DNA from: Pseudomonadota bacterium
GTDB taxonomy: Bacteria > Pseudomonadota > Gammaproteobacteria > Burkholderiales > Sulfuricellaceae
Direction of reading: 5' to 3'
NCBI GenBank assembly: GCA_021801705.1
Contig: JAJYXP010000009.1
Span: 1 to 64,000 of the forward strand
DNA: 64,000 bases
In this document: positions 1 through 64,000 of the stretch, in pieces
Numbering within the stretch: position 1 is the first letter of the stretch
Layout: every line of letters begins with the position of its first letter
The notes under the pieces: generated by a model
The model's input: the letters and a program-made list of their open reading frames with translations, nothing else
Database searches by the model: none
Told to the model about the DNA's origin: nothing
Translations under genes and position numbers: made by a program

Positions 1-143
1 TTGCGGATATCCGCCTGGCACTGGGTCAAAGTCAGCCGCTGGGTAACGCACGGTTCATGGATACGATAGAGCAAATGACAGGGCAGCGACGCGAAGCGAA
101 GCCGCGCGGAAGGCCCAGAATGCAAAGACCGGAGAGTGGATAG
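1..143 (+). CDS. REP-associated tyrosine transposase (RayT), C-terminal fragment
   Basis: An open frame enters from the left edge (codons in phase with base 3) and stops at TAG 141-143. It ends with the pattern PLGNARF, IEQMTG and KPRGRPR, which from memory is the C-terminal signature of RayT/TnpA-REP proteins. These are Y1-type HUH transposases that act on short REP hairpins. The catalytic HUH and Tyr motifs lie outside the window. The call fits the REP-like hairpins at 2501-2555 and 33331-33390. Only about 46 codons are visible, so the function is inferred from the tail motif alone. Confidence 0.62.
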   Translation, partial: ADIRLALGQSQPLGNARFMDTIEQMTGQRREAKPRGRPRMQRPESG

Positions 144-158
144 TTAAAGTGAGCCTGG

Positions 159-189
159 CCCCTTTTCTTTTTGCCCCTTTTCTTTTTTG
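159..189. repeat. C/T-rich tandem duplication
   Basis: Two adjacent copies of a 15-16 bp unit, CCCCTTTTCTTTTTG, lie between the transposase tail and the methyltransferase gene. The second copy has one extra T. It may be slippage-prone. No function is evident. Confidence 0.7.
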
Positions 190-312
190 CCGCCGGAGGT
201 GGACTGGTGACCAAAGCCCGCAAACACTCCGTGGCAGAAATCCTGGGATCGCCTGGACAAGCTGGTGACGGCCAAGGGTTTCATGATTAAAACAAGCAAA
301 GGAAAGTTCGAC

Positions 313-1059
313 ATGACCACCTCATCAACCCGCAGCAAACCCGCATCCATGAAGATTGCCGATCCCGTCGCGACACGGGTCTGCGACGAACGGGAAGTAT
401 ACGAGACAATCCTGCCGCTGCAGGGCGCCCATATCCTGGAACTGGGCTGCGGCAAGGCAGACAAGACCCGCGCCATCGCCCAAGGCGGAAAAGTTGCAGC
501 CATCACCGCCCTGGAAGTGGACCAGATCCAGCACGCCAAGAATCTGCAAATCGGCGACCTGCCCAACGTCACCTTCCGCGCCGGCGGCGCGGAGGCCATC
601 CCCGCCCCGGACGGGCAGTTCGATATCGTGCTCATGTTCAAATCCATGCACCATGTGCCCCTGGACAAGATGGACCAGGCCCTGGGAGAAATCCGCCGCG
701 TTCTGAAGCCCGGCGGCGTGGCCTATATCTCCGAGCCGGTTTTTGCCGGCGACTTCAACGAAATCCTGCGCCTTTTCAATGACGAACAGCGGGTGCGCGA
801 AGCGGCCTTCGCCGCCGTGCAGCGGGCCGTATCAGAAGGCCTGTTCGAACTGGTGGAGGAAAAATTCTTCAGTACCCCGTCCCATTTCGACGGCTTCGAG
901 CAGTTCGAACAGCAAATCCTCCAGGTAACCCACACCAACCACCAGTTGAGCCCCGAGCTGTATCGGGAAGTGAAGGAAAAATTCATGGTTCACGTGCAGC
1001 CCCAGGGAGCGGATTTTCAGATGCCGATCCGCGTCGATTTGTTGCGCAAGACCGCATAG
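313..1059 (+). CDS. class I SAM-dependent methyltransferase
   Basis: The 248-residue product has a Rossmann-type methyltransferase core. Motif I is ILELGCGKAD, followed by an acidic ALEVDQ loop, an FDIVLMFKSMHHV motif and RRVLKPGG, the usual Methyltransf_11 layout. The frame is open from GTG 265 with another ATG at 283. ATG 313 is chosen because AAAGGAAAG lies about 6 bases before it. The long C-terminal region after the core may bind the substrate, which cannot be told from sequence. It stands alone between the transposase remnant and a 290-bp stretch (1060-1347) where I see no gene. A ubiquinone/menaquinone-type or small-molecule methyltransferase are both possible. Confidence 0.88.
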   Translation: MTTSSTRSKPASMKIADPVATRVCDEREVYETILPLQGAHILELGCGKADKTRAIAQGGKVAAITALEVDQIQHAKNLQIGDLPNVTFRAGGAEAIPAPDGQFDIVLMFKSMHHVPLDKMDQALGEIRRVLKPGGVAYISEPVFAGDFNEILRLFNDEQRVREAAFAAVQRAVSEGLFELVEEKFFSTPSHFDGFEQFEQQILQVTHTNHQLSPELYREVKEKFMVHVQPQGADFQMPIRVDLLRKTA

Positions 1060-1347
1060 GCCGGACAAAAACCTTGCCCGGGCAAATCCGGCAGATGCCT
1101 GGAGAACTCCGCCCGGCACCGGCATGACAAAGGTGGCCGAGCCAAAAAAATGGACTCCGGACGCCCAGCTACCCATAAGGTGGCTGTTCAAGGCGCATCG
1201 GAGCCAAGGCACCCTTAAAGAGATTCGCGAAGCGACGAACAAAGCGCGGGCTGGAATCTGACCGGTTCATGGAGCGCGTCGCTGTAGCTGCAACCCGGCG
1301 CCATGCGCGCCTTTTGAGCTTTCCGGCCAAAAAAACCGGGGGCATCC

Positions 1348-1893
1348 TTATCCGGGGTAATGGTGCTTGCCGACGCTGACCCGCTTCGCCTGCAATCCCT
1401 CCCCTGCCGCCTCCTCGAGGAATTGGACTTCGCTGCCGACTTCCAGTTTGTCAAAATCGGGATGCGCCACGTTGTCGCGATTGAAATAAAACTCCCGGCC
1501 GTCCGGTGTTTCGATGAAGCCAAAACCATCCTGGAATATTCTGGCAACATATCCGTGCAGTTCGCCTTCATGGATCTTGATATCGCCGCGCTGGCGCCGC
1601 CCATAATCCTCCAACTGGCGCTTTGCGGCATCGAATGCATCCCGCAGCGCCACATAGAGATCTTCATGCATATCGCGATTGACCACCAACTCGCTGCCGG
1701 GTACGGTGATATCCAGCCGTACGTTGAAGAGCTTGCCCTGATGCTTGTGCTTTCCTGCAATTTCCACCGTGGCCTTGCAGCCGATGATGTGGGAATAGAA
1801 CGACTCCAGCTTTTCCACTTTCTCCCTGATGTGTGCATCCACTGCATCGGAAGGGGGCATGTCACGAAAAACGATTTGGAGTGAGCGTTGCAT
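1348..1893 (-). CDS. ribosome hibernation factor (HPF/RaiA-like) with C-terminal cold-shock domain
   Basis: The 181-residue protein combines two modules. Residues about 1-110 resemble HPF/RaiA ribosome-associated inhibitors: RSLQIVFRDM start, VEKLESFYSHI helix, and GKLFNVRLDI followed by DLYVALRDAFDAAKRQLEDY. Residues about 117-175 are a cold-shock/S1-like OB fold with GYVARIFQDGFGFI and REFYFNRDNV, matching RNP1/RNP2-type motifs. It probably binds the 30S subunit or RNA during stress or stationary phase. ATG 1893 follows AGGAGG 6 bases upstream. The frame upstream of it (to 1932) overlaps the end of the CBS gene and is rejected. The CBS gene ends 17 bases upstream on the same strand, so the two are probably co-transcribed. 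Confidence 0.9.
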   Translation of the reverse strand: MQRSLQIVFRDMPPSDAVDAHIREKVEKLESFYSHIIGCKATVEIAGKHKHQGKLFNVRLDITVPGSELVVNRDMHEDLYVALRDAFDAAKRQLEDYGRRQRGDIKIHEGELHGYVARIFQDGFGFIETPDGREFYFNRDNVAHPDFDKLEVGSEVQFLEEAAGEGLQAKRVSVGKHHYPG

Positions 1894-1909
1894 TTCAATA
1901 CCTCCTTGA

Positions 1910-2359
1910 TTAAATTCTGGTCTTGGCCTCATGCTCCTGTTCGCGCGGGGCGACCTTGGCCAGTTCCGTCATTTCCTCGGCCAGAAGGTCGAGTATGTCT
2001 TCCGCCGACACAATGCCTTCAAGCCCCCCTTCCTGGTTAACAACCGGAATACGGCGTATTCCCTTGGCGCGCATGAGCCTTATCGTTTCGAATACACCTT
2101 CTTTTTCCTGCACGCTGACCAGTTGCGGGCTCATGATGTCACCCACGCTGAACTCATTGAAATCCAGGGATTTGGCAATAATCTGGATGACCATATCGCG
2201 ATCGGTCACAATGCCGACCGGCATCCGCTTACCGTCAACCTCATCCACGACCACAAGATCGCCCACATGAAATTGGCGCATAAGTTGCGCCGCTTCGGGG
2301 ATGCTCATCTTTTTCGTGGCAAACACTACATCCCGGTTGCAAAATTCACCGATAGGCAT
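1910..2359 (-). CDS. two-CBS-domain protein
   Basis: The 149-residue cytoplasmic protein consists essentially of a pair of CBS domains. The first includes MSIPEAAQLMRQFHVGDLVVVDE and GIVTDRDMVIQII; the second includes MSPQLVSVQEKEGVFETIRLMRAKGIRRIPVV, then GIVSAEDILDLLAEEM. Bateman modules of this kind sense adenine nucleotides such as AMP or ATP. No catalytic domain is fused, so it is a stand-alone regulator. It is followed 17 bases later by the HPF/cold-shock gene, which suggests a shared energy- or stress-status role. The start ATG at 2359 is the first in the frame, and the N-terminus is complete for the family. Confidence 0.9.
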   Translation of the reverse strand: MPIGEFCNRDVVFATKKMSIPEAAQLMRQFHVGDLVVVDEVDGKRMPVGIVTDRDMVIQIIAKSLDFNEFSVGDIMSPQLVSVQEKEGVFETIRLMRAKGIRRIPVVNQEGGLEGIVSAEDILDLLAEEMTELAKVAPREQEHEAKTRI

Positions 2360-2500
2360 GGCGTTTTCCCCCTACTGGTTAAGAACAGATTCGGCTGGAT
2401 AGGGCACGGACATTCATTAATTTCAGTATAGGATATTTGGTGGGCTATGAAATCCAGTATCTCTTCGAAGTCGTTTTAAAAAATCACGCACCCCCCTTGT

Positions 2501-2555
2501 AGGAGCGCCCCCCTGGCCGCGATTCAATATATTTCGCGGCCAGGGGGCCGCTCCT
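2501..2555. repeat. REP-like hairpin (AGGAGC family)
   Basis: Arms of about 22 bases, starting AGGAGCG and ending CGCTCCT, pair across an 11-base loop with few mismatches. The same AGGAGCG end and layout recur at 33331-33390. Extragenic hairpins of this design are the usual substrates or relics of RayT transposases. The hairpin lies upstream of the CBS gene and downstream of the MBL hydrolase gene, so it may also act as a terminator for the latter. Confidence 0.8.
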
Positions 2556-2601
2556 GCCCCTACCGGATATTTTGCAACTATCTGAAATTGTTAAACAGCT
2601 T

Positions 2602-3567
2602 CTAAACTTTATCCAGCCACACCTCCAACCCCTGGGCATTAAGCTCGATATCGTTCGCCAGCAGCGCGACCGCCTCGTTTCTCGCCAGCTTGCAGCCGTG
2701 GGCGGCGAGGCGCTCCAGCAGATAGTTCTCCAGTTTTCCCGCCAGCAAGCGGTGACGTGCCTCACCCGCATCGCGCACATCTTCGGCAAGGCTCACGAAA
2801 TCATCCAGCAAACGGTGCAGGTCATCGGCCAGGCGCTGCAACCGGGTCACTCTGCCATAGTGGGTGAGGTAGGCGGCCCGTGGCTGGTGGGACATGATCA
2901 GGTCGATGGATGCATGCGCGGCCTCGGGCTCGAACTGCACCGGAGTGGTGGCGGGCAGGATGAACTCCCGCCCGTCCACATCGAACTCACGGTAGGAAAG
3001 CCCGAAGGTATCGCCGGTAAAGAAAGAACGGCTTTTCTCATCGAAGATGCTGAAATGATGGCGGGCATGGCCCGGCGTATCGAGGAACAGCAGGGTCCGG
3101 CCATGCAGTTGCAGCGTGAATTCGTGCGGCGCCTCGATGACACGTTGCGCCGGGACAGGCACAATCTCCCCGTATGCCAGCCTGAATTTTTCCTCTCCGT
3201 ACACCGCAATCGAGCCTGCCACCAGCTTCGCGGGATCGATCATGTGGCGCGCCCCGCGTGGATGGACCGCCAGCCTGGCATTCGGGAACAGGCGCATCAT
3301 CTCGCCCGCGCCGCCCGCATGGTCGAGGTGCACATGGGTGACGATCACATAGTCGATATCTTCCGGACGCATGTTTTTCCGGCGCAGCACTTCCAGCACG
3401 CCCGGCACCGAGAAATTCGTCCCGGTATCGATAATGGCCGCCCTGCCCCCCTCGGCCAAAAGGTGTATGGCCGCCAAACCGGGGCGGACATATAGCGCGT
3501 CGATGGTGGTGATCCCATCCTCGAAATCCTGGAAATCTGCGGTCATAACGCTCAACCTCTCATCCAA
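2602..3567 (-). CDS. MBL-fold metallo-hydrolase
   Basis: The 321-residue protein has the metallo-beta-lactamase core. The metal motif HVHLDHAGG, the downstream DTPGHARHHFSIF with its His ligand, and FFTGDTFG with the bridging Asp are all present. A C-terminal helical part contains the LTHYGRVTRLQRLADDLH stretch. It resembles stand-alone MBL hydrolases of glyoxalase II or quorum-quenching type, but the substrate cannot be assigned. ATG 3567 starts just before the N-terminal strand. It is divergent from the fumarase gene at 3614, and the 46-bp gap must hold both promoters. Confidence 0.88.
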   Translation of the reverse strand: MDERLSVMTADFQDFEDGITTIDALYVRPGLAAIHLLAEGGRAAIIDTGTNFSVPGVLEVLRRKNMRPEDIDYVIVTHVHLDHAGGAGEMMRLFPNARLAVHPRGARHMIDPAKLVAGSIAVYGEEKFRLAYGEIVPVPAQRVIEAPHEFTLQLHGRTLLFLDTPGHARHHFSIFDEKSRSFFTGDTFGLSYREFDVDGREFILPATTPVQFEPEAAHASIDLIMSHQPRAAYLTHYGRVTRLQRLADDLHRLLDDFVSLAEDVRDAGEARHRLLAGKLENYLLERLAAHGCKLARNEAVALLANDIELNAQGLEVWLDKV

Positions 3568-3613
3568 TCAGCAATTAACGGTACAATCCTGTTATCCAGT
3601 GAGTAAAAATACC

Positions 3614-5140
3614 ATGACAGCCATCCGCCAAGAAGACTTTATTGCCAGCGTCGCCGACGCGCTGCAATACATTTCCTACTACCACCCCATCGACTACATC
3701 AAGGCGCTGGGCGAGGCCTATGAGCGCGAACAATCGCCTGCCGCCAAAGACGCCATTGCCCAGATCCTCACCAACTCGCGCATGAGCGCGCAAGGACACC
3801 GCCCCATCTGCCAGGATACCGGCATCGTGGTGGCCTTTCTCAAGGTGGGCATGGAGGTGCGATGGGAATCCGGGCTCAGCCTCGCCGACATGGTCAACGA
3901 AGGCGTGCGCCGCGCCTACACCGACCCGGACAACGTGCTGCGCGCCTCGGTGCTGGCCGACCCGGCCGGCAGCAGAAAGAACACCGGCGACAATACCCCG
4001 GCGGTGATCCATTACGAGATCGTTCCCGGAGACAAGGTGGAAGTCACCCTCGCGGCCAAGGGCGGCGGCTCGGAAAACAAGGCAAAATTCGTCGTCCTCA
4101 ACCCATCGGACAGCATCGTCGACTGGGTGCTGAAAACCGTCCCCACCATGGGGGCCGGCTGGTGTCCGCCGGGGATGCTCGGCCTGGGGCTGGGCGGCAC
4201 GGCCGAAAAAGCCATGCTGCTTGCCAAGGAGGCCCTGATGGAGCCGGTCGATATCCACGAACTGCAAGCGCGCGGGCCGAAAAACCGGGTGGAAGAGCTG
4301 CGGCTTGAGTTGTACGAGAAGGTCAATGCGCTGGGCATCGGCGCACAGGGCCTGGGCGGCCTCACCACCGTGGTGGACGTCAAGATCAGGGACTACCCGA
4401 CTCACGCCGCCGGCCTGCCTGTGGCGATGATCCCCAACTGCGCCGCCACCCGCCATATTCACTTCACCCTCGACGGCAGCGGTCCGGCCGTGCTCGTTCC
4501 GCCCGACCTCAACGACTGGCCGAAAGTGGATTGGCACCCTGCCCCCGACGCGCGCCGCGTCAGCCTCGACACCGTCACGCGGGAAGAGCTTGCTTCGTGG
4601 CGCCCGGGCGAGACCCTGCTCCTGTCCGGCAAACTGCTCACCGGGCGCGACGCCGCCCACAAGCGCATCGCCGACCTGTTCGCCAAGGGGGAAAAACTGC
4701 CTGAAGGCGTGGACTTCACCAACCGCTTCATCTACTACGTCGGCCCCGTCGACCCGGTGCGCGACGAAGTGGTCGGCCCGGCCGGCCCCACTACCGCGAC
4801 ACGAATGGACAAGTTCACCGACATGATGCTGGATAAAACCGGCCTGATCGGCATGATAGGCAAAGCCGAGCGCGGCCCCGCAGCCATCGAAAGTATCCGG
4901 AAGCACAAGGCGGTTTACCTGATGGCGGTAGGCGGTGCGGCCTACCTGGTTGCCAAGGCGATCAAGGCATCCAGGGTGCTGGCCTTCGCCGATTTGGGCA
5001 TGGAAGCGATCTACGAATTCGAGGTCAAGGACATGCCGGTCATCGTGGCGGTAGACGCCAACGGCACGTCGGTGCATGAAACCGGACCGGCGGAGTGGCG
5101 CATGAAAATCGGCAAGATTCCAGTAGCAAAACATGATTAA
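3614..5140 (+). CDS. fumA: class I fumarate hydratase, [4Fe-4S]-dependent
   Basis: The 508-residue enzyme converts fumarate and L-malate in the TCA cycle. Cluster-ligand cysteines typical of class I fumarases are visible: Cys66 in ICQDTGI, Cys184 in GWCPPGM and Cys276 in NCAATRH. The C-terminal beta-type domain contains DAAHKRI and GPAGPTTATRMDKF. The open frame extends upstream to 3371, but that part is antisense to the MBL gene. ATG 3614 is the start that matches the family N-terminus (TAIRQEDFIASVADALQYI). Its stop TAA merges with the beginning of a dispersed repeat. Length is normal for the single-chain enzyme. Confidence 0.95.
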   Translation: MTAIRQEDFIASVADALQYISYYHPIDYIKALGEAYEREQSPAAKDAIAQILTNSRMSAQGHRPICQDTGIVVAFLKVGMEVRWESGLSLADMVNEGVRRAYTDPDNVLRASVLADPAGSRKNTGDNTPAVIHYEIVPGDKVEVTLAAKGGGSENKAKFVVLNPSDSIVDWVLKTVPTMGAGWCPPGMLGLGLGGTAEKAMLLAKEALMEPVDIHELQARGPKNRVEELRLELYEKVNALGIGAQGLGGLTTVVDVKIRDYPTHAAGLPVAMIPNCAATRHIHFTLDGSGPAVLVPPDLNDWPKVDWHPAPDARRVSLDTVTREELASWRPGETLLLSGKLLTGRDAAHKRIADLFAKGEKLPEGVDFTNRFIYYVGPVDPVRDEVVGPAGPTTATRMDKFTDMMLDKTGLIGMIGKAERGPAAIESIRKHKAVYLMAVGGAAYLVAKAIKASRVLAFADLGMEAIYEFEVKDMPVIVAVDANGTSVHETGPAEWRMKIGKIPVAKHD

Positions 5141-5173
5141 CCGCTAGGGACGCAAAGGTGCGCGAAGGAAGGA

Positions 5174-5339
5174 CTAGTGTCTAATTGCACAAGTCTTGCT
5201 ATATTCGGCCGGTCTTTGACGCGGCTGGCTTTGTCGCCAATCCTCGCCATAGAACGGCTATGGCTGCGGTTGCCTTCGCGCCATCCGCGCCAAATCCTCG
5301 GCCTCGATATTGACGCAGACTTATGCAATTAGGCACTAG
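5174..5339. mobile_element. MITE-like element with 19-bp TIRs, flanked by CTAG
   Basis: CTAG followed by TGTCTAATTGCACAAGTCT at the left (5174-5196) pairs, with two mismatches, with AGACTTATGCAATTAGGCA followed by CTAG at the right (5317-5339). The 166-bp interior encodes nothing recognisable. CTAG at both ends looks like a 4-bp target duplication. No transposase is in the element, so it would need one in trans. Confidence 0.72.
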
Positions 5340-5480
5340 TAGTCAGTCACGGTGAAAAGCATGGATGAGTTGAACCGTCACACCGGCGAAAGCCGGTGTC
5401 CAGGTTGTTGATTTTTCTGGATTCCGGCTTTCGCCGGAATGACGAGATTGTCCACCGGTTTCAATATGACTGACTACTAG
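5336..5480. mobile_element. 145-bp MITE-like element, copy 1 (TAGTCAGTCA ends, CTAG flanks)
   Basis: The element runs from CTAG-TAGTCAGTCA to TGACTGACTA-CTAG. By eye it is identical over its whole length to 53747-53891. The interior holds two GC-rich hairpins, CACCGGCGAAAGCCGGTG and ATTCCGGCTTTCGCCGGAAT, and no ORF. It shares its left CTAG with the right end of the element at 5174-5339, so one probably landed at the border of the other. Confidence 0.82.
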
Positions 5481-5524
5481 AATGCTTTTCCTTTGCGTTA
5501 CCTTGCGTCCATTGCGGTAAAAAA

Positions 5525-6427
5525 ATGCTTGAACCCGCCATCAAAACCACCCTCACCCTGCCGACGCAGGAGGTCTATTACCGCCTCTACCGCTTCGACA
5601 GCGCCCCGCCGCGCCGCCTGCTGCTGCTCCACGGCGGCGGCGTGGCGGGCAGGATCACTTGGGGCGGCATCCTGCCCCATCTCAGGCACTGGAACGAAGT
5701 CCTGGTGCCCGACCTGCGCGGCACCGGCAAGACCCGCTACCCCGGCCACCACGACCACAGCTTCGAAGCCGAGGAGGTAGTAGCCGACCTCACCGCCCTG
5801 CTCGATCACCTGGGATGGGACAAATTCGACCTTGGCGGCTATTCTTACGGCGGGATGATAGCCATGCTGCTCAAGGCCGCCCGCCCGGCAGCGGTGGAAA
5901 AAACCTACCTGCTCGAACCCGCCCTGCTGGGAAAACTGAATGACGAGGAGTCGATCCGTGCGCGCGCACTGATCCTGCACGCCGCCAAGCGCCTGCGCAA
6001 CCTGGAAAACGTGGAGGAAGGGCTGCAGCTTTTCCTCGACGCCGTCGCCCCCAACCGCACCCGCGGATCGAAGAACGAGGAAATCATCCGCAGCCGCTTG
6101 TCCCACCGTCCGGCGGGACTGGCCTGCGCCATAGAGTGCGTTTCCCACGCCGCCCATCGCCTCGACCGCGCAGCCCTGATCGCCGCCCAGGCCAAGGTCA
6201 GCAGCTTTATCGGCGGGCGCTCCCATCCCGAGGTATATCGCCGCTGCCAGGAAATCGCGGAGGGGAAGAATGACTGGACCTGCCACCTGATTCAGGGTGC
6301 CGACCACGCCCTGCCGTTCCAGAAGCCGGAACTGATTGCTGAACTGATGAATGGCGATCTGGAAAAACTCCAGGCCATCAACGCCGCCATGGAACTGCTG
6401 GATCCGCGCCAAGAGCCGAAAATGTAG
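5525..6427 (+). CDS. alpha/beta hydrolase
   Basis: The 300-residue protein shows the hydrolase fold. LLLLHGGGVAG gives the oxyanion region, LVPDLRGTGKTRYPG is the strand-loop before the nucleophile elbow, and GGYSYGGMIA carries the Ser nucleophile. The late DHALPFQKPEL holds the likely catalytic His. No signal peptide is seen, so it is cytoplasmic. Substrate is unknown; esterase, lactonase or haloperoxidase-like are all possible. The start codon follows directly on the A-rich end of a dispersed repeat and lacks a clear Shine-Dalgarno sequence, so the native leader may have been replaced by the repeat. Confidence 0.88.
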   Translation: MLEPAIKTTLTLPTQEVYYRLYRFDSAPPRRLLLLHGGGVAGRITWGGILPHLRHWNEVLVPDLRGTGKTRYPGHHDHSFEAEEVVADLTALLDHLGWDKFDLGGYSYGGMIAMLLKAARPAAVEKTYLLEPALLGKLNDEESIRARALILHAAKRLRNLENVEEGLQLFLDAVAPNRTRGSKNEEIIRSRLSHRPAGLACAIECVSHAAHRLDRAALIAAQAKVSSFIGGRSHPEVYRRCQEIAEGKNDWTCHLIQGADHALPFQKPELIAELMNGDLEKLQAINAAMELLDPRQEPKM

Positions 6428-6456
6428 CCCGGATTCAGCGCAGCGGAATCCGGGCT
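6426..6456. repeat. AGCCCGGATT hairpin at the 3' end of the hydrolase gene
   Basis: AGCCCGGATT and AATCCGGGCT form perfect 10-bp arms around an 11-base loop. The first arm overlaps the hydrolase stop codon. Similar hairpins are common dispersed repeats in proteobacteria. It could serve as a terminator, though no T run follows. The remaining 230 bp before the next gene show nothing recognisable apart from AT-rich DNA suited to a promoter. Confidence 0.7.
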
Positions 6457-6687
6457 GCTTGCCAATAGACAATCCGGGTTAAAAAAGTGGGGTTTAGCCA
6501 GTAACTGGAAACAAGGAAAGATTTGTGTCACGATGTATATTGATCTGCTTTCCTGGTTATCGTGTGTTTGCCGGATCGTCGGCTTCACGCCGGTCAGTAG
6601 GCCGTATTCCTTCATAATTTCGATGCGTTACGATGTAAACAGGGATTCTTCAGAATTCCGAAACTTTAGTTAATGAAAGGGAAAAAC

Positions 6688-7449
6688 ATGAAAACATTGA
6701 AAATCAGCCTTGCCATTCTGTTAGCCGGCGTTATTTCCCACTCCACCGTGTGGGCCGAGACGCTGGAGATTTCCGGCGGCACCACGCCACATAAGGAAGT
6801 CATCGAACCCAAACTCGATGCCATCAAGCAAGCAACCGGAGTGGACATCAAATTTAACGGCATCGGCACGGGCAATGGCATGGTCGCCCTGATCGAAGGC
6901 AAGGTTCCGGTGGCGGCTGTCGGCGATACGCTGGAGGGATCGGTGGAGGCCGCCAAGAAGGCTGCCAAGTCGCAGAATGTAGCCCTCAAGGTGCCGGGAA
7001 ATCTTGTTTTCACTGAAGTCGGCAAGGACGAGTTGGTGGTGGTTGTCAACAAGAGCAATCCCGTCACCGCCCTGAGCAAGGCGCAACTGACGGATATCAA
7101 CACCGGCAAGATCACCAACTGGAAAGGCGTGGGTGGCCCGGACTTGCCAATCAAGGTATTCGTTACCAAGCCCGGCCTTGCCCCCGGATTGTTCTTCCAG
7201 ACAGTCATCATGGATGGCGCACCCTATGTGGAGAGCGCCACCCCGGTGCAATCGCCCAGGGAAATCATCACCTGGGTATCCCGCACTCCTGGCGGCATCG
7301 GCGCTGCCGCCGACGTACATATGAAAGCCAGCCCGGGTGACGCAAAACAAATAAAGGCACCGAAAATGGTACGTCCCATGGCACTGGTTACCGTCGGCGA
7401 ACCTACTGGCGCAGCCAAGAAAGTGATTGATTTCCTAAAGAAAAAATAG
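6688..7449 (+). CDS. periplasmic phosphate-type substrate-binding protein
   Basis: The 253-residue product has a Sec signal peptide (KTLKISLAILLAGVIS, cleavage after VWA). The mature part is a PBP-like fold: LEISGGTTPHKEVIEP at the N-terminus, a GTGNGMVALIEG loop like that of PstS-family proteins, and KITNWKGVGG in the middle. At 253 residues it is shorter than classical PstS, and the ligand may not be phosphate. ATG 6688 is preferred over 6673 because AAAGGGA precedes it and the signal peptide then starts cleanly. No transporter permease is nearby. A chemoreceptor gene follows after 77 bp, suggesting the pair may act in ligand sensing. Confidence 0.85.
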   Translation: MKTLKISLAILLAGVISHSTVWAETLEISGGTTPHKEVIEPKLDAIKQATGVDIKFNGIGTGNGMVALIEGKVPVAAVGDTLEGSVEAAKKAAKSQNVALKVPGNLVFTEVGKDELVVVVNKSNPVTALSKAQLTDINTGKITNWKGVGGPDLPIKVFVTKPGLAPGLFFQTVIMDGAPYVESATPVQSPREIITWVSRTPGGIGAAADVHMKASPGDAKQIKAPKMVRPMALVTVGEPTGAAKKVIDFLKKK

Positions 7450-7526
7450 GATGTTCGCGGGGCGATGCGCAACGTGTTGCATCGCCCCCAGACAGGAAAA
7501 TGAAAATCATGGGGGAGACTTAAAAC

Positions 7527-9152
7527 ATGCTCAACAAGTTCAATGTCAGCACTAGACTGATGATACTAACCGGTAGCTTGCTTACTTTGCTGACCATAGT
7601 CGGTTTTATGGGTATCAGGGGGGTTTCCGGGGCTGGCGAGGGACTGCGCTCGGTTTATGAAAAAAACACGGTTTCTCTGGTCCAACTGGGGGAAGTGCTC
7701 GACGTGGTTTACCATTCACGCGCCCTGGTCATAACCGGCATGGGGGCCGACAGCTCAAGCGCTGCGGACGAGCATTTCAAAAAAGTGAGCAAAGTCAACG
7801 AAGAATTGAACAAGACATGGGGCATCTATAGCTCCGCCCTGATTTCCGCCGAAAGAAAAGCGCAGGCAGGGGAATTCGAGCAAGCGTGGAAGGACTATGC
7901 CGAATCCGGGAACAAAACCATCGCCCTGGCAAAAAGCGGAGATTATGAAACGGCTATCAACTACATGAAAACGGATTCCGCGAAGAAATTTGACACCGCA
8001 CGTGAAGTCCTGCTTAAGCTGATGAGATCCGAAAAGCAAAACGCGAAATCGTCTTTCGACGAAACCAATAAATCCAACATCATCATCGAAACGGCGGTGC
8101 TGATCACACTAGCACTGGGGCTGGCAGTAGGAGGGGGGCTCTCTTATGCCATTATCCGTTCGATCACCCGCCCATTGAATCTGATGCAATCCACGATAGG
8201 CGAAGTTGAAAAACATTCCGACTTTTCCAGGCGCGTCCCCGTGGACAGATCCGACGAAGTCGGGCTGACCGCAAAATCCTTCAACGAACTCATGGGCGTC
8301 CTGCAACAATCGTTTGGAGTAATCATGGGCAACGTCACCAAGGTTTCGGAGGCGGCGCATAGGCTATCTGCAGCAGCCAACCAGGTTGCATCCAGTTCCG
8401 AGCAAGGGAGTGAGGACGCCACTGAAATGGCGGCGACGGTCGAAGAAGTCACCGTCAGCATCAACCATATTGCCGAAAGCGCGCGCGAAGCGCTAAGCAT
8501 TTCCCATAAATCGGGCGAACTATCCCTCCAGGGTGGAAAAATCATCCACAATGCCGCAACAGAAATGACGCATATCGCCGAAACCGTGCGGCTGACCTCC
8601 CAGACCATCGAGGAACTGGGACAACAGTCGAATCAGATTTCCACCATCGTCCAGGTTATCAAGGAAGTCGCCGACCAAACCAACCTGCTCGCCCTCAACG
8701 CGGCCATCGAGGCTGCCCGTGCCGGTGAACAGGGGCGCGGTTTCGCGGTTGTGGCCGACGAGGTGCGCAAACTGGCTGAACGCACCACCAAGGCAACAGA
8801 GGAAATCACCCAAATGATCAGCGCCATGCAGGCCAGCTCCCGTGCCGCAGTCGCCACCATGAGCGGAGCGGTCAGCCAGGTCGATGGCGGCGTCGCCCTT
8901 GCGCATCAGGCCGGCGATGCGATCAACCAGATCAGTGACGGCGCCAGCCAAGTGATCCAGGTCGTCAACGAAATCACCGTAGCGCTCGCAGAGCAAAGCA
9001 GCGCCAGCGACAACATTGCCGGCCATGTCGAGAAAGTGGCGCAAATCACCGAGAGAAACAGCGCCGCCGCCAATGAATCGGCCAATGCAGCGCTCCAGTT
9101 GGATGAATTGGCAAATTCCATGCGGGATACGGTCAGCCGCTTCAAGATTTGA
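7527..9152 (+). CDS. methyl-accepting chemotaxis protein, 4HB sensor
   Basis: The 541-residue receptor has an inner-membrane helix near residues 10-30 ([16 protein letters not shown]), a periplasmic four-helix-bundle domain to about residue 185, and a second membrane helix at about 190-212 ([15 protein letters not shown]). A HAMP domain ([18 protein letters not shown]) and the cytoplasmic signalling hairpin follow. The hairpin tip contains [20 protein letters not shown], the universally conserved MCP core. It would signal to CheA/CheW proteins such as those encoded at 45.9-55.8 kb. The GGGGGAGAC ribosome-binding region precedes ATG 7527. Confidence 0.93.
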
Positions 9153-9481
9153 ACCGCCGCTTGAGTGGCATGAGAGAGGTTGCGGTAGGGGCAGCAATTA
9201 CCTGCCCCCCCCCCGCACGGATCCGTACGTACAGCATTCCCGCATATCGCTCCTGCCCCAGTAGTCGGTTACGTTGAAGTTCGGGATGTAGGTCGGGCTT
9301 CAGCCCGACATGTCGGGTTAAAACCCGACCTACGTCATGTGGAAACCGTTGATGCGCGTCAGATTAACATCGCAAAATCGAACCGGTAGGCTCGCATAAA
9401 AGTTCGGGGCGGTCTTCGCTCACGAGCAGCGCAGCCCTTCCCGGAGCAACTCCTCCAGACGGGCAAGGCCCAGCAACACGG
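9153..9481. repeat. gene-free stretch with a 46-bp double hairpin and a decayed TAGTC end
   Basis: The 329-bp gap between the MCP gene and ftsK encodes nothing I can support. It contains TAGTCGGTTA near 9262, resembling a decayed TAGTCAGTCA element end. A 46-bp double hairpin follows at 9288-9333, beginning GTAGGTCGGGCTTCAGCC and ending AACCCGACCTAC. The same 46-bp design occurs at 25822, 41857 and 48385. Confidence 0.75.
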
Positions 9482-11800
9482 CTATTCCGCCCCCTTCACC
9501 AGCACTTCCCGATTCCCATTGCTCTGCATCGCCGAAACCAACCCCGCCCGCTCCATCTGCTCGATCAAGCGTGCCGCACGGTTGTAGCCGATTCTGAACT
9601 GGCGCTGGACCAGGGAAATCGAGGCGCGGCGAGATTTGAGCACGAGCGCCACGGCCTGGTCGTACATCGGGTCGGATTCGGCATCGCCACCCGCATCGCC
9701 CCCCTCGCCTTCGCCTCCCACCTCCGGCGCGTCGAGGATGCCTTCGACGTAATCCGGCGAACCGAGCGCTTTCAGATATTCCACCACTTTGTGCACTTCA
9801 TGGTCGGCGACGTAGGCGCCATGCACACGCTGCGGGTAGCCGCTGCCGGGCGGCAGGTAGAGCATGTCGCCCTGGCCGAGCAGGGCTTCGGCACCCATCT
9901 GGTCGAGGATGGTGCGCGAATCGATCTTGCTCGAAACCTGGAAGGCGATGCGGGTGGGTATGTTGGCCTTGATCAGGCCGGTGATCACGTCCACCGACGG
10001 CCTTTGCGTCGCCAGTACGAGGTGGATGCCGGAGGCACGCGCCTTCTGTGCCAGGCGCGCAATCAGTTCCTCGACCTTCTTGCCCACCATCATCATCATG
10101 TCGGCCAGTTCGTCGATCAGCACCACGATGAAGGGCAATTCCTCCAGCGGCTCGGGCGCGTCCGGCGTCAGGCTGAAAGGGTTGGGCAGCTTCTCGCCGG
10201 ATTTTTCGGCTTCGCGCACCTTCTGGTTGTAACCGGCCAGGTTGCGCACGCCCAACGCAGACATCAGGCGGTAGCGCCGCTCCATCTCCGCCACGCACCA
10301 GTTGAGCGCATTGGCGGCGTGCTTCATGTCCGTCACCACCGGCGCTAGCAGGTGGGGGATGCCCTCGTAAACCGAAAGCTCGAGCATTTTCGGGTCGATC
10401 AGGATCAGCCTCACCCTGGAGGGATCGGCCTTGTAGACCAAGGACAGGATCATGGCGTTGATCGCCACCGACTTGCCCGAGCCGGTAGTGCCCGCCACCA
10501 GCGCGTGGGGCATTTTCGCCAGATCCGCCACCACCGCCTTGCCGGCGATGTCCTTGCCCATCGCGATAGTGAGCGGCGAGCCCATGTCGCCATACACCTT
10601 GGAACCGAGAATCTCGCGCAGGCACACGATCTGCCGCTTGGGGTTGGGAATTTCCAGACCCATACAGTTCTTGCCGGGGATGGTTTCCACCAGGCGGATG
10701 CTGACCACCGACAGGGCACGTGCCAGATCCCTGACCAGATTGGTGATCTGGCTGCCCTTCACGCCCACCGCCGGCTCGATCTCGTAGCGCGTGATCACCG
10801 GTCCGGGATAGGCGGCGATCACCTTCACTTCCACGCCGAAGTCGGCCAGCTTGCGCTCGATAAGGCGCGATGTGTATTCCAGGGTGTCCGGGTTGAGCGT
10901 TTCCCCATCGGCCTCCGCCTCGTCCAGCAGATTCAGCGGCGGCAGCGGAGAGTCCGGCAGATTATCGAACAGGGACGCCTGCACCTCGCGCTCGGTAAGC
11001 GGAACCTGAGGGATGTCCATCACCGATTTCTCGATATGGATAGGCTTGTGCTCCTCGAAGCGTTTTTTCTCCTCCGCCACCACCTCCTCGCGCCGATTCA
11101 TGGCAACCGAGCCGAGACGGCGATCCTGCCAGGCATCCCAGGTCCGTATGACCCACAGATAGCTGCTTTCCATGGCTGTGCCGAGGCCCTCGATGATCTT
11201 CAGCCATGAGAGCCCGGTAAACAGGCTGAATCCCACCGCCATGGACGACAACAGGATCAGCGTTGCGCCGGTAAAACCCAGCCCCCTGGACAGAGAACCG
11301 CTGATCACCGACCCGAGCATGCCGCCTGGCGCCAGCGGAAGAGCGGCCTTGAGGCTATGCAGGCGCAACGCCTCCAGGCCGCTGCTTGCCAGCAGCAAGA
11401 CCAGGAAGCCTGTTGCCGCCACCAGAAGTGAGCGGCGGTCGCTCAGTACCGCATTTTCGATGCGGTGGTATCCCCACCAAACCACATAGAGCGCGAAAAC
11501 AACCCAGCCGTAGGCGGAAAAACCGAACACATAGAGCAGGGTATCCGCCAGCCAGGCCCCCAGCTCCCCGCCTGCATTGTGAACGACGAGGCGGCTACCG
11601 CTGTGCGACCAGCCGGGATCAGCCCGGTCGTAGCTGAACAGGACAATGACCAGATACAAGGCAACGGCAACCAGCCCCAACCACTTTGCTTCACGAAACA
11701 ATCCTGCCAGCTTTGGCGAAACCGGCTCGGGCGGTGCCTTGCGATTTGTATTCCTCAGAGATTGTTTCTGAAGATTCGAGGTTTTATTCAGAAAAGCCAT
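9482..11800 (-). CDS. ftsK: DNA translocase FtsK
   Basis: The 772-residue protein pumps DNA through the division septum and activates XerCD at dif. The N-terminal quarter has about four membrane helices (for example [16 protein letters not shown] and [24 protein letters not shown]). A short linker leads to the alpha/beta motor with Walker [10 protein letters not shown], Walker B-type [15 protein letters not shown] and the RPSVDVITG motif. The C-terminal gamma winged helix ([25 protein letters not shown]) reads KOPS sequences. The length is normal for a short-linker FtsK. It is transcribed alone and away from the CRISPR region. Confidence 0.96.
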
Positions 11801-11942
11801 TTGGAATGTTGACCGTTGCCCTTTAAAACCTGCCTGCGCCGAAATATTCGGATCGAGGCCAGGTTATCGTTGCAAAATTATACCGACTTCATACCGATAT
11901 GTATGCCATCCTGTAATAGTCAGTCAGCACGTAGCGCCACAC

Positions 11943-12156
11943 CGGTTCATCCCCACGGGCGTGGGGAACACCATCGGTGACCGAAGAAGAAGGGGGATAC
12001 AACTGCGGTTCATCCCCACGGTCGTAGGGAACACCAGTACGGGCTGGACATGATCATTGTGGATTACGGTTCATCCCCACGGGCGAGGGGAACACTGCAC
12101 CAGGTCGATTCCCTGCTGCGCGCGCGCCGGTTCATCCCCACGCCCTTGGGGAACAC
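11943..12156. CRISPR. short degenerate type I-E-like CRISPR array
   Basis: Four 29-bp repeats start at 11943, 12006, 12067 and 12128. Each begins CGGTTCATCCCCAC and ends with GGGAACAC (GGGGAACAC in three of the four), like the type I-E consensus. The central bases differ in every copy (GGGCGTGGGG, GGTCGTAGGG, GGGCGAGGGG, GCCCTTGGGG), and the spacers are 34, 32 and 32 nt. No type I-E effector genes are in the window. The decay in the hairpin region suggests a relic array. Confidence 0.85.
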
Positions 12157-12328
12157 TGCAACACTCCGGAAGAAAGGGCTGCTTGTTACTGCAACACCGA
12201 GCGCGCGTTTACAGACTGAATGGGGCGATTGTTCGGGTGGTGCATCGCATGTGCAAAATGCTCGATCTGCTCCTTGGAGGCTGAAACGGAATTCTTCATG
12301 ACGAGCCAGCGTACACCCTCACTGGGGT
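12157..12328. other. 172-bp gap between the two CRISPR arrays
   Basis: No gene, full repeat or obvious promoter is recognisable here. Short open frames crossing it are not supported by any ribosome-binding site or family resemblance. Confidence 0.6.
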
Positions 12329-15300
12329 GCGATTAAACAGTCCCGCCCCGAAGGACGGGCGCTACCGCGATGGACGCCCGCTCTTTCCGTGATTTCGTTA
12401 CGTTTCAATCCTCGCCCGCCCCGAAGGACGGGCGCTACGTGGTGTTGCTACAGGCGTGGTTATAGGCGCGGGCGTTTCAATCCTCGCCCGCCCCGAAGGA
12501 CGGGCGCTACCGGATATTTTGGGTGCGATTACCGGTATCTGGACGTTTCAATCCTCGCCCGTCCCGAAGGACGGGCGCTACCTGCACGCCGGCTCCGGTA
12601 CCATCCGGGCTGACGATGTTTCAATCCTCGCCCGTCCCGAAGGACGGGCGCTACCTGGGTATTTCGTGGTACCTGATGTCGAGCGGCGGTTTCAATCCTC
12701 GCCCGTCCCGAAGGACGGGCGCTACTTCGACGGCGAGGACGATCATGTGCATCTCCTGGTGTTTCAATCCTCGCCCGTCCCGAAGGACGGGCGCTACGGC
12801 ACGCGTCACCCTTTGAAGGAACTCTGAATCATGTTTCAATCCTCGCCCGTCCCGAAGGACGGGCGCTACCTGGGTAGGTGTGCATCACGCCCAGGGCTGA
12901 TGACGTGTTTCAATCCTCGCCCGTCCCGAAGGACGGGCGCTACAGACCGTGCTTCGGGCCCTGGCTGGTCGATACGAGTTTCAATCCTCGCCCGTCCCGA
13001 AGGACGGGCGCTACCATCGCCCTGCGACTGCACCTGCGAAGTGATGTAGTTTCAATCCTCGCCCGTCCCGAAGGACGGGCGCTACAATGCCGTGTCTGTC
13101 TCGGCGTTTGCGCCGTTGATGTTTCAATCCTCGCCCGTCCCGAAGGACGGGCGCTACGTCAGGTTGCGCGAGAACACGATGCTTTTGCCGTTGTTTCAAT
13201 CCTCGCCCGTCCCGAAGGACGGGCGCTACTTGACGCAAGCGCCAAAAAACTTACATCATAAATGTTTCAATCCTCGCCCGTCCCGAAGGACGGGCGCTAC
13301 CATTTGATTTGGATCAATAGCGGGAGCGCGAGACTGTTTCAATCCTCGCCCGTCCCGAAGGACGGGCGCTACTGAATCCGATGCGCAAGGCAACCTTGGC
13401 GTAGCCGGTTTCAATCCTCGCCCGTCCCGAAGGACGGGCGCTACAGCATCGGCGAGCTGGCGCACCGGCTCAACATGCAGTTTCAATCCTCGCCCGTCCC
13501 GAAGGACGGGCGCTACCCGAGGCGCGGTAGGTTTGCGTTTGCATCCCATGAATTGTTTCAATCCTCGCCCGTCCCGAAGGACGGGCGCTACGGGTGGAGA
13601 TACACCCAAACTGATAGGTGCAGTGCGCGTTTCAATCCTCGCCCGTCCCGAAGGACGGGCGCTACTTCAGGCGGGGTGTTGGTCAGCACATGGTCAAACC
13701 AGTTTCAATCCTCGCCCGTCCCGAAGGACGGGCGCTACCAGGATCGACCACCATGGGCTGCGCGTGTCGCCGGGTTTCAATCCTCGCCCGTCCCGAAGGA
13801 CGGGCGCTACGCCGCCCGGGAGATTCTTGACCCATACCACCGGGACGTTTCAATCCTCGCCCGTCCCGAAGGACGGGCGCTACTTTCCCCAAATGATCGA
13901 TGGCCGTTGAGTATCTGGGTTTCAATCCTCGCCCGTCCCGAAGGACGGGCGCTACATCGGAGCTGAAGTTCCTCAAGGTACACAATACATGTTTCAATCC
14001 TCGCCCGTCCCGAAGGACGGGCGCTACATGCGGCAAATTTGCAGCCTATGGAGGCAAAAACGTTTCAATCCTCGCCCGTCCCGAAGGACGGGCGCTACTT
14101 GGGACTCGTGCCATGAAATACACTAGGACACTAGTTTCAATCCTCGCCCGTCCCGAAGGACGGGCGCTACTGGCGATGCGGTTGGCGTGGGAGGCGCCCT
14201 TTTCCTGTTTCAATCCTCGCCCGTCCCGAAGGACGGGCGCTACGTCGGACAGGTCGTAGAGCGGCGTCACGTTCGGGGTGTTTCAATCCTCGCCCGTCCC
14301 GAAGGACGGGCGCTACTGGCGTTGAATGCGTTTGTCAGTTTGATCAGAGCCGGTTTCAATCCTCGCCCGTCCCGAAGGACGGGCGCTACAATGCCGTGTC
14401 TGTCTCGGCGTTTGCGCCGTTGATGTTTCAATCCTCGCCCGTCCCGAAGGACGGGCGCTACAAGCTGGTCGAAGTTCGTCCCGGTGCCGATGACCTGTTT
14501 CAATCCTCGCCCGTCCCGAAGGACGGGCGCTACATCGCCACACCTCGGACGGCATGGCAGGAAACTTGTTTCAATCCTCGCCCGTCCCGAAGGACGGGCG
14601 CTACGCTGTAGGCGGGATTGGTGGTGTCCAGCGTAACGGTGTTTCAATCCTCGCCCGTCCCGAAGGACGGGCGCTACCCGCACGTTGGATAACCCAGATC
14701 GAATCGTCGGTTACGTTTCAATCCTCGCCCGTCCCGAAGGACGGGCGCTACGTTGATCGCGCTCTGTACTGCCGTGGCGAAGCTTGTTTCAATCCTCGCC
14801 CGTCCCGAAGGACGGGCGCTACTGGCGATGCGGTTGGCGTGGGAGGCGCCCTTTGTCTGTTTCAATCCTCGCCCGTCCCGAAGGACGGGCGCTACCGTGG
14901 CGCCGGCAGGCAGGCCGGTCACATGGACCTGTTTCAATCCTCGCCCGTCCCGAAGGACGGGCGCTACTCGGTTCTGGTGGAGTAGGAATTTGGTGCGGGA
15001 TGTTTCAATCCTCGCCCGTCCCGAAGGACGGGCGCTACTTTCCAGCTTCCTGCCGGGCTTGCCACTTCGCTATAGTTTCAATCCTCGCCCGTCCCGAAGG
15101 ACGGGCGCTACAAATGCACGCAATTGATGCGGACGCCGAAGAATGGGTTTCAATCCTCGCCCGTCCCGAAGGACGGGCGCTACAAATGCACGCAATTGAT
15201 GCGGACGCCGAAGAATGGGTTTCAATCCTCGCCCGTCCCGAAGGACGGGCGCTACGCCGGGATCGTCATCAATGGCGGCGGCCTCCCGGTGTTTCAATCC

Positions 15301-16330
15301 TCGCCCGTCCCGAAGGACGGGCGCTACTACCAACAGCGCCACGGTCGGCGAGCTTAAATCCGTTTCAATCCTCGCCCGTCCCGAAGGACGGGCGCTACGT
15401 TGATGGTGCGGTTGGTCTGCACCAGCAAGATCGGTTTCAATCCTCGCCCGTCCCGAAGGACGGGCGCTACGCGGAAACCAAGGCGGGAGCGCAGGCCATC
15501 GTGGTTTCAATCCTCGCCCGTCCCGAAGGACGGGCGCTACAGGATCAGCCAGCGATGAAGCGTCGTCGATGTTTTGTTTCAATCCTCGCCCGTCCCGAAG
15601 GACGGGCGCTACCCATGGCGAGCGGACGGGGAGACATGCTGCCGTCGTTTCAATCCTCGCCCGTCCCGAAGGACGGGCGCTACTGGCCATCTGGGCCTCC
15701 GCTTATGGGGTTGTTTTGTTTCAATCCTCGCCCGTCCCGAAGGACGGGCGCTACTGGTTTTTGCTGATGGTGGTCGTGATCTTATGCAGGTTTCAATCCT
15801 CGCCCGTCCCGAAGGACGGGCGCTACCAGGAAATAGAAGGTTCGCTGATATGCCATTGATTGGTTTCAATCCTCGCCCGTCCCGAAGGACGGGCGCTACG
15901 CGCTAACTTGGAGAGAACGATGGACGCAAAGACGTTTCAATCCTCGCCCGTCCCGAAGGACGGGCGCTACGCCGATCCCTTGCGCTTCCAGTTCCTTGAT
16001 AAGTGTTTCAATCCTCGCCCGTCCCGAAGGACGGGCGCTACAATGTAGGCCGGAGACAATAGAGTCAGCCCGGAGCGTTTCAATCCTCGCCCGTCCCGAA
16101 GGACGGGCGCTACAAAACCTACTCATTGGTTATTAAAAACATGTGGGATGTTTCAATCCTCGCCCGTCCCGAAGGACGGGCGCTACAGCAGGCGGCGTAA
16201 TTCACCCTCCCTGTCACCTGGAGTTTCAATCCTCGCCCGTCCCGAAGGACGGGCGCTACATGGCCGTACGGAGCCTAATCTTCGTTTGCGCAGGTTTCAA
16301 TCCTCGCCCGTCCCGAAGGACGGGCGCTAC
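12329..16330 (-). CRISPR. type I-C CRISPR array, 55 full repeats plus a decayed terminal repeat
   Basis: On the minus strand the 37-bp repeat starts GTAGCGCCCGTCC and ends GGATTGAAAC, the type I-C 3' end. It has a 9-bp stem around a CGAA/TTCG loop. I count 55 full copies, from 12402-12438 to 16294-16330, separated by spacers of about 33-37 nt. A 56th copy at 12329-12365 has lost its GTTTCAAT half. The two most distal full copies carry a C for T change in the stem. The leader is on the cas2 side, so the newest spacers lie near 16.3 kb. Several spacers are duplicated (13086/14390; 15112/15184; 14171/14823 nearly). Cas5c would process the transcript. Confidence 0.97.
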
Positions 16331-16508
16331 TCCGCGGCTGTAACCTTCCGTTGCAAAAGGCTTATTTCTGGGTTGGGCGCGAACCTTGGCGCGCCGCGTC
16401 GCCAAGATTGGGTTTTGTAAAAGCAAGAGAAAGAATAATCCATAAGCTTCAATGTGTTGCCATGTCCGCGAAACTACTGGGTTTGTACAATTGCTAAGGG
16501 TTCGCGTT
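16331..16508 (-). promoter_or_regulatory. CRISPR leader region
   Basis: The 178 bp between cas2 and the leader-proximal repeat are non-coding and partly AT-rich (AAAGAATAATCC and TTGCAAAAGG regions). By position they should carry the array promoter and the integration signal for new spacers. I did not identify a specific -10/-35 pair. Confidence 0.7.
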
Positions 16509-16799
16509 TCATGCCAGCAACGGTCCCTCGAAATCCACCGCACGAAAACAACCATATTCCCTGACATGTAGCCGCGTGGGTTCGGTGATGCGATAGATGC
16601 GCAAATTGTCCTCTTCTTTGTTGATTTCTTCCAGCAACCTTCTTTCCAGTTCCTCGAAGCGGACCAAATCCACTTGGCATTCGAAGACTGATTTCTGTAC
16701 CCGTTGGCCAACGCCTTCGCAAAGCTTTGCCACCCTGCGCAACCGCCGCCGGCCTTCGCGAGTTTCGGTAGAAACATCATAGGTGACGATGACAAGCAT
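16509..16799 (-). CDS. cas2: CRISPR-associated endoribonuclease Cas2
   Basis: The 96-residue protein starts [20 protein letters not shown], the conserved Cas2 first strand with its metal-binding Asp, and continues with [12 protein letters not shown]. Cas2 dimers bridge two Cas1 dimers in the spacer-integration complex. It begins 2 bp after the cas1 stop codon on the same strand and is the last gene before the leader. Length is normal for type I-C Cas2. Confidence 0.97.
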
Positions 16800-16801
16800 G
16801 G

Positions 16802-17839
16802 TTATTTGGCAAGGAACGGCAAATAACCTTCCATCTCGCCGCGCACCGTGCGGGCGAGTAGGCGCGCCTGAAGCAGGGGCACGAGGCCGAGAGGCATTTT
16901 ACTATCCAGCAGGGGATGGGTAATTTCCTCCTGCTTGCGTTCCTGATAAGCAACGATGACGGTTTTGCGAGCATCGTCTCCCAGTTGCACCGCGCCACCC
17001 TCCCGCTCGTGGAAATCTTTTTCGCTGATCTGCCCACGGTTCACAAGAGTAAGTGCCAGCCGGTCGGCGACGATAGCGCGGAATTCTTCCATGAGGTCGA
17101 GGGCTAGTGCCGCCCGTCCCGGACGCACGGCATGAAGGAAACCCAATTGAGGATCGAGGCCAACGGCCTCCAGCGCCGAGCGGCAGTCGTTCATGAGCAT
17201 GGAATAGAGGAAGGAGATCAGGGCGTTAAAACTATCGCGGGGCGGGCGGCGGGAGCGCCCGTTCATGGCGAAGGCAGGGCGTACATCCCGGCGCACCAGG
17301 GCTGGCATGGCCTCGAAATAGGTCTTGGCGGCTTCGCCTTCTACGCCGCGCAGGGCGTCGAGATCAGCCGCAACGGCAGCCGCGCGCAAAGAGGCGGCAA
17401 GATGCTCAGCGGCGGCGCGCAGGATTTGGCCGTCTTCATCTTCGTTGGCGTCCCGCGCACCGCGCTGCAAAACATAACGACTGTTCCTGATCTTGCCCGC
17501 GATGATGGCTCGGGCGGTTTCCAGGGCAAAGGCGGGGGTGTCCGCCTGCTGGTGTTGAGCACGCCGCAGCAGGATGTTGCCGCTCACCGCTCCTTCCAGC
17601 CGCGCCTTGAAGCGTCCGTGACCGTTCAGCAACACCAGGCTGATGCCTTCATCCGCGCAGCGGTGCATCAATGCCGGGGAAAGCATGATGTTGCCCAGGC
17701 AAACCACACTGCCCAGATGATGCAGCGGCACCTGCAACTTCTTTTCGTGCTCCACATCCACCCGCACCGTGTCGTTCTCCAGATGGAGATAGGAGTTCGG
17801 CGTCATGACATAAAGGGTATTGAGAATCTGGCGCGCCAT
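16802..17839 (-). CDS. cas1: CRISPR-associated integrase Cas1, type I-C
   Basis: The 345-residue metal-dependent integrase captures new spacers. The N-terminal beta domain begins [20 protein letters not shown]. The catalytic helical domain carries [12 protein letters not shown] (Glu), [19 protein letters not shown] (His and Asp region) and [13 protein letters not shown]. It starts directly after cas4 and runs into cas2, so the three adaptation genes form one unit. No frame damage is seen, which suggests adaptation could still work. Confidence 0.97.
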
Positions 17840-17841
17840 TT

Positions 17842-18468
17842 TTACGTTGCTCCCGGCTCAAACAAGGTTTCCAGCAAAACATGCTGCGTTGCACGCGCAG
17901 CGACAGCCTGCGGCTGGCAGATTTCCTTCAGCGAACACTCCTTGCAGCGCGCATCGTTGACCGGGGGCGGTAGCTTGCCGGACTCCATCATGGCGCGGAT
18001 AGCATTCACGGTTTCTTCCACCTTATCGCGCAATGCCTGAGTAATCGCCACCTCACGCCTGCGCCGCGAACCGTGGTGGTAAATCGCGCCGTGCGTGATG
18101 ACCTTGCCGGTCATCTCTTCCAGACACATCGCCTGCGCCGCAAGCTGGATGTCATCGTGGGATTTTTCACGCTTGGGGCCATGTTTATATTCCACCGGAT
18201 AAATATGCCCGTCTGGATGAAACTCCACCACATCGCACTTGCCAACCAGCCCCAGCCGTTCCGACCACACCGGCAATGCCCGCTCGGCACGCACACCCTC
18301 GAAGGTTTCAAACCCCGGATCATCCACCCGCTCATGTGCTGCGTTGCCGCGCATAGTGAAAACGTTTTCATCGAATGCCTGCTCAACATGAATCAGCGCG
18401 CACTGGCGCGGGCAATAGCTCCAGTGCTGAAGCGCGGAAAGCATGATGGGGTCGGCTGCTTCGTTCAT
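17842..18468 (-). CDS. cas4: CRISPR-associated exonuclease Cas4
   Basis: The 208-residue protein is a RecB-like nuclease that trims prespacers and helps select the PAM. Visible features are the first Fe-S cysteine region SYCPRQCALIH near residue 18, the active-site GKCDVVEFH and YPVEYKHGP (Asp, Glu and Lys), and the C-terminal CKECSLKEIC cluster cysteines. It is the first gene of the cas4-cas1-cas2 unit. Its start codon is 51 bp from, and divergent to, the antitoxin gene at 18520, so the adaptation genes need their own promoter here or readthrough across the module. Confidence 0.96.
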   Translation of the reverse strand: MNEAADPIMLSALQHWSYCPRQCALIHVEQAFDENVFTMRGNAAHERVDDPGFETFEGVRAERALPVWSERLGLVGKCDVVEFHPDGHIYPVEYKHGPKREKSHDDIQLAAQAMCLEEMTGKVITHGAIYHHGSRRRREVAITQALRDKVEETVNAIRAMMESGKLPPPVNDARCKECSLKEICQPQAVAARATQHVLLETLFEPGAT

Positions 18469-18519
18469 GGCAGTGGTGCTATCATATTACTTGCAACCTT
18501 TGAATTTAAGGAGGGCATC

Positions 18520-18768
18520 ATGGCAGCGATATTGAAAGAAATTGAAGACCAGGCGTTAAGTCTGACGCCCAAGGAGCGAGGCGAATTGATCCACCGCCTA
18601 ATCGTCAGCCTGGAAGGCGAAGCAGAAGACTCACCCGAAGCCATTGCCAAAGCATGGGATGAAGAAATCGCCCGCCGCGTAGCGGACATGGAAGCTGGCA
18701 AAACGGTCTGGATTCCAGCAGAAGAAGTTTTCGCTCGGCTCGACGCCATTATTGATAGCGCTCGCTGA
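18520..18768 (+). CDS. antitoxin, addiction-module component family
   Basis: The 82-residue protein begins MAAILKEIEDQALSLTPKER and has the short acidic helical pattern of the putative addiction-module component family (TIGR02574-like), for example ELIHRLIVSLEGEAEDSPE and AWDEEIARRVADMEAG. Such proteins neutralise RelE/ParE toxins. A strong AAGGAGGG ribosome-binding site lies upstream of ATG 18520. The toxin gene begins 3 bp after its stop. The module runs against the cas genes and splits the canonical type I-C order between cas7 and cas4. Confidence 0.88.
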   Translation: MAAILKEIEDQALSLTPKERGELIHRLIVSLEGEAEDSPEAIAKAWDEEIARRVADMEAGKTVWIPAEEVFARLDAIIDSAR

Positions 18769-18771
18769 TTG

Positions 18772-19065
18772 ATGCACGTCTCGTTCAATCCAGAGGCGCT
18801 CGCTGAAGCAGAAGAAGCGACCCATTGGTATCGAGATAATGGCGGATCATCGCCCAGCCGCGCTTTCACCCAGGAATTGCGGCGCGTCGTCCGTCTGGCC
18901 GCCGAGCAACCCGGTGTCGGCAATGCTGGACCGCATGGAACGGTTCGTCTGAATTTCAAGCGTTTCCCCTACACATTGGTTTTTCAAATTCAGGGCGCAT
19001 CCGTCAGAGTAATCGCGATTGCCCATCAAAGCCGCCGCCCTGGGTATTGGGTTGGGCGGCGTTGA
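18772..19065 (+). CDS. RelE/ParE-family toxin
   Basis: The 97-residue protein has the compact RelE/ParE pattern: VSFNPEALAEAEEATHWY at the N-terminus, then RAFTQELRRVVRLAAEQPGVG, RLNFKRFPYTLVFQI and VRVIAIAHQSRRPGYW at the end. The last motif is typical of plasmid-stabilisation ParE-like toxins that act on gyrase or on mRNA. The frame could start at TTG 18769, but ATG 18772 is the better choice. It is paired with the antitoxin just upstream. It converges with the HicB-like gene at 19103. Confidence 0.88.
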   Translation: MHVSFNPEALAEAEEATHWYRDNGGSSPSRAFTQELRRVVRLAAEQPGVGNAGPHGTVRLNFKRFPYTLVFQIQGASVRVIAIAHQSRRPGYWVGRR

Positions 19066-19102
19066 GATTTCAGCATTTTTTGATCAAGGTCATGCGGCAG
19101 TT

Positions 19103-19309
19103 TCATGCCGCGAGCACCTCTTCCCGCCCGATATGCAAGCGAATAACCTTGGGCATATCGCCTGCGTCGAAATGGCAATGCACCGCGTCCTGCACCATCT
19201 GGCGCAACTCCGGCAAGGTATCCGCCTCTGTAAGGATAGAATCGCCCAACGCCCGCGCGGTGTAACCGCCTTCGGGAGCTTGCTCCACGAGAAATAGAAC
19301 TTCACTCAT
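19103..19309 (-). CDS. HicB-like small protein, unpaired
   Basis: The 68-residue protein begins MSEVLFLVEQAPEGGYTARA and continues ILTEADTLPELRQMVQDAVHCHF. This is the partial RNase-H-like HicB fold often mis-annotated as a 2-oxoisovalerate dehydrogenase fragment. A GCGGAGG ribosome-binding site precedes ATG 19309. The gene starts 13 bp after the cas7 stop and in the same direction, so it is probably transcribed with the effector genes. No HicA partner is visible next to it. It may be an antitoxin remnant or a stand-alone regulator. Confidence 0.75.
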   Translation of the reverse strand: MSEVLFLVEQAPEGGYTARALGDSILTEADTLPELRQMVQDAVHCHFDAGDMPKVIRLHIGREEVLAA

Positions 19310-19322
19310 ATTACCTCCGCAT

Positions 19323-20204
19323 TCAACCCACTATACGTTGCAATGATACACCCGCAGGAATGTGGGCATCATCTACCGTCACGCTGTAGTCGGCAAAGTC
19401 ACGCGCTGGTTCCTCGGTGTTTTTCTTAGCTTGAATCAACTCAAAGAGCTTGTGCGCGGGGGCGTTGCCTAATTCACTGTCATGCTTGAAGACATACAGC
19501 CCGCGCGTGGACATTTCTCCTCTGGCGGCAGATCGGTCATGCTCGAACATCTGCGCCAGTGCCTGCCAGAGCAATTCCAGATCGTTCTCATCGAAGCCGG
19601 TTTGCTTGGCGAGGAATGAAGACACGAAGCCGTGGGCGGCATAAAGGCCGTAAGGCACAGTGAACTTGCGCCCCATGGTGCGGTTGTCGCCGGATTGTTT
19701 TTCGGCTTCGGCTTCGGTGGCAACCGCCATGCGGGTGATGGCATGTTCCTGCGCCACAATGGGGTCTATCGAGCGGGCGAAAGTCAGTTGCACCGGCCCG
19801 CGCACTTGGCCGCAATTCACGCCGGTGGACATGACTGCACCGAAGGTACGCACGTCGTAAAAATTCTTGCACATCCAGTCGCGTGCCTCGCCGACCTTGT
19901 CGCCGCCTTTACGCTTTTTGTCCTCGCCGCCCAGCAAGTCCGCCGCACCGATGCCCTGATAAGCCCGTTCGTGCTGCTTGTTGAGGATGGCCTTTTCCTT
20001 GACGTAAATCTCGAACGGCGGTTGCTCGCCCTTGACGATGCCGACGAAATTGCGCACCTTGCGCTTGAGGCTCACGTCCGTCACCAGGCCGCGCCCGGTT
20101 TCATCGTCCATACGCGGCATATTGCCGGCATCCGGGTCGCCGTTGGGATTGCCGTCCTTCACGTCAAACAAAAGTACAAAATCGTAGCGATTATTCAGAG
20201 TCAT
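19323..20204 (-). CDS. cas7: type I-C Cascade backbone protein Cas7
   Basis: The 293-residue protein (Csd2 type) polymerises along the crRNA to form the effector backbone. Typical motifs are [20 protein letters not shown] at the N-terminus, then [18 protein letters not shown] and [19 protein letters not shown]. The start ATG lies inside the last codons of cas8c (14-bp overlap) and has an AAGGAGACGAGC leader, so expression is coupled. Length is normal for the subtype. Confidence 0.97.
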
Positions 20205-21924
20205 GCTCGTCTCCTTGCGTCTTATAGGTGGAAGGGTGTTGTTTCTGGTGGTAGTAACCTACGGCAAAACTGCCTTGGTCGTTCAGTGACAAAACCGGTA
20301 GAAATGGCTTATCCGGCTCCAGTGCGCCCATGATGGCGCCGACCAGTTTCTCAAGATTAACCGCTCGTCCCGGCTTCTCTCGTCGGATTTTCGCCAAGTG
20401 CTTGGTGGCAAGGTTAATCAGTCTTGGAAAGGCTTTGCCAGGCGTGCCGGAAGCCGCGCCCCATAATGTGTTGCGGATAGTTGCCCGGATGCCCGGATTA
20501 GCCTCCTCCTGAATACGCTCCAGCACCGCGAACAGCCTGCCCAGCCGATAGGCGGGATTGATATTGTTTTCGTCCAGTGACACTTTGAGTTCCTCCTTCC
20601 CAGAGTAACGGTTAAGACACGCCTTGATGATGGCAGCGCGCGGATAAGTAACTTCCTGTTCGGCGCGGATGCGGCGAATGGCGCCGGCAAGCAGAGTTTG
20701 CGGATAGGGCAGCCCTTCGATCACGCTACGCATCAGTTCGCCCCCCAGATTGGGAGGGATGTTCTCAGCCTTGCCCAGCGTCGCCGTGGCGACCAGCAGG
20801 CGGAACAGCGTCAGCGTTTCCGGTTCGTGCGGGGCATGGGCAATGCGCAAATCATCGAAATGGCGGTGGATATTAACGGCCAGCTCACCCACCGTTTTGA
20901 CATGCCAAAAGCGCACGGCAATGCGGGCAGCGTTAGGCGCCAACCCCAGCACGTAAAAGCGCGTGCCGTCGTCCTCGAAGCTGTCGGCGCCGGTTCTCGG
21001 CGCAGCCAGCCATGCCGCGACAGCTTGCGTGCCGTGATCGGGGTCATCTTTGGACGCTTCGCTGAAAAAACCGGGAAACAGCTCTTCCATCGGATGGCCG
21101 GGCTTTTCCGCCCAGAACACGGTGGAAGCGTCGCCGACCTGGATGCGCTGTCGCGAACCTTTGGCCAACAGGTGATTGAGCGCGGTGGTGTAAGCAAAGG
21201 CGGCGCGCTTGCCCACCGGGGCGTTGCCACCCTGCACCTTGCCGTAGGAACTGAACGCATCCAGGTTGAACGAGACGATATTGGCTCCGGCTGTCTGAGC
21301 TCCCCACACCCCTTTTACCGAGGGATGCAGACGTTCGATCACATCGGTTTCGCCCGACACCAAGCACAGCCCGGTTGCGCCCGCGTCGCCCTGGCTGGCG
21401 GCGGTGAGCGTATCCACCACAGCCTCGCGCTCGCATACCGGGCAAATGTCCCCTTCCAGCCGGAAAGTCAGGTTGGCTCCGCTTTCCAGAATTTCCGGCC
21501 AGAGCGGATGTGCGAAAACCCGTTCGAAATCGCCGCACTCAAGAAACGCCAGCACTGCCTGGATACCGGCATCTAGTGGTGACGCAAAGCGGGCGCGTAG
21601 CGCCGAGATAAAAGCCGAATGCTGCTCGTGCACCCGTTCTGGTTTGCCCTTGGTATCCACGCCGAACATGTAGCCAGAGTTGTCCCACAGCAGATTGGCG
21701 GCCACACCGGAAGAGCGCTTGACCGTCTGCGGCACCAAAAAACTTTTCGCTGCCCGCTTCTTGCCCTCGCCTTCGCGGGTATCCTCCAGCGCGGCGAAAT
21801 CGCCCGTTGACGTCAGCACCACGACGAAAGGGATAGGTTTGTGCTCAAAACCCAGTGGTGCCAGATCGCTTCCCGGCAGCCGGGTTTTACGCTGGTAATA
21901 ATCGTTGAGCGCCTGCAAGATCAT
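20191..21924 (-). CDS. cas8c: type I-C large subunit Cas8c
   Basis: The 577-residue Csd1-family protein recognises the PAM and recruits Cas3. It begins [13 protein letters not shown], the standard start of this family. It then shows [32 protein letters not shown] and a [13 protein letters not shown] segment, and ends with the small-subunit-like helical region that type I-C translates as Cas11. ATG 21924 overlaps the cas5 stop as ATGA; the slightly longer upstream frame is rejected. Internal translation of a Cas11c small subunit is likely by family knowledge, but I could not fix its start. Confidence 0.96.
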
Positions 21925-22586
21925 CCTCGTATCTCCTCGCTCTCCCAACCCGGCACCGACAACACGCCGTTTTCCAGCCTGGCGTGGAAAAAACGCGGCT
22001 GCGGATCGGCGGCATGGGTGTAATCCAGATCATGCAGCATCCAGCCCAGGTCGCGGGTTTCCGAGATAGCGGCGGCTTGCGGTTGCGCGCTATCCACCAG
22101 CCGGAAATCACAGGCAAATTCGCGGCAGCCGAGATAGGGCTGGTTGACGCATTGGCCTTTTTCGGCGCGGCGCTCGAACATATCCATGAACTTGCCCGGT
22201 GTGTTGTTTTCGCCGGCATTGGGCAGTAACTCGAAATGGGCGTGGATGCGGTAGGCCACGTCGCGTAGGAACAGCCCGGCGCGCTGCTGGCGCTCGTCTT
22301 CCACGTTCAGGCCGAGCAGCCCCGCCCCCTTGTTCATGGCTTCCTGCGCGTTGCGCACCGAGGCCACCGCCCCCACCTCGTTGCGCCGCACCGAAATCCA
22401 TTTGATCGGCTTCAATACCTCGATCTTGCCGACATGCCAGCGGATGGCCGGCTTCCACAGGATGGACTCGAACACCGCACGCGCGGCAGAAGGCGTCATC
22501 ACGTCGTAGCTCACCCGCTCGACCTTCATTTCCGGGCGGGTGAAACAGGCGAAATCGCCGCTGACTTCAAGACAGTAAGTTTTCAA
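21921..22586 (-). CDS. cas5: type I-C crRNA-processing protein Cas5c, TTG start
   Basis: Cas5c replaces Cas6 in type I-C and cuts the repeat hairpin. The 221-residue product starts (M)KTYCLEVSGDFACFTRPEM, exactly where the family normally starts, if TTG 22586 is used. A GGGAGG ribosome-binding site sits 8 bases before that TTG. The longer ATG-started frame to 22709 would add 41 unrelated residues and is rejected. KVERVSYDVMTPSAARAVF and RWHVGKIEVLKPIKW are further family motifs. It overlaps cas8c by 4 bp and follows a possible small membrane-peptide ORF. Confidence 0.95.
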   Translation of the reverse strand: MKTYCLEVSGDFACFTRPEMKVERVSYDVMTPSAARAVFESILWKPAIRWHVGKIEVLKPIKWISVRRNEVGAVASVRNAQEAMNKGAGLLGLNVEDERQQRAGLFLRDVAYRIHAHFELLPNAGENNTPGKFMDMFERRAEKGQCVNQPYLGCREFACDFRLVDSAQPQAAAISETRDLGWMLHDLDYTHAADPQPRFFHARLENGVLSVPGWESEEIRG

Positions 22587-22588
22587 AT

Positions 22589-22714
22589 CTAATGCCTCCC
22601 ATACATTACGCCGACTAGCGCTACCAGCATCAGCAACCACATCGCCCAAAATCGTGACGTTGGCAATTGAAGCAACAATAGCCTGACCTCTCGCATCAAT
22701 CCCTTCCAATCCAT
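22589..22714 (-). CDS. possible 41-residue single-span membrane peptide upstream of cas5
   Basis: The frame starts MDWKGLMREVRLLLLQL at ATG 22714, contains a hydrophobic span FWAMWLLMLVALVGVM, and ends YGRH at a TAG two bases before the cas5 TTG. Its last codons contain the GGGAGG used by cas5, which would couple the two. The ribosome-binding site of its own (GGGTGG) is weak and I know of no homologous family. It may be only leader DNA. An upstream ATG at 22780 would extend it to 63 residues. Confidence 0.35.
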   Translation of the reverse strand: MDWKGLMREVRLLLLQLPTSRFWAMWLLMLVALVGVMYGRH

Positions 22715-22806
22715 GACACCACCCAAGCAGGACATAAGACGGAAGAAATAATATTCTTCATTAGAAGTTATTGCAACCACCCTCTCAATTAGGTACCATT
22801 CATCTG

Positions 22807-22836
22807 CGCTCTATACTCTTGAGCGAGGGTTGAAAC
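22807..22836 (-). promoter_or_regulatory. candidate promoter/operator region for cas5-cas8c-cas7
   Basis: CGCTC and GAGCG arms (22807-22811, 22821-22825) flank a minus-strand AAGAGTATA that could be a -10 region. Next to it is GGGTTGAAAC, which resembles the last ten bases of the type I-C repeat. The position upstream of the effector operon fits a regulatory site. The signals are short and the call is tentative. Confidence 0.3.
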
Positions 22837-22861
22837 ATTAGTAGTTGATTCGTTGTAAATG

Positions 22862-22886
22862 GGGGCCACCTCAAACGAGGTGGCCC
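22862..22886 (-). terminator. hairpin downstream of cas3
   Basis: GGGCCACCTCG and its complement form a strong stem just beyond the cas3 stop codon. Only a short T run (ATTT) follows in the minus direction. It would separate cas3 transcription from the cas5-cas8c-cas7 unit, at least partly. Confidence 0.6.
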
Positions 22887-22889
22887 TAC

Positions 22890-25148
22890 CTACCCAATCA
22901 GCCCTGCTGGCGAAAGCGCGATACTATCCGTCAACAACCCAATGTCCTCGTCGTACAGTCCGGTAGTGCTCTGCACATACACCCCTGGAAATATTTCCCG
23001 AATATCCCGATTTGCCAGCAGCTTTTTGCATTCCCCCTCGCGGATATTGACGGTATAGCGTTGCAGCTTGCGCAGCAGTCCACGGCGCTCGTGCGGCTCC
23101 ATTACCGCCTTGGATTCGAGTATGGCAATCAGCCTGGGACTCTCGCCGTAACGCACGATCACGGCGGTCTGGCCTTCTTCGTCGATCAGGCGGAAGCGGC
23201 TGGCTGCGGCGCGGAAATTGAATTCGCCCTGGCGTGCGCCGGCACGGTTGTGCATGTCCAGCAGGCCGATGATGTCGGCCTTGTCCAGACTGTTGAGGCC
23301 AGCGTAATAAGTGCGGAAATAGGCTTCAAAGCGTTCGCGGGTAAGCGGTTCGCCTACCGTCAAGCGCATTACTTCCTGCCCGCTTTGCTGCGCCTTGCGT
23401 AGCAGTCCCGGCGCGGCGGGCTTGGGCGGCACGAACACCACCACGCGCCCCAAATCGGGTAATGCGCCTTCGCGATTGCAGCGCCCGGCGGCTTGGGCAA
23501 CGGCGTCCAGCCCGGCCAGGGCGCGATAAACCACGGGGAAATCCATGTCCACCCCGGCTTCCACCAATTGCGTGCTGACGACGCGCGTCGGAATGCGGTC
23601 TTTCAGCTTTTGCTTGATGTCGGCAATCACCCGGCTGCGATGCTGGCCGCACATCAGGGCCGAAAGATGGATCGTGTCCTTGGGCATCAAGCGGTGCAGT
23701 TCACGGCAATCGGCGCGGGAATTGACGATGCACAGCACCGACGGGTATTGCTGCAATTGCGCGGCGATGGTCTCCCAACTCTGGGGGGCGCTGAAATCGG
23801 CAGGCAGTTCGGTTTCCACCCGCTTGAGATCGGCGTAAAGCGCATCCGGGTCGTCCATCAATTCGCGCACACCGTTCAGGCCGGGGAATTTGGGGCGCGG
23901 CGAAAAGGCCGGTTGGGTGGCGGTGGACAGCACGAAGGTCACGCCGTAGTTGGGGCGCGCCAAGTCGTCCATCACATGCAGGATGGGCGCGAGAAACTCC
24001 GGTGGCAGCAATTGCGCCTCGTCCAGCACCGCCACGCTGTTGACGATGTTGTGCAGCTTGCGGCAACGGCTGCCACGGGCGGCGAACAGCGACTCGAAAA
24101 ATTGTACGTTGGTGGTCACAATGATGGGCGCATCCCAGTTTTCCGCCGCCAAGCGGCTGCGGCTGTCTTCCTTTTCGGGGTCGAGGTTACTGTGATGTTC
24201 GATGACGTTTTCTTTACCGAAAATATCGCGGAAAATTTCGGCGGTCTGCTCCAGAATGCTGGTGTAGGGGATGACGTAAATCACGCGCCGCTTGCCGTGA
24301 TGAATGGCATGGTTCAACGCAAACGCCATGCTGGAAAGCGTCTTGCCGCCGCCGGTGGGCACGGTAAGCGAGAACAGGCCGGAAGGCTGTTGCGCTTTTT
24401 CCCGGCACTGGCGCAGCACGTCAGCGCGGATGGCATTTACTGGAGAATTTTCGGCTTTGGCGGCCTTGTCCGCCATGTGCCGGTCGAAAAGCGGCAGCAA
24501 TGCTTGCAGCGGCGGGTAACCCGCACGTTTCGCGCCCTTGCTTTCGTCCATGAAGGCTTCGGTATCGAGAAAATCGGCATCCGTTACGCAGGAAAACAAC
24601 ATCCTGATCCACAACGCCAAGGAGCCTTGCGGCGGTAACGTGGTTGGGCGCGCTTTGCCGAGGATTTCTTGCGGCGGCGAAGCAGCCAAGGCTTCTTGCA
24701 GGTACCCCTTCCTTTTTCCTTCTTCCACTCGGCTGAACAACGAGGAGCGGCCTTCCTCCGCGCTGTTCCAGTCCGGCAAGCCTGCATGGTGGCCGGCAAT
24801 CAGGTAGGCCAAAATACGCCCTTGCAATCCAAACCTTTCCAGTGCATGAATCGCCCCCGCCGTGGAGTGGTCTACACGTCCAGCCGCGCCTTCGATATGG
24901 GCTTCCGGGTCGTATCCGCTGGCCTTTTTGATGTAGCCCTGAAATTTTTCGCGGAATTTCCCCAAGTCGTGCCACAACCCGGCGATGCTCGCCCAATCAC
25001 GTGAATCGAAATCGGCCGCGAAATCACCGGCTATTCGGGCTACTCCGTGAAGGTGCTCATCCAACAAGTGTTCGTGCCAGCCACCCGCACTATCTTGACG
25101 TACATGAGCCAGCACTCGATTTTCGTGTCTATTGTTCATGCCACCCAT
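22890..25148 (-). CDS. cas3: CRISPR-associated helicase-nuclease Cas3
   Basis: The 752-residue protein degrades DNA marked by Cascade. An N-terminal HD nuclease domain (SIAGLWHDLGKF, AGRVDHSTAGAIHAL, YLIAGHHAGLPDW) is fused to a superfamily 2 helicase with Walker A VPTGGGKTLSSMAFALNHA, the DEAQ form of box II (VLDEAQLLPPEFL) and QLVEAGVDMDFPVVYR. All expected motifs are present, so interference looks intact. ATG 25148 follows GGAGG by 7 bases. The upstream HIRAN and SEC-C genes run the same way and may share its transcript. Confidence 0.97.
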   Translation of the reverse strand: MGGMNNRHENRVLAHVRQDSAGGWHEHLLDEHLHGVARIAGDFAADFDSRDWASIAGLWHDLGKFREKFQGYIKKASGYDPEAHIEGAAGRVDHSTAGAIHALERFGLQGRILAYLIAGHHAGLPDWNSAEEGRSSLFSRVEEGKRKGYLQEALAASPPQEILGKARPTTLPPQGSLALWIRMLFSCVTDADFLDTEAFMDESKGAKRAGYPPLQALLPLFDRHMADKAAKAENSPVNAIRADVLRQCREKAQQPSGLFSLTVPTGGGKTLSSMAFALNHAIHHGKRRVIYVIPYTSILEQTAEIFRDIFGKENVIEHHSNLDPEKEDSRSRLAAENWDAPIIVTTNVQFFESLFAARGSRCRKLHNIVNSVAVLDEAQLLPPEFLAPILHVMDDLARPNYGVTFVLSTATQPAFSPRPKFPGLNGVRELMDDPDALYADLKRVETELPADFSAPQSWETIAAQLQQYPSVLCIVNSRADCRELHRLMPKDTIHLSALMCGQHRSRVIADIKQKLKDRIPTRVVSTQLVEAGVDMDFPVVYRALAGLDAVAQAAGRCNREGALPDLGRVVVFVPPKPAAPGLLRKAQQSGQEVMRLTVGEPLTRERFEAYFRTYYAGLNSLDKADIIGLLDMHNRAGARQGEFNFRAAASRFRLIDEEGQTAVIVRYGESPRLIAILESKAVMEPHERRGLLRKLQRYTVNIREGECKKLLANRDIREIFPGVYVQSTTGLYDEDIGLLTDSIALSPAGLIG

Positions 25149-25161
25149 GCTAACACCTCCA

Positions 25162-25178
25162 CTGGCTCACCACGTGAG
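25162..25178. repeat. short palindrome in the cas3 leader
   Basis: GGCTCACCACGTGAGCC is an inverted repeat between the SEC-C gene and the cas3 ribosome-binding site. It could be a weak attenuator or operator. Nothing else supports a role. Confidence 0.4.
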
Positions 25179-25195
25179 CCTGTGAAGATCAGCAG

Positions 25196-25294
25196 CTAAA
25201 AAATTCCTCCCTTTGCCTCATCCGCATCCAGGCAGCACTTCTTGTATTTGTTACCGCTGCCACATGACCAGGGAAGTTGGGCTAAGTCGGTCAT
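25196..25294 (-). CDS. 32-residue SEC-C motif micro-protein
   Basis: The short frame reads from ATG 25294 and contains SCGSGNKYKKCC, a SEC-C type zinc-binding motif that lacks the usual first Cys (commonly CPCGSG). An AGGAG site precedes it, and its ATG overlaps the HIRAN gene stop as ATGA, which argues for translation. SEC-C motifs usually sit at the tail of SecA or in small nucleic-acid or ribosome-associated proteins, so this could also be a broken C-terminal domain. It lies 47 bp upstream of cas3. Confidence 0.6.
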   Translation of the reverse strand: MTDLAQLPWSCGSGNKYKKCCLDADEAKGGIF

Positions 25295-25695
25295 GGCGCT
25301 TTCTCCTGAATGGGGTTGGCCATATCCAGATAGACCTCGAATTCCATCCGCTGCCAGGGGTTGCGGCTTTTCTTCAGGCGGGTGATGCGCGCTTCCGCTT
25401 TCGAGCCGCGATCCATGAAGCGCGCCAGCGCTTCGTTGTCGGCGCGGGGCACGTAGCCGAGCTTGTGGCCTTGCCATTCGACACGGACGGCGTTGGGGTC
25501 GTAGGAATTGCCGGGTTCACGAACGAGCTGAAGGGCGTCGCCCACTTTCATTTCGCTCCACAGTTGCTTGCCTTCGTAGTAGCGGAAACCGGCAAGTGGT
25601 GAATTTTGCAGCAGGATTTTGGCGTTTGTGTCGGCACTTGCCGGCGAGGCGAAAAAAACCACAAGCAACAGTGCCGCGATCAGTTCTAACCGCAT
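25291..25695 (-). CDS. exported HIRAN-domain protein
   Basis: The 134-residue product starts with a signal peptide (MRLELIAALLLVVFFASPASA). It carries a HIRAN domain from about residue 40 onward: LQLVREPGNSYDPNAVRVEW, then GHKLGYVPRADNEALARFM. HIRAN domains in HLTF-type proteins bind DNA 3' ends, and stand-alone bacterial versions are often tied to DNA repair or phage defence. The predicted export is odd for that role. The gene overlaps the SEC-C micro-gene by 4 bp and heads toward cas3. Confidence 0.82.
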   Translation of the reverse strand: MRLELIAALLLVVFFASPASADTNAKILLQNSPLAGFRYYEGKQLWSEMKVGDALQLVREPGNSYDPNAVRVEWQGHKLGYVPRADNEALARFMDRGSKAEARITRLKKSRNPWQRMEFEVYLDMANPIQEKAP

Positions 25696-25704
25696 AAACG
25701 CTTA

Positions 25705-25747
25705 CCCCTCTCCCCAGCCCTCTCCCGCAGGGGGAGAGGGGGTTTTA
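25705..25747. repeat. CCCTCTCCC/GGGAGAGGG hairpin repeat
   Basis: C-rich and G-rich arms around CGCAGG form a strong hairpin between the HIRAN gene and the downstream element. The same CCCTCTCCCGCA core occurs inside hoxY on the minus strand (about 30598-30738). Repeats of this design are widespread in proteobacterial genomes. Confidence 0.7.
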
Positions 25748-25792
25748 GCTGTGCTTCCCAACCTTTCCCGCGAGGGGATTTTTAGCGGCTGA

Positions 25793-25900
25793 CTAGTAGA
25801 GTCATGTTGAAACGTGAAACTGTAGGTCGGCATTCATGCCGACATGTCAGGCTGAAGCCTGACCTACAACCCCTTGCGATCCTTGTTGACTGACTACTAG
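25793..25900. mobile_element. 108-bp CTAG-flanked element of the TAGTC family
   Basis: The left end is CTAG-TAGAGTCA (one base change and an altered repeat) and the right end TGACTGACTA-CTAG. Both match the ends of the 145-bp element, but the interior is different: it holds the 46-bp double hairpin (25822-25867). The right-hand CTAG supplies the stop codon of the DinG-like helicase gene. Confidence 0.7.
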
Positions 25901-27828
25901 CCCGCCCGCTGTTCGAAGAACTTTTCCACTTCCGCCACTTCACGCGTCCGCTTCATCGGCGGCAGGCTTTGCCAGATACGACGGCCGTACTGCTTGGTCA
26001 GGAGGCGGGGATCGCAGATCATCAGCACGCCGCGGTCGGTTTCGTCGCGGATCAGCCGCCCCGCGCCCTGCTTCAGGGTGATGACGGCATGGGGAAGCTG
26101 GTATTCCATGAAGGCGTTGCGCCCTTCCTGGTTGATCTTCTCGATGCGCGCCGCCAGCACCGGATCGTCCGGCGGCGAGAACGGCAGCTTGTCGATGATT
26201 ACCAGGGACAGCGCCGAGCCGCGCACGTCCACGCCTTCCCAGAAGCTCTGGCTGGCCACCAGCACGGCGTTGCCGAGGCGGCGGAAGCGCTCCAGCAGTT
26301 CGGTGCGCGTGCCCTCCCCCTGCAGCAGGAGGGGAAATTCCAGCCCTTCTTTTTCGAATGCGTCCTTGAGCAGTTCATGCGCCTCACGCATGGCGCGCAA
26401 GCTGGTGCAGAGCAGGAATGCACGGCCGCCGCTGGCGCGGATCACCGGCAGCGCAGCCGCCACCACCGCCTCGGTATAGCCGCGGCTGTTCGGCTCCGGC
26501 ATGCCCTGAGGCGAGTAGAGCACCGCCTGGTTTTCGTAGTCGAACGGGCTGTCCCAAAATCCCGTGGCGGCTTCGAGCAGCCCCATCTGGCTCTGGTAGT
26601 GGCTGAAATCCTTTTTCACCGCGAGCGTGGCGGAGGTGAAAATCCAGGCGCGCGTATGATCGTCGATCTGCTTGCGGAAAATCTCGGCGATGGAAAGCGG
26701 CGTGGCGTTGAGCTGCATGGCGCGGTTGAACACTTCCACCCAGCGCACGCTGCCGTTGCTCTCCTCGTCCATCCAGCGCTTGAGTTGAGCCGCGAACTGT
26801 ATGCCGCGCTGCCAGCAGTTTTCCAGGCCGGGGCTGCGCTCGGCCTGGGATTCAAGCAGCTTGTTGAGCGCGTCGAGCTTGGCCTTGACTTCGAGCAAGG
26901 CATCCGCGAAGCCGCGTGTCCCCTGCGCCGCGGTCAGCGGCAGGCGCACGCTGTCCTGCGGGAAGACCAGGCGCAGGTCTCGCGTTGATTTCTCCAGCGC
27001 CGCGGCGCCCTCGGGCAGTTGGGCAAAATCCTTGGCCGTAACCATGGCCTCGCCATGGGCGTCGTGAGCCAGTTCCAGCAACTGCGAAGTGCTCAGGTTC
27101 TCGCCGAAGAACAGGCTGGCGGTGTCCGGCAACTGGTGCGCCTCGTCGAAAATCACCGTGTTGCTGGCGGGCAAAAGCTCGGCCACGCCCTCGTCGCGCA
27201 GCATCACGTCGGCGAAAAACAGGTGATGGTTGACCACGACCACCTCCGCACCTTGCGCGCGCTTGCGCGCTTCCATCACGAAGCAGTCCTTGTGGTAAGC
27301 GCATTCCTGGCCGAGGCAGTTTTCCCGCGTCGAGGTGACATATGACCAGATGCCGGCATTCTCCGGCACTTCGCTCAGGGCGCTCTTGTCGCCGCTGCCG
27401 CTCGACCTGGCAAAGCGCTCGATTTGCGCCAGGTAGCGGGAATCGTCGCGGGTCATGAAGCGCCCTTCGTTCTTGGCGCGCTCGAGGTGAAAATGGCAGA
27501 CGTAATTGGCGCGGCCCTTGAGCATCGCTATCGTCACCGGCACCTTCAGCGCATCGCGCATGGCCGGGATGTCGCGAAAAAAAAGCTGGTCCTGCAGAGT
27601 CTTGGTGCCGGTGGAAATAATCACCTTGCCGCCGGACAGCAGCGCCGGGGCGAGATAGGCATAAGTCTTGCCGGTTCCGGTGCCGGCCTCCGCCACCAGG
27701 ATTTCATGCTTTTCGATCGCCGCGGAGATGGCGCGCGCCATCTCCAGTTGCTGGGGGCGGGTGCGGTAATCCTTGAAGGCGCGGGCCAGCACGCCATCTT
27801 CGGCAAAAATAGTATCGAGATCGAACAT
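25897..27828 (-). CDS. dinG: DinG/YoaA-family ATP-dependent DNA helicase with Fe-S cluster
   Basis: The 643-residue XPD-like 5'-3' helicase has Walker A EAGTGTGKTYAYLAP, DEAH box TVIFDEAHQLPD, and helicase motif VI-like QGAGRLIRDETDRGVL. Cluster cysteines appear in YVCHFH, NCLGQEC and KDCFV. It unwinds R-loops or repair intermediates. The length fits YoaA better than full DinG. The stop TAG is the first three bases of a CTAG belonging to a mobile-like element, so the original C-terminus may have been altered by a few residues. The ribosome-binding site AAGGA precedes ATG 27828. Confidence 0.93.
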   Translation of the reverse strand: MFDLDTIFAEDGVLARAFKDYRTRPQQLEMARAISAAIEKHEILVAEAGTGTGKTYAYLAPALLSGGKVIISTGTKTLQDQLFFRDIPAMRDALKVPVTIAMLKGRANYVCHFHLERAKNEGRFMTRDDSRYLAQIERFARSSGSGDKSALSEVPENAGIWSYVTSTRENCLGQECAYHKDCFVMEARKRAQGAEVVVVNHHLFFADVMLRDEGVAELLPASNTVIFDEAHQLPDTASLFFGENLSTSQLLELAHDAHGEAMVTAKDFAQLPEGAAALEKSTRDLRLVFPQDSVRLPLTAAQGTRGFADALLEVKAKLDALNKLLESQAERSPGLENCWQRGIQFAAQLKRWMDEESNGSVRWVEVFNRAMQLNATPLSIAEIFRKQIDDHTRAWIFTSATLAVKKDFSHYQSQMGLLEAATGFWDSPFDYENQAVLYSPQGMPEPNSRGYTEAVVAAALPVIRASGGRAFLLCTSLRAMREAHELLKDAFEKEGLEFPLLLQGEGTRTELLERFRRLGNAVLVASQSFWEGVDVRGSALSLVIIDKLPFSPPDDPVLAARIEKINQEGRNAFMEYQLPHAVITLKQGAGRLIRDETDRGVLMICDPRLLTKQYGRRIWQSLPPMKRTREVAEVEKFFEQRAG

Positions 27829-27844
27829 TTATCCTTAAAAGCGT

Positions 27845-27984
27845 AATTAACCACGAATGACACGAATGTTCACGAATGAACACAAATAGTTAACGACAAA
27901 TATCACCAAACAGGTGAGTTCCTTTAATCCTTTGATTATTCGTGAACATTCGTGCTTTATTCGTGTTAATTCGTGGTTAATCGC
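27845..27984. repeat. AACCACGAAT palindromic repeat, copy 1
   Basis: The ends TTAACCACGAAT and ATTCGTGGTTAA are inverted repeats, and the inside has further ACGAAT/ATTCGT copies. It matches 58074-58227 in reverse orientation. The left 50 bases are an exact reverse complement of the right end of that copy. No ORF is present. It separates the helicase gene from hoxW. Confidence 0.8.
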
Positions 27985-27993
27985 TTTTTTGGT

Positions 27994-28482
27994 TTATTGG
28001 GAATAATTCTGCCAAGCGTCGGGATGCGGCCGGGCGCACAATTGTATCAGCAATTCCAGCGCGGCATCCCGGCTCTCGACCGCAGTCCGGCTCAGCGGCT
28101 CGCCCAGTTCGAAGCCTTCCCCGCGCACCGAGAGCAGGAATGCCGGGGGCGCGGGCTGGCGGTAGACCCGCTCGAAGACATGCAGGACGGCCTCGGGCGA
28201 CATGGTATGGGTGGTGTATCTGGCATCCTGCGCCGGATGCAGGCGGGAAAGCCGGCATGGCGCCGGGCAGGAAACGCTGGCGTCGATGAACAGGACAAGT
28301 TCGCGGTTCACCAGATCTGCAGCGTGCTCGATTTGAAGCTGGAAATCGGTGAGCAGTTCGATTTCCGGCCATTCGGGGTGGCTGGATAGTTGTGCGGCAA
28401 GGAGGTCGAGCAGTTGCGGGCCGAGGGCGTCATCTCCGCGGCTCGGGTTGCCGTAGCCGAAAATCAGCAGCGTAGCGCTCAA
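27994..28482 (-). CDS. hoxW: hydrogenase maturation protease HoxW
   Basis: The 162-residue endopeptidase starts (M)SATLLIFGYGNPSRGDDALG, where GNPSRGDD is the HycI/HoxW motif with the Ni-binding Asp. ELVLFIDASV and the MSPEAVLHVFERVY region follow as expected. It removes the C-terminal extension of HoxH after nickel insertion. The TTG start overlaps the hoxH stop (TTGA), which implies translational coupling; a GTG three codons upstream is an alternative. It closes the hoxFUYHW operon. Confidence 0.9.
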   Translation of the reverse strand: MSATLLIFGYGNPSRGDDALGPQLLDLLAAQLSSHPEWPEIELLTDFQLQIEHAADLVNRELVLFIDASVSCPAPCRLSRLHPAQDARYTTHTMSPEAVLHVFERVYRQPAPPAFLLSVRGEGFELGEPLSRTAVESRDAALELLIQLCARPHPDAWQNYSQ

Positions 28483-29960
28483 GCGCCACACTGCCCGTCT
28501 GAATTTTTGGCCAGACGGTCGATCACGTTCCCGCCCGCATCCACCAGTTCCACTTCCAGGGGCATCTTGCCCACGGCATGCGTGGCGCAGGACAGACACG
28601 GGTCGAAGGCGCGGATCGCCACTTCGATGTGGTTGAGCAGGCCTTCGGTCAACTGCTGGCCGTCCAGATACTGCAGGGCCACTTGCCGCACCGCTTCGTT
28701 CATGGCCTGATTGTTATGGGTGGTGGAAACGATCAGGTTGGCACGGACTATCAGTTCGTCCTCGTCGATGCGGTAGTGGTGGATCAGGGTGCCGCGCGGC
28801 GCCTCGAGCACGCCCACGCCCCGCAACGATCGCTCGCCCTGGCTCACCAGTTCGCTGCCCAGCAGGTCGTCATCATGCAGCAGTTCCTGGATGCCTTCCG
28901 CACAGTGGAGCATCTCGATCATGCGCGCCCAGTGGTAGGCCAGCGTGGCCTGGGTGGCGCCACCCCCGCCGAATGCCTTGAAGATTTTTCTTTCAGCCTC
29001 GGCCAGGGGGGTAGGAATGAAGTCGCAATTGTTGACCCGTGCCAGCGGACCGACCCGGTACCAGCCCTCCTCCCGGCCCCTCGACCGGATGAAGGGGAAT
29101 TTCATGTAGGACCAGGACCGCACTTCCTCGTGGATATAGTCCCAATACTGGCGGTAATCCACATGGTCGAAAATGCTCTGACCGTGTTCATCCCTGGCCC
29201 TTAAGCCGCCGTGGTAGAGATCCAGGGCGCCATCTTCCCGCACCAGGCTCATGAAGCAGGACCTGAAATAGCCGAATCCGTTGTGAAAATCCGGACGATC
29301 GCCATAGACCTTCTTGATCAGTTCCACGGCCTCCCGGCTCCAGGCAATCATCTGCTCGACGTCCTTGAGCAGATAATCGCGCTCTTCCAGCGACAGGCTC
29401 TTGTTCACGCCGCCGGGAACCGCGCCCGTGCCGTGCACCCGCTTGCCGGATGTGAGCCGGATGATCTCCTGTCCGTACTTGCGCAGGGCAACGCCCTGCC
29501 TGGCGATATCGGGATAGGCAGCGGCCACGCCGACGATGTTGCGCTTTGCCGCCTCGCTGTCGAAGCCGAACAGCAGGTCGGGTGAAGCGAGGTAATAGAA
29601 ATGCAGCGCATGGGATTGCAGCACCTGCCCAAGGTGCATGAGGCGGCGCAGCTTCTCGGCGGTGGGCGTGAGCTGCGCGCCAACGATCATGTCCATCGCC
29701 TTGGAGGCGGCCAGGTTATGGCTCACAGGACAAATGCCGCACAGGCGCTGCACGATCACCGGCACCTCCCAGAAGGGCCGGCCCTGAATGAATTTTTCAA
29801 AGCCGCGGAATTCGACGATGTGGAAGCGCGCCTGATGGACGCGGTTGTCGTCGTCAAGCAGAAGAGTGACCTTGCCGTGGCCCTCAACCCGGCTCACCGG
29901 TTCGATCACTACCCGCTTGAGCCCTTGCGGGTTGGCGGCGGTTTCCAGTTCAAAAGTCAT
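28479..29960 (-). CDS. hoxH: NAD-reducing hydrogenase large subunit HoxH
   Basis: The 493-residue subunit carries the NiFe active site. The N-terminal CxxC motif is RLCGICPVSH and the C-terminal one DPCLSCATH, followed by about 32 residues that HoxW should cut off after the His. Group 3d enzymes couple H2 oxidation to NAD+ reduction reversibly in the cytoplasm. The start ATG has no good Shine-Dalgarno site. An 88-bp dispersed repeat separates it from hoxY, so its leader has probably been remodelled. Confidence 0.96.
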   Translation of the reverse strand: MTFELETAANPQGLKRVVIEPVSRVEGHGKVTLLLDDDNRVHQARFHIVEFRGFEKFIQGRPFWEVPVIVQRLCGICPVSHNLAASKAMDMIVGAQLTPTAEKLRRLMHLGQVLQSHALHFYYLASPDLLFGFDSEAAKRNIVGVAAAYPDIARQGVALRKYGQEIIRLTSGKRVHGTGAVPGGVNKSLSLEERDYLLKDVEQMIAWSREAVELIKKVYGDRPDFHNGFGYFRSCFMSLVREDGALDLYHGGLRARDEHGQSIFDHVDYRQYWDYIHEEVRSWSYMKFPFIRSRGREEGWYRVGPLARVNNCDFIPTPLAEAERKIFKAFGGGGATQATLAYHWARMIEMLHCAEGIQELLHDDDLLGSELVSQGERSLRGVGVLEAPRGTLIHHYRIDEDELIVRANLIVSTTHNNQAMNEAVRQVALQYLDGQQLTEGLLNHIEVAIRAFDPCLSCATHAVGKMPLEVELVDAGGNVIDRLAKNSDGQCGA

Positions 29961-29975
29961 GTAATCAAAACCCCA

Positions 29976-30063
29976 TTAACCGCGAAGGACGCAAAGGTAC
30001 GCGAAGGAAAGGCAAAAAAGATGGTTTACCTTGCGAACCTTTGCGTCCTTTGCGGTAAAAAAA
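29976..30063. repeat. AACCGC/GCGGTAA inverted repeat inside the hox operon
   Basis: TTAACCGCGAAGGACGCAAAG at the left pairs with CTTTGCGTCCTTTGCGGTAA at the right, forming a long near-perfect stem. It fills the hoxY-hoxH gap and touches the hoxY stop codon. Related copies lie at 5138-5523 (split) and 57928-58052. Confidence 0.8.
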
Positions 30064-30747
30064 TTAGTCAAAATGCAGCATTTCGTAATCCAGCTTCGGC
30101 TCCCTGCCGTTCAGCAGATCGGTCAGGAACTTCCAGATCGCGTCGGCGGGAGGCGGGCAGCCGGGCAGGAAATAGTCCACCTTCACCACCTCGTATATCG
30201 GGTGGACCTTGTCGAAAGGCAGAGGCAGTTCGGGGTCGTCGGGTATCTGGCCGCACTCCAGCCCGCCCTCGTAGCAGTACACTTCCTGGAAGCAGTCCCA
30301 CAGATCGAGGTTGTTGCGCAGGGCGGGAATGCCCCCGGTGATGGCGCACGCACCGATGGCGACCAGCACCTTGCAGTTCTTGCGGAATTCCTTGAGCACG
30401 TGAACGTTTTCGGCGTTGCACACGCCGCCCTCGACGATGCCGATATCGCACGGGCCGCAATGCTTGATGTCGGTGAGCGGGGTGCGGTCGAACTCGACCA
30501 GCTCGAGCAGGCCGAACAGGCGCTCGTCGATGTCGAGCAGGGACATGTGGCAGCCGAAGCAGCCCGCCAGCGAACAGGTGGCAATTCGAATCTTTTTAGC
30601 GTCGCCAGCAGGCGACACCGCCTCCCCCTCCCCCTCGCCCGCTTGTCTCGCCGTGGTCGCTGCGAAGCAGCGGGAACCCGGCGGGGATGCTCCCTGCGGG
30701 TGCGGGAGAGGGATGGGGTGAGGGCCACGACCGCTCCGCTCACTCAT
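30064..30747 (-). CDS. hoxY: NAD-reducing hydrogenase small subunit HoxY with N-terminal repeat insertion
   Basis: The 227-residue protein holds the proximal Fe-S cluster of the hydrogenase. From residue 51 it matches the family (KKIRIATCSLAGCFGCHMSL, then HCGPCDIGIVEGGVCN, IGACAITGGIP and LPGCPPP). Residues about 4-50 are Pro/Gly/Ala-rich (for example GPHPIPLPHPQGASPP) and correspond to a C-rich dispersed repeat read in frame. The normal family N-terminus would begin almost at KKIRIAT. ATG 30747 has GGAGG 6 bases upstream and overlaps the hoxU stop region, so the insertion lies inside the translated gene. The cluster cysteines are intact. Confidence 0.93.
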   Translation of the reverse strand: MSERSGRGPHPIPLPHPQGASPPGSRCFAATTARQAGEGEGEAVSPAGDAKKIRIATCSLAGCFGCHMSLLDIDERLFGLLELVEFDRTPLTDIKHCGPCDIGIVEGGVCNAENVHVLKEFRKNCKVLVAIGACAITGGIPALRNNLDLWDCFQEVYCYEGGLECGQIPDDPELPLPFDKVHPIYEVVKVDYFLPGCPPPADAIWKFLTDLLNGREPKLDYEMLHFD

Positions 30748-31447
30748 GGCCGCCTCCTGTCTGCACGTCCTTGATGCTATGGTGGTCAAAGATGCGCCTG
30801 CCGATCGGCACCGTGTAGGCGAGCCCCTTTTTCATGAGCGCGCCCGTCGGGCATACCTGCACAGCCTTGTCGGTGACGGCAAGCGTGGTGTCGCCGAGGC
30901 GGCCGCTCGCCGAATTGACGATCAGGGTGGTTGCCATGCCCCGCCCGGTAAGGCCGAATACGTTCTTGCCGTCCGCATCGCGGCTGGCGCGAACGCACAG
31001 CTCGCAGTAGATGCAGCGGTTGCGGTCGAGCAGGATGCCGGGGTGGGAAGCATCCACCTCGCGCGTAGGGTAGAAATGATTGTAGTGCGGGCTCATCATT
31101 TCGAGGTAATAGGCCACCGCCTGGAGCTGGCAGTTGCCGCTCTTCTCGCATGACGGGCAAAGATGGTTGCCCTCGACGAACAGCATCTGCACCAATGCGC
31201 GCCGTTCGTCATTCAGCTCGGCAGTATCGTTCAGCACCTGCAGCCCCTCCGTCGCAGGCATGGTGCAGGAAGCGGCATTGCGGCCGTTGACGTTCACCGT
31301 GCACAGCTTGCAACTGCCATGGGGCTTGAATTCCGGATTGTGGCACAGGTGCGGGATATAGACCCCGGACGCCAGCGCCGCGTCCATGATGGTCTGCCCA
31401 TCCCGGAACGGCACGGTTAGTCCGTCGATGGTAATCGTTTTGCTCAT
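30740..31447 (-). CDS. hoxU: NAD-reducing hydrogenase diaphorase subunit HoxU
   Basis: The 235-residue Fe-S protein resembles the N-terminal part of NuoG. A [2Fe-2S] ferredoxin fold (CHNPEFKPHGSCKLCTVNV) is followed by the CPSCEKSGNCQLQ His/Cys segment and the [4Fe-4S] motif RCIYCELCVRASRD. It passes electrons between HoxF and HoxY. ATG 31447 overlaps the hoxF stop as ATGA and gives the usual family N-terminus SKTITIDGLTV. It overlaps hoxY by 8 bp. Confidence 0.95.
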   Translation of the reverse strand: MSKTITIDGLTVPFRDGQTIMDAALASGVYIPHLCHNPEFKPHGSCKLCTVNVNGRNAASCTMPATEGLQVLNDTAELNDERRALVQMLFVEGNHLCPSCEKSGNCQLQAVAYYLEMMSPHYNHFYPTREVDASHPGILLDRNRCIYCELCVRASRDADGKNVFGLTGRGMATTLIVNSASGRLGDTTLAVTDKAVQVCPTGALMKKGLAYTVPIGRRIFDHHSIKDVQTGGGHE

Positions 31448-33276
31448 AAATGCGCCCATTCGTCATCCCGCCCGGTGATCTTGCGCGCCGTCTCCAGCGC
31501 CCCATCCAGATCGAAGGCCGGTTCGAAGGCAAAGGCCTTGAGTTTGCTCTCGTACATATCGGGAAATTTTTCCAGGATATCCAGCACCGGATTGGCGGCG
31601 CTGCTGCCCAGGCCGCAATGGCTCATGGTCTTGAGAATATGGCCGAGGCGCTTCAGCTCTTCCAGATCGGAAGCGGTGCCGTGCCCGGACTGGATCTTTT
31701 CGAGGATTTTTTTCTGCAACTGGGTGCCGACCCGGCATGGCGTGCAGAAGCCGCAGCTCTCGTGGGCGAAAAAATCGGCAAAATTTCGCGCGGCCTGAAA
31801 CAGGTCGCGCCGGTGCCGGAAGACCATTAACGCCCCCGCCGTCGGCAGATCCTCGAAGGCGATTTTGCGCTCGAACTCCTTCCACGAGATGGTGGTGCCG
31901 GAAGGGCCGCTTACCTGCACGGCGTAGGAGCGCCCCTGTGCGCCGCAGTCGTCGAGAATCTGGCGCACCGTGACGCCGAACGGGTATTCGTAGATGCCTG
32001 GGCGGGCAACGTCGCCGGAAACGGAAAGCAGCTTGGTGCCGGTGGATTGCGCGGTGCCGATAGAGGCGAACCAGGCGCCTCCGTTCTCGGCGATCCTGGC
32101 GGCGCAGGCAAAGGTTTCCACATTGTCCACCACCGTCGGCCTGCCCTTGTAGCCGCGGGTCACCGGGAACGGAGGGCGGTTGCGCGGGCGGCCGCGCTTG
32201 CCTTCGAGCGATTCGATCAGCGCCGACTCTTCGCCGCAAATGTAGGCGCCGGCACCCAGGTGAATTTCGATATCGAAGGAAAAATCCGTCTGGCCGAGTA
32301 TGTTCCCGCCCAACAGCCCTGCCTCGCGGCGGCGTTTCAGCACGGCTTCCAGTTGCTGGAGCAGGTAACGGTACTCGCCGCGCAGGTAGAGAAAACCCTT
32401 GCTTGCCCCGACCACCCGCGCACCCACGGTCATGCCCTCGAACACCAGGTCGGCATGGCTGTTGAGCAGGACGCGGTCCTTGAAAGTGCCCGGTTCGCCC
32501 TCGTCGGCATTGCACACGATGAAGCGCTCCGGCTGGCCGCCGACGTCGCAGATCACGCCGCCTTCTTCCTCGGCGATGGCGGCATGGCAGAATGCCCATT
32601 TCGAGGCGGTCTTGAAACCCGCGCCACCGCGCCCGCGCAGATTGGATTTGTCCATCTCGGCCAGGGTTTCCTTCGCGCCGCGCGCCAGCGTGGCGCGAAT
32701 CGCCGCTCCCGGCTCGAACGGCTGTCCCAGCAGGACGTCGCCGCGATGGACATTGTCCGCCACCTCGAACAGCATGGGCGGCCAATCCGCCACCGGCTTG
32801 CGCGAGCGGATCAGTTCCGCGATCAGATCCAGCCGGTTGTGATCCAGATTGGTGAGCGGCCAGCCGTTGACCAGCGCTGCCGGTCCCTGATCGCACATGC
32901 CGGTGCAGGAAGTGCTGTCCACGCTGACCAGACCGTCTTCCGACAGCCTGCCCGGCTCGACCCAGAGCTTGTTGCACAAATACTGCATCAGCTCGTCCTT
33001 GCCGAGCATCTGGTCGGTGATGTTGCCGGAGAAAAGCAGCCGGTATTCTCCGGCCGGGTGAGCGGAAAGGAATGAATAGAAACCGGCCACGCCTTCCACA
33101 TTCACACGCGGCACGTCCAGATGGGCGGCAACAAGGTCGATGGCCCCGGCAGGAACGCTGTGGCAGGCATCCTGCACCTCGCGCAATATCTGCAGCAGCC
33201 GTGTAGCATCGCGGCCATGCCGCTGCAAAATCGGCGTCAATAGCCGGGAAAGTCCGGGTGAATCGGATCGATACAT
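31444..33276 (-). CDS. hoxF: NAD-reducing hydrogenase diaphorase subunit HoxF
   Basis: The roughly 610-residue subunit joins a NuoE-like thioredoxin domain with its [2Fe-2S] ligands (SCTGMCDQGPAALVNG) to a NuoF-like FMN/NAD domain. That domain carries LRGRGGAGFKTASKW, CNADEGEPGTFKDR and GAYICGEESALIESLEGKRG, plus the [4Fe-4S] site CGFCTPCRVGTQ. It is the NAD(H) reaction site. ATG 33276 is chosen because the alternative GTG 33300 sits in the end of an inserted repeat element. It opens the hox operon, and the element at 33305-33414 occupies the promoter region. Confidence 0.95.
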   Translation of the reverse strand: MYRSDSPGLSRLLTPILQRHGRDATRLLQILREVQDACHSVPAGAIDLVAAHLDVPRVNVEGVAGFYSFLSAHPAGEYRLLFSGNITDQMLGKDELMQYLCNKLWVEPGRLSEDGLVSVDSTSCTGMCDQGPAALVNGWPLTNLDHNRLDLIAELIRSRKPVADWPPMLFEVADNVHRGDVLLGQPFEPGAAIRATLARGAKETLAEMDKSNLRGRGGAGFKTASKWAFCHAAIAEEEGGVICDVGGQPERFIVCNADEGEPGTFKDRVLLNSHADLVFEGMTVGARVVGASKGFLYLRGEYRYLLQQLEAVLKRRREAGLLGGNILGQTDFSFDIEIHLGAGAYICGEESALIESLEGKRGRPRNRPPFPVTRGYKGRPTVVDNVETFACAARIAENGGAWFASIGTAQSTGTKLLSVSGDVARPGIYEYPFGVTVRQILDDCGAQGRSYAVQVSGPSGTTISWKEFERKIAFEDLPTAGALMVFRHRRDLFQAARNFADFFAHESCGFCTPCRVGTQLQKKILEKIQSGHGTASDLEELKRLGHILKTMSHCGLGSSAANPVLDILEKFPDMYESKLKAFAFEPAFDLDGALETARKITGRDDEWAHL

Positions 33277-33304
33277 ACAGCCTGTCTCCGCAGTTGACAC
33301 CTAC

Positions 33305-33414
33305 TAGTCAGTCATTTTGAATTTGCGTGATGTAGGAGCGACCTCCCGGTCGCGAACCACCGAATTCGCGACCGGGAGGTCGCTCCTACATACCATCGTT
33401 TCATGTTGACTGAC
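33305..33414. mobile_element. TAGTCAGTCA-ended element carrying a REP-like hairpin
   Basis: TAGTCAGTCA at the left and TGACTGAC at the right match the 145-bp element ends, but the flanks are not CTAG. Instead ACCTAC occurs on both sides. Inside, 33331-33390 is a perfect 26-bp inverted repeat with an 8-base loop, beginning TGTAGGAGCGACC. It sits directly upstream of hoxF. Confidence 0.68.
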
Positions 33415-33471
33415 ACCTACACTATAGCGCGCCTAATACCTGACGGCGCACCAGTTATCCATGTTATTCAG

Positions 33472-33858
33472 TTACTGAAAGATGTATGGCACGGGGCTAT
33501 GGCCGATGGCGGCCAGCACGATATAGGCGAACACCACCTGCGCCGCCAGCCATGCGGAAAGACGTATGGTTTTAGTCTTGCCGTATTTCAGCGCGACGGA
33601 ACCTAACCCGATATAGAGCACAAGTCCGACAACTTTCGCAGTCAGCCAGTTATTCACGAATGGGTACTGATGGATGGTGAACGCCAGCGCAATGGCAGAG
33701 ACGAGCAGCAGCGTATCCACAGCATGCGGCAAAATCCTGATCCAGCGCTGCCGCGGTATTTTTATTTCTCGCAGAGTCAAAAACCCGCGCAGGAAAAACA
33801 GCGTGTAGCTAGTGATGACACAGGAGATGTGCAGCGCTTTGAGTAATGAATAAGTCAT
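33472..33858 (-). CDS. SirB2-like inner-membrane protein
   Basis: The 128-residue protein has four hydrophobic spans (LHISCVITSYTLFFLRGFL, VDTLLLVSAIALAFTI, LTAKVVGLVLYIGLGSVAL, AQVVFAYIVLAAIG) and the layout of SirB family proteins. The name comes from an invasion regulator of Salmonella. The biochemical role in environmental bacteria is unknown. It stands between the hox operon and the sensory cluster, separated from both by non-coding DNA. Confidence 0.8.
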   Translation of the reverse strand: MTYSLLKALHISCVITSYTLFFLRGFLTLREIKIPRQRWIRILPHAVDTLLLVSAIALAFTIHQYPFVNNWLTAKVVGLVLYIGLGSVALKYGKTKTIRLSAWLAAQVVFAYIVLAAIGHSPVPYIFQ

Positions 33859-33934
33859 GAAATTTTATGGCGGTTTGTACCCGAACCAGCCGCGGTATTA
33901 TTTATTATAAACGCACTGATTTCAAATCGGCACC

Positions 33935-33961
33935 AAAATAATTTGACACAAAATAATTTGA
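33935..33961. repeat. 12-bp direct repeat in AT-rich gap
   Basis: AAAATAATTTGA occurs twice with a 15-bp period in the 171-bp gap (33859-34029) between the sirB2-like gene and the last gene of the sensory cluster. The AT-rich block is upstream of the sirB2-like gene and could be its promoter region. No gene is seen in the gap. Confidence 0.5.
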
Positions 33962-34029
33962 TCTCTAAACCCCGCCAAGACTTGATCTCGGTGGTTAATT
34001 TTGTGATTTAACCGCACACTACTGATCGC

Positions 34030-37000
34030 TCATAATGATTTTTTCTGGCGCAGGAACTGCTCGATCTGCTCCCCAGGAACCGCCGGGCTGAACAGGAACC
34101 CCTGAATCTCATCGCATTTAAGCAGCCGCAGCAGCTTCGCCTGCTCATTGGTCTCCACGCCTTCCGCGATGACCCGCAAATTCAGGGAATGCGCCAGGGA
34201 GATGATGGCAGAGACGATACTCAGATCGTCGGCATTGCTGGTCATGTTGATAATGAATGCCCGGTCAATTTTTAATGAATTGATCGGCAGTTTGGCGATA
34301 TAGCTGAGCGAGGAGTAGCCCGTGCCGAAATCGTCAATCGCCACCTCCACCCCTATCTCCCGGATAGCCCGGAGCTTCTGGATATTGGCCTCGATGTCCT
34401 GCATGACCAGGCTCTCGGTAATCTCAATCTCCAACCCGCCGGGTACCCCTCCAAAACCGCTCACCGCGCGCTCTATCGTGCTGACGAAATCATTTCTCTG
34501 TAGCTGAACCTGCGAGACATTGACGGCAATTCGCGGCGGAGACAAATTATTTTTTTGCAAGTCTCGATAATCCGCCATCGCCCTCGCCAAAGCCCAGGCG
34601 CCCGCCTCAATGATCATCCCGGTTTCTTCGAGCAGTGGAATGAATTTCCATGGCGGCACCAAGCCGGTTTCCGGATCGTTCCAGCGCATCAGTGCCTCCA
34701 ACCCGCCGATCTGGTTGCTCTTGAGATCGACTTTAGGCTGGTAATGCAGCACCAACTGCTCCTGCTCCAGTGCCCGACGCAGCTTGTTCTCCAGAGTCAG
34801 CCTCTCGGCGACCCGGGCATTGAACTCGGGGGTATAGAACAAATACTTGTCGCCGGAGAGCTTGGTCTTTTTCAAAGCCGCTTCGGCGTTGCGGAACAAG
34901 GTATCGGCATCTTTCCCGTCGTCAGGAAAAATAGCGATACCCGCTCTGACCGAGATGCGCAGTTCCTGGTCTTCCAGCTTGAATGGCTTGCTCATGGCTG
35001 CCGTGACCTGATTCTCAAAGAAGTGCACCACGTCTGCCTCTTCCCTGATATTGGACAAAACCATGCCAAAGCAGTCAGCGCTGATACGCGCCAGATGATC
35101 CACCCCTACCCCCGTGTCTATCAGACGTTTAGCTACCTGTTTCAGCAGTCCATCGCCAGAGTGCCGCCCAAACGTCTCATTGATATCTCTAAAACGCTCC
35201 AGATCGATTGCCAGCACCGCTACCGTTTCACCGCTTCGTACATCATGCAGGTGCTGACCCAGACGGTCGTAAAACAGCGCACGATTCGGCAGGCCGGTAA
35301 TCACGTCATAGTAGGCGAGATAATTGAGTTTCTCCTCCTTTTTGAGGTGATCCAGGGCGAATGAAATATCGCCCGCCATCTCGACCAGCAACCTCATCTC
35401 ATCGTCATCGAACGCATCCGGTTCTGAGGCGTAAAGCGCGAACACGCCAACCGGTCGCCCCTCTGCAACCAGCGGAAACACTGTCACGGAACGATAGCCA
35501 CGGCTCAATGCCTCGCTGCGCCAGGTTGCCATGCGTTCGTCGCTGGCGATGTCGTTGCAGATCATCGGCTTCACCTCGGTCAGCGCCTGTGTGGTTAACG
35601 CACAGCTTCCCGGAATATCCTCGCGTGCGGTCAAATTGATCTGCGCCAGATAGCCGTCGTCGCGGCCTGCCTGGGCGACCGGCGTCACCTGCTGGCTGTC
35701 TGCATCGAACTTGCCGATCCACGCGAAAGTAAACCCGCCATGCTCCACCGCGATGCGACAGGCTTCCCTGAACAGTTCCTCCTCCTCGCGGACGCGCACG
35801 ATCGTGGTGTTGATGCCGCTGAGTACGCCGTAAATCCGGTTGAGGCGCGCGATCCGCGCTTCGCTTGCCTTGCGCTGTGTGATGTCGCGCGCGATGGTGG
35901 ACAGGTACTCCGCCGATCCGTCTGGCCTCTTGTGCGCGATGATGACCTGCAACACCGCTATCTCATTCCCGTCCGGTCTCAGGAAGGCGGTTTCTCCGCT
36001 CCAGGTCCCGTGCTCGATGGCGTGGGGGATGCCCGTCTCCCGTACCAGCTCGAGCGCCCAATCCGGATGTCCCGCGCCCACGCGCAACTCGGAAATGTCC
36101 TGTCCCGGCTCATATCCGAGCATGCGCAGGCCCGCCTGGTTTATATAGAGCGTATGGCCGTCGAGATCCCCGGTAGCCACGAAATCCGGGGTCGCCTCCA
36201 GAATCGCAACGAGCCTCGCCTGCTCTTCCTGGATACACTTACGCTCGGCAATTTCCGCGGTCAGCGCGGCGGTTCGCTCCTCGACCAACTGCTCGAGATG
36301 TTCGTGCAGCCTGGCCCGTTCCATTGCCACCGCCACCTGGTTGCCGACGCCGTGCAGCACCTTCAGCTCCTCTTCGTCGAACAGGCCTTCTTTCGGTCCG
36401 ACCAGATTCATCAGTCCCAGCGTGCGCTCCCCGAGCCACAGCGGCACGGTGGCGTGGTAGCGCAGCCCATTCGTGCCGCTCTTGACCTTGGCGAGCCGTT
36501 CACATTCGAGGATATTGCTCACCGCGTCGAGCTTGCCGGAGAGTAGCTGCTTGCGGCACGCGCAGTTGCCGTCCAGCGCGCCGGGAACCGTAAACGCCGG
36601 CGGCAGGTTGTGCATGGCGACGAACCGGAAGCCGGACTCGCCTTCGCGCATGCAAATCCAGCCGGCCTGGACGCCGGGCAGATCCATTGCGCGCTCTAGC
36701 GCCAGTTCCGCCACCTGCTGTTCGCTGACCGCCTGGTTAAGCCCTTCCGCGATGCGGTACAACCCGTTCAGCACATGGTTGAAATGCTCCAGTTCCTTTT
36801 CCCGCAGTTTGAGCTCATTGTTGATACGAACCGCCTGCTCGTAGGTCGAGATCAGCAAATCCAGAATCTGCTGCCGCTCGGCGGTGATGAAATGCTTGTG
36901 GCCGCCCAGCTCAATTTCCACCCCCATTTGCATCTTCTGGTTCTTGCGCAGATCAAGGTTCATCAGCAGGTACTCGATGCGCGACAGCAGATAGCGCTCC

Positions 37001-37341
37001 TCATACGGTTTGCGGATGAAATTGTCCGCGCCGCACTCCAGCCCGCGGATCACGTCCTGCGCATCCGAGAGCGTGGTCACCAGGATGACCGGAATATCCT
37101 TCAGCTTTTCGTCGGATTTGATCGCCTTGCACAGTTCGTAGCCATCCATCTCCGGCATCACGATGTCGCTGATGACCAGCGAGGGCTTTTGTGCCTGCGC
37201 CGCTTCCAGCGCCTCCTTGCCATTCGCCGTGGCGGTCACTTTGTAGCCGTGTTCTTCAAGCAGGAAACGGAGTTGTTCGGCCTGTGTCCGGCTGTCCTCG
37301 GCAATGAGGACTTCGATGTCACTATTTTTAATGGATTGCAT
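34030..37341 (-). CDS. response regulator with GAF, PAS, GAF, degenerate GGDEF and EAL domains
   Basis: The 1103-residue protein starts with a receiver domain (phospho-acceptor Asp59 in LVISDIVMPEMDGYE). A GAF domain (about 190-350), a PAS domain (about 370-490), a second GAF and then GGDEF and EAL domains follow. The cyclase signature position reads ISADCFGMVL instead of GGDEF, so cyclase activity is unlikely. The EAL part is intact (GGLEALMRW, EITESLVM, DDFGTGYSSLSYI), so it is probably a c-di-GMP phosphodiesterase. AAGGAG precedes ATG 37341. It starts right after the cheB stop and is the last gene of the cluster. Confidence 0.92.
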   Translation of the reverse strand: MQSIKNSDIEVLIAEDSRTQAEQLRFLLEEHGYKVTATANGKEALEAAQAQKPSLVISDIVMPEMDGYELCKAIKSDEKLKDIPVILVTTLSDAQDVIRGLECGADNFIRKPYEERYLLSRIEYLLMNLDLRKNQKMQMGVEIELGGHKHFITAERQQILDLLISTYEQAVRINNELKLREKELEHFNHVLNGLYRIAEGLNQAVSEQQVAELALERAMDLPGVQAGWICMREGESGFRFVAMHNLPPAFTVPGALDGNCACRKQLLSGKLDAVSNILECERLAKVKSGTNGLRYHATVPLWLGERTLGLMNLVGPKEGLFDEEELKVLHGVGNQVAVAMERARLHEHLEQLVEERTAALTAEIAERKCIQEEQARLVAILEATPDFVATGDLDGHTLYINQAGLRMLGYEPGQDISELRVGAGHPDWALELVRETGIPHAIEHGTWSGETAFLRPDGNEIAVLQVIIAHKRPDGSAEYLSTIARDITQRKASEARIARLNRIYGVLSGINTTIVRVREEEELFREACRIAVEHGGFTFAWIGKFDADSQQVTPVAQAGRDDGYLAQINLTAREDIPGSCALTTQALTEVKPMICNDIASDERMATWRSEALSRGYRSVTVFPLVAEGRPVGVFALYASEPDAFDDDEMRLLVEMAGDISFALDHLKKEEKLNYLAYYDVITGLPNRALFYDRLGQHLHDVRSGETVAVLAIDLERFRDINETFGRHSGDGLLKQVAKRLIDTGVGVDHLARISADCFGMVLSNIREEADVVHFFENQVTAAMSKPFKLEDQELRISVRAGIAIFPDDGKDADTLFRNAEAALKKTKLSGDKYLFYTPEFNARVAERLTLENKLRRALEQEQLVLHYQPKVDLKSNQIGGLEALMRWNDPETGLVPPWKFIPLLEETGMIIEAGAWALARAMADYRDLQKNNLSPPRIAVNVSQVQLQRNDFVSTIERAVSGFGGVPGGLEIEITESLVMQDIEANIQKLRAIREIGVEVAIDDFGTGYSSLSYIAKLPINSLKIDRAFIINMTSNADDLSIVSAIISLAHSLNLRVIAEGVETNEQAKLLRLLKCDEIQGFLFSPAVPGEQIEQFLRQKKSL

Positions 37342-37344
37342 TAT

Positions 37345-38397
37345 TCAGGCTCCTTCACGCTTTTTTGCCAGGTTCGTCAGCACCGCAGCGATTTTGTCCG
37401 GCGCAAGAATAAACGTCGCAGCATCCAGCTTGATCGCCTCACCCGGCATGCCGTGCACCACGGAACTATCCTTGTCCTGGGCAAAAGTGACCGCCCCTTT
37501 TTCCTTCAACAGCCGCAGTTCCTCTGCGCCATCGCGCCCCATGCCGGTGAGCAGGCCGGCGACAGCGTCACCGCCGTACACTGCGGCAAGCGAGCGGAAC
37601 AAATAAGAAACCGAGGGGCGCAGCCCGTTTTCCGGCTCATCCTTGGTGAGGACGATTTTTCCGCCGTGCGCCACCTTCATCTGAAATTCATCAGGCGCGA
37701 CATAGACATGGCCGGGAACAAGGTACTCACCGTGCATGGCCACATGAACAGGCAGGCCGGATGACTGTGCCAGCCACTCGACGAAGGAAGCAACGAAGCC
37801 GGACGCCATGTGCTGGACGATCAACACCGGCAGCGGAAAATACTTGGGCAGCATCGCCAGTATCGTCTGCAGCACGGGCGGCCCACCGGTCGAGGCGCCC
37901 ATGGCGATCACTTTGACCCTTGCCGGTTTACCCTGCGGCGCTTGTGCCGCCGGTGGCAAGACCGGCTCGCGCCGCGTTTGCGGCCAGCGCCGCACCACCT
38001 TCACTTCCGACATCAGTTTCACCGTTTGCACCAGTTCCATCGGTGCGGACTCATGGTCCGGGTGGCCGATGCCGGCCGGTCGGCGCAGCACTGCCAACGC
38101 CCCCGCTTCCATAGCACGAAACATCGTTGTATTCTCGTGTGGGTCAGTGCTTCCGCTAACGATCACGATGGGGGTCGGGTCGGTTTCCATGATGCGGCGC
38201 GTCGCTTCCAGTCCATCCATTTTCGGCATGTGGATGTCCATCGTGATCACATCGGGCCGGTAGCGCTTTATCGCGTCGAGCGCCTCCTCGCCGTTATTCG
38301 CGCTACCGACCACCCGGATATCGGGATCGGAGTTAAGAATGTAAATGAGAAACTCGCGCACCACGGGAGAGTCTTCAACCACCAGGACTTTGATCAT
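37345..38397 (-). CDS. cheB: chemotaxis methylesterase CheB
   Basis: The 350-residue protein has an N-terminal receiver (Asp54 in VITMDIHMPKMDG) and a C-terminal methylesterase domain. The catalytic Ser is in AMGASTGGPP, the His in LIVQHMASGF and the Asp in GMGRDGAEELR. It removes methyl groups from glutamates of the MCPs and is activated by CheA phosphorylation. AGGAAA precedes the start. It is 33 bp downstream of a GGDEF-EAL gene and 3 bp from the following response-regulator gene. Confidence 0.95.
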   Translation of the reverse strand: MIKVLVVEDSPVVREFLIYILNSDPDIRVVGSANNGEEALDAIKRYRPDVITMDIHMPKMDGLEATRRIMETDPTPIVIVSGSTDPHENTTMFRAMEAGALAVLRRPAGIGHPDHESAPMELVQTVKLMSEVKVVRRWPQTRREPVLPPAAQAPQGKPARVKVIAMGASTGGPPVLQTILAMLPKYFPLPVLIVQHMASGFVASFVEWLAQSSGLPVHVAMHGEYLVPGHVYVAPDEFQMKVAHGGKIVLTKDEPENGLRPSVSYLFRSLAAVYGGDAVAGLLTGMGRDGAEELRLLKEKGAVTFAQDKDSSVVHGMPGEAIKLDAATFILAPDKIAAVLTNLAKKREGA

Positions 38398-38430
38398 GGG
38401 AATTTCCTCATGGTTGTCGGCGTTGCCGGG

Positions 38431-40668
38431 TTACGTTGCCACATCACCCGGCCCCTCGCCTGCGGCCGGGCACCTGCCGCTGCGCAACAGGCGGGCGATG
38501 TCGCCGGCGGGCACGGGCCGGCTGAAATAGTAGCCCTGCATCGTGTCGCAGCCCTGGCGGCGCAGGAAGTCCAGTTGCTCCTTCGTCTCCACGCCCTCGG
38601 CGACGGCGCGGAGGCCGAGGGCGCGCGCCATGGTAATGATGGCGGTGACGATCGCCGCGTCGTCCGGGTCGACGGTGATGTCGCGCACGAATCCGCGATC
38701 GATCTTGAGCGCGTCGATCGGCAGGCGTTTGAGATAGGCGAGGCTCGAATAGCCGGTGCCGAAGTCGTCGATCGAGATTTGCACGCCGTGGCGCACCAGC
38801 CGCGCGAGCATATCGGCGGCGGCCTCCGGTTCCTGGATCAGGATGCTCTCGGTCAGCTCCAGTTCGAGACGGTGCGGCGCCAGGCCGGTCTCGGCCAGCA
38901 CCCGCCCGATGGTTTTGTCGAAATCCGGCTGGCGGAACTGGCGCGCGGAGAGGTTCACCGCGACGTGCAGCGCCGGCAGCCCGGCCGCGTGCCACGCCCG
39001 CGCCTGGGCGCAGGCCTGACGCAATGCCCACTCGCCCAGCGGCACGATCAGTCCCGTCTCTTCCGCCAGCGGAATGAATTTCGCCGGCGGCAATACGCCG
39101 AGGCGCGGGTGTTGCCAGCGTATCAGGGCCTCGACACCGGTGATGGCGCCGTTCGCCAGACTCGTCTGCGGCTGGTAGTGCAGCAGGAATTCCCCGCGTT
39201 CGAGCGCGTTGCGCAGGTCGTTTTCCATCGCCAGCCGCTCGGCGGCAGTGGCCGTCATCTCCGCCGAGTAGTACTGGTAATCGTCGCTCCGTTCGCGCGC
39301 GCGGTGCATGGCGATGTCGGCGTTCTTGAGCAGCGTCTCGGCGTCCGCCCCATCCGCGGGATAGAGGCTGATGCCCAGCGTCACCGGCAGGCGCAGTTCG
39401 TGGCCGCCGGCGCGCAGCGGTTGCGCGAAGCCGTCGCGGATCGTCTGCATCGCGTGCGCAACGTCTTCGGTACGGGCAAGGTCGGCGAGCATCGCGCAGA
39501 AATCGTCGCCGCCGAAGCGGGCAAGGGAATCGCCCGGGCGCAGGCTGGCGGCGAGCCGTTCGGCCACGGCCTTGATGAACAGATCGCCGGTTTCATGGCC
39601 GAGCGTGTCGTTGACGTTCTTGAAGCCCCTCAGGTCCAGGCACACGATCGCCAGCCGGCGGTCATGACGCGCCGCTTCGATGATCTCCTGCCGGATGCGG
39701 TCGAGCAGCAGCAGACGGTTGGGCAGCCCGGTCAGTTCATCGTGGTAAGCGAGGTAACGAATGCGCTCCTCGGCCCGCTTGCGTTCCGTGACATCCACGA
39801 CGTAACCGTCGTAATGGGTGATCTCCCCGGCGTCGTTCCTGACGACTATCGCGCTGTCCTCGACCCAGCGGGCTTCCCCGTCGGCGCGGACGATGCGGTA
39901 GGTCTGCGTGAAATGATCCACCCTGGATTCGCTGTAGGCTTTCACTTCCCGGGCCACCCATTCCAGGTCTTCGGGGTGGACGATGCCGGCATAGAGGATC
40001 CTGCCGCTCATGAAGTCGTCCGCCGAATAGCCGAACTGGGCGACATTGGGCGAGACGTATTCCACCGGCCAGTTTTCCCTTGCCGCCCATTGAAAGACCA
40101 CCGTGGGCCCCGCGATGAACAGCTTCTGTTCCCGCTTCAGCGCCTCCCACGCCCGGTTGCGGTCGGCGATGATCCCGGCGGTGTACGCCTCGTTGTGGCG
40201 GCAGAGCAGGATGGCTTTGGCCAGGTTCGCCATCACCGGCTGGAAAATGCGCGTGAGCGGCAGCTCGGTGTGGGGCGCCGCCGGCGCGAGCAGCAGGATC
40301 ACGCCGCAGTGGTCGATCGGCAGGCGCAGGAATACCGAGTAGGGGTTGGCCGGGCAGGGCAGCGATTCGAGCAAGACCGCATCCTCGCGCAGCTCGGCGC
40401 CGCCGCGCAGCAGCGCGGCCGGCAGTTTCACCGTGCGCCCGGTGCAGGCACCGAGCTCGTAGTCGCCGACAGCGGCGTCGATCCGCGCCTCGACGGTTTG
40501 TGTACCGGCGTCGGGGGGCAGATCGAAGAACACCAGCCCGGCCGGAAACGAGGTATGGTAGAGCAGCCGCTGCAGCGTCTTCGTCAGCAGCGGCCTCACG
40601 CTCGTCTCGCCGCCGATGACCAGGGCCATCTCGTACAGGATGGTCAGGATTTGCTGCTCGCGGTTCAT
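38431..40668 (-). CDS. GAF-PAS-GGDEF-EAL c-di-GMP enzyme
   Basis: The 745-residue protein has an N-terminal GAF-like sensor (from NREQQILTILYEMALVIGG), a PAS domain (GPTVVFQWAARENWPVEYVS), a GGDEF domain with the signature RFGGDDF and an EAL domain (GVEALIRWQHP, ELTESIL, DDFGTGYSSLAYL). Both catalytic signatures are close to consensus, so it may make or break c-di-GMP depending on input. ATG 40668 overlaps the FIST gene stop as ATGA and has a GGGGAGGGG site. The frame upstream to 40731 is rejected. The overlap ties it to the FIST sensor. Confidence 0.93.
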   Translation of the reverse strand: MNREQQILTILYEMALVIGGETSVRPLLTKTLQRLLYHTSFPAGLVFFDLPPDAGTQTVEARIDAAVGDYELGACTGRTVKLPAALLRGGAELREDAVLLESLPCPANPYSVFLRLPIDHCGVILLLAPAAPHTELPLTRIFQPVMANLAKAILLCRHNEAYTAGIIADRNRAWEALKREQKLFIAGPTVVFQWAARENWPVEYVSPNVAQFGYSADDFMSGRILYAGIVHPEDLEWVAREVKAYSESRVDHFTQTYRIVRADGEARWVEDSAIVVRNDAGEITHYDGYVVDVTERKRAEERIRYLAYHDELTGLPNRLLLLDRIRQEIIEAARHDRRLAIVCLDLRGFKNVNDTLGHETGDLFIKAVAERLAASLRPGDSLARFGGDDFCAMLADLARTEDVAHAMQTIRDGFAQPLRAGGHELRLPVTLGISLYPADGADAETLLKNADIAMHRARERSDDYQYYSAEMTATAAERLAMENDLRNALERGEFLLHYQPQTSLANGAITGVEALIRWQHPRLGVLPPAKFIPLAEETGLIVPLGEWALRQACAQARAWHAAGLPALHVAVNLSARQFRQPDFDKTIGRVLAETGLAPHRLELELTESILIQEPEAAADMLARLVRHGVQISIDDFGTGYSSLAYLKRLPIDALKIDRGFVRDITVDPDDAAIVTAIITMARALGLRAVAEGVETKEQLDFLRRQGCDTMQGYYFSRPVPAGDIARLLRSGRCPAAGEGPGDVAT

Positions 40669-41831
40669 GCGCCGTCCCCTCCCCAGCGGCTCGCAACCAG
40701 GGTGGCGTTGTGGAACAGCGGATAGCCCCACTGCGAGGAGCCGCCGATCTCGCCGAGCGACAGGGCCCCGGCGACCTGCGCCGCCTGCGTACGCCGCATC
40801 AGCTCGCGCACCTCGTTTTCCGCCGCCTCGATGCCGAGGTACAGCCGCCGCCCGGCGCAGTAGAACAGCAGCAGCTCCCGTCCCGCGGGCGGCCTGTCGA
40901 GCGCCGCGAGCCCCTGCACCAGCGTGTCTAGCGTATGCACCGAGTCCACCGCCGGGGCCTTGAGCAGCGTCAACATCGCGTTAGGCGGCACCTCGCCCAC
41001 GCAGAAGAGCGAACCGTCCTCCTCGATCGCCACCGGGATGCGCACCAGGATCATGCCGTTGGCGCGCACGATGCCGAAAGGGAAATGCACCGCGTAGCGG
41101 TAGAAGTTCTCGCGGTCGATCTCCACGCCGTATTGCTCGCGCGCCATCTCCTGGTAGACCTCGAAGGCCGGGCGCCAGCTAATATGGATGATGCGGTTGC
41201 CCACGGTGGAAGTCGCAGTCAGCATCTGTGGCGGTGCACGATAACCATGCTCGAGAACGGCGCCGGGATGGGGCTTCATCAGTATCGCCAGCACGCCGTC
41301 CTGAATGGTGCGGGAGCCGTCGAACAGGCACGGCATGGGCCGGAACGCCTCGCTGCCGGCATTGGCGCCCATGTAGTGAACGCGATTGGCGAGCCGCAGG
41401 TAGAGTTCGTCGAGCAGGGTGGCGATGTTCGGCACCATCGCGTCGAACAGCAGGAACAGCGTCGCGTTGCGGCTGTTGCCGAGATGGGGCCTGAGACCTG
41501 CCGCGATCGCGTCCATCGCCGCCGGGATTTTCTCCGGCTCGCGCGGCAGGTTCGGGTGCAGCGCGGCGTAGGGCATCTCGTCGAAGCGCAGCAGCCACGC
41601 GCCTTGCATGCGGAACGCGCCGTCCTCGATCAGCGCCGGGAACAGCGCGCCGACGACGGGGATATGGCGGCGCGCGCAGACCTGTTGCACGCGCGCAACG
41701 GAGTCCCGCTCGGCCTCCGGCAGCAGCGCGAGCACGCCCATCCGCGGCTGGCTGGCTTGCCAGGCGGCCAGCAGTTCATCGAGGGAGTGTTCCTCGATCT
41801 GTGGCAAGTAATGCATGGCGCTTGCTGTCAT
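40665..41831 (-). CDS. FIST-domain sensory protein
   Basis: The 388-residue soluble protein matches FIST_N plus FIST_C domains: LDELLAAWQASQPRMGVLAL, HYMGANAGSEAF, HGYRAPPQMLTAT and the C-terminal GRELLLFYCAGRRLYLG followed by ALSLGEIGG. FIST proteins are thought to bind small ligands such as amino acids and to feed chemotaxis or c-di-GMP pathways. Its stop overlaps the start of the GGDEF-EAL gene, so they are translated together. AAGGAAG precedes ATG 41831. Confidence 0.88.
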   Translation of the reverse strand: MTASAMHYLPQIEEHSLDELLAAWQASQPRMGVLALLPEAERDSVARVQQVCARRHIPVVGALFPALIEDGAFRMQGAWLLRFDEMPYAALHPNLPREPEKIPAAMDAIAAGLRPHLGNSRNATLFLLFDAMVPNIATLLDELYLRLANRVHYMGANAGSEAFRPMPCLFDGSRTIQDGVLAILMKPHPGAVLEHGYRAPPQMLTATSTVGNRIIHISWRPAFEVYQEMAREQYGVEIDRENFYRYAVHFPFGIVRANGMILVRIPVAIEEDGSLFCVGEVPPNAMLTLLKAPAVDSVHTLDTLVQGLAALDRPPAGRELLLFYCAGRRLYLGIEAAENEVRELMRRTQAAQVAGALSLGEIGGSSQWGYPLFHNATLVASRWGGDGA

Positions 41832-41856
41832 CGTCTTGCTTCCTTACGCATCGTTT

Positions 41857-41902
41857 GCAGGTCGGGCTTTAGCCCGACATGTCGGGTTAAAACCCGACCT
41901 AC
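41857..41902. repeat. 46-bp double hairpin repeat
   Basis: Starts GCAGGTCGGGCTTTAGCCC and ends AACCCGACCTAC; two adjacent stems joined by ACATGT. It lies in the 105-bp gap between the FIST gene and the upstream cyclase gene. Same family as 9288, 25822 and 48385. Confidence 0.85.
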
Positions 41903-41936
41903 ATGGGATTCGGCGCGTGTTTCGCTATTTATGGGA

Positions 41937-43556
41937 TCATGTACTTGCATAACCGAATCGGTTTCCGCCGCTGTTCTTTGCCGCATACATGGCCTCATCA
42001 GGCTTTTTGATCAGTTCATCGATATCGGAAGCATCCACAGGATAGATTGCAATGCCCATGCTTCCGGATATGGATGCCTCGATCCCGTCGAAGTGAAATG
42101 GCTGCGCAAGCACATTGGTAATGTTCCGCGCCACTGTTTCGATTCGTGATGTTTTGGCGAGCTCGGCCAGTACCACGGTAAATTCATCCCCGCCCAAGCG
42201 AGCCACCGTATCGCTACTACGAATACAACCACTAATTCGACGCGAAACCTCGACGAGTAACCGATCCCCCACAGCATGGCCAAATTCGTCGTTCACCTCC
42301 TTGAAGCGATCCAGATCAATAAAAAACAGGGCCAGTGCTTCTTTTTCCCGGCGGCATTTTTTTATCCCTTGCTCCAATCGGTCAAGAAACAATCGGCGAT
42401 TGGGCAGATTGGTCACGCTGTCGTAGTTCGCCTGCCTCCAGATCAGATCGTCCAAACGCTTCTTTTCCGTCACGTCCGAGGATATCTTGACGTAACGATA
42501 CACGCTGCCATCCTTGTTCCGTACTGTATTGATGATGACTTGTTCCGCGTACAGCTCGCCGTCCTTACGCCTGTTCCACCACTCCCCTTCCCAATGCCCG
42601 GTTTTCTCCAATGTTTGCCACATGTTTTGATAGAACTCCCTGCTTTGCTTGCCTGAGCTCAACAGCCTGGGGTTGCGCCCGATCACTTCATGGGCTTCAT
42701 AACCCGTGGATTGCGTAAATGCCGGGTTTACGCCGACGATCAAGCCGTTGGCATCGGCAACAACAATGGACGCGGTGCTTGCGTTAAATACCAATGCGGA
42801 CAGCTCCAGTTCCGCTTCCTGGCGTTTGCGTTCGCTGATGTCACGCACGAAAACAAAGATCACCCCGCCGCGGATGCCGGCGTAGCTCACGCTCACCTCA
42901 AGTTCAACGAGATGCCCATCTTTACGCCGGTGCCGGGTCTCAAAGAGATCGTGGCCTGTTTCTATCACTTTCCGGAGATGGGCGGCGGTTTCTTCCGGCG
43001 ATTCGACTGCCTCCAGGTCGGAAACGTGCATGGACAGGAGTTCCTCCCGGGAATATCCGACCATGTTGCAGAAGGTGTCGTTGACATCGATGATCCGCGC
43101 GTCCTGCGCGTTGACCATCCAGTAACCGTCGCCCGTTGCCTGGATGATTTTCCGGTACTCGATTTCGCCTTGCTTGCGGCTGGCGATATTCCGGCAAATA
43201 TTCAGGATAATCCGCTGCCCGCCATGCTCGATCACCCGCATATGCATTTCAACGGGAATTTGTCTTCCGTCGCGGTGTGCATGAACCGCCTCAAAGGTGC
43301 ATTCCCCATCCTTTCTTATCCGCGCCAAGCGTTCGGCAACTTTTTCGGATGATCCGCGCCCGTTGATCTGTTCCGGGCGCATGCGCAGCAATTCCTCCCT
43401 GGCATACCCCACATGGTCGCAAGCCGCCTGGTTGACCGCAATGAAATTGCCTTCCAGGTCCGCCACAAAAATGGCGTCGCAGGCATTTTCAAAAAGCATC
43501 CGGTACATTTCTTCAGGCAATTCCTGATGTTCCCTGCCTTGAACATGGGACGTCAT
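41937..43556 (-). CDS. PAS-PAS-PAS diguanylate cyclase
   Basis: The 539-residue soluble protein carries three PAS domains (starting near residues 17, 138 and 260: MLFENACDAIFVADLEG, IIQATGDGYWMVNAQD, LVFNASTASIVVADANG). A GGDEF domain with an intact ARLGGDEFTVVL signature and the NLPNRRLFLDRLEQ start follows. It is expected to make c-di-GMP in response to a redox, light or small-ligand signal, which cannot be specified. The ribosome-binding site is weak. It follows 18 bp after the membrane-bound cyclase gene. Confidence 0.93.
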   Translation of the reverse strand: MTSHVQGREHQELPEEMYRMLFENACDAIFVADLEGNFIAVNQAACDHVGYAREELLRMRPEQINGRGSSEKVAERLARIRKDGECTFEAVHAHRDGRQIPVEMHMRVIEHGGQRIILNICRNIASRKQGEIEYRKIIQATGDGYWMVNAQDARIIDVNDTFCNMVGYSREELLSMHVSDLEAVESPEETAAHLRKVIETGHDLFETRHRRKDGHLVELEVSVSYAGIRGGVIFVFVRDISERKRQEAELELSALVFNASTASIVVADANGLIVGVNPAFTQSTGYEAHEVIGRNPRLLSSGKQSREFYQNMWQTLEKTGHWEGEWWNRRKDGELYAEQVIINTVRNKDGSVYRYVKISSDVTEKKRLDDLIWRQANYDSVTNLPNRRLFLDRLEQGIKKCRREKEALALFFIDLDRFKEVNDEFGHAVGDRLLVEVSRRISGCIRSSDTVARLGGDEFTVVLAELAKTSRIETVARNITNVLAQPFHFDGIEASISGSMGIAIYPVDASDIDELIKKPDEAMYAAKNSGGNRFGYAST

Positions 43557-43574
43557 TTATTCGCCCTGTTCAGT

Positions 43575-45779
43575 TCACGACGGCTGGCCTGGCGCCGGTT
43601 CATAACGAACCACCCGGTTTCTGCCATTCCGTTTGGCCGCATACATCGCCGTATCGGCCCGGGAGGTCAATGTCTCCGCGGTGTCTCCGTCCTGAAACTG
43701 GGTCACGCCAAAACTGCAGGTCACCGTCCCAACCTTGGCGAAAACGAATTGCTCGATAAGCCGCCTCAGTTTTTCCGCAAGCTCGAACGCCTGCCGGCCG
43801 TCGCAATTCGGGGCCAGAATCATGAATTCCTCTCCTCCCCAGCGGGTAAGCACATCGGTTTGCCGGATATGGCCGGCAACGATCCGGCACATGCCTGTCA
43901 GCACCTGGTCGCCGGCGTGGTGGCCATGTGTGTCATTCACCGCCTTGAAGTGATCGATGTCGTACATCACCAAGGCAAGCGGTGTCTTGTAGCGTGCCGA
44001 CCGATCCATCTCCGCAGCCAGTTCCTGGTTGAACTTCAGCCGGTTGAAAACCCCGGTCAGGGGATCGGTGGTCGCCTGCAAATCCAGTTTTCGCGCGCGC
44101 TCTTTCAGTTCAAGCTGCTGCTCCAGCGCGATTTTGTCGTGGAGCAGCCTTTCCATTCCCATGAGGTAGATCACGGTCAGGACTGCAAACAGCAGCGTGA
44201 TGGTGATTCCGAATAAGCGTCTGGCGGCAACCGCCCTGGGTGTCTTCAACACCACGAAAGACCACCCGTCATGACCGGTGTAATGGCGTCCCGCGTAATG
44301 GCGCTCGCCTTTGAAAACAATCCAGGACCCATCCACGATCTCCTGCTCCAGCAAGGGCGCATAGCGCAAGTCCCCGAACTGGCGCGAGCGTGTCAGCGTG
44401 AGTTGAGTCTCGGCCGGCAGCGGCCACAGCGTCTTGAACAACATATCCGAGTCGCTGGCAAGAAATACGACTCCCTGAGGGGCAATGAGGAAAGAGTGCT
44501 CGACTCGCCCGAGGTCCGCTTCAATCGGATCAAGCGGTTTCTTGATGACCGCCACGCCGGCAATCCGGCCCGCCTTGTCGCGAACCGGGTGGCTCGCGTA
44601 ATAGCCGCGCTCCCCGGTGGTGACGCCGAGCGCATAGTAGTAGGCAGCCCCTCCGGCAATGGCTTGCTGGAAATAGGGACGGAAGCTGTAGTTCTTTCCC
44701 ATCAGGCTGTCGCTTTTCCAGCGATTGGAAGAGGCGAGAACCGTGCCGGAGCCATCCATGAGGTAGGCGATCCCGTCCCCTCCTGCCGCGCCATTACTCA
44801 GATCCGCGACCATATTGGCCTCGTCGCGCGCGTGCTCGCCGCCGCCGGTCAACACTGGAAGCACCCAGGGCGATTCGGCCATGGACCTCGCCACGTCATC
44901 CGCTGTGGTGGTCTCGATGCGAAGCCGGCTCGCGAGCAGGCTCAGGCTGTCCATCGCGTCATGCTGCATTTGCTGCTGGGCTGTCCTTCCCAGGTATTCG
45001 GCCAGCCCCCAACCCAAGCCAAGAAGGCCCACCAGCACGGGGACGAAAGTCAAGACGGAGCGGTTGTACAACTTCCCAGCGTAGACCGAGGAAACCATAG
45101 CCAGCAGGATTTTTTGCTGCCCGAATGCCCACAGCGAAAAAGCCATCCAGCAGGCGAGCAGCCCGCGCAGGAGTTGGATGGGTATGCCGGTCGCGCGGAA
45201 GAACGCGTCGTGATTGAGGACAGCCGCCGGCCAGAACGGCGCCGGCGGCACAATGGCGCCGGCAGCGATGCCGTACAGGGCGAGCGCTGCCCCCACGGAG
45301 ACGGCCCAGCGCCTTTCGCTGCCTGCAAGCCTTCTGGAAAGCACGGCGAACGCCAGGCCCGCCCCCATTCCGCCCGGCAGTCCCAACGCGTAGCGCGCAA
45401 CGGCATTGGCCGAGTTCAGCCCGCCAATGACCCCGCCGAGCGCGATCGACAATACCAGGGGCCCATAAATCCATCGCCCCGGCGCTTTCCCCCCGAGCCG
45501 GATTACGCCCAAGCGGGCGAACTCGAGCAGCAACACATAGGACGCGGCCATGACGGCCAGGCGCAGCAACGCAAACGCCGGTGCGTCGCCGATGCTCAGA
45601 GCAAGCAGATCCAGCCACTCGTTCACGCCGTGGGCGATCCCGAACGCAGCGAGCAGCGTCCAGGGCAGCCCCGCTGGGTCGTGGTTTTTGATGGTGAAGC
45701 AGACCGCGCCCAGCAGGATGAACGCCAGGCCGTAGAAAAAGAAAATGTAATCGAGCTGTGTCCCGAGAAACTCAGCCAT
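43575..45779 (-). CDS. membrane-bound sensor diguanylate cyclase
   Basis: The 734-residue protein has an N-terminal set of about seven to eight hydrophobic helices (residues 10-240, for example IFFFYGLAFILLGAVCF and WMAFSLWAFGQQKILLAMV), then another helix at about 240-260. A Cache-like extracytoplasmic sensor follows (about 265-520: SMAESPWVLPVL, YYYALGVTTGERGYYASHPV), then a further membrane helix, a coiled coil and a GGDEF domain with signature RWGGEEF. It should make c-di-GMP when an external ligand is bound. GAGG precedes ATG 45779. Confidence 0.92.
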   Translation of the reverse strand: MAEFLGTQLDYIFFFYGLAFILLGAVCFTIKNHDPAGLPWTLLAAFGIAHGVNEWLDLLALSIGDAPAFALLRLAVMAASYVLLLEFARLGVIRLGGKAPGRWIYGPLVLSIALGGVIGGLNSANAVARYALGLPGGMGAGLAFAVLSRRLAGSERRWAVSVGAALALYGIAAGAIVPPAPFWPAAVLNHDAFFRATGIPIQLLRGLLACWMAFSLWAFGQQKILLAMVSSVYAGKLYNRSVLTFVPVLVGLLGLGWGLAEYLGRTAQQQMQHDAMDSLSLLASRLRIETTTADDVARSMAESPWVLPVLTGGGEHARDEANMVADLSNGAAGGDGIAYLMDGSGTVLASSNRWKSDSLMGKNYSFRPYFQQAIAGGAAYYYALGVTTGERGYYASHPVRDKAGRIAGVAVIKKPLDPIEADLGRVEHSFLIAPQGVVFLASDSDMLFKTLWPLPAETQLTLTRSRQFGDLRYAPLLEQEIVDGSWIVFKGERHYAGRHYTGHDGWSFVVLKTPRAVAARRLFGITITLLFAVLTVIYLMGMERLLHDKIALEQQLELKERARKLDLQATTDPLTGVFNRLKFNQELAAEMDRSARYKTPLALVMYDIDHFKAVNDTHGHHAGDQVLTGMCRIVAGHIRQTDVLTRWGGEEFMILAPNCDGRQAFELAEKLRRLIEQFVFAKVGTVTCSFGVTQFQDGDTAETLTSRADTAMYAAKRNGRNRVVRYEPAPGQPS

Positions 45780-45899
45780 AAAACCTCGAACGCGGATCGG
45801 AGGCCCGTAAATTTGCCAGGCAGGGCTCGCACGGCGAATCGCGGCTGAATCGCGGCATCGTCACGCCTTGCGGTACCGTGCCTGCAAACGCGGGGGCGC

Positions 45900-48278
45900 T
45901 CATATCAACCTCCGGATCACTTCCAGCAGATTACTCTGATCGAAGCTGCTTTTCACAATATAGGCATTGGCGCCAACGTCGATACCACGCTCGCGGTGTT
46001 CGCGTGATTCCAGCGCCGTCACCAGCACCACCGGCAATTCGCCGAGCTGTTTGTCAGAACGCACCTTGGCGGTGAGGTCAAAGCCGTCCATGCGCGGCAT
46101 TTCCACGTCCGATACGATCAGATCAAACGTCGCGGTCTTGAGTGCGGTGTAGGCATCCGCCCCGTCCACCGCAGTAACGACATGGTAGCCGGCCGATTCC
46201 AGGATGTTCTTGAGCAGCGCGCGGGCGGTGATCGAGTCCTCCACCACCAGGATGGTCTGCTTTTCCGCCACCCCGTGCGTTTCAGCGGCAACGGGCGGCG
46301 GTGCTGCCTGCTTTACCGCCGACTTCAGCAAATCGGGGACATTGAGCACCGCTACAACCTGACCGGTTCCCAACACGCTCGCGCCGGCGACGTTGCGCAC
46401 GCGCGCGAGCTGCCGGCCCAGTGTCTTGACCAGCACTTCCTGCTCGCCGAGAATCTCGTCCACCCGGAACGCAACATGCTTGTTACCTGTACCGAGGACG
46501 ACCACCAGTGCCTGCTCCAATACCTTATCCGTTGTACTCTGGCGCGGCAACTCCAGCACATCGCCGAGACTCACCAGCGCAACGGCCTGTCCGCCGAGCG
46601 GAATCGTTGCGCGATTTTCCACCGTCCGGATGTCCTGTTGCGCCACTCGCGTCACTCGCTCGACGCTGAGCGCGGGAATGACGAAACAATGTTCGCCCGC
46701 ACGGACCAGAACGCCGCGAAAAGTGGACAGCATCAGCGGCAGCGTAATGCGGAAGGATGTCCCGCTATCCTGCACACCGCCATCGTGACGCGATTCAAGT
46801 GCCACGACTCCGCCCAGGCGCTCGACCTTTTCCCGCACGATGGCAAGCCCAAGGCCGCGTCCAGAGATGTCCGTGATGATCTGGCTGGTGGTAATGCCCG
46901 ACTGAAAAACGAGCGCCTGCGCCTCCTGCTCGCTCAACTTTTCCGCCTCCTCGGCGGAAACGAGGCCGAGCTTGAGCGCCGCAGTTTTTACCTTGGCGGC
47001 GTCGATGCCCGCTCCGTCATCGGCGACCAGAATCTCGATTTTCCCGCCGTCTTTTTGCGCAATGGCGATCGTTATGCTGCCGTGTTCCGGCTTGCCCTTG
47101 TCCTGTCGCATGGCTGGCTGCTCGATGCCGTGATCGATGCAATTCCGCAACATGTGCATCAGCGGATCCTTCATCTCTTCCAGAGTACGCCGGTCGATTT
47201 CAATTTCGCCGCCCTGGATCACCAGCTCCACCTGCTTGCCCTGTTCGCGCGCAACCTCGCGGGTGAAACGCGGAAAAATCTCGAGCAGCGAAGAAAATGG
47301 CAGCAGGTGCATTTCCTTCACGTCATGCAGAAGACTATCGCTCATGCCTGCCAGGGTGCGCCGGTCGTGCGCGGCAAACTTGCTCAAGCGCAGCAGCCGC
47401 TCCTCAATCGTTTTCATGAACAACTGCTCGGACTCCAGATGCTCCAGCAACTTCGGCAGTGCTTTTGTCGGAAATTCTGGCAGTCCTCCGGCGGCGCCGT
47501 TGAGCTTGTCTCCCGTTTTGACATAGCGCTCGATCAGCCGCAGCGCGGGTCGCATTCGTGCCCGTTGTTTTTTCCAGATTGCGAAAGAGACAGCGACCTC
47601 GCGCAGTTCCTTGGCGCGCTGCGCCGCCGCCAGCCGAGGCGACAGCAATTCCTCGACCTGCCGCATCACTGCGTCGAGCTTCTGCGTGGAAACCCTGACT
47701 GTTTCGGATGCGAGGCTGGGAGCCGGGGACGGCGTATGCGTGGCAACCAGTGCGGTCGCTTCGGACGGCACCGGGGATGCGATTGGAGTCTGTTGAACCG
47801 GCGGCATCGGTTGAACTGCCGCGGACGGGGTTGCTGAAAATTGGGTTGCCGCAGACTGGGCAAACTGCCCTTGCAAGGCATCGTTGAGCCGCCAGGTCAG
47901 CGTTGCAATCGCCGGCTTCCCCGCAACGGCCATAGCCGCCCCTTCCGCCGAGAGGAGCGTGCCCAGGTCATCAATCGCCTCTTGCATCAGGTCGAACAGC
48001 GGCGGGGAAACGGCGAGCCGGTTGCCTTTCAGTGCCGCGAACACGTTTTCCAGCGACTGACAGACCGCCTCGATCTCCCTGAGGTTCACCGCCCGCGCAG
48101 CCCCCTTCAGACTGTGCGCCTCGCGAAATACACTCTCGACGATTTCCGCCTGCCGCTCTCCCGCAGGGATATTCTCCAGTTCGATCAACCCCGCCGACAT
48201 CGTTTGGAGATGTTCGTCCGCCTCGACCCTGAAGGTCGCGAGGAGTTTTTTCAGGAAGTCTTCGTTCTGTTTGTCCAT
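45900..48278 (-). CDS. cheA: hybrid chemotaxis histidine kinase CheA-REC
   Basis: The 792-residue kinase has an Hpt domain with His55 in REAHSLKGAARAVN, a Pro/Ala-rich linker, a dimerisation region, and a HATPase domain (LRNCIDHGIEQP, VADDGAGIDAAKVK, GRGLGLAIVREKVERLGG). A CheW-like domain and a C-terminal receiver (LIVSDVEMPRMDGFDL) follow. I see no CheY-binding P2 domain. The fused receiver and the lack of a separate cheY suggest an alternative-function system that signals by the receiver, to CheB, or to the REC-EAL protein at 34030. The TCGAACC leader has only a weak ribosome-binding site. Confidence 0.94.
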   Translation of the reverse strand: MDKQNEDFLKKLLATFRVEADEHLQTMSAGLIELENIPAGERQAEIVESVFREAHSLKGAARAVNLREIEAVCQSLENVFAALKGNRLAVSPPLFDLMQEAIDDLGTLLSAEGAAMAVAGKPAIATLTWRLNDALQGQFAQSAATQFSATPSAAVQPMPPVQQTPIASPVPSEATALVATHTPSPAPSLASETVRVSTQKLDAVMRQVEELLSPRLAAAQRAKELREVAVSFAIWKKQRARMRPALRLIERYVKTGDKLNGAAGGLPEFPTKALPKLLEHLESEQLFMKTIEERLLRLSKFAAHDRRTLAGMSDSLLHDVKEMHLLPFSSLLEIFPRFTREVAREQGKQVELVIQGGEIEIDRRTLEEMKDPLMHMLRNCIDHGIEQPAMRQDKGKPEHGSITIAIAQKDGGKIEILVADDGAGIDAAKVKTAALKLGLVSAEEAEKLSEQEAQALVFQSGITTSQIITDISGRGLGLAIVREKVERLGGVVALESRHDGGVQDSGTSFRITLPLMLSTFRGVLVRAGEHCFVIPALSVERVTRVAQQDIRTVENRATIPLGGQAVALVSLGDVLELPRQSTTDKVLEQALVVVLGTGNKHVAFRVDEILGEQEVLVKTLGRQLARVRNVAGASVLGTGQVVAVLNVPDLLKSAVKQAAPPPVAAETHGVAEKQTILVVEDSITARALLKNILESAGYHVVTAVDGADAYTALKTATFDLIVSDVEMPRMDGFDLTAKVRSDKQLGELPVVLVTALESREHRERGIDVGANAYIVKSSFDQSNLLEVIRRLI

Positions 48279-48303
48279 GGTTCGACCTGCTAAAAAAATT
48301 CAA

Positions 48304-48430
48304 TGTAGGGTGGGCACGTTTTTTGTGCCCACCGATCGTCCGCGTAGGCAAACGATAAAATCGGTTGCCCACCCTACGCCTGCTGTAGGTCGGGCTTCAG
48401 CCCGACATGTCGGATTGAAATCCGACCTAC
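48304..48430. repeat. GTAGGGTGGGCA hairpin followed by 46-bp double hairpin
   Basis: TGTAGGGTGGGCACG at the left pairs with TTGCCCACCCTACGCC at about 48364-48379. The 46-bp double hairpin follows at 48385-48430. Both types are dispersed repeats. They fill the 164-bp gap between the PAS-MCP gene and cheA and may form a terminator-like structure. Confidence 0.75.
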
Positions 48431-48442
48431 GGCCCGTTGATT

Positions 48443-51220
48443 TCATGCCGCCTTGCCCCCGATCATCGCGCTCAGCTTCTGCCCCAGTTCATGCAGGCTC
48501 TGTGCCGCCGTCTCTGCCTGCCTGGTGCCGGCCACGTTCTGCTGGCTTGTCTGCTTGATGTTCTCCATCGCCAGCGCCACCTGGTCCATGCCCACCAACT
48601 GCTGCTGGCTCGAGGCGGCGATCTGCGTGGCCGCCTGTGCCGCCTCGGCGACACTGTCAGCCAGCAGCCGGATGGACTCGCCGGCCTGTGCGGATTGCTG
48701 CACGCCGGCCTCTACCGCCTTGGCTCCCTGCTCGGTGGCGAGCACCGCAGTGCCGGTCGCCTTCTGGATGTCGCCGAGTATCGTGCGCACCTGGGCGGTC
48801 GCCTGCTTGGATTGCTCCGCCAGGCTCTTGATCTCCTGGGCGACCACGCCAAACCCTTTCCCCTGTTCGCCTGCCTTGGCCGCCTCGATGGCGGCGTTGA
48901 CGGCCAGAAGATTCGACTGATCGGAAAGATCGTTGACGGTAGCAACGATCTCGCCGATGGCCTGGCTCTGTTCGGACAGACGCACGATGCTTTCGCCGAT
49001 GGACTCCATCTGCTCACGAATCCGTCTCATCCCCTCGATCGTTTCTTCCACCGATTTCATGCCGGTTTGAGAGACCTGCCCCAGCTTCTGCGCGCTCTCC
49101 AGAACATGCGTTGCTTTTTGACTGGCGACTTGTGCGGTCTGTTTGACTTCTTCCACGGTCACTGTAGTCTGGCCCACCGAAGCGGCCGTTTCGGTCGAAC
49201 TGGAGGCGACTTGATTCGTTGCCGCCAGAATTTCACCGGTGCCGGTGCCCAGTACCTTGATTCCCTCACGAACTTGTTGCACCAGCCTTTCCAGGTCCGC
49301 CGTTCGTTCTTGAACCCGCAGTTCCAGTTCGGCGTGCGCTTTTCGCAACGCTTCCTCGGCCTGCTTCTGCACCGTCACGTCGCGCGCCGCCGCGAACACG
49401 CCGAGCACGTTGCCGGCTACGTCCTTGTACACCGAGGCGTTGTACAAGACCTCGGTCTGGCGGCCGTTTCTGTGACGGATCGTCAGCGGGTAGTCGGTGA
49501 CGGAGCCCTGGGCGAAGACCTGCTGGTAACCCTCGCGGGCCTTCGCCGGTTCGGTGAAGTAGTTGGAGAAGTCGGTCCCGACCAACTCCTCGCGGCCGAC
49601 ACCGGTCACCTTGACGGTGGCCTCGTTGACGTCGGTGATCTTGCCGTCCGGGCTGATGGTGACCAGCGGGTCGAGGCTCGCCTCGACCAGACTGCGGGCG
49701 TATTGAGAAGCGGAGCGCAGTTGCTCCTCGGCCTGTCTTTTCTCCGAGATGTCGCTGCTCATGAGCAGGTAGCCGACGGGATTGCCCGATGCATCGTTGC
49801 GGCGCGTGACCACAACGCTTGCCATAAAGCGGGAACCATCTTTCCGGACGCGCTCGAATTCGCCCTCCGCCAATCCCTTCTCATAGGCGGCCACCAGCAG
49901 TTTCCCGACGGCGCCCGATTCGACGTCCTCCGGGGTGTGAAGGATTTCCGAGTTCTTGCCGAGGATCCCTTCCGCGGTGTAGCCGTAGTTTCTTCGCGCA
50001 CCCTCGTTCCAGGAGAGAATGCGGTGGTCGAGGTCCTTGCCGATGATGGAGTATTTGATGGAGCTTTGCAGGATGTTGTCCAGGAGGTTCTTGGTTTCGC
50101 TGAACTCGCGCATGACGCGTTTGGATTCGGTCACGTCGCGCGCGGCCGCGAACACGCCGAGCACGTTGCCGGCTACGTCCCGGTAGACCGAGGCGTTGTA
50201 CAAGACATCGGTCAATTTCCCCGATTTATGCCGAATGGTCAGCGGGTAATCGGTGACGAAACTCTTTTGAAAAACCTGCTGGTATCCTTCCCGTGCCTTC
50301 TCGGGCTCGGTGAAGTACACGGAGAAATCGGTGCCGATCAGCTCCTCCCGATGAACCCCCGTCACTTTGATGGTGGCTTCGTTGACGTCGGTGATCGTCC
50401 CATCGGAACTGATGGTGACCAATGGGTCCAGGCTAGCCTCGATCAGGCTGCGGGCGTACTGGGAGCCCTGCTTCTGGGCGGTGATATCGCGGGCCGCGGC
50501 AAAGACTCCCAGGACGCTGCCTCCCACATCCTTGTAGACCGAAGCGTTGTAAAGAACGTCGGTCAGCCGCCCATCCTTGTGGCGGATCGTGAGCGGGTAG
50601 TCGGTGACGAATCCCTTGGCGAACACCTGCTGGTAGCCCTCGCGTGCCTTCTCCGCTTCGGTGAAGTAGTCGGAGAAGTCGGTCCCGATCAGCTTCTCCC
50701 GCGGCACACCGGTCACCTTGATGGACCCTTCATTGACGTCGGTAATCTTGCCGTCGGGGCTGATGGTGACCAGGGGATCGAGACTCGCCTCGATCAGGCT
50801 GCGGGCGTATTGGGAGGCCTGCTTCTGCGCCGTCACGTCGCGCGCGGCCGCGAACACGCCGAGCACGCTGCCGCGCACGTCCTTGTACACCGAGGCGTTG
50901 TACAGCACGTCGGTGAGGCGCCCGCCCTTGTGGCGGATGGTCAGCGGGTAGTCGGTGACGGAGCCCTTGGCGAACACCTGCTGGTAGCCCTCGCGCGCCT
51001 TCTCCGGCTCGGTGAAGTAGTCGGAGAAGTCGGTCCCGATCAGCTTCTCCCGCGGCACACCGGTCACCTTGATGGACCCTTCATTGACGTCGGTGATCTT
51101 GCCGTCGGGGCTGATGGTGACCAGGGGATCGAGGCTCGCCTCGATCAGGGAGCGGGCGTATTGCGAGGCCTGCTTCCGGGACAGATCGGCTCGCGTCAAG
51201 AAATTAAAAACCCAGTTCAT
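48443..51220 (-). CDS. cytoplasmic methyl-accepting protein with five PAS domains
   Basis: The 925-residue receptor has no membrane helix. Residues about 17-367 are three PAS units of exactly 117 residues each (start [20 protein letters not shown]). A divergent PAS domain lies at 368-502 ([18 protein letters not shown]), a fourth unit of the first type at about 503-619, then a coiled coil and the MCP signalling domain with [20 protein letters not shown]. The repeated units suggest recent internal duplication. It would sense internal redox or metabolic state. AGGAGG precedes ATG 51220. No C-terminal CheR-binding pentapeptide is obvious. Confidence 0.94.
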
Positions 51221-51263
51221 AACCCATTCCTCCTATGGCCTTATGTTGCCATTGAGTTTGCCG

Positions 51264-52901
51264 TCATACCCGGTACTGCGCCGCCATCTGTTGCAACTTC
51301 TGTCCCAGCACATGCAGGCTCTGCGCGGCGACCTCCGCCTGCCTGGTGCCGGACACGTTCTGCACGCTGGCCTGTTTGATGTTCTCCATCGCCAGCGCCA
51401 CCTGGTCCATGCCCACCATCTGTTGCTGGCTCGAGGCCGCGATCTGGGTGGCCGCCTGCGCCGCTTCCTCGATGCTGTCGGCCAACAGGCGGATCGATTC
51501 GCCGGTTTCCGCAGTTTGTTTCACCCCGGCTTGCACCGCCTTGTTGCCCTGCTCGGTGGCCAGCACCGCTGCGCTGGTCGCCCGCTGGATATCGCCGAGG
51601 ATCGTACGCACCTGGGCGGTCGCTTGCTTGGATTGTTCCGCCAGGCTCTTGACTTCCTGCGCGACCACCGCGAAACCCTTGCCCTGTTCGCCCGCCTTGT
51701 TCGCTTCGATCGCGGCATTCACCGCGAGCACGTTCGATTGCTCGGCCAGATCGTTGACCGTGGCGATGATTTCGCCGATGGCCTGGCTCTGTTCGGAGAG
51801 CCGCACGATGCTCTCGGCGATGGATTCCATCTGTTCCTGAATGCGCTGCATGCCCTGCATCACCTCTTCCACCGATTTGCGCCCGCTCTGGGAAACCTGC
51901 GAAGCTTTCTGCGCGCTGCCGGAAACAGAACGCGCCTTCTGGCTCGCCAGTTGCGCCGTCTGCTTCACTTCCTCCACCGTGGCGGTGGTCTCGCTCACCG
52001 CACTCGCGGTCTCGGCTGCGCCGGAAGCGACCTGCGTCGTCGTCGCGAGAATTTCGCTGGACGAAGAGGCGAGCACGCTCACGCCCTCGTGGATCTCCCG
52101 TGTCGTCTGCCGCAGTTTCTCGACCATCGCGCGGAACGCGCGCGCCAGTTCCCCAACCTCGTCGGCGCGGTTGTCGGACGGCACGCTGACGGTGAGGTCG
52201 CCGGAAGCGACCCGCCCGGCGATGCCCGCGATCGCCCGCAGCGGCACGGCGATGATCCGGTTGATCAGCAGCGCCATTGCCAGCCCGAGCAGCATCGCCG
52301 CGATGCCGGTGATGACAAACACACGCACCGTCTGTTCGGTGCGCTGTTCGGAGATCGCCACGGCAGCACGCGCCTGCTTTACCGCCGAATCGCCCAGCTC
52401 CTCGGCGATAGCGCGCATCTTGCGGTAGCGTTCCTCCTGAATGCCTAGCGCCAGTTCTCTGGCTTGTTCCATCTTACCGGCATAAATTAGCGGAATGATT
52501 TGATCATCCCGCGTTTGGGTGAACGCCTCGTGAATTTTCTTGAGTTCCTCGATCCTGCGGGACAGACGCGAATCGTTGCGGTTGCGCTCCAGCAACTGCC
52601 GTGTGGCCTCGGCAATCTCCGTGCTGCGCTGCTTGATCTCCTGGTGCCAGACTTCCTGATCGGAGCGCTTCGTCACCGCCATCATGCTGAACAGCGCGAC
52701 CCGCATCCCATTTTCATCCGAACGGAGATTCAACAGGTCCACGGCATTGGAAAAATCCTCCCGGTAGAGGTTTTTCTGTGACGCCTGAATCGCCGTGATG
52801 CCCAGGTAGGCGGCCACGATCACGGTTGCAAGAAAGGCAATCATCAGCCCAAATCCAAGAAAGAGCTTGTTGCGCGTCGTCAAATTCAAAAACCATTTCA
52901 T
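51264..52901 (-). CDS. methyl-accepting chemotaxis protein with 4HB sensor and HAMP
   Basis: The 545-residue receptor has a first membrane helix (LFLGFGLMIAFLATVIVAAYLG), a periplasmic four-helix bundle to about residue 185, and a second helix (VFVITGIAAMLLGLAMALLI). A HAMP domain (AVPLRAIAGIAGRVASGD) and a signalling hairpin with [20 protein letters not shown] follow. The signalling half closely resembles that of the PAS-type MCP downstream, suggesting a shared kinase array. AGGAG precedes ATG 52901. Confidence 0.95.
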   Translation of the reverse strand: MKWFLNLTTRNKLFLGFGLMIAFLATVIVAAYLGITAIQASQKNLYREDFSNAVDLLNLRSDENGMRVALFSMMAVTKRSDQEVWHQEIKQRSTEIAEATRQLLERNRNDSRLSRRIEELKKIHEAFTQTRDDQIIPLIYAGKMEQARELALGIQEERYRKMRAIAEELGDSAVKQARAAVAISEQRTEQTVRVFVITGIAAMLLGLAMALLINRIIAVPLRAIAGIAGRVASGDLTVSVPSDNRADEVGELARAFRAMVEKLRQTTREIHEGVSVLASSSSEILATTTQVASGAAETASAVSETTATVEEVKQTAQLASQKARSVSGSAQKASQVSQSGRKSVEEVMQGMQRIQEQMESIAESIVRLSEQSQAIGEIIATVNDLAEQSNVLAVNAAIEANKAGEQGKGFAVVAQEVKSLAEQSKQATAQVRTILGDIQRATSAAVLATEQGNKAVQAGVKQTAETGESIRLLADSIEEAAQAATQIAASSQQQMVGMDQVALAMENIKQASVQNVSGTRQAEVAAQSLHVLGQKLQQMAAQYRV

Positions 52902-52945
52902 TTTGTTCTCCTTGCTGTCCTGTCAAACTCGAACAGGAATATTTC

Positions 52946-53566
52946 CTATCCCCCGACCTGTTCCTGCACGATGAGCTTCTCGTCGCTCAAGAGTTTTTCA
53001 GCATCGAGGACGACCACGCGCTCTGCGGTCACCCCGAGCAGATAGTCTTCGCGGATGCCCGTGAGCGTGGGCAGTGATGGCTGAATGCCGGCACGCGGAA
53101 TGTGCCACACGCCGCTGATGGCATCGGCCAGAATGCCGAACACCATGTCTTTGGACTCGATCACGATCACCTTGTTGAGATCGGTCAGCCCTTTTTCGGG
53201 GAGATCGAAAAATTTTTTGAGGTCGATAACCGAGAGAATCTCGCCGCGCACGTTGACGATGCCGAGCACGAAGGCCGGGGTGCAGGGTAACGGCGTGAGC
53301 TCTTCCAGCGGATAGACCTCGCGAACATAATCTGATTCGACGGCGTATCGCTCATGGGCGAGGAGAAATTCAACCACCTCGATGCGTTCGGCGGCTTCCG
53401 CTCGCTCAGGCTCCCGTGCGAGCGCCCTCGCCCTTTCTTCCAGTACTCGTTGGGTATCTTCGGCAGTCGGCATCCAGATGCGCTCGATTGCGACACGCGC
53501 CGCTTCCAGACGCTGCTCGACCTCGCGCCAGTCGATTGGCTTGTTATTTTTTTGTGGTGTGCTCAT
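52946..53566 (-). CDS. cheW: CheW-type coupling protein
   Basis: The 206-residue protein has an N-terminal helical extension of about 65 residues and a CheW domain (VVEFLLAHERYAVESDYVRE, TPLPCTPAFVLGIVNVRGEI, LSVIDLKKFFDLPEKG). It links MCPs to CheA. It is longer than classical CheW because of the N-terminal part, whose role is unknown. GAGGA precedes ATG 53566. It sits directly upstream of the two MCP genes. Confidence 0.93.
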   Translation of the reverse strand: MSTPQKNNKPIDWREVEQRLEAARVAIERIWMPTAEDTQRVLEERARALAREPERAEAAERIEVVEFLLAHERYAVESDYVREVYPLEELTPLPCTPAFVLGIVNVRGEILSVIDLKKFFDLPEKGLTDLNKVIVIESKDMVFGILADAISGVWHIPRAGIQPSLPTLTGIREDYLLGVTAERVVVLDAEKLLSDEKLIVQEQVGG

Positions 53567-53607
53567 GTCCGCATTCCTCTCATCTTAAATCCGGCAGTCG
53601 GCAGGTG

Positions 53608-53732
53608 CTCAACCCTTCGATACGCCCGCTGCGCGGGCTGCTCAGGGCGAACGGACTACCTACCAATTTGGTGAGTGCCACAAAAAAACCGTTCGTGCTG
53701 AGCCTGTCGAAGCATGGGCGATTTTTTATCAT
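53608..53732. repeat. CTTCGA.../...TCGAAG dispersed inverted repeat
   Basis: CTCAACCCTTCGATACGCCC with an inner CGCTGCGCGGGCTG hairpin at the left, and CCGTTCGTGCTGAGCCTGTC at the right, make an imperfect inverted repeat of a type seen in many proteobacteria. A related fragment, GAGCGCAGTCGAAGGGCG, is at about 63160-63177. It lies between cheW and the 145-bp element. Confidence 0.6.
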
Positions 53733-53746
53733 TTCATCTGCCGTTT

Positions 53747-53891
53747 CTAGTAGTCAGTCACGGTGAAAAGCATGGATGAGTTGAACCGTCACACCGGCGA
53801 AAGCCGGTGTCCAGGTTGTTGATTTTTCTGGATTCCGGCTTTCGCCGGAATGACGAGATTGTCCACCGGTTTCAATATGACTGACTACTAG
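53747..53891. mobile_element. 145-bp MITE-like element, copy 2
   Basis: This copy is by eye identical to 5336-5480, including the TAGTCAGTCA/TGACTGACTA ends and the CTAG on both sides. It lies 2 bp beyond the cheR stop codon and interrupts the unidirectional chemosensory cluster between cheR and cheW. Identity over 145 bp at 48 kb distance suggests recent movement or gene conversion. Confidence 0.85.
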
Positions 53892-53893
53892 GT

Positions 53894-55357
53894 TCATGCG
53901 CTTGCCGCCACAGGCTGCGGCAGGCTTTCCAGCAAGGACGTGACAATCTCGACCAACCGCCCGGCCGTCAGCCCATCCGCTTCCGGCAGGATTTCGTCCG
54001 GCGGATGCTTGCGCAACAGCACCAGCACATTTCCGAAATAGCGCTGCGCTTGCCGGTAGCGTCCCTGCGACTGATGCAGATTCCCCAAGCTAAAGTGAGC
54101 GAGCACGAAATCTGGATCGAGATAGAGCGCGCGCATCAATGACTGTATGGCGATATCGTGCCGTCCCTGCTCCTGCAAGATAGTGGCCAAAAGATACTGG
54201 TGCGCCGGATTAAGTTTGTCGGCAGCAATCGCCTTTTCGCACCACTCCAGCGCCTCGCTGAGCCTGCCCTGGTTGGCGCGGCTACGCGCCAGGCGGGACG
54301 ATGCCTCGCGCTCATCCGCTTGGTGGGCTGGCACCTGGTCGGCCTGCGCATCCGAAAGATTCGCAGCCGAGGGTGCTGGATGGGGCAGCATCGACAACGC
54401 CGCAGCCGGAGGTTCTGTCGGCACGACCGGCGGCATCGGAGGTGCGGCGTCAGCTTCTCCGCACCACAGCGAAACCGGATGCCCGCTAACGAGTGGCTGC
54501 GATCCGGCGCCCGCCATCTTCCTGTACAGCACCGCCCCCGGAAACTCGACCGGGGTGAACGGGGAAAACAAGCTATGCGAGACTTCCGTTGGACTGACGA
54601 TCAACCAGCCGCCGTCAACCAGCGCGCGGTAAAAATTGCCGGCAACCTGTTTTGCCCGCTGCGCGGTGAAATACATCAGGACATTGCGGCAAAGGATCAC
54701 GTCCATCGCGCTGGTGTTGTTCGATAGCGATGGATAAACATCATCGGCAAAATTGAGGTAGGAAAACGTCACCATCTTCCTGATGCGAGGATGTATCTCG
54801 AAGCGCCCGTCGCTGCTCTTGTTGAAATAGCGCTCGCGGAGCCAGCCGGGCGCATCGCGAAATGACCATTCGCCGTACACGCCCTGCGCCGCCTTGCGCA
54901 GAAATTTCGGGTTAAAGTCCGTCGCCAGAATGGTGATGTTCCATTCCTTGAGAGCAGGAAGGAGTCTGTCGAGCAGTATCGCGATGGTATAGGCTTCCTC
55001 GCCCGTGCTACAACCCGCACTCCAGATGCGCAAACGCCGCTCATTCTGGCGGCGTGATTGCAACAGTTGCAGAAGAACCTGCTCCCCGAGAATCTCCAGA
55101 CTCTGCTTCTCCCGGAAAAAATAGGTTTCCCCTATGCTCAGGTGGCTGGCGAGGACCTCGCTCATGTGGCGTGTCAGCGGGGCTGACAACAGCCAGCGTG
55201 CGCATGACTCCGCATCCGCGAGGTCGAAATCGGGAACGGCGGCGGCAATCCCCCGCTCGAGATCGCCCCAGCGTTCTTCCGGAAAATGCAAGCCCGTCTG
55301 TGCCGCGAGAAATTCGCTCAGCCGGGATAACAGCGGATGGGGAAGGGTGGGCCGCAT
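53894..55357 (-). CDS. cheR: CheR-type MCP methyltransferase with TPR domain
   Basis: The 487-residue protein has the CheR N-terminal helices, then the SAM-binding core (RIWSAGCSTGEEAYTIAILL, ITILATDFNPKFLRKA, DVILCRNVLMYFTAQ). After a Pro/Ala-rich linker (about 290-340) come tetratricopeptide repeats (RLARSRANQGRLSEALEWCE, YLLATILQEQGRHDIAIQSL, HFSLGNLHQSQGRYRQAQRY). It methylates receptor glutamates. The TPR tail is known from alternative chemosensory systems and may control localisation. It follows the upstream cheW by 8 bp. Confidence 0.94.
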   Translation of the reverse strand: MRPTLPHPLLSRLSEFLAAQTGLHFPEERWGDLERGIAAAVPDFDLADAESCARWLLSAPLTRHMSEVLASHLSIGETYFFREKQSLEILGEQVLLQLLQSRRQNERRLRIWSAGCSTGEEAYTIAILLDRLLPALKEWNITILATDFNPKFLRKAAQGVYGEWSFRDAPGWLRERYFNKSSDGRFEIHPRIRKMVTFSYLNFADDVYPSLSNNTSAMDVILCRNVLMYFTAQRAKQVAGNFYRALVDGGWLIVSPTEVSHSLFSPFTPVEFPGAVLYRKMAGAGSQPLVSGHPVSLWCGEADAAPPMPPVVPTEPPAAALSMLPHPAPSAANLSDAQADQVPAHQADEREASSRLARSRANQGRLSEALEWCEKAIAADKLNPAHQYLLATILQEQGRHDIAIQSLMRALYLDPDFVLAHFSLGNLHQSQGRYRQAQRYFGNVLVLLRKHPPDEILPEADGLTAGRLVEIVTSLLESLPQPVAASA

Positions 55358-55365
55358 ATCCCGCC

Positions 55366-55824
55366 TCAGGGGGAGTCAAGGGCCAGATCCAGGGAATTTT
55401 CTTCTTCCAGCGAAAGAAATTTGTCCAGATCGTGGATAAGGATCAATCCATCTTTGAGTTTTACAACGCCTTCCACATATTCGACTTCGGGAAGGACACT
55501 CTCCGCCGTGACCAGATTCTGCCCGGAACATTCGACGACATCCGGCACCGCGTCCGCCACCAGCGCGACAGGACGGCGCGCCGTGTGAGCGACAATAAGC
55601 TGGTCGGTCAGGGCAATTTCCCGTTCCGGCAGGCTAAAACGCCGGCGCACGTTGATGACCGGGATGATCCTCCCCTGTATGTTGACGATGCCGAGAACGA
55701 TGTCCGGCGCCTTTATCAGGGGGGTGATGCCCACCATGCGCACCGTTCTGTCCACTGCGGACAGATGCAGGGCGTAGCGTTGGCCATCCAGAATGAAAAC
55801 AACGTATTGATTAGGCATTTTCAT
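55366..55824 (-). CDS. cheW: CheW-type coupling protein, first gene of the cluster
   Basis: The 152-residue CheW contains YVVFILDGQRYALHLSAVDR, APDIVLGIVNIQGRIIPVIN and a C-terminal VEGVVKLKDGLILIHDLDKF. Several ATGs are clustered (55827, 55824, 55818). ATG 55824 is chosen for its 5-base spacing from GGAG. The frame upstream to 55938 has no family match. It is a second adaptor beside the one at 52946 and may serve a different receptor. Confidence 0.9.
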   Translation of the reverse strand: MKMPNQYVVFILDGQRYALHLSAVDRTVRMVGITPLIKAPDIVLGIVNIQGRIIPVINVRRRFSLPEREIALTDQLIVAHTARRPVALVADAVPDVVECSGQNLVTAESVLPEVEYVEGVVKLKDGLILIHDLDKFLSLEEENSLDLALDSP

Positions 55825-55827
55825 CAT

Positions 55828-56220
55828 GGCTCCGCAATCAACGTTCACGGATGACAAAGCCGGGGGAGGCCGACGTGAATGCTCGTGGGTTTGACGCATA
55901 AGCTGCTTTGGTCGCTTCTGCCCAGGGCGGGTCACCATGACAAACAGGTGCGGGCAAAACGAAACAATATTCGAAGATTTCCATCATGGCATCTCCATCC
56001 GGCTGTTTTTGCTGGAATTGGCGGCTAGCCTACCTTTTTTTCCGCTTCCTTGCCACCTGTCAAAAATGACAGCTTGACATGGACGCCGATTTGCTTATTG
56101 GCCGGCGCAATCGCCGGAGACCGATCTGCCGCACAGCACCTCGTCCGGTGTAAGTGCCCCCCGGCAGAACCGGGGATTTACCTCATTTAATTACATTTGG
56201 CTTGGTGGATGTCTATGCGC
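55828..56220. promoter_or_regulatory. 393-bp gap upstream of the chemosensory cluster, with a CTGTCA/TGACAG palindrome
   Basis: No gene is seen here. A perfect inverted repeat CTGTCA-AAAA-TGACAG lies at 56057-56072, next to a further TTGACA. A T run and AT-rich DNA are nearby. This is the most likely promoter region for the minus-strand cluster that starts at 55824. The palindrome is a candidate operator or terminator. Confidence 0.4.
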
Positions 56221-57900
56221 CTACTCCCGGCCGGAGCGCCAGATCGACAGAATCAGCCAGATGCTGCCGCCGGAAGCCAGCATGAAACCGAGCAGGCCGA
56301 ACAGCGGCAGGCCGAGCAGGGTGGGGCCGCCCTGCACCGTCATCACGATCGAGGAGCCGATCACGAGCGATGCGATCAGGATGCCGAGGGTCAGGCGATT
56401 GACGCTATGATCGAGCTGATGGGCGAATCGGTCAAGCCGCTTGAGGTCGAGATCGATCTTGAATTTTCCCCGCCTCGTCTCCTTGATCAGGTGCGCGATG
56501 TCGCGCGGCAGGTCGGTTGCGATGGAGAGAATGTCATGAAGATTGCGCATGCCGCGCTTGAACAACACCTCCGGCATGTAGCGCTCGGCGATCACCCGGC
56601 GCACGAACGGTGTAAGGTGGGTGACCATATCGAAATCCGGGTCCAACTGTCGCCCCAGCCCCTCCAGGGTAATCAAAGCCTTGAACAGCATGGCGAGGTC
56701 AGAGGGCATCACCAGATAATGGTCGCGCATGATCACCGTCAGTTCGCCAAACAGCTTGCCGATATGAAGATCCTTGAGCGGGACATTCGCATAGTTGAAG
56801 ACGAATTCATTGACGTCGGCGGCAAGCCTGGCCTCATCGACCGCGGCCTCGCCGGTCCACTCCAGCAGCACATCCAGCATCGCCTCATCGTCCCTGCCGG
56901 CCAGGGCGGCGAGCAGGTTGACGATCTGGTTGCGGCGGTCTTCCGTCAAGCGCCCCACCATGCCGAAATCGATGATCGCGATGCGGTTTCCTGGCAGGTA
57001 AAAGACGTTGCCCGGATGGGGATCGGCATGGTAAAAACCGTCGATCAGGATCATTTTGAGCACCGCATCCGCGCCGCGCGAGCCGAGCAGTTTCCGGTCC
57101 AGCCCCGCCGCCTCGACCGCGGCGAGATTGTTTCCGGGCACCCCGTCCACGCGCTGCTGCACGTTCATGACCTCGCTGGTCCACTCCCAGTACACCCTGG
57201 GAACCACGACCGTTTCCGAGCCGGCGAAATTCCCGGCGAAGCGCTCGATGTTGCGCGCCTCCGCGGCGAAATCGAGTTCGCGCCGCAGCGAGCGGGAGAA
57301 TTGCTGCACCACCTGAACCGGCTGGTAACGCCGCATCTCGGGCATTTCGAATTCGACCAGGCGTGCGATGTGCGTCAGGATGCGCAAGTCCGCCTCGATC
57401 TTGGCACGGATGTTTGGACGGCGGATTTTCAGGATTACAGGCGTGCCATCGGCCAATTTGGCATGATGCACCTGGGCGATGGAGGCCGCCGCCACTGCCT
57501 CGGTCTGCAAATCCAGAAAAATCTCCTGCGGAGAGCAGCCCAAAGCGGCTTCAAGCTGCGGCAGCAGGCTTGCAAAGGGGACCGGCGGCACGCCGTTCTG
57601 AAGTTTCTCGAACTCGGCTATCCAGTTGGGCGGGAACACATCCACCCGGGTCGCCATCACCTGCCCGAGTTTGACGAATGTCGGACCCAGTTCTTCCAGT
57701 GCCCGCCGCACCCGCACCGGCGTTTCGAGATGCAGGGTGTCGCTTTGCGCTTTCCAGTGCAAAAAACGCCCTGCCCGTTCCAGCAGCGTGCCGATTCCCA
57801 GGGTGCGCACGATATCCGCCATGCCATAGCGGATCAAAGTGGAGGTGATTTCGTGCAGGCGAGGTATGTCCCGCACGACATTGATGGTTTCCCAGAGCAT
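56221..57900 (-). CDS. AarF/UbiB (ABC1) family kinase-like protein
   Basis: The 559-residue protein has the atypical kinase signature. KLGQ in LGPTFVKLGQVMATR, the Ala-rich loop AVAAASIAQVHHAKL, HADPHPGNVFY and IAIIDFGMVG are all present. The C-terminus has two membrane helices (LTLGILIASLVIGSSIVM and LFGLLGFMLASGGSIWLIL). Family members support ubiquinone synthesis or lipid handling. This one looks like the paralogous group rather than canonical UbiB because of its N-terminus MLWETINVVRDIPRLHEI. ATG 57900 is used; the longer frame starts inside a dispersed repeat. Confidence 0.9.
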   Translation of the reverse strand: MLWETINVVRDIPRLHEITSTLIRYGMADIVRTLGIGTLLERAGRFLHWKAQSDTLHLETPVRVRRALEELGPTFVKLGQVMATRVDVFPPNWIAEFEKLQNGVPPVPFASLLPQLEAALGCSPQEIFLDLQTEAVAAASIAQVHHAKLADGTPVILKIRRPNIRAKIEADLRILTHIARLVEFEMPEMRRYQPVQVVQQFSRSLRRELDFAAEARNIERFAGNFAGSETVVVPRVYWEWTSEVMNVQQRVDGVPGNNLAAVEAAGLDRKLLGSRGADAVLKMILIDGFYHADPHPGNVFYLPGNRIAIIDFGMVGRLTEDRRNQIVNLLAALAGRDDEAMLDVLLEWTGEAAVDEARLAADVNEFVFNYANVPLKDLHIGKLFGELTVIMRDHYLVMPSDLAMLFKALITLEGLGRQLDPDFDMVTHLTPFVRRVIAERYMPEVLFKRGMRNLHDILSIATDLPRDIAHLIKETRRGKFKIDLDLKRLDRFAHQLDHSVNRLTLGILIASLVIGSSIVMTVQGGPTLLGLPLFGLLGFMLASGGSIWLILSIWRSGRE

Positions 57901-57927
57901 CGGGGTATTTATCCTGATTTCGCTAAT

Positions 57928-58052
57928 TCGATAACCGCAAAGGCGCAAAGACACCGGAATGGCAACCACCCTACTCTGATTCGTGGAATGGCGAAACCTT
58001 TGCTTCTCGATGCATGAAAATCCTTGCGCCTCTGCACCTTTGCGGTAACTAT
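57928..58052. repeat. AACCGC/GCGGTAA-type inverted repeat, copy 3
   Basis: ATAACCGCAAAGGCGCAAAG at the left and CTGCACCTTTGCGGTAACTAT at its right end pair as in the copies at 5138 and 29976. The interior is longer and different. It occupies the upstream region of the UbiB-like gene and is followed at once by another repeat family. Confidence 0.7.
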
Positions 58053-58073
58053 CAGTCTGTTATCCTGAAAAAA

Positions 58074-58227
58074 GCGATTAACCACGAATTTACACGAATA
58101 GAACACGAATGTTCACGAATAATCAAAGAATTAACGAAATTCACCCGATTCACCTGTTGGGTGAGCCGATATTTGTTGTTAACTATTTGTGTTCATTCGT
58201 GAACATTCGTGTCATTCGTGGTTAATT
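58074..58227. repeat. AACCACGAAT palindromic repeat, copy 2
   Basis: GATTAACCACGAATTTACAC to TTCGTGGTTAATT; it matches 27845-27984 in the opposite orientation with a slightly longer interior. It ends 13 bp before the stop of the downstream minus-strand gene. No ORF. Confidence 0.8.
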
Positions 58228-58240
58228 ACGGTTTTTAGGG

Positions 58241-58912
58241 TTATTCGCTTTTTTTCAGCTTTTCCGCCTGTTCGTGCAGCGCGTCCGCCATGCCGGACAG
58301 AATCCCCCCCGCCAGCGCCGCCAAGCGCGCGCTCATTTCGCGCGCCGCATCCTTGCCTGCGGATTGGCCTTCCTTCATCGTGGCGGTAAGCTTGTTGCCG
58401 AGCGTGTTCACCGTTTCGGTGACCTTGGCGCCGGTATCGGTGCCGGCACGCCGCGCGTGGACGACCAGATCCTTCAGCTCCTGTTTGATCTTGCCCGCCG
58501 CGGAATCGGCGACCGTGCTCACGGTGTCGAGGAATTCCTCCTCCAGGCGCTTGAGGTTGGCCAGCGCCCAGTCCAGCTCGCTTTCGGAAAAATCCCTGGC
58601 ATGGGAAGTCATCTGCTCCAGCGCCAGGCGGGTTGCTTCCGCCGCTTTCGTCAGCGCCTCGTCCATCCCGGCCAATCCTTCGGACAGGGCGGATTTCACT
58701 TCGCCGGCGCGCTTCGCCGCACCCACGCTGATCCCCTCCGTTACCGCGTTGATCACGGGCCGGATCTCTTCGCTGCTCAACTTCCGGGTTTTCAGGGCGC
58801 GCAGCGTCAAATCGCGGACTTTTTCGCGGATATCCCCCCCCTCCTCGACCGAAGCGCTCGCCGCTTGCTTGATTTCCTCGGTGGAAAGCATGTTCGGGTT
58901 GTTCTCACTCAT
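58241..58912 (-). CDS. helical protein of DUF6781-like type
   Basis: The 223-residue protein is largely alpha-helical and rich in Ala, Glu and Lys: MLSTEEIKQAASASVEEGGD, ALKTRKLSSEEIRPVINAVT and AGMDEALTKAAEATRLALEQ. No membrane helix or catalytic motif is visible. From memory it resembles a domain of unknown function (DUF6781) found in betaproteobacteria; this cannot be verified here. The coiled-coil look recalls phasins or stress proteins. ATG 58912 has AGAGGAG 8 bases upstream. Confidence 0.78.
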   Translation of the reverse strand: MSENNPNMLSTEEIKQAASASVEEGGDIREKVRDLTLRALKTRKLSSEEIRPVINAVTEGISVGAAKRAGEVKSALSEGLAGMDEALTKAAEATRLALEQMTSHARDFSESELDWALANLKRLEEEFLDTVSTVADSAAGKIKQELKDLVVHARRAGTDTGAKVTETVNTLGNKLTATMKEGQSAGKDAAREMSARLAALAGGILSGMADALHEQAEKLKKSE

Positions 58913-59017
58913 GACCATCTCCTCTTGTGCCCTCAATGGGTATATGATTTTTATGGACTTCCCAACCTGAAATCTAGCAGAAATTGCTCTATAATTCTTG
59001 GTTTTCGCCAGACTTCA

Positions 59018-62000
59018 ATGACCCTACTCGGCCAGTCTCTTCCCTCTCCCGGCTCCCGCAAGCGCTACGGCAAGCTCCACGGCTCGAGCGACGCGCTGGC
59101 GCTGGCGCAGTTGGCGGAGCAGGCGCGGCCGCTGATCGTCCTCACCGAAACCGCATTGGATGCCCAGCGCCTGCGCGACGAAATCCCGTATTTCGCACCC
59201 AGGCTCATGGTTCACCTCCTGCCGGACTGGGAAACCCTGCCCTACGACCAGTTTTCTCCGCACCAGGATCTGATCTCGGAACGCCTGGCTACACTGTACC
59301 AGATTTCGCAAAACGCCTGCGATGTCGCGATCGTTCCGGCCACCACCGCGCTGTACCGGCTGCCGCCGCGCGAATTCCTGGCGGCGCATACCTTTTTCCT
59401 CAAGCAGGGCACCCAGCTCGACCTGGATGCGCTGCGCCGCCAGTTGACGCTGGCCGGCTACACCCATGTCAACCAGGTTTTGAGCCCGGGAGAATACAGC
59501 GTGCGCGGCGGGCTGGTGGACCTGTTCCCGATGGGCAGTCCGCTGCCCTACCGGATGGATTTGTTCGACAACGAGATCGAGAGCATCCGCACTTTCGACG
59601 CCGATACCCAGCGCAGCATCTACCCGGTCAAGGAAATCCGCCTGCTGCCGGCGCGCGAGTTCCCGCTCGACAAGGCCGGCCAAGACACCTTCCGCCGCAA
59701 TTTCCGGGAAAAATTCGAGGGCGACCCGTCCAAGAGCCGCCTTTACAAGGACGTCAGCGCGGGACTCGCGCCGCCCGGCATCGAATATTACCTGCCGCTG
59801 TTCTTTGAAAACAGCGCCACATTGTTCGACTACCTGCCGCAAGATTCCATGCTGTGCCTGTACCAGGGACTGGAATCCGCCGCGCAGAATTTCTGGCGCG
59901 ACACCCAGTCGCGCTACAAGCTGCTGAGCGGCGACCGCGACCGGCCCTTGCTGCCGCCGCAGGAACTGTTCCTCCCGGTGGAGAACCTGTTCGCCGCACT
60001 CAAGCCTTACCCGCGCATCGAGTTGAGCACTGACACTCAGGACTCAGCACTCGGCACTCAGCACTCAACACTGCCGCTGCCCCCGATCCAGGTCGACCGC
60101 CGCGCCGACAATCCGGTCAGCCGCCTGCAGCAATTCATGGCCGGCTTCGATGGCCGCATCCTGCTGCTGGCGGAAAGCCTGGGACGGCGCGAAACCATGC
60201 TGCAATTCCTCACGGAGCACGGTCTCAAGCCCGTGGTATGCGAGGCTTACGACGACTTCCTCGCCGGCGGCGAAAAATTCGTGCTCGGCGTGGGACCGCT
60301 TTCCGCTGGATTCATCCTGCCTCAGCAGCACCTTGCCTTTGTCACCGAGAGCGAGCTGTATGCCACCCAGGTCCGCCAGAGCCGGCGCCGCGACGCGGCG
60401 CGCAAATCGACCACGGAGAACATGCTGCGCGATCTTTCCGAGGTCCGCATCGGCAACCCGGTGGTGCACGAGCAGCACGGCATCGGCCGCTATCTCGGGC
60501 TGGTCAGCCTCGATCTGGGCGAAGGAGAGACCGAATTCCTGCTCCTCGAATACGCCGGCGGCGACAAGCTCTATGTGCCGGTTTCCCATCTGCACCTGAT
60601 CGGCCGCTACAGCGGCGCATCACCGGAATCCGCGCCCCTGCACAAGCTCGGCAGCGGCCAGTGGGAAAAGGCGAAGAAAAAGGCCCTCAAGCAGGCCCGC
60701 GACACGGCGGCCGAACTGCTCAATCTCTATGCCCAGCGCGAAGCGCGCCAGGGCCACGTATTCAAGATCAAGCCGCAGGATTACGAGGCGTTCAGCGCCG
60801 GATTCGAGTTCGAGGAAACCCCGGACCAGGCCGCCGCAATCCAGGCTGTGATCGAAGACATGAAATCCGGCCGGCCGATGGACCGGCTGATCTGCGGCGA
60901 CGTCGGCTTCGGCAAGACCGAAGTCGCCCTGCGCGCCGCTTTTGTCGCAGTGGCCGACGGCAAACAGGTGGCCATCCTGGTGCCCACCACCCTGCTCGCC
61001 GAGCAGCACTTCCAGAATTTTTCCGACCGTTTCGCCGAGTGGCCGGTGAAAATCGCCGAACTGTCGCGCTTCCGCTCCGCCAAGGAACAGGCCGAATCCC
61101 TCAAGGGTCTTGCCGAAGGCAAAGTCGATATCGTCATCGGCACCCACAAGCTGGTCCAGAAGGATGTCAAATTCAACAACCTGGGCCTGGTCATCGTCGA
61201 CGAGGAGCACCGTTTCGGCGTACGCCAGAAAGAGCAGCTCAAGGCCCTGCGCGCCGAGGTCGACGTACTGACGCTGACCGCCACCCCCATCCCGCGCACC
61301 CTGTCGATGTCGCTGGAAGGCCTGCGCGATTTCTCGGTGATCGCCACCGCGCCGCAGCGGCGCCTGTCCATCAAGACCTTCGTCACTCCCTACAGCGACG
61401 GCATCATCCGCGAAGCGGTGCTGCGCGAGCTCAAGCGCGGCGGCCAGATCTATTTCCTGCACAACGAGGTCGAAACCATCCTCAACATGCAGGAAAAGCT
61501 CGCCCAGCTCCTCCCCGAGGCGCGCATCGCCATTGCTCACGGCCAACTGAGCGAACGCGAGCTGGAGCACGTGATGCGCGATTTCTACCAGCAGCGCTTC
61601 AACCTGCTGCTGTGCACCACCATCATCGAAACCGGCATCGACATCCCCACCGCCAACACCATCATCATGCACCGCGCCGACAAGTTCGGCCTGGGCCAGC
61701 TCCATCAACTGCGCGGGCGGGTCGGGCGCTCCCACCACCAGGCTTACGCCTACCTGCTCACCCCCGGCGACGAGGGCATCACCACGCAGGCAAAGAAGCG
61801 TCTCGAAGCCATTCAGTCCATGGAAGACCTGGGGGCGGGGTTTTATCTTTCCATGCACGACCTCGAAATTCGCGGCGCGGGGGAAATCCTGGGCGAATCG
61901 CAAAGCGGCGAAATGCAGGAAATCGGCTTCAATCTCTACGCCGAAATGCTCAACCAGGCCGTGAAGGCGCTCAAGGCCGGCAAGGAGCCGGATATCGGCC

Positions 62001-62443
62001 AGCCGCTTGCCGTGACCACCGAAATCAACCTGCACAGCCCGGCGCTGTTGCCCGACGACTATTGCGGCGACGTCAACCAGCGCCTCACCCTGTACAAGCG
62101 CCTGGCGAACTGCGCCACCCTGGACGAGCTGGATCAGCTCCACGAGGAACTGATAGACCGCTTCGGCCTGCTGCCGTCGCAGGCCGGCGCCTTGCTCGAC
62201 ACCCACCGCCTGCGCATCCTCGCCAAGCCGCTCGGCATCGCCAAGATCGACGCCAGCGGCAGCGCTATCCTGCTGCAGTTCATCCCCAATCCGCCGATCG
62301 ACCCGGTCAAGATCATCCACATGATCCAGAGCAAGCCCGGCTGCAAACTGGCCGGGCCGGACCGGCTGAAAGTCAGCCGCGAAATGCCGGAAGTGAAGAA
62401 CAGGGTGGAAGAGATTGCACGGTTGCTGAAGGAACTGGGGTAA
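59018..62443 (+). CDS. mfd: transcription-repair coupling factor Mfd
   Basis: The 1141-residue ATPase removes stalled RNA polymerase and recruits UvrA. UvrB-like N-terminal domains (LLPDWETLPYDQFSPHQDLI, VLSPGEYSVRGGLVDLFPMG) are followed by the polymerase-interacting domain (VVHEQHGIGRYLGL) and the RecG-like motor (CGDVGFGKTEVALRAAF, VIVDEEHRFGVRQKE, TATPIPRTLSMSL, GRVGRSHHQAYAYL). The C-terminal UvrA-masking domain completes it. The frame is open upstream to 58274, but ATG 59018 gives the family start. At about residues 337-352 a short Ser/Thr/Gln/Asp-rich stretch (60028-60072) looks like a read-through simple repeat. Confidence 0.96.
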   Translation: MTLLGQSLPSPGSRKRYGKLHGSSDALALAQLAEQARPLIVLTETALDAQRLRDEIPYFAPRLMVHLLPDWETLPYDQFSPHQDLISERLATLYQISQNACDVAIVPATTALYRLPPREFLAAHTFFLKQGTQLDLDALRRQLTLAGYTHVNQVLSPGEYSVRGGLVDLFPMGSPLPYRMDLFDNEIESIRTFDADTQRSIYPVKEIRLLPAREFPLDKAGQDTFRRNFREKFEGDPSKSRLYKDVSAGLAPPGIEYYLPLFFENSATLFDYLPQDSMLCLYQGLESAAQNFWRDTQSRYKLLSGDRDRPLLPPQELFLPVENLFAALKPYPRIELSTDTQDSALGTQHSTLPLPPIQVDRRADNPVSRLQQFMAGFDGRILLLAESLGRRETMLQFLTEHGLKPVVCEAYDDFLAGGEKFVLGVGPLSAGFILPQQHLAFVTESELYATQVRQSRRRDAARKSTTENMLRDLSEVRIGNPVVHEQHGIGRYLGLVSLDLGEGETEFLLLEYAGGDKLYVPVSHLHLIGRYSGASPESAPLHKLGSGQWEKAKKKALKQARDTAAELLNLYAQREARQGHVFKIKPQDYEAFSAGFEFEETPDQAAAIQAVIEDMKSGRPMDRLICGDVGFGKTEVALRAAFVAVADGKQVAILVPTTLLAEQHFQNFSDRFAEWPVKIAELSRFRSAKEQAESLKGLAEGKVDIVIGTHKLVQKDVKFNNLGLVIVDEEHRFGVRQKEQLKALRAEVDVLTLTATPIPRTLSMSLEGLRDFSVIATAPQRRLSIKTFVTPYSDGIIREAVLRELKRGGQIYFLHNEVETILNMQEKLAQLLPEARIAIAHGQLSERELEHVMRDFYQQRFNLLLCTTIIETGIDIPTANTIIMHRADKFGLGQLHQLRGRVGRSHHQAYAYLLTPGDEGITTQAKKRLEAIQSMEDLGAGFYLSMHDLEIRGAGEILGESQSGEMQEIGFNLYAEMLNQAVKALKAGKEPDIGQPLAVTTEINLHSPALLPDDYCGDVNQRLTLYKRLANCATLDELDQLHEELIDRFGLLPSQAGALLDTHRLRILAKPLGIAKIDASGSAILLQFIPNPPIDPVKIIHMIQSKPGCKLAGPDRLKVSREMPEVKNRVEEIARLLKELG
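60028..60072 (+). repeat. simple CACTCAG-type repeat inside mfd
   Basis: The segment contains successive CACTCAG, GACTCAG, CACTCGG, CACTCAG and CACTCAA units and encodes TDTQDSALGTQHST in frame. It falls between the N-terminal UvrB-like domains and the next domain, probably in a surface linker. It looks like a dispersed repeat accepted by the protein. Confidence 0.7.
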
Positions 62444-62633
62444 TCTGTAGAAGGGCTGCCATGCTGGGTTACCGATGACATATTCGACGAATCGGCGTAG
62501 GGTTTGGTCGAATGATGCGAAGCGAATATTTCGATTTGCCAATAACACGGGGGCATCCGCAAGCGGGTGTGCATGTGCATGATGGCGCACTCGCCCGGCT
62601 ACATTTCTCAATCAACTGAAGGGAATCGGCGTC

Positions 62634-63032
62634 ATGTATGACCGCAGCAGCATCGAACTCATCAATCAAACGACACGCACGCGCAGAGTTGCAATCGCGT
62701 TGATCCTGCTCGCGTTGGCGCTGCCGTCCTTGTTCGCCTGGAGCGACAATGTCGCGCTCGAAAGCGCAGGCAAGTTTACCGGCCAACTGGCCGCAGTAAC
62801 GCTGCTTGCGTTTATTGCACGGCTATGGGTGGCGCGCCATTACTCCGCGGGTGTACAGGTCCAGGTGTTGCTGGCGTTTGCACTTGCGCTGATTGGCTGG
62901 TCGGGCTATGAATCACGGATTGCGCACGATGAGCGCGTGTCGGCAGCGGCACAACCGGTCAGTTCGACGCCATCGCATATTCCTGGCCAAGTGGCGCCTG
63001 TTGACTCAAAATTGGAGGGTGCGCAGCGATAG
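62634..63032 (+). CDS. small membrane protein of unknown function
   Basis: The 132-residue frame has three hydrophobic spans: VAIALILLALALPSLFAW, LAAVTLLAFIARLWVA and VQVLLAFALALIGWSGY. A polar Ser/Pro-rich tail follows. GAAGGGAATC precedes ATG 62634 at a usable distance. I do not recognise the family. It lies downstream of mfd in the same direction but 190 bp away, so co-transcription is doubtful. It is probably a real gene on the basis of its ribosome-binding site and membrane pattern. Confidence 0.6.
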   Translation: MYDRSSIELINQTTRTRRVAIALILLALALPSLFAWSDNVALESAGKFTGQLAAVTLLAFIARLWVARHYSAGVQVQVLLAFALALIGWSGYESRIAHDERVSAAAQPVSSTPSHIPGQVAPVDSKLEGAQR

Positions 63033-63320
63033 CGCATTGGGTAATTCGTGCTCTCCGCAACCTGGCCAAGCGACCCGAGAGCGAGCAGGTGCCTCTACAA
63101 ATTGCTCAGGCGGTCAACCCGCGTAAGGCGTAATGTAGGGTGTCAATAAGCCTGTCCTGAGCGCAGTCGAAGGGCGAAGCGCATTCGCACCGGATGTTTT
63201 CATTCGGCGCAATAACGATTGCGTATACGCGGCCCAACCAGAATACAAGTCACACCGCATAACTCAGTGAGGTAAGCCCCCGGTTTTAATGCCGGGGGTA
63301 GTTAACACGATTGACCTCCG
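63033..63320. other. 288-bp gap with a repeat fragment
   Basis: The region contains AATGTAGGGTGTCAATAAGC and GAGCGCAGTCGAAGGGCG, pieces of the dispersed repeat types seen at 48304 and 53608. CCCCCGGTTTTAATGCCGGGGG near 63277-63298 is an imperfect hairpin with pairing CCCCGGC-type arms. No gene is supported. Confidence 0.5.
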
Positions 63321-63359
63321 CAAACATTGTGGACTAGACTGTCCAGTCCACAATGTTTG
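63321..63359. promoter_or_regulatory. TetR operator candidate, perfect 15-bp inverted repeat
   Basis: CAAACATTGTGGACT (63321-63335) and AGTCCACAATGTTTG (63345-63359) are perfect arms around AGACTGTCC. The site lies 15 bp before the start codon of the TetR-type gene, a position typical of autoregulation. The length and symmetry fit binding of one or two regulator dimers. Confidence 0.75.
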
Positions 63360-63374
63360 AATTTGGGGAGCACA

Positions 63375-63980
63375 ATGTCCAATCTCGCGGAAGCCGCCGT
63401 CGCCGATACCCGTAACCGCCTGATCCAGGCGGCCAGGGAAGCCTTCATGGAGGAAGGCTACCGGGCCAGCGTGGATGGCATCGCGGCCCGCGCCGGCGTG
63501 GCCAAACAGACGCTTTACAACCATTTCCCCAGCAAGGAGGAACTGTTCAGCGAGTCGGTTGGCCTGGTTTCAGCCGCCATTATGGTTACGCTGGACGGCC
63601 GGACGGACGACGTGCGCGCCACCCTCCTCCACTTCGGCACGGCCTTCCGCCAGAAGGTGCATGGCGGTGAGGGGCTTGCCTTGTTCCGCACCCTGATGGC
63701 CGAAGCGGCGCGCTTCCCTACCCTGGCCCAGGCCTTCTTTGCCAAGGGGCCGGAGCAGACTACCGCCCGGCTGGGAGATTTCCTCGGCCGCGCCATGGCC
63801 GCCGGCCGCCTGCTCCAGGACGATCCCCGTTTTGCCGCCGAAATGCTGGTGGGCATGCTCCATGGCATCGATCATTTTCGGCGCCTCAGCAACAATACCC
63901 AACTGCCCGAAGCGCTCGAAAAAGCCCGAATCGAGAAAATCGTGGACTGCTTCCTGCGCGCATACAACCCCAATCACTAA
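63375..63980 (+). CDS. TetR/AcrR-family transcriptional regulator
   Basis: The 201-residue repressor has an N-terminal helix-turn-helix (RLIQAAREAFMEEGYRASV, then IAARAGVAKQTLYNHFPSKE) and a C-terminal ligand domain resembling the AefR/TetR_C group (AAARFPTLAQAFFAKGPE-like stretch; EMLVGMLHGIDHFRRLS). ATG 63375 follows GGGGAG by 4 bases; the frame upstream of it runs through the operator and is rejected. Target genes, likely an efflux system, should lie beyond the right edge of the window. Confidence 0.92.
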   Translation: MSNLAEAAVADTRNRLIQAAREAFMEEGYRASVDGIAARAGVAKQTLYNHFPSKEELFSESVGLVSAAIMVTLDGRTDDVRATLLHFGTAFRQKVHGGEGLALFRTLMAEAARFPTLAQAFFAKGPEQTTARLGDFLGRAMAAGRLLQDDPRFAAEMLVGMLHGIDHFRRLSNNTQLPEALEKARIEKIVDCFLRAYNPNH

Positions 63981-64000
63981 CTCCAATTTGCATTCAACCC

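Follow-up and report, generated by a model that had tools for sequence, protein, structure and literature searches.

The 64,000-nucleotide stretch of DNA analysed here (the window) carries a complete type I-C CRISPR-Cas locus on its minus strand, in which cas3-cas5c-cas8c-cas7 are followed by cas4-cas1-cas2 and then by a long array. The interference genes are cas3 (22890–25148, with HD and helicase parts matching PF18019 and PF22590; TIGR01596, 98 bits against a cut-off of 43), cas5c (21921–22709; TIGR01876, 225 bits against 85), cas8c or Csd1 (20191–21948; TIGR01863, 605 bits against 219) and cas7 or Csd2 (19323–20204; TIGR02589, 417 bits against 182). On the adaptation side lie cas4 (17842–18468; TIGR00372, 139.4 bits against 65), cas1 of type I-C (16802–17839; TIGR03640, 516 bits against 385) and cas2 (16509–16799; TIGR01573, 67.3 bits against 24.5), and the array at 12402–16330 holds about 56 repeats of 37 nt. 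With cas8c, cas7 and cas5c above their cut-offs and an array matching RF01322 (CRISPR-DR9), the locus belongs to type I-C.

Some further features of the window were seen around these genes. Four copies of a different repeat, CGGTTCATCCCCACGGGCGTGGGGAACAC, directly adjoin the type I-C array at 11943–12163 with a spacing of about 61 nt, resembling a remnant of a type I-E array. The gap between cas3 and cas5 (22710–22889) is unusually long, the cas5 start lying close to cas3 in other type I-C loci, and cas5 of the window seems to have an unconserved N-terminal extension of 41 aa. An intergenic 33-nt near-palindrome with the core CCCGACATGTCGGG is located at 9285–9336; a similar element, GTCGGGTTAAAACCCGAC, occurs in the cas3–cas5 gap of a related locus (L013), and the two are probably copies of a dispersed repeat.

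Between cas7 and cas4, on the strand opposite to the cas genes and divergent from cas4, lies a toxin–antitoxin (TA) pair. The antitoxin gene (18520–18768, plus strand, 82 aa) matches PF09720 with 46.9 bits against a cut-off of 23.3 and TIGR02574 with 42.1 bits against 31.9, and is preceded by a purine stretch like a ribosome-binding site (GGAGG region, 18513–18517, plus strand). Only 3 bp separate its stop codon from the ATG at 18772 of a ParE-family toxin gene (18772–19065, plus strand, 97 aa; PF05016, 42.9 bits against 23). Antitoxin and toxin genes are thus adjacent in one operon, each above its family cut-off, which is the arrangement of a type II TA system. Profile matches and coordinates bear out the sequence-only reading that a TA pair is wedged between the interference and adaptation genes of a type I-C locus. 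The predicted structure of the toxin has the ParE fold, with 6xrw, 8c24 and 5cw7 as the best solved matches. The antitoxin model consists of four helices; compared with the PDB, it gave no match, and no solved DNA-binding fold or ribbon-helix-helix fold was recognised. PF09720 is matched a single time in the 2.84-Mb genome, at the CRISPR locus; a second antitoxin of this family, able to neutralise the toxin after loss of the pair, was not found in these 2.84 Mb. Searches for a mobile origin gave no match to the pair on plasmids, phages or viral contigs.

The plus-strand pair was correctly named within the stretch 18468–19309, but a HicB-like antitoxin gene on the minus strand of the same stretch (19103–19309, 68 aa) had been overlooked. 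This gene is colinear with cas7, starts 13 bp after it and has no Pfam match of its own; its product is 81% identical to HicB of an intact HicBA pair found at the same place in two related loci (L005/L088). It is followed by the remnant of a hicA gene (19084–19104, minus strand; ATG AAA CTG CCG CAT GAC CTT, MKLPHDL), which is cut after seven codons at the point where the ParE pair begins, and no complete HicA is present. An identical truncation after the seventh codon occurs in L018, and intact HicBA pairs occupy the same position in seven loci (L005, L006, L008, L085, L086, L088 and L090). Because hicA is broken at the start of the ParE pair, and in the same way in the related L018, an older HicBA pair has most likely been replaced by the ParE pair in the window.

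The start codons of cas4 and of the antitoxin gene are separated by 51 bp (18469–18519), and here too the coordinates agree with the divergent arrangement described before. This gap is 41–63 bp in 23 of the 24 CRISPR-linked loci compared and 73 bp in L102. It contains a conserved box, TGCTATCAT (18477–18485, plus strand), which has the form of an extended -10-like element and lies 8 bp from the cas4 start codon. Across loci, the box reads TGCTA(C/T)CAT or a near variant, usually 39–44 nt before the antitoxin ATG and about 8 bp from the cas4 start. In a standalone copy of the pair (L147), the box reads TGGTACCAT and is equally far from the antitoxin start; it is absent upstream of the PF09720 antitoxins compared from outside the clade. 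Since the box moves with the TA pair, and a standalone copy distant from cas4 retains it, it is read as the promoter of the TA pair itself, the upstream part of which would then fall in the first codons of cas4. An operator specific to cas4 was rejected as the leading reading of the box, because the standalone copy has it as well. A consensus scan for promoters and terminators gave nothing clearly above chance, and no sigma-70 promoter was recognised for cas4, which may be transcribed by read-through from cas7. The earlier claim that two promoters must overlap in this region is therefore too strong.

The same order of genes was searched for in related genomes and found conserved. A toxin scan over contigs of one genome per species, covering 85,000 species, gave 73 relatives. 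Toxins at least 70% identical to that of the window all occupy the cas4–cas7 junction in a single orientation, the antitoxin start being turned towards that of cas4, and this position is common to several families of bacteria; the sole exception is a pair beside a decayed cas locus that is reduced to a cas7 fragment (L020). Antitoxins of 98–100% identity adjoin cas4 in L004 and L010–L013. Many toxins of 34–44% identity also sit at this junction, in loci with divergent type I-C effectors, although these distant relatives were partly found via the common C-terminal motif QSRRPGYW and the scan is therefore not an even sample. Loci of these distant toxins also include an I-C-like effector set below the I-C cut-offs (L056, with cas3 next to the junction), and the effector set of L017 is I-C-like with no NCBIfam Cas8 model matched. 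In a tree of 67 toxins, the clade of the window comprises 12 members with a support of 100/100 and is entirely CRISPR-linked; over the whole tree, the CRISPR label changes 4 times against 20.3 times in shuffles, and none of 500 shuffles was as low. Some loci recur under several labels in these overlapping sets (L010, L084 and L177 are one locus, and L018, L145 and L176 another).

When the antitoxin alone was searched, eight of nine matches of at least 69% identity adjoined cas4. The exception is the standalone copy (L147/L172), located between transporter and gyrase-like genes, and it belongs to the more distant relatives; among close relatives, the module was not found at unrelated places. 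A direct repeat of roughly 50 bp flanks the standalone pair of L172 (9336–10130), whose promoter box is preceded by a stretch like the 5′ end of cas4, as would be seen in a pair that had left a CRISPR locus. In a phylum-wide sample, ParE-type genes were present at the junction in five of seven loci of another class with close cas4 genes, there in colinear orientation, and loci with more distant cas4 genes were empty. Recurrence across many genomes excludes the chance insertion that the sequence-only reading had left possible, and from these comparisons the pair is a long-term resident of the locus. A meaningless recent insertion, or an artefact of assembly, would find its only support in the absence of the pair from some relatives and has a negligible probability, as the same arrangement is present in independent assemblies from several families.

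The junction itself was surveyed with loci sampled by cas4 alone; 300 genomes from the order and 369 from the class yielded 37 loci whose cas4 reached an identity of about 52% or more. A junction was counted as enlarged when its gap exceeded 200 bp with both neighbours in the contig, and duplicate loci were left out of the counts. By this measure, the cas4–cas7 junction is enlarged in 17 of 30 loci and the cas1–cas4 junction in 7 of 36, and no enlargement was seen for cas2–cas1 (0/27) or cas7–cas8 (0/13); Fisher tests of the cas4–cas7 enlargement gave p = 9e-7 against cas2–cas1 and p = 4e-4 against cas7–cas8. Recognisable TA genes of unrelated families fill 16 of the 17 enlarged cas7–cas4 junctions, and the remaining one is degenerate, with a DUF5615-like remnant (L103). 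ParE pairs in this survey are divergent from cas4 and HicBA pairs are colinear with the cas genes; other contents are PIN toxin, VapBC, Phd-PIN, RHH-MazF, MNT/HEPN, zeta-like, DUF433/DUF5615 and MqsA-like (YgiT/DUF4258) genes. Within the window's own family, eight loci differ in what they have at this seam, with a ParE pair, HicBA, HicB with VapBC, or MNT/HEPN, between the adaptation and interference genes. About 40% of the loci of close relatives have nothing at the cas7–cas4 junction (for example L087, L097, L098 and L120), so a TA pair is not needed for the CRISPR locus.

A second site was seen between cas4 and cas1, where an RHH-antitoxin/MazF pair lies antisense to the cas genes in several families (L010 at 3156–3868, L011, L012, L017, L043, L084 and L093). 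The same junction has an unclassified 105-aa gene in L101, and a gene of the nucleotide-modification-associated Nmad2 type in two genomes of one genus (L104, 894–1517; L105, 864–1472). Among the more distant cas4 loci, RhuM-family genes adjoin cas4 in L131, L134, L135 and L138, and KilA-N/Bro-N genes are present in L130.

Pairwise identities correlate within cas4/cas1/cas2 (0.73–0.85) and within cas7/cas8 (0.80), and no such correlation links the two groups (cas1 with cas7, r = -0.01). Adaptation and effector modules have therefore been exchanged at the seam. The toxin tracks cas4 (r = 0.33, permutation p = 0.0095) rather than cas7 (r = 0.13, p = 0.15), and the link is modest. Among close relatives, dN/dS is 0.01–0.13 for the antitoxin and mostly 0.08–0.15 for the toxin (0.10–0.15 for the toxin of the window), similar to cas4 and cas1, which indicates that both TA genes are under purifying selection. 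Damaged modules combine a broken toxin with an intact antitoxin (L018/L145, L019, L020, L030 and L148); an intact toxin with a broken antitoxin was never found in the CRISPR-linked set. Such toxin-first decay is expected if the toxin is truly toxic. Toxin decay has occurred on several occasions while the cas genes were kept, so that a locus can escape from any addiction. In CRISPR-linked pairs, the antitoxins are better conserved than the toxins, by about 0.15 in identity, against a difference of about -0.05 in other PF09720 pairs; as the compared pairs are not independent, this excess is a lead and no proof of a further job of the antitoxin.

We propose, with a probability of about one half, that the pair is an addiction module at the seam that stabilises the type I-C locus. 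A ParE-type toxin would be held in check by a labile antitoxin, and when the locus is deleted, or exchanged by recombination for one that lacks the pair, the supply of antitoxin would be lost and the leftover toxin would poison the cell. Transcription of the TA genes probably starts just outside cas4, at the conserved box, and runs away from cas4, so that any read-through from cas7 to cas4 would be antisense to the TA genes. The toxicity of the toxin and the lability of the antitoxin are presumed, and stabilisation of the CRISPR locus would be what selection sees. In favour of this reading are the constant position and orientation of the pair, its conservation under purifying selection, the toxin-first decay, the exchange of TA families at the seam and the lack of a second PF09720 antitoxin in the genome; the empty junctions of close relatives, the standalone copy, the modest toxin–cas4 correlation and the repeated decay of toxins count against it. 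A guard function of the pair is plausible.

The strongest competing explanation is that selfish pairs hitch-hike at a recombination seam. Modules would be exchanged at the cas7/cas4 and cas4/cas1 junctions, and TA pairs would arrive with the exchanged DNA, be tolerated since no cas gene is cut, and be kept by their own addiction without benefit to CRISPR. We regard this as a real possibility, but a less likely one. It fits the independent evolution of the modules on either side of the seam and the many unrelated TA families at one spot, with remnants of replaced pairs such as the orphan hicB of the window and L018. One standalone copy exists outside CRISPR loci, and TA genes are common in defence islands. 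However, the contents of the seam are almost exclusively of TA type or phage-regulator type, and the toxin clade of the window is constant in position and orientation across several families. Moreover, cas1 and cas4, which normally overlap or touch, also take up TA pairs between them, hence spare room between genes does not by itself account for the inserts. Confinement to the junctions that flank cas4 speaks, though not decisively, against mere tolerance of inserted genes.

A stronger version of the addiction-module reading is that this TA clade has been domesticated to lock the adaptation half of type I-C systems in place, so that loss or swapping of a module at the seam is penalised, and that the antitoxin has acquired a second CRISPR-related job, either in regulating cas4 or in contacting a Cas protein. 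Such a job would explain both the unusual conservation of the antitoxin and its outliving of the toxin, but we hold this version to be doubtful.

It was also suggested earlier that an autoregulating antitoxin could control cas4-cas1-cas2. In this scheme, the antitoxin or the TA complex binds the 51-bp region and the state of the toxin sets spacer acquisition. The narrow range of gap lengths and the conserved box next to the cas4 start are consistent with it, as are the conservation of the antitoxin above the toxin in CRISPR-linked pairs, unlike in other PF09720 pairs, and the survival of antitoxins after their toxins. Against these points, no DNA-binding fold was recognised in the antitoxin model, and the box, found ahead of the standalone copy as well, belongs to the TA promoter. 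Loci of the HicBA type are colinear without such a shared region, no sigma-70 promoter was found for cas4, and TA-free loci manage without this control. Judged from sequence and structure models, antitoxin control of cas4 is possible without positive support, and the coupling as a whole is improbable.

Even less probable is a role as an abortive-infection back-up, in which disturbance by a phage or an anti-CRISPR, or shut-down of host transcription, frees the toxin and stops the infected cell when CRISPR fails. The pair sits inside a defence operon, and toxins of such TA systems have roles in phage defence in other settings; nevertheless, no phage trigger is visible in the sequence and the spacers do not clearly target the region. 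The best spacer match in the cas region is 71% ungapped at 20098, outside the TA genes, and three shuffles gave 63–66%. This back-up corresponds to the immunity–suicide coupling hypothesis (PMC3506569), which predicts toxins built into immune loci, as at the seam of the window. However, immune loci are said there not to encode typical antitoxins, whereas the seam loci described here do.

The addiction-module reading gives the pair the role known from CreTA, the RNA toxin–antitoxin guards of type I systems (PMC9458426, PMC10097628), which likewise lie within the CRISPR locus and make the cell dependent on it. In CreTA, a CRISPR-like RNA with ectopic repeats acts with Cascade to silence an RNA toxin, whereas both parts of the present pair are proteins. 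Repeat and spacer scans of the locus gave no convincing creA-like ectopic repeat near the TA pair, and the best full-repeat match in the locus was no better than in shuffles. A 16-nt stretch resembling the repeat start in the cas3–cas5 gap (22821–22836, minus strand) was rejected, as its identity over the full repeat is 20/37, the same as in shuffles; the homologous gap of L013 has no repeat-like match. On these scans, an organisation like that of CreTA was rejected. The toxin, moreover, is a 97-aa ParE-family open reading frame with a dN/dS mostly of about 0.1 and not a small RNA. Compared with the type II systems ParDE and PaaA2-ParE2, the toxin fold matches solved ParE toxins, but the antitoxin is of the PF09720 family, with no ribbon-helix-helix recognised and no solved relative.

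TA genes inside cas loci are not new, and the sequence-only reading went too far in treating a protein module in this position as a novelty. Zhang, Doak and Ye (2013; PMC3936711) counted TA genes in cas loci, including Unstab_antitox (PF09720, three sequences) and MazE and Phd/YefM antitoxins with toxins, so the same families are found there, that of the window among them. The passages concerned give counts and single examples, and describe no fixed seam position, orientation, clade, replacement or decay. In Sulfolobales, vapBC pairs are interspersed in cas cassettes and maintenance of CRISPR-Cas has already been proposed for them (PMC4390879). These are likewise type II pairs inside cas cassettes, but they are archaeal VapBC, with an example in type III-D, whereas in the window a ParE-type pair, and other families elsewhere, occupy one seam of bacterial type I-C loci. 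A TA hot spot with a fixed position at the type I-C seam, a long-lived ParE clade, replacement among TA families and antitoxin-last decay were not found described in the open-licence literature.

CRISPR-Cas loci are often gained and lost. The question of how they are retained is open, and the guard that has been demonstrated, CreTA, uses RNA. If protein TA pairs repeatedly occupy the type I-C seam, protein guarding, or selfish hitch-hiking, would become directly testable with small clonable pairs. The TA pairs at the seam also mark the point at which adaptation and interference modules are exchanged.

Follow-up and report, generated by a model that had tools for sequence, protein, structure and literature searches.

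A yoaA-linked HIRAN gene beside a type I-C CRISPR-Cas island, and a sister clade of HIRAN genes with predicted twin-arginine leaders found ahead of CRISPR-Cas operons

The closest described counterparts of the regulatory part of this locus are BrxR and CapW, HTH-WYL-WCX proteins that, according to the accessible parts of the two reports, are encoded beside defence operons and are associated with inverted repeats separated by a 5-bp spacer (PMC9122601, PMC9122588). BrxR binds inverted repeats of 11 bp that are set 5 bp apart (PMC9122601, accessible part), and CRISPR-Cas was found among the BrxR neighbours in 21 of 210 systems (accessible parts of PMC9122601 and PMC9122588). A partner HIRAN gene, however, is absent from both main texts, and the box GGCTCA-N5-TGAGCC was not seen in the accessible parts of their descriptions (PMC9122601, PMC9122588). 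Sll7009, which is cited in PMC9122601 as the WYL repressor of a type I-D locus, is a further likeness, but the accessible part of that paper states that it has no significant similarity to BrxR, and HIRAN goes unmentioned there.

As for HIRAN itself, the bacterial domains of HipN and HipL, which belong to HipA kinase modules, are predicted to bind DNA ends in a toxin-antitoxin context, but they are fused to HipS or kinase domains, and neither a leader nor a CRISPR link was seen in the accessible part of that work (PMC8262856). The HIRAN domain of HLTF (PDB 4s0n, 4xzf, 6kcs, 5bnh), in which Y72 and Y93 hold a dinucleotide (PMC4666394, accessible part), is similar in both fold and sequence, but it is human and forms part of a DNA translocase, whereas the bacterial HIRANs considered here are short and have leaders. 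The closest solved stand-alone HIRAN is lp_0118 of Lactobacillus plantarum (PDB 3k2y), which is labelled uncharacterised. In the literature searched, no report linking HIRAN with cas operons was found, a mention in a CRISPR-neighbourhood survey being possible, and a search combining HIRAN with twin-arginine (Tat) found none.

The window, i.e., the whole analysed stretch of 64,000 nucleotides, carries a type I-C gene set (cas3, cas5c, cas8c, cas7c, cas4, cas1c, and an array), with a HIRAN gene and a small SEC-C ORF ahead of cas3 and yoaA directly upstream of the HIRAN gene. The features are the following:

25897-27828, minus strand: yoaA, DNA repair helicase (NCBIfam NF053712, YoaA, 912 bits)
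25291-25695, minus strand: HIRAN gene, 134 aa, class-1 side of the HIRAN tree (Pfam HIRAN, E 9.4e-24)
25633-25695, minus strand: predicted Sec-type leader of the HIRAN protein, first 21 residues (judged by eye)
25291-25323, minus strand: extra C-terminal tail of the HIRAN protein, MANPIQEKAP and stop (3'-end comparison within the genus)
25196-25294, minus strand: SEC-C ORF, 32 codons, without the first Cys (Pfam SEC-C, 21.9 bits)
25164-25180, strandless: palindrome GGCTCA-N5-TGAGCC, putative WYL operator in the gap ahead of cas3
22890-25148, minus strand: cas3, first gene of the type I-C operon (Cas3 HD and helicase models)
16802-22709, minus strand: cas5c, cas8c, cas7c, cas4, cas1c (profile models)
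12402-16330, minus strand: CRISPR array, 55 repeats (Rfam CRISPR-DR9)

A 96-aa ORF at 16509-16799 is probably cas2. The listed cas5 ORF (21921-22709, minus strand) is about 40 N-terminal residues longer than the Cas5 models, so that its real start probably lies further in. On the opposite strand, between cas7 and cas4, an ORF at 18769-19065 (plus strand) was recognised by eye as a ParE/RelE-type toxin gene; other toxin-antitoxin-like ORFs occupy the corresponding cas7-cas4 place at locus L115 of genome G229.

In the preliminary description of this region, the HIRAN protein and a SEC-C micro-protein were proposed to form a functional trio with cas3. Its geometry is accurate: the ATGA at 25291-25294 is common to the HIRAN stop and the SEC-C start, both genes point into cas3, and 47 bp separate the SEC-C stop from the cas3 start (25148). 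The signal peptide (a Sec-type leader, predicted by eye) and the missing first cysteine of SEC-C (the Pfam match covers positions 7-18 of 19) were likewise borne out. The adjacent yoaA and the 17-bp palindrome inside the 47-bp gap were absent from that description, and the trio itself is not supported at the window, since the HIRAN gene is yoaA-linked and present without cas, the SEC-C ORF shows no visible constraint, and a putative operator precedes cas3.

The HIRAN domain (PF08797) comprises residues 30-124 of the protein (83.5 bits with the Pfam profile, cut-off 24.7) and is preceded by the Sec-type leader MRLELIAALLLVVFFASPASA-D, which was read by eye and not with a predictor. An AlphaFold model built from 34 sequences reached a pLDDT of 90.6, and Foldseek matched this model to 3k2y (E 8.8e-9) and to the HLTF HIRAN bound to DNA (E 7.8e-7). 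According to the printed alignment, with residues counted by hand, HLTF Y72 and Y93 correspond to Y39 and Y65 of the window protein; the pocket is conserved among the 34 HIRAN sequences, with Y39 nearly invariant and N63 invariant, while Y65 is variable. The earlier idea that HIRAN domains recognise DNA ends is favoured insofar as the modelled fold matches a DNA-end-binding domain, and bacterial HIRANs may bind DNA ends. Comparison with the related genome G002 revealed 23.5 synonymous and 5.5 nonsynonymous changes in the HIRAN body (dN/dS 0.05), and one synonymous and four nonsynonymous changes in the C-terminal tail. Among the 11 genus genomes, this tail occurs only in the window and in G002, and it is likely the junction with foreign DNA.

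HIRAN of the window kind was found in 34 of 61 relatives, the own genome counted. Within the window genus, 11 genomes possess it (G000-G008, G010, G011) and G009 does not, and the adjacency of yoaA and hiran was observed in 10 of the 11, with the exception of G004. In the latter, the first HIRAN gene is located not beside yoaA but close to a gene that by eye looks like uvrB. Four of the 11 genomes (G003, G005, G010, G011) have no cas genes between hiran and tsaB, the latter following hiran directly in G005 and G011. In the sister genus, tsaB comes at once after hiran in all eight fetched genomes (G012, G014, G016-G021), and cas genes follow hiran in none of them; tsaB was not found within the window. 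Judged by these gene orders, yoaA-hiran is an old chromosomal unit that does not depend on the cas island. The possibility that the window HIRAN arrived together with the cas island was rejected, as this HIRAN belongs to class 1 and is in place without cas in relatives.

Cas genes within 2 kb after hiran are present in six of the 11 genus genomes, G002 being a seventh by eye, and their type varies. They are of type I-C in the window and I-E in G001. In G004, the first hiran is followed by a WYL gene, a second HIRAN, and a type I-C set, and in G006 by a WYL fragment and a Cas3 matching a I-E type model. G007 has toxin-antitoxin-like ORFs (by eye) and then Cas5, Cas7, Cas3, Cas4, and Cas1, a set that resembles I-C and whose Cas8 was named by no model. 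In G008, a WYL fragment, a type I-C set, an array, and then tsaB follow, so that the island sits between hiran and tsaB. The downstream region of G002, read by eye, shows a remnant, some 13 codons long and similar to the window cas3 start, and then a different ORF start, the 55-codon ORF at the contig end resembling a cas3 start.

The SEC-C ORF scores 21.9 bits with Pfam SEC-C (PF02810), whose cut-off is 20.4, and the match is limited to profile positions 7-18 of 19. The Cys and His residues of SEC-C are metal-binding ligands; the full set is lacking here, as the first Cys is replaced in both carriers, the window and G002. Among 61 genomes, the full-length ORF occurs in two (G000 and G002), and the ATGA overlap with HIRAN is found in one other genome, G002. 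A protein search with E up to 1 gave matches in 52 of the 61 genomes, all of which, bar G000 and G002, are motif cores in other frames; a DNA search gave matches in 13 of 61, 11 of them over no more than 48 bases around the motif core; and a regular-expression search of the loci returned the window and G002 only. Between these two ORFs there are seven nonsynonymous changes and one synonymous change, a small sample in which constraint is not visible. The 3' end of the ORF together with the gap aligns with the cas leader of G140, a member of another family (score 88 versus a maximum of 27 in 200 shuffles), and this stretch therefore belongs to the cas leader; the counterpart ORF in G140 has 17 codons and is without the SEC-C core. 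Two candidate interpretations were given up: a conserved micro-protein, because the ORF is full-length in two of 61 genomes with no visible constraint, and an N-terminal remnant of a long SEC-C protein like that of G229, because the 3' end is common to the G140 leader without a SEC-C core. The window SEC-C ORF is probably a relic, and its ATGA overlap with HIRAN looks like a by-product.

The gap palindrome GGCTCACGTGGTGAGCC (25164-25180) is the sole exact match of its pattern in the window; with up to two mismatches, five matches were obtained versus a chance mean of 4.15, and hence only the exact match counts. The palindrome is probably the operator of a WYL regulator, and, as this putative operator separates SEC-C from cas3, the latter probably begins a unit of its own. 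A consensus scan of 24900-26000 detected no promoter-like site, and the same scan detected no terminator-like site on the minus strand of the 47-bp gap; transcription may read through from hiran into cas3. These data bear on the proposal that hiran, SEC-C, and cas3 constitute a single operon with translational coupling, whose exported HIRAN and SEC-C micro-protein assist Cas3 in the window genome. The common strand, the ATGA overlap, and the short gap agree with it, as do the cas linkage of a sister HIRAN clade and the arrangement in G002, which keeps HIRAN and SEC-C ahead of a seemingly different cas3 start (by eye). Nevertheless, a putative operator divides SEC-C from cas3, HIRAN is conserved without cas, and the SEC-C ORF is unconstrained and without its first Cys, which makes a coupled operon very unlikely. 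According to the preliminary description, finding the HIRAN/SEC-C pair mainly in loci without cas genes would speak against the trio; this is the case for HIRAN alone, whereas the pair occurs in two genomes and is followed by cas3 in both (for G002, this was judged by eye at the end of a contig).

A link between HIRAN and CRISPR-Cas, which is not supported at the window, was found in the sister clade, whose members immediately precede cas3, cas1, or cas12a in numerous genomes. Screening of 300 genomes of the order with the Pfam HIRAN profile revealed 102 genomes with HIRAN and 110 places, 107 of them over the cut-off; all 110 neighbourhoods, the window itself being one, were retrieved over roughly 8 kb or as far as the contig reached, and eight of 109 loci showed neither a HIRAN match by tblastn nor a cas match. 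Seven short HIRANs of this sample belong to the Tat clade (G229, G057, G035, G032:C48, G140:C9, G150, G075:C16). Six of these seven are followed by cas genes on the same strand at a distance of up to 5 kb, versus two of the 100 other HIRANs (Fisher p 1.07e-7), the two being those of the window and G007. With three long fusion-type clade members included, the ratio is 6/10 versus 2/97 (p 3.0e-6), and with the window's own family left out it is 6/7 versus 0/91 (p 6.7e-9). In the same 300 genomes, Cas8c was present in 26 and Cas1 in 114.

It could be argued that CRISPR islands of the window genus use the gap after yoaA-hiran as a landing place and that HIRAN is unrelated to CRISPR anywhere. Different cas types do occupy this one place in six of 11 genus genomes, and the class-1 HIRANs of the order sample are cas-adjacent solely in the window genus. 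Such a coincidence is nonetheless quite improbable, because it accounts neither for the occurrence of Tat-clade HIRANs ahead of cas operons across many families nor for the putative operator that is shared.

Two further samples were examined, one of the class (a profile of eight HIRANs matched in 31 of 369 genomes) and one of the phylum (the profile matched in 19 of 378 genomes when a stricter limit was set, neighbourhoods of about 1.5 kb). As seven of the eight profile HIRANs are cas-linked, these two samples are enriched for the Tat clade, and only the order sample is neutral. In the three samples together, a WYL gene lies immediately upstream of 22 HIRANs, one of which (G548) is cut by the contig end, and 17 of the 21 testable pairs have CRISPR genes within 5 kb. 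The WYL-HIRAN pair precedes type I-C genes in G229, G503, G902, and G858, type I-F in G035, G378, G644, G409, G907, and G912, type I-G in G150, G606, and G367, type I-E in G345 and G434, and Cas12a in G829, while G494 has a Cas5 match at the contig end; the pairs of G075, G666, G534, and G822 are without cas. Curated models, which covered part of the cas genes, identified Cas12a (G829), Cas3g (G606, G150), Cas3 (G345, G434, G503, G902), and Cas1f (G035, G378, G409). The other cas calls were made by tblastn with references that come partly from the same loci and cover I-C, I-E, I-F, I-G, and a few relatives, together with Cas1/Cas8c positions. The gap between HIRAN and the cas genes is frequently below 100 bp, and some of the genes overlap. 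HIRAN stands before cas without a visible WYL gene in G057, G032, G140, G616, G926, and one of the two G013 loci. Broken copies exist among the cas-linked HIRAN genes (G057, G035, G229), so the gene is dispensable.

The leaders of this clade were judged by eye, and TAT_signal matches are below the cut-off (16.4 bits for one Tat-type leader, Pfam cut-off 22.7) or absent from the other leaders scanned with Pfam, for which reason export of the Tat-type HIRANs, like that of the window HIRAN, is a prediction. As regards the SEC-C motif beside HIRAN and cas, which the preliminary description had singled out, full-length zinc-motif proteins do occur in the Tat-HIRAN module, namely a SEC-C protein of 482 aa (G229) and SWIM proteins of 592 aa (G150) and 165 aa (G345), but three loci are too few for a rule.

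Other settings of related HIRANs were also noted. In G757 (L351), G685 (L352), and G723 (L359), a Tat-clade-related HIRAN directly follows an hsdS-like gene, with a match to the type I restriction specificity subunit below the model cut-off; the leaders of the G757 and G723 proteins look KR-type by eye. At L204, L210, L211, and L256 (G068, G040, G114, and G436, respectively), proteins some 700 aa long that end in a HIRAN domain are encoded beside a convergent WYL gene; at the first three loci, the box GGCTCA-N5-TGAGCC is close by and the HIRAN clusters with the Tat clade. These long proteins are possibly another WYL-controlled defence gene. Searches for Tat-clade HIRANs in viral contigs gave 47 stretches fitting the pattern, none of which was confirmed; among plasmids, one record with 35% identity was found, and among phages 22 records, none of which reached 80% query coverage.

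On a tree built from 146 HIRAN rows, two changes suffice for the 26 rows labelled Tat versus a shuffled mean of 24.3, and the starred branch (98/86) has 25 of these 26 together with three long proteins on one side; the tree has few columns for many rows, many of its inner forks are unresolved, and the label had been set by leader and neighbourhood prior to the tree, two labelled rows (L116, L119) being without an RR or KR pair. Six loci (L264, L266, L352, L359, L360, L365) stand outside the tree. The window HIRAN falls deep in the other side, class 1, among its genus. The exceptional Tat-labelled protein, L121 (G013, 4258-4644, minus strand), is WYL-linked and cas-linked and has a Tat leader, but its body lies outside the Tat clade on the class-1 side, on a long branch at the base where its placement is unsure; it is possibly a recombinant of the two HIRAN classes. 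Compared with the proposed WYL-Tat-HIRAN module, the window has neither a Tat-clade HIRAN before cas nor a WYL gene directly upstream; it has the putative operator, but before cas3 instead of before HIRAN.

In 2.9 Mb of loci fetched for HIRAN, SEC-C, or Cas8c (overlaps counted repeatedly), 18 distinct exact sites of the palindrome were found, and 12 of them immediately precede the start of a HIRAN or cas gene: four lie ahead of cas3 (window, G002, G006, G008), six ahead of HIRAN (G004, G229, G032, G013, G150, G367), and two ahead of HIRANs without cas, outside the Tat set (G659, G534). The remaining six are near WYL genes and long HIRAN proteins (G068, G040, G114). With up to two mismatches and within 250 bp upstream, the palindrome is present before 11 of 21 Tat-type HIRANs versus none of 114 other rows, which have approximate gene starts, include a few copies of one locus, and leave out L255 and L259, both of which have it. 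Its distance from the Tat-type HIRAN is 42-64 bp, and 42-48 bp in nine of the eleven cases; before the other 10 of 21, a palindrome of such sequence is missing.

Summing the listed counts over 80 relatives gives 111 exact sites, spread over 48 genomes, versus 14 sites for the reversed pattern; G004 alone accounts for 21 sites, leaving 90 sites in 79 genomes, and most of the 111 sites have no assigned WYL or defence gene. In G004, the version GGCTCACGTAGTGAGCC is repeated 18 times over many contigs, with five copies no more than 70 bp away from a contig start, as if it were part of a multi-copy mobile element. An exact site lies within 200 bp of a WYL match (E < ~2e-50) at no fewer than 14 of 48 WYL places, in five of these 14 beyond the 3' end of the WYL gene.

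The window genome contains five exact sites. Besides that in the gap, one is located 27 bp upstream of a WYL gene on contig C24, one before a DinD-like gene on contig C3 (L318), one near a DUF6471 gene on contig C51 (L344), and one inside an ORF judged DUF433-like. The DinD-like gene scored 215.8 bits with the model of DNA damage-inducible protein D, below the cut-off of 242; it and the DUF6471 gene are possible members of a WYL regulon. No WYL match was found within the window, but one is present elsewhere in the genome, on C24. The C24 protein matches WYL and WCX over the cut-off and HTH_11 below it (20.9 vs 25), and is 44% identical to a cas-linked WYL homologue. On sequence grounds, it probably binds the palindrome and controls cas3 in trans.

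The islands of the window genus could also have lost a second HIRAN from a WYL-HIRAN2-cas arrangement if the chromosomal class-1 HIRAN, predicted to be exported, does the same job. G004 keeps both HIRANs, G006 and G008 keep WYL remnants with no second HIRAN between them and cas3, and the cas-linked L121 of G013 combines a Tat leader with a body on the class-1 side, unsure as its place on a long branch is. However, the genomes concerned are few, class 1 is conserved without cas, and decay of unneeded genes gives the same pattern, so that such recruitment of the chromosomal HIRAN is considered unlikely.

The reading we regard as probable is that the window is a junction between the old yoaA-hiran unit and a probably WYL-controlled type I-C island, and that elsewhere a WYL-Tat-HIRAN module heads CRISPR operons. 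One side of this junction would be the chromosomal yoaA-hiran unit, elsewhere followed by tsaB, and the other the type I-C cas island with a leader that contains the relic SEC-C ORF and the 17-bp palindromic operator. The C24 WYL regulator, of the BrxR/CapW kind, would control cas3 in trans from the gap operator; elsewhere, the operator would act from 42-64 bp ahead of a mostly Tat-leader HIRAN, usually behind its own WYL gene, with HIRAN heading the cas genes. The WYL protein would bind the operator and repress the operon until a DNA-damage or infection signal releases it, whereupon the CRISPR machinery and a folded, exported HIRAN would be produced together, and HIRAN would hold free DNA ends outside the cytoplasm. 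WYL-controlled co-expression of CRISPR-Cas and an exported DNA-end binder is the best fit to the data; the sequences themselves show the gene orders, the clades, the palindrome pattern, and the conserved pocket, and the main steps of the mechanism (operator binding by WYL, which way the control runs, the triggering signal, export, DNA binding, and any consequence for immunity) rest on inference. A more speculative extension, which we hold to be possible but doubtful, is that the Tat-exported HIRAN, switched by WYL together with CRISPR-Cas, acts at the envelope on incoming DNA ends of phage, plasmid, or transforming DNA, the module being exchanged freely among I-C, I-E, I-F, I-G, and Cas12a systems.

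The gene orders and the tree point to the Tat-clade HIRAN as an undescribed CRISPR accessory gene. If this is true, a conserved gene pair heads several unrelated CRISPR-Cas types, roughly half of the time together with a single common DNA control box, and one member of the pair is predicted to act outside the cytoplasm; to our knowledge, no CRISPR part is known to act there. The control box would make the regulon readable from sequence, lying in the window genome beside the WYL gene itself and before the dinD-like gene, and it would provide a testable handle on the timing of CRISPR operon expression.
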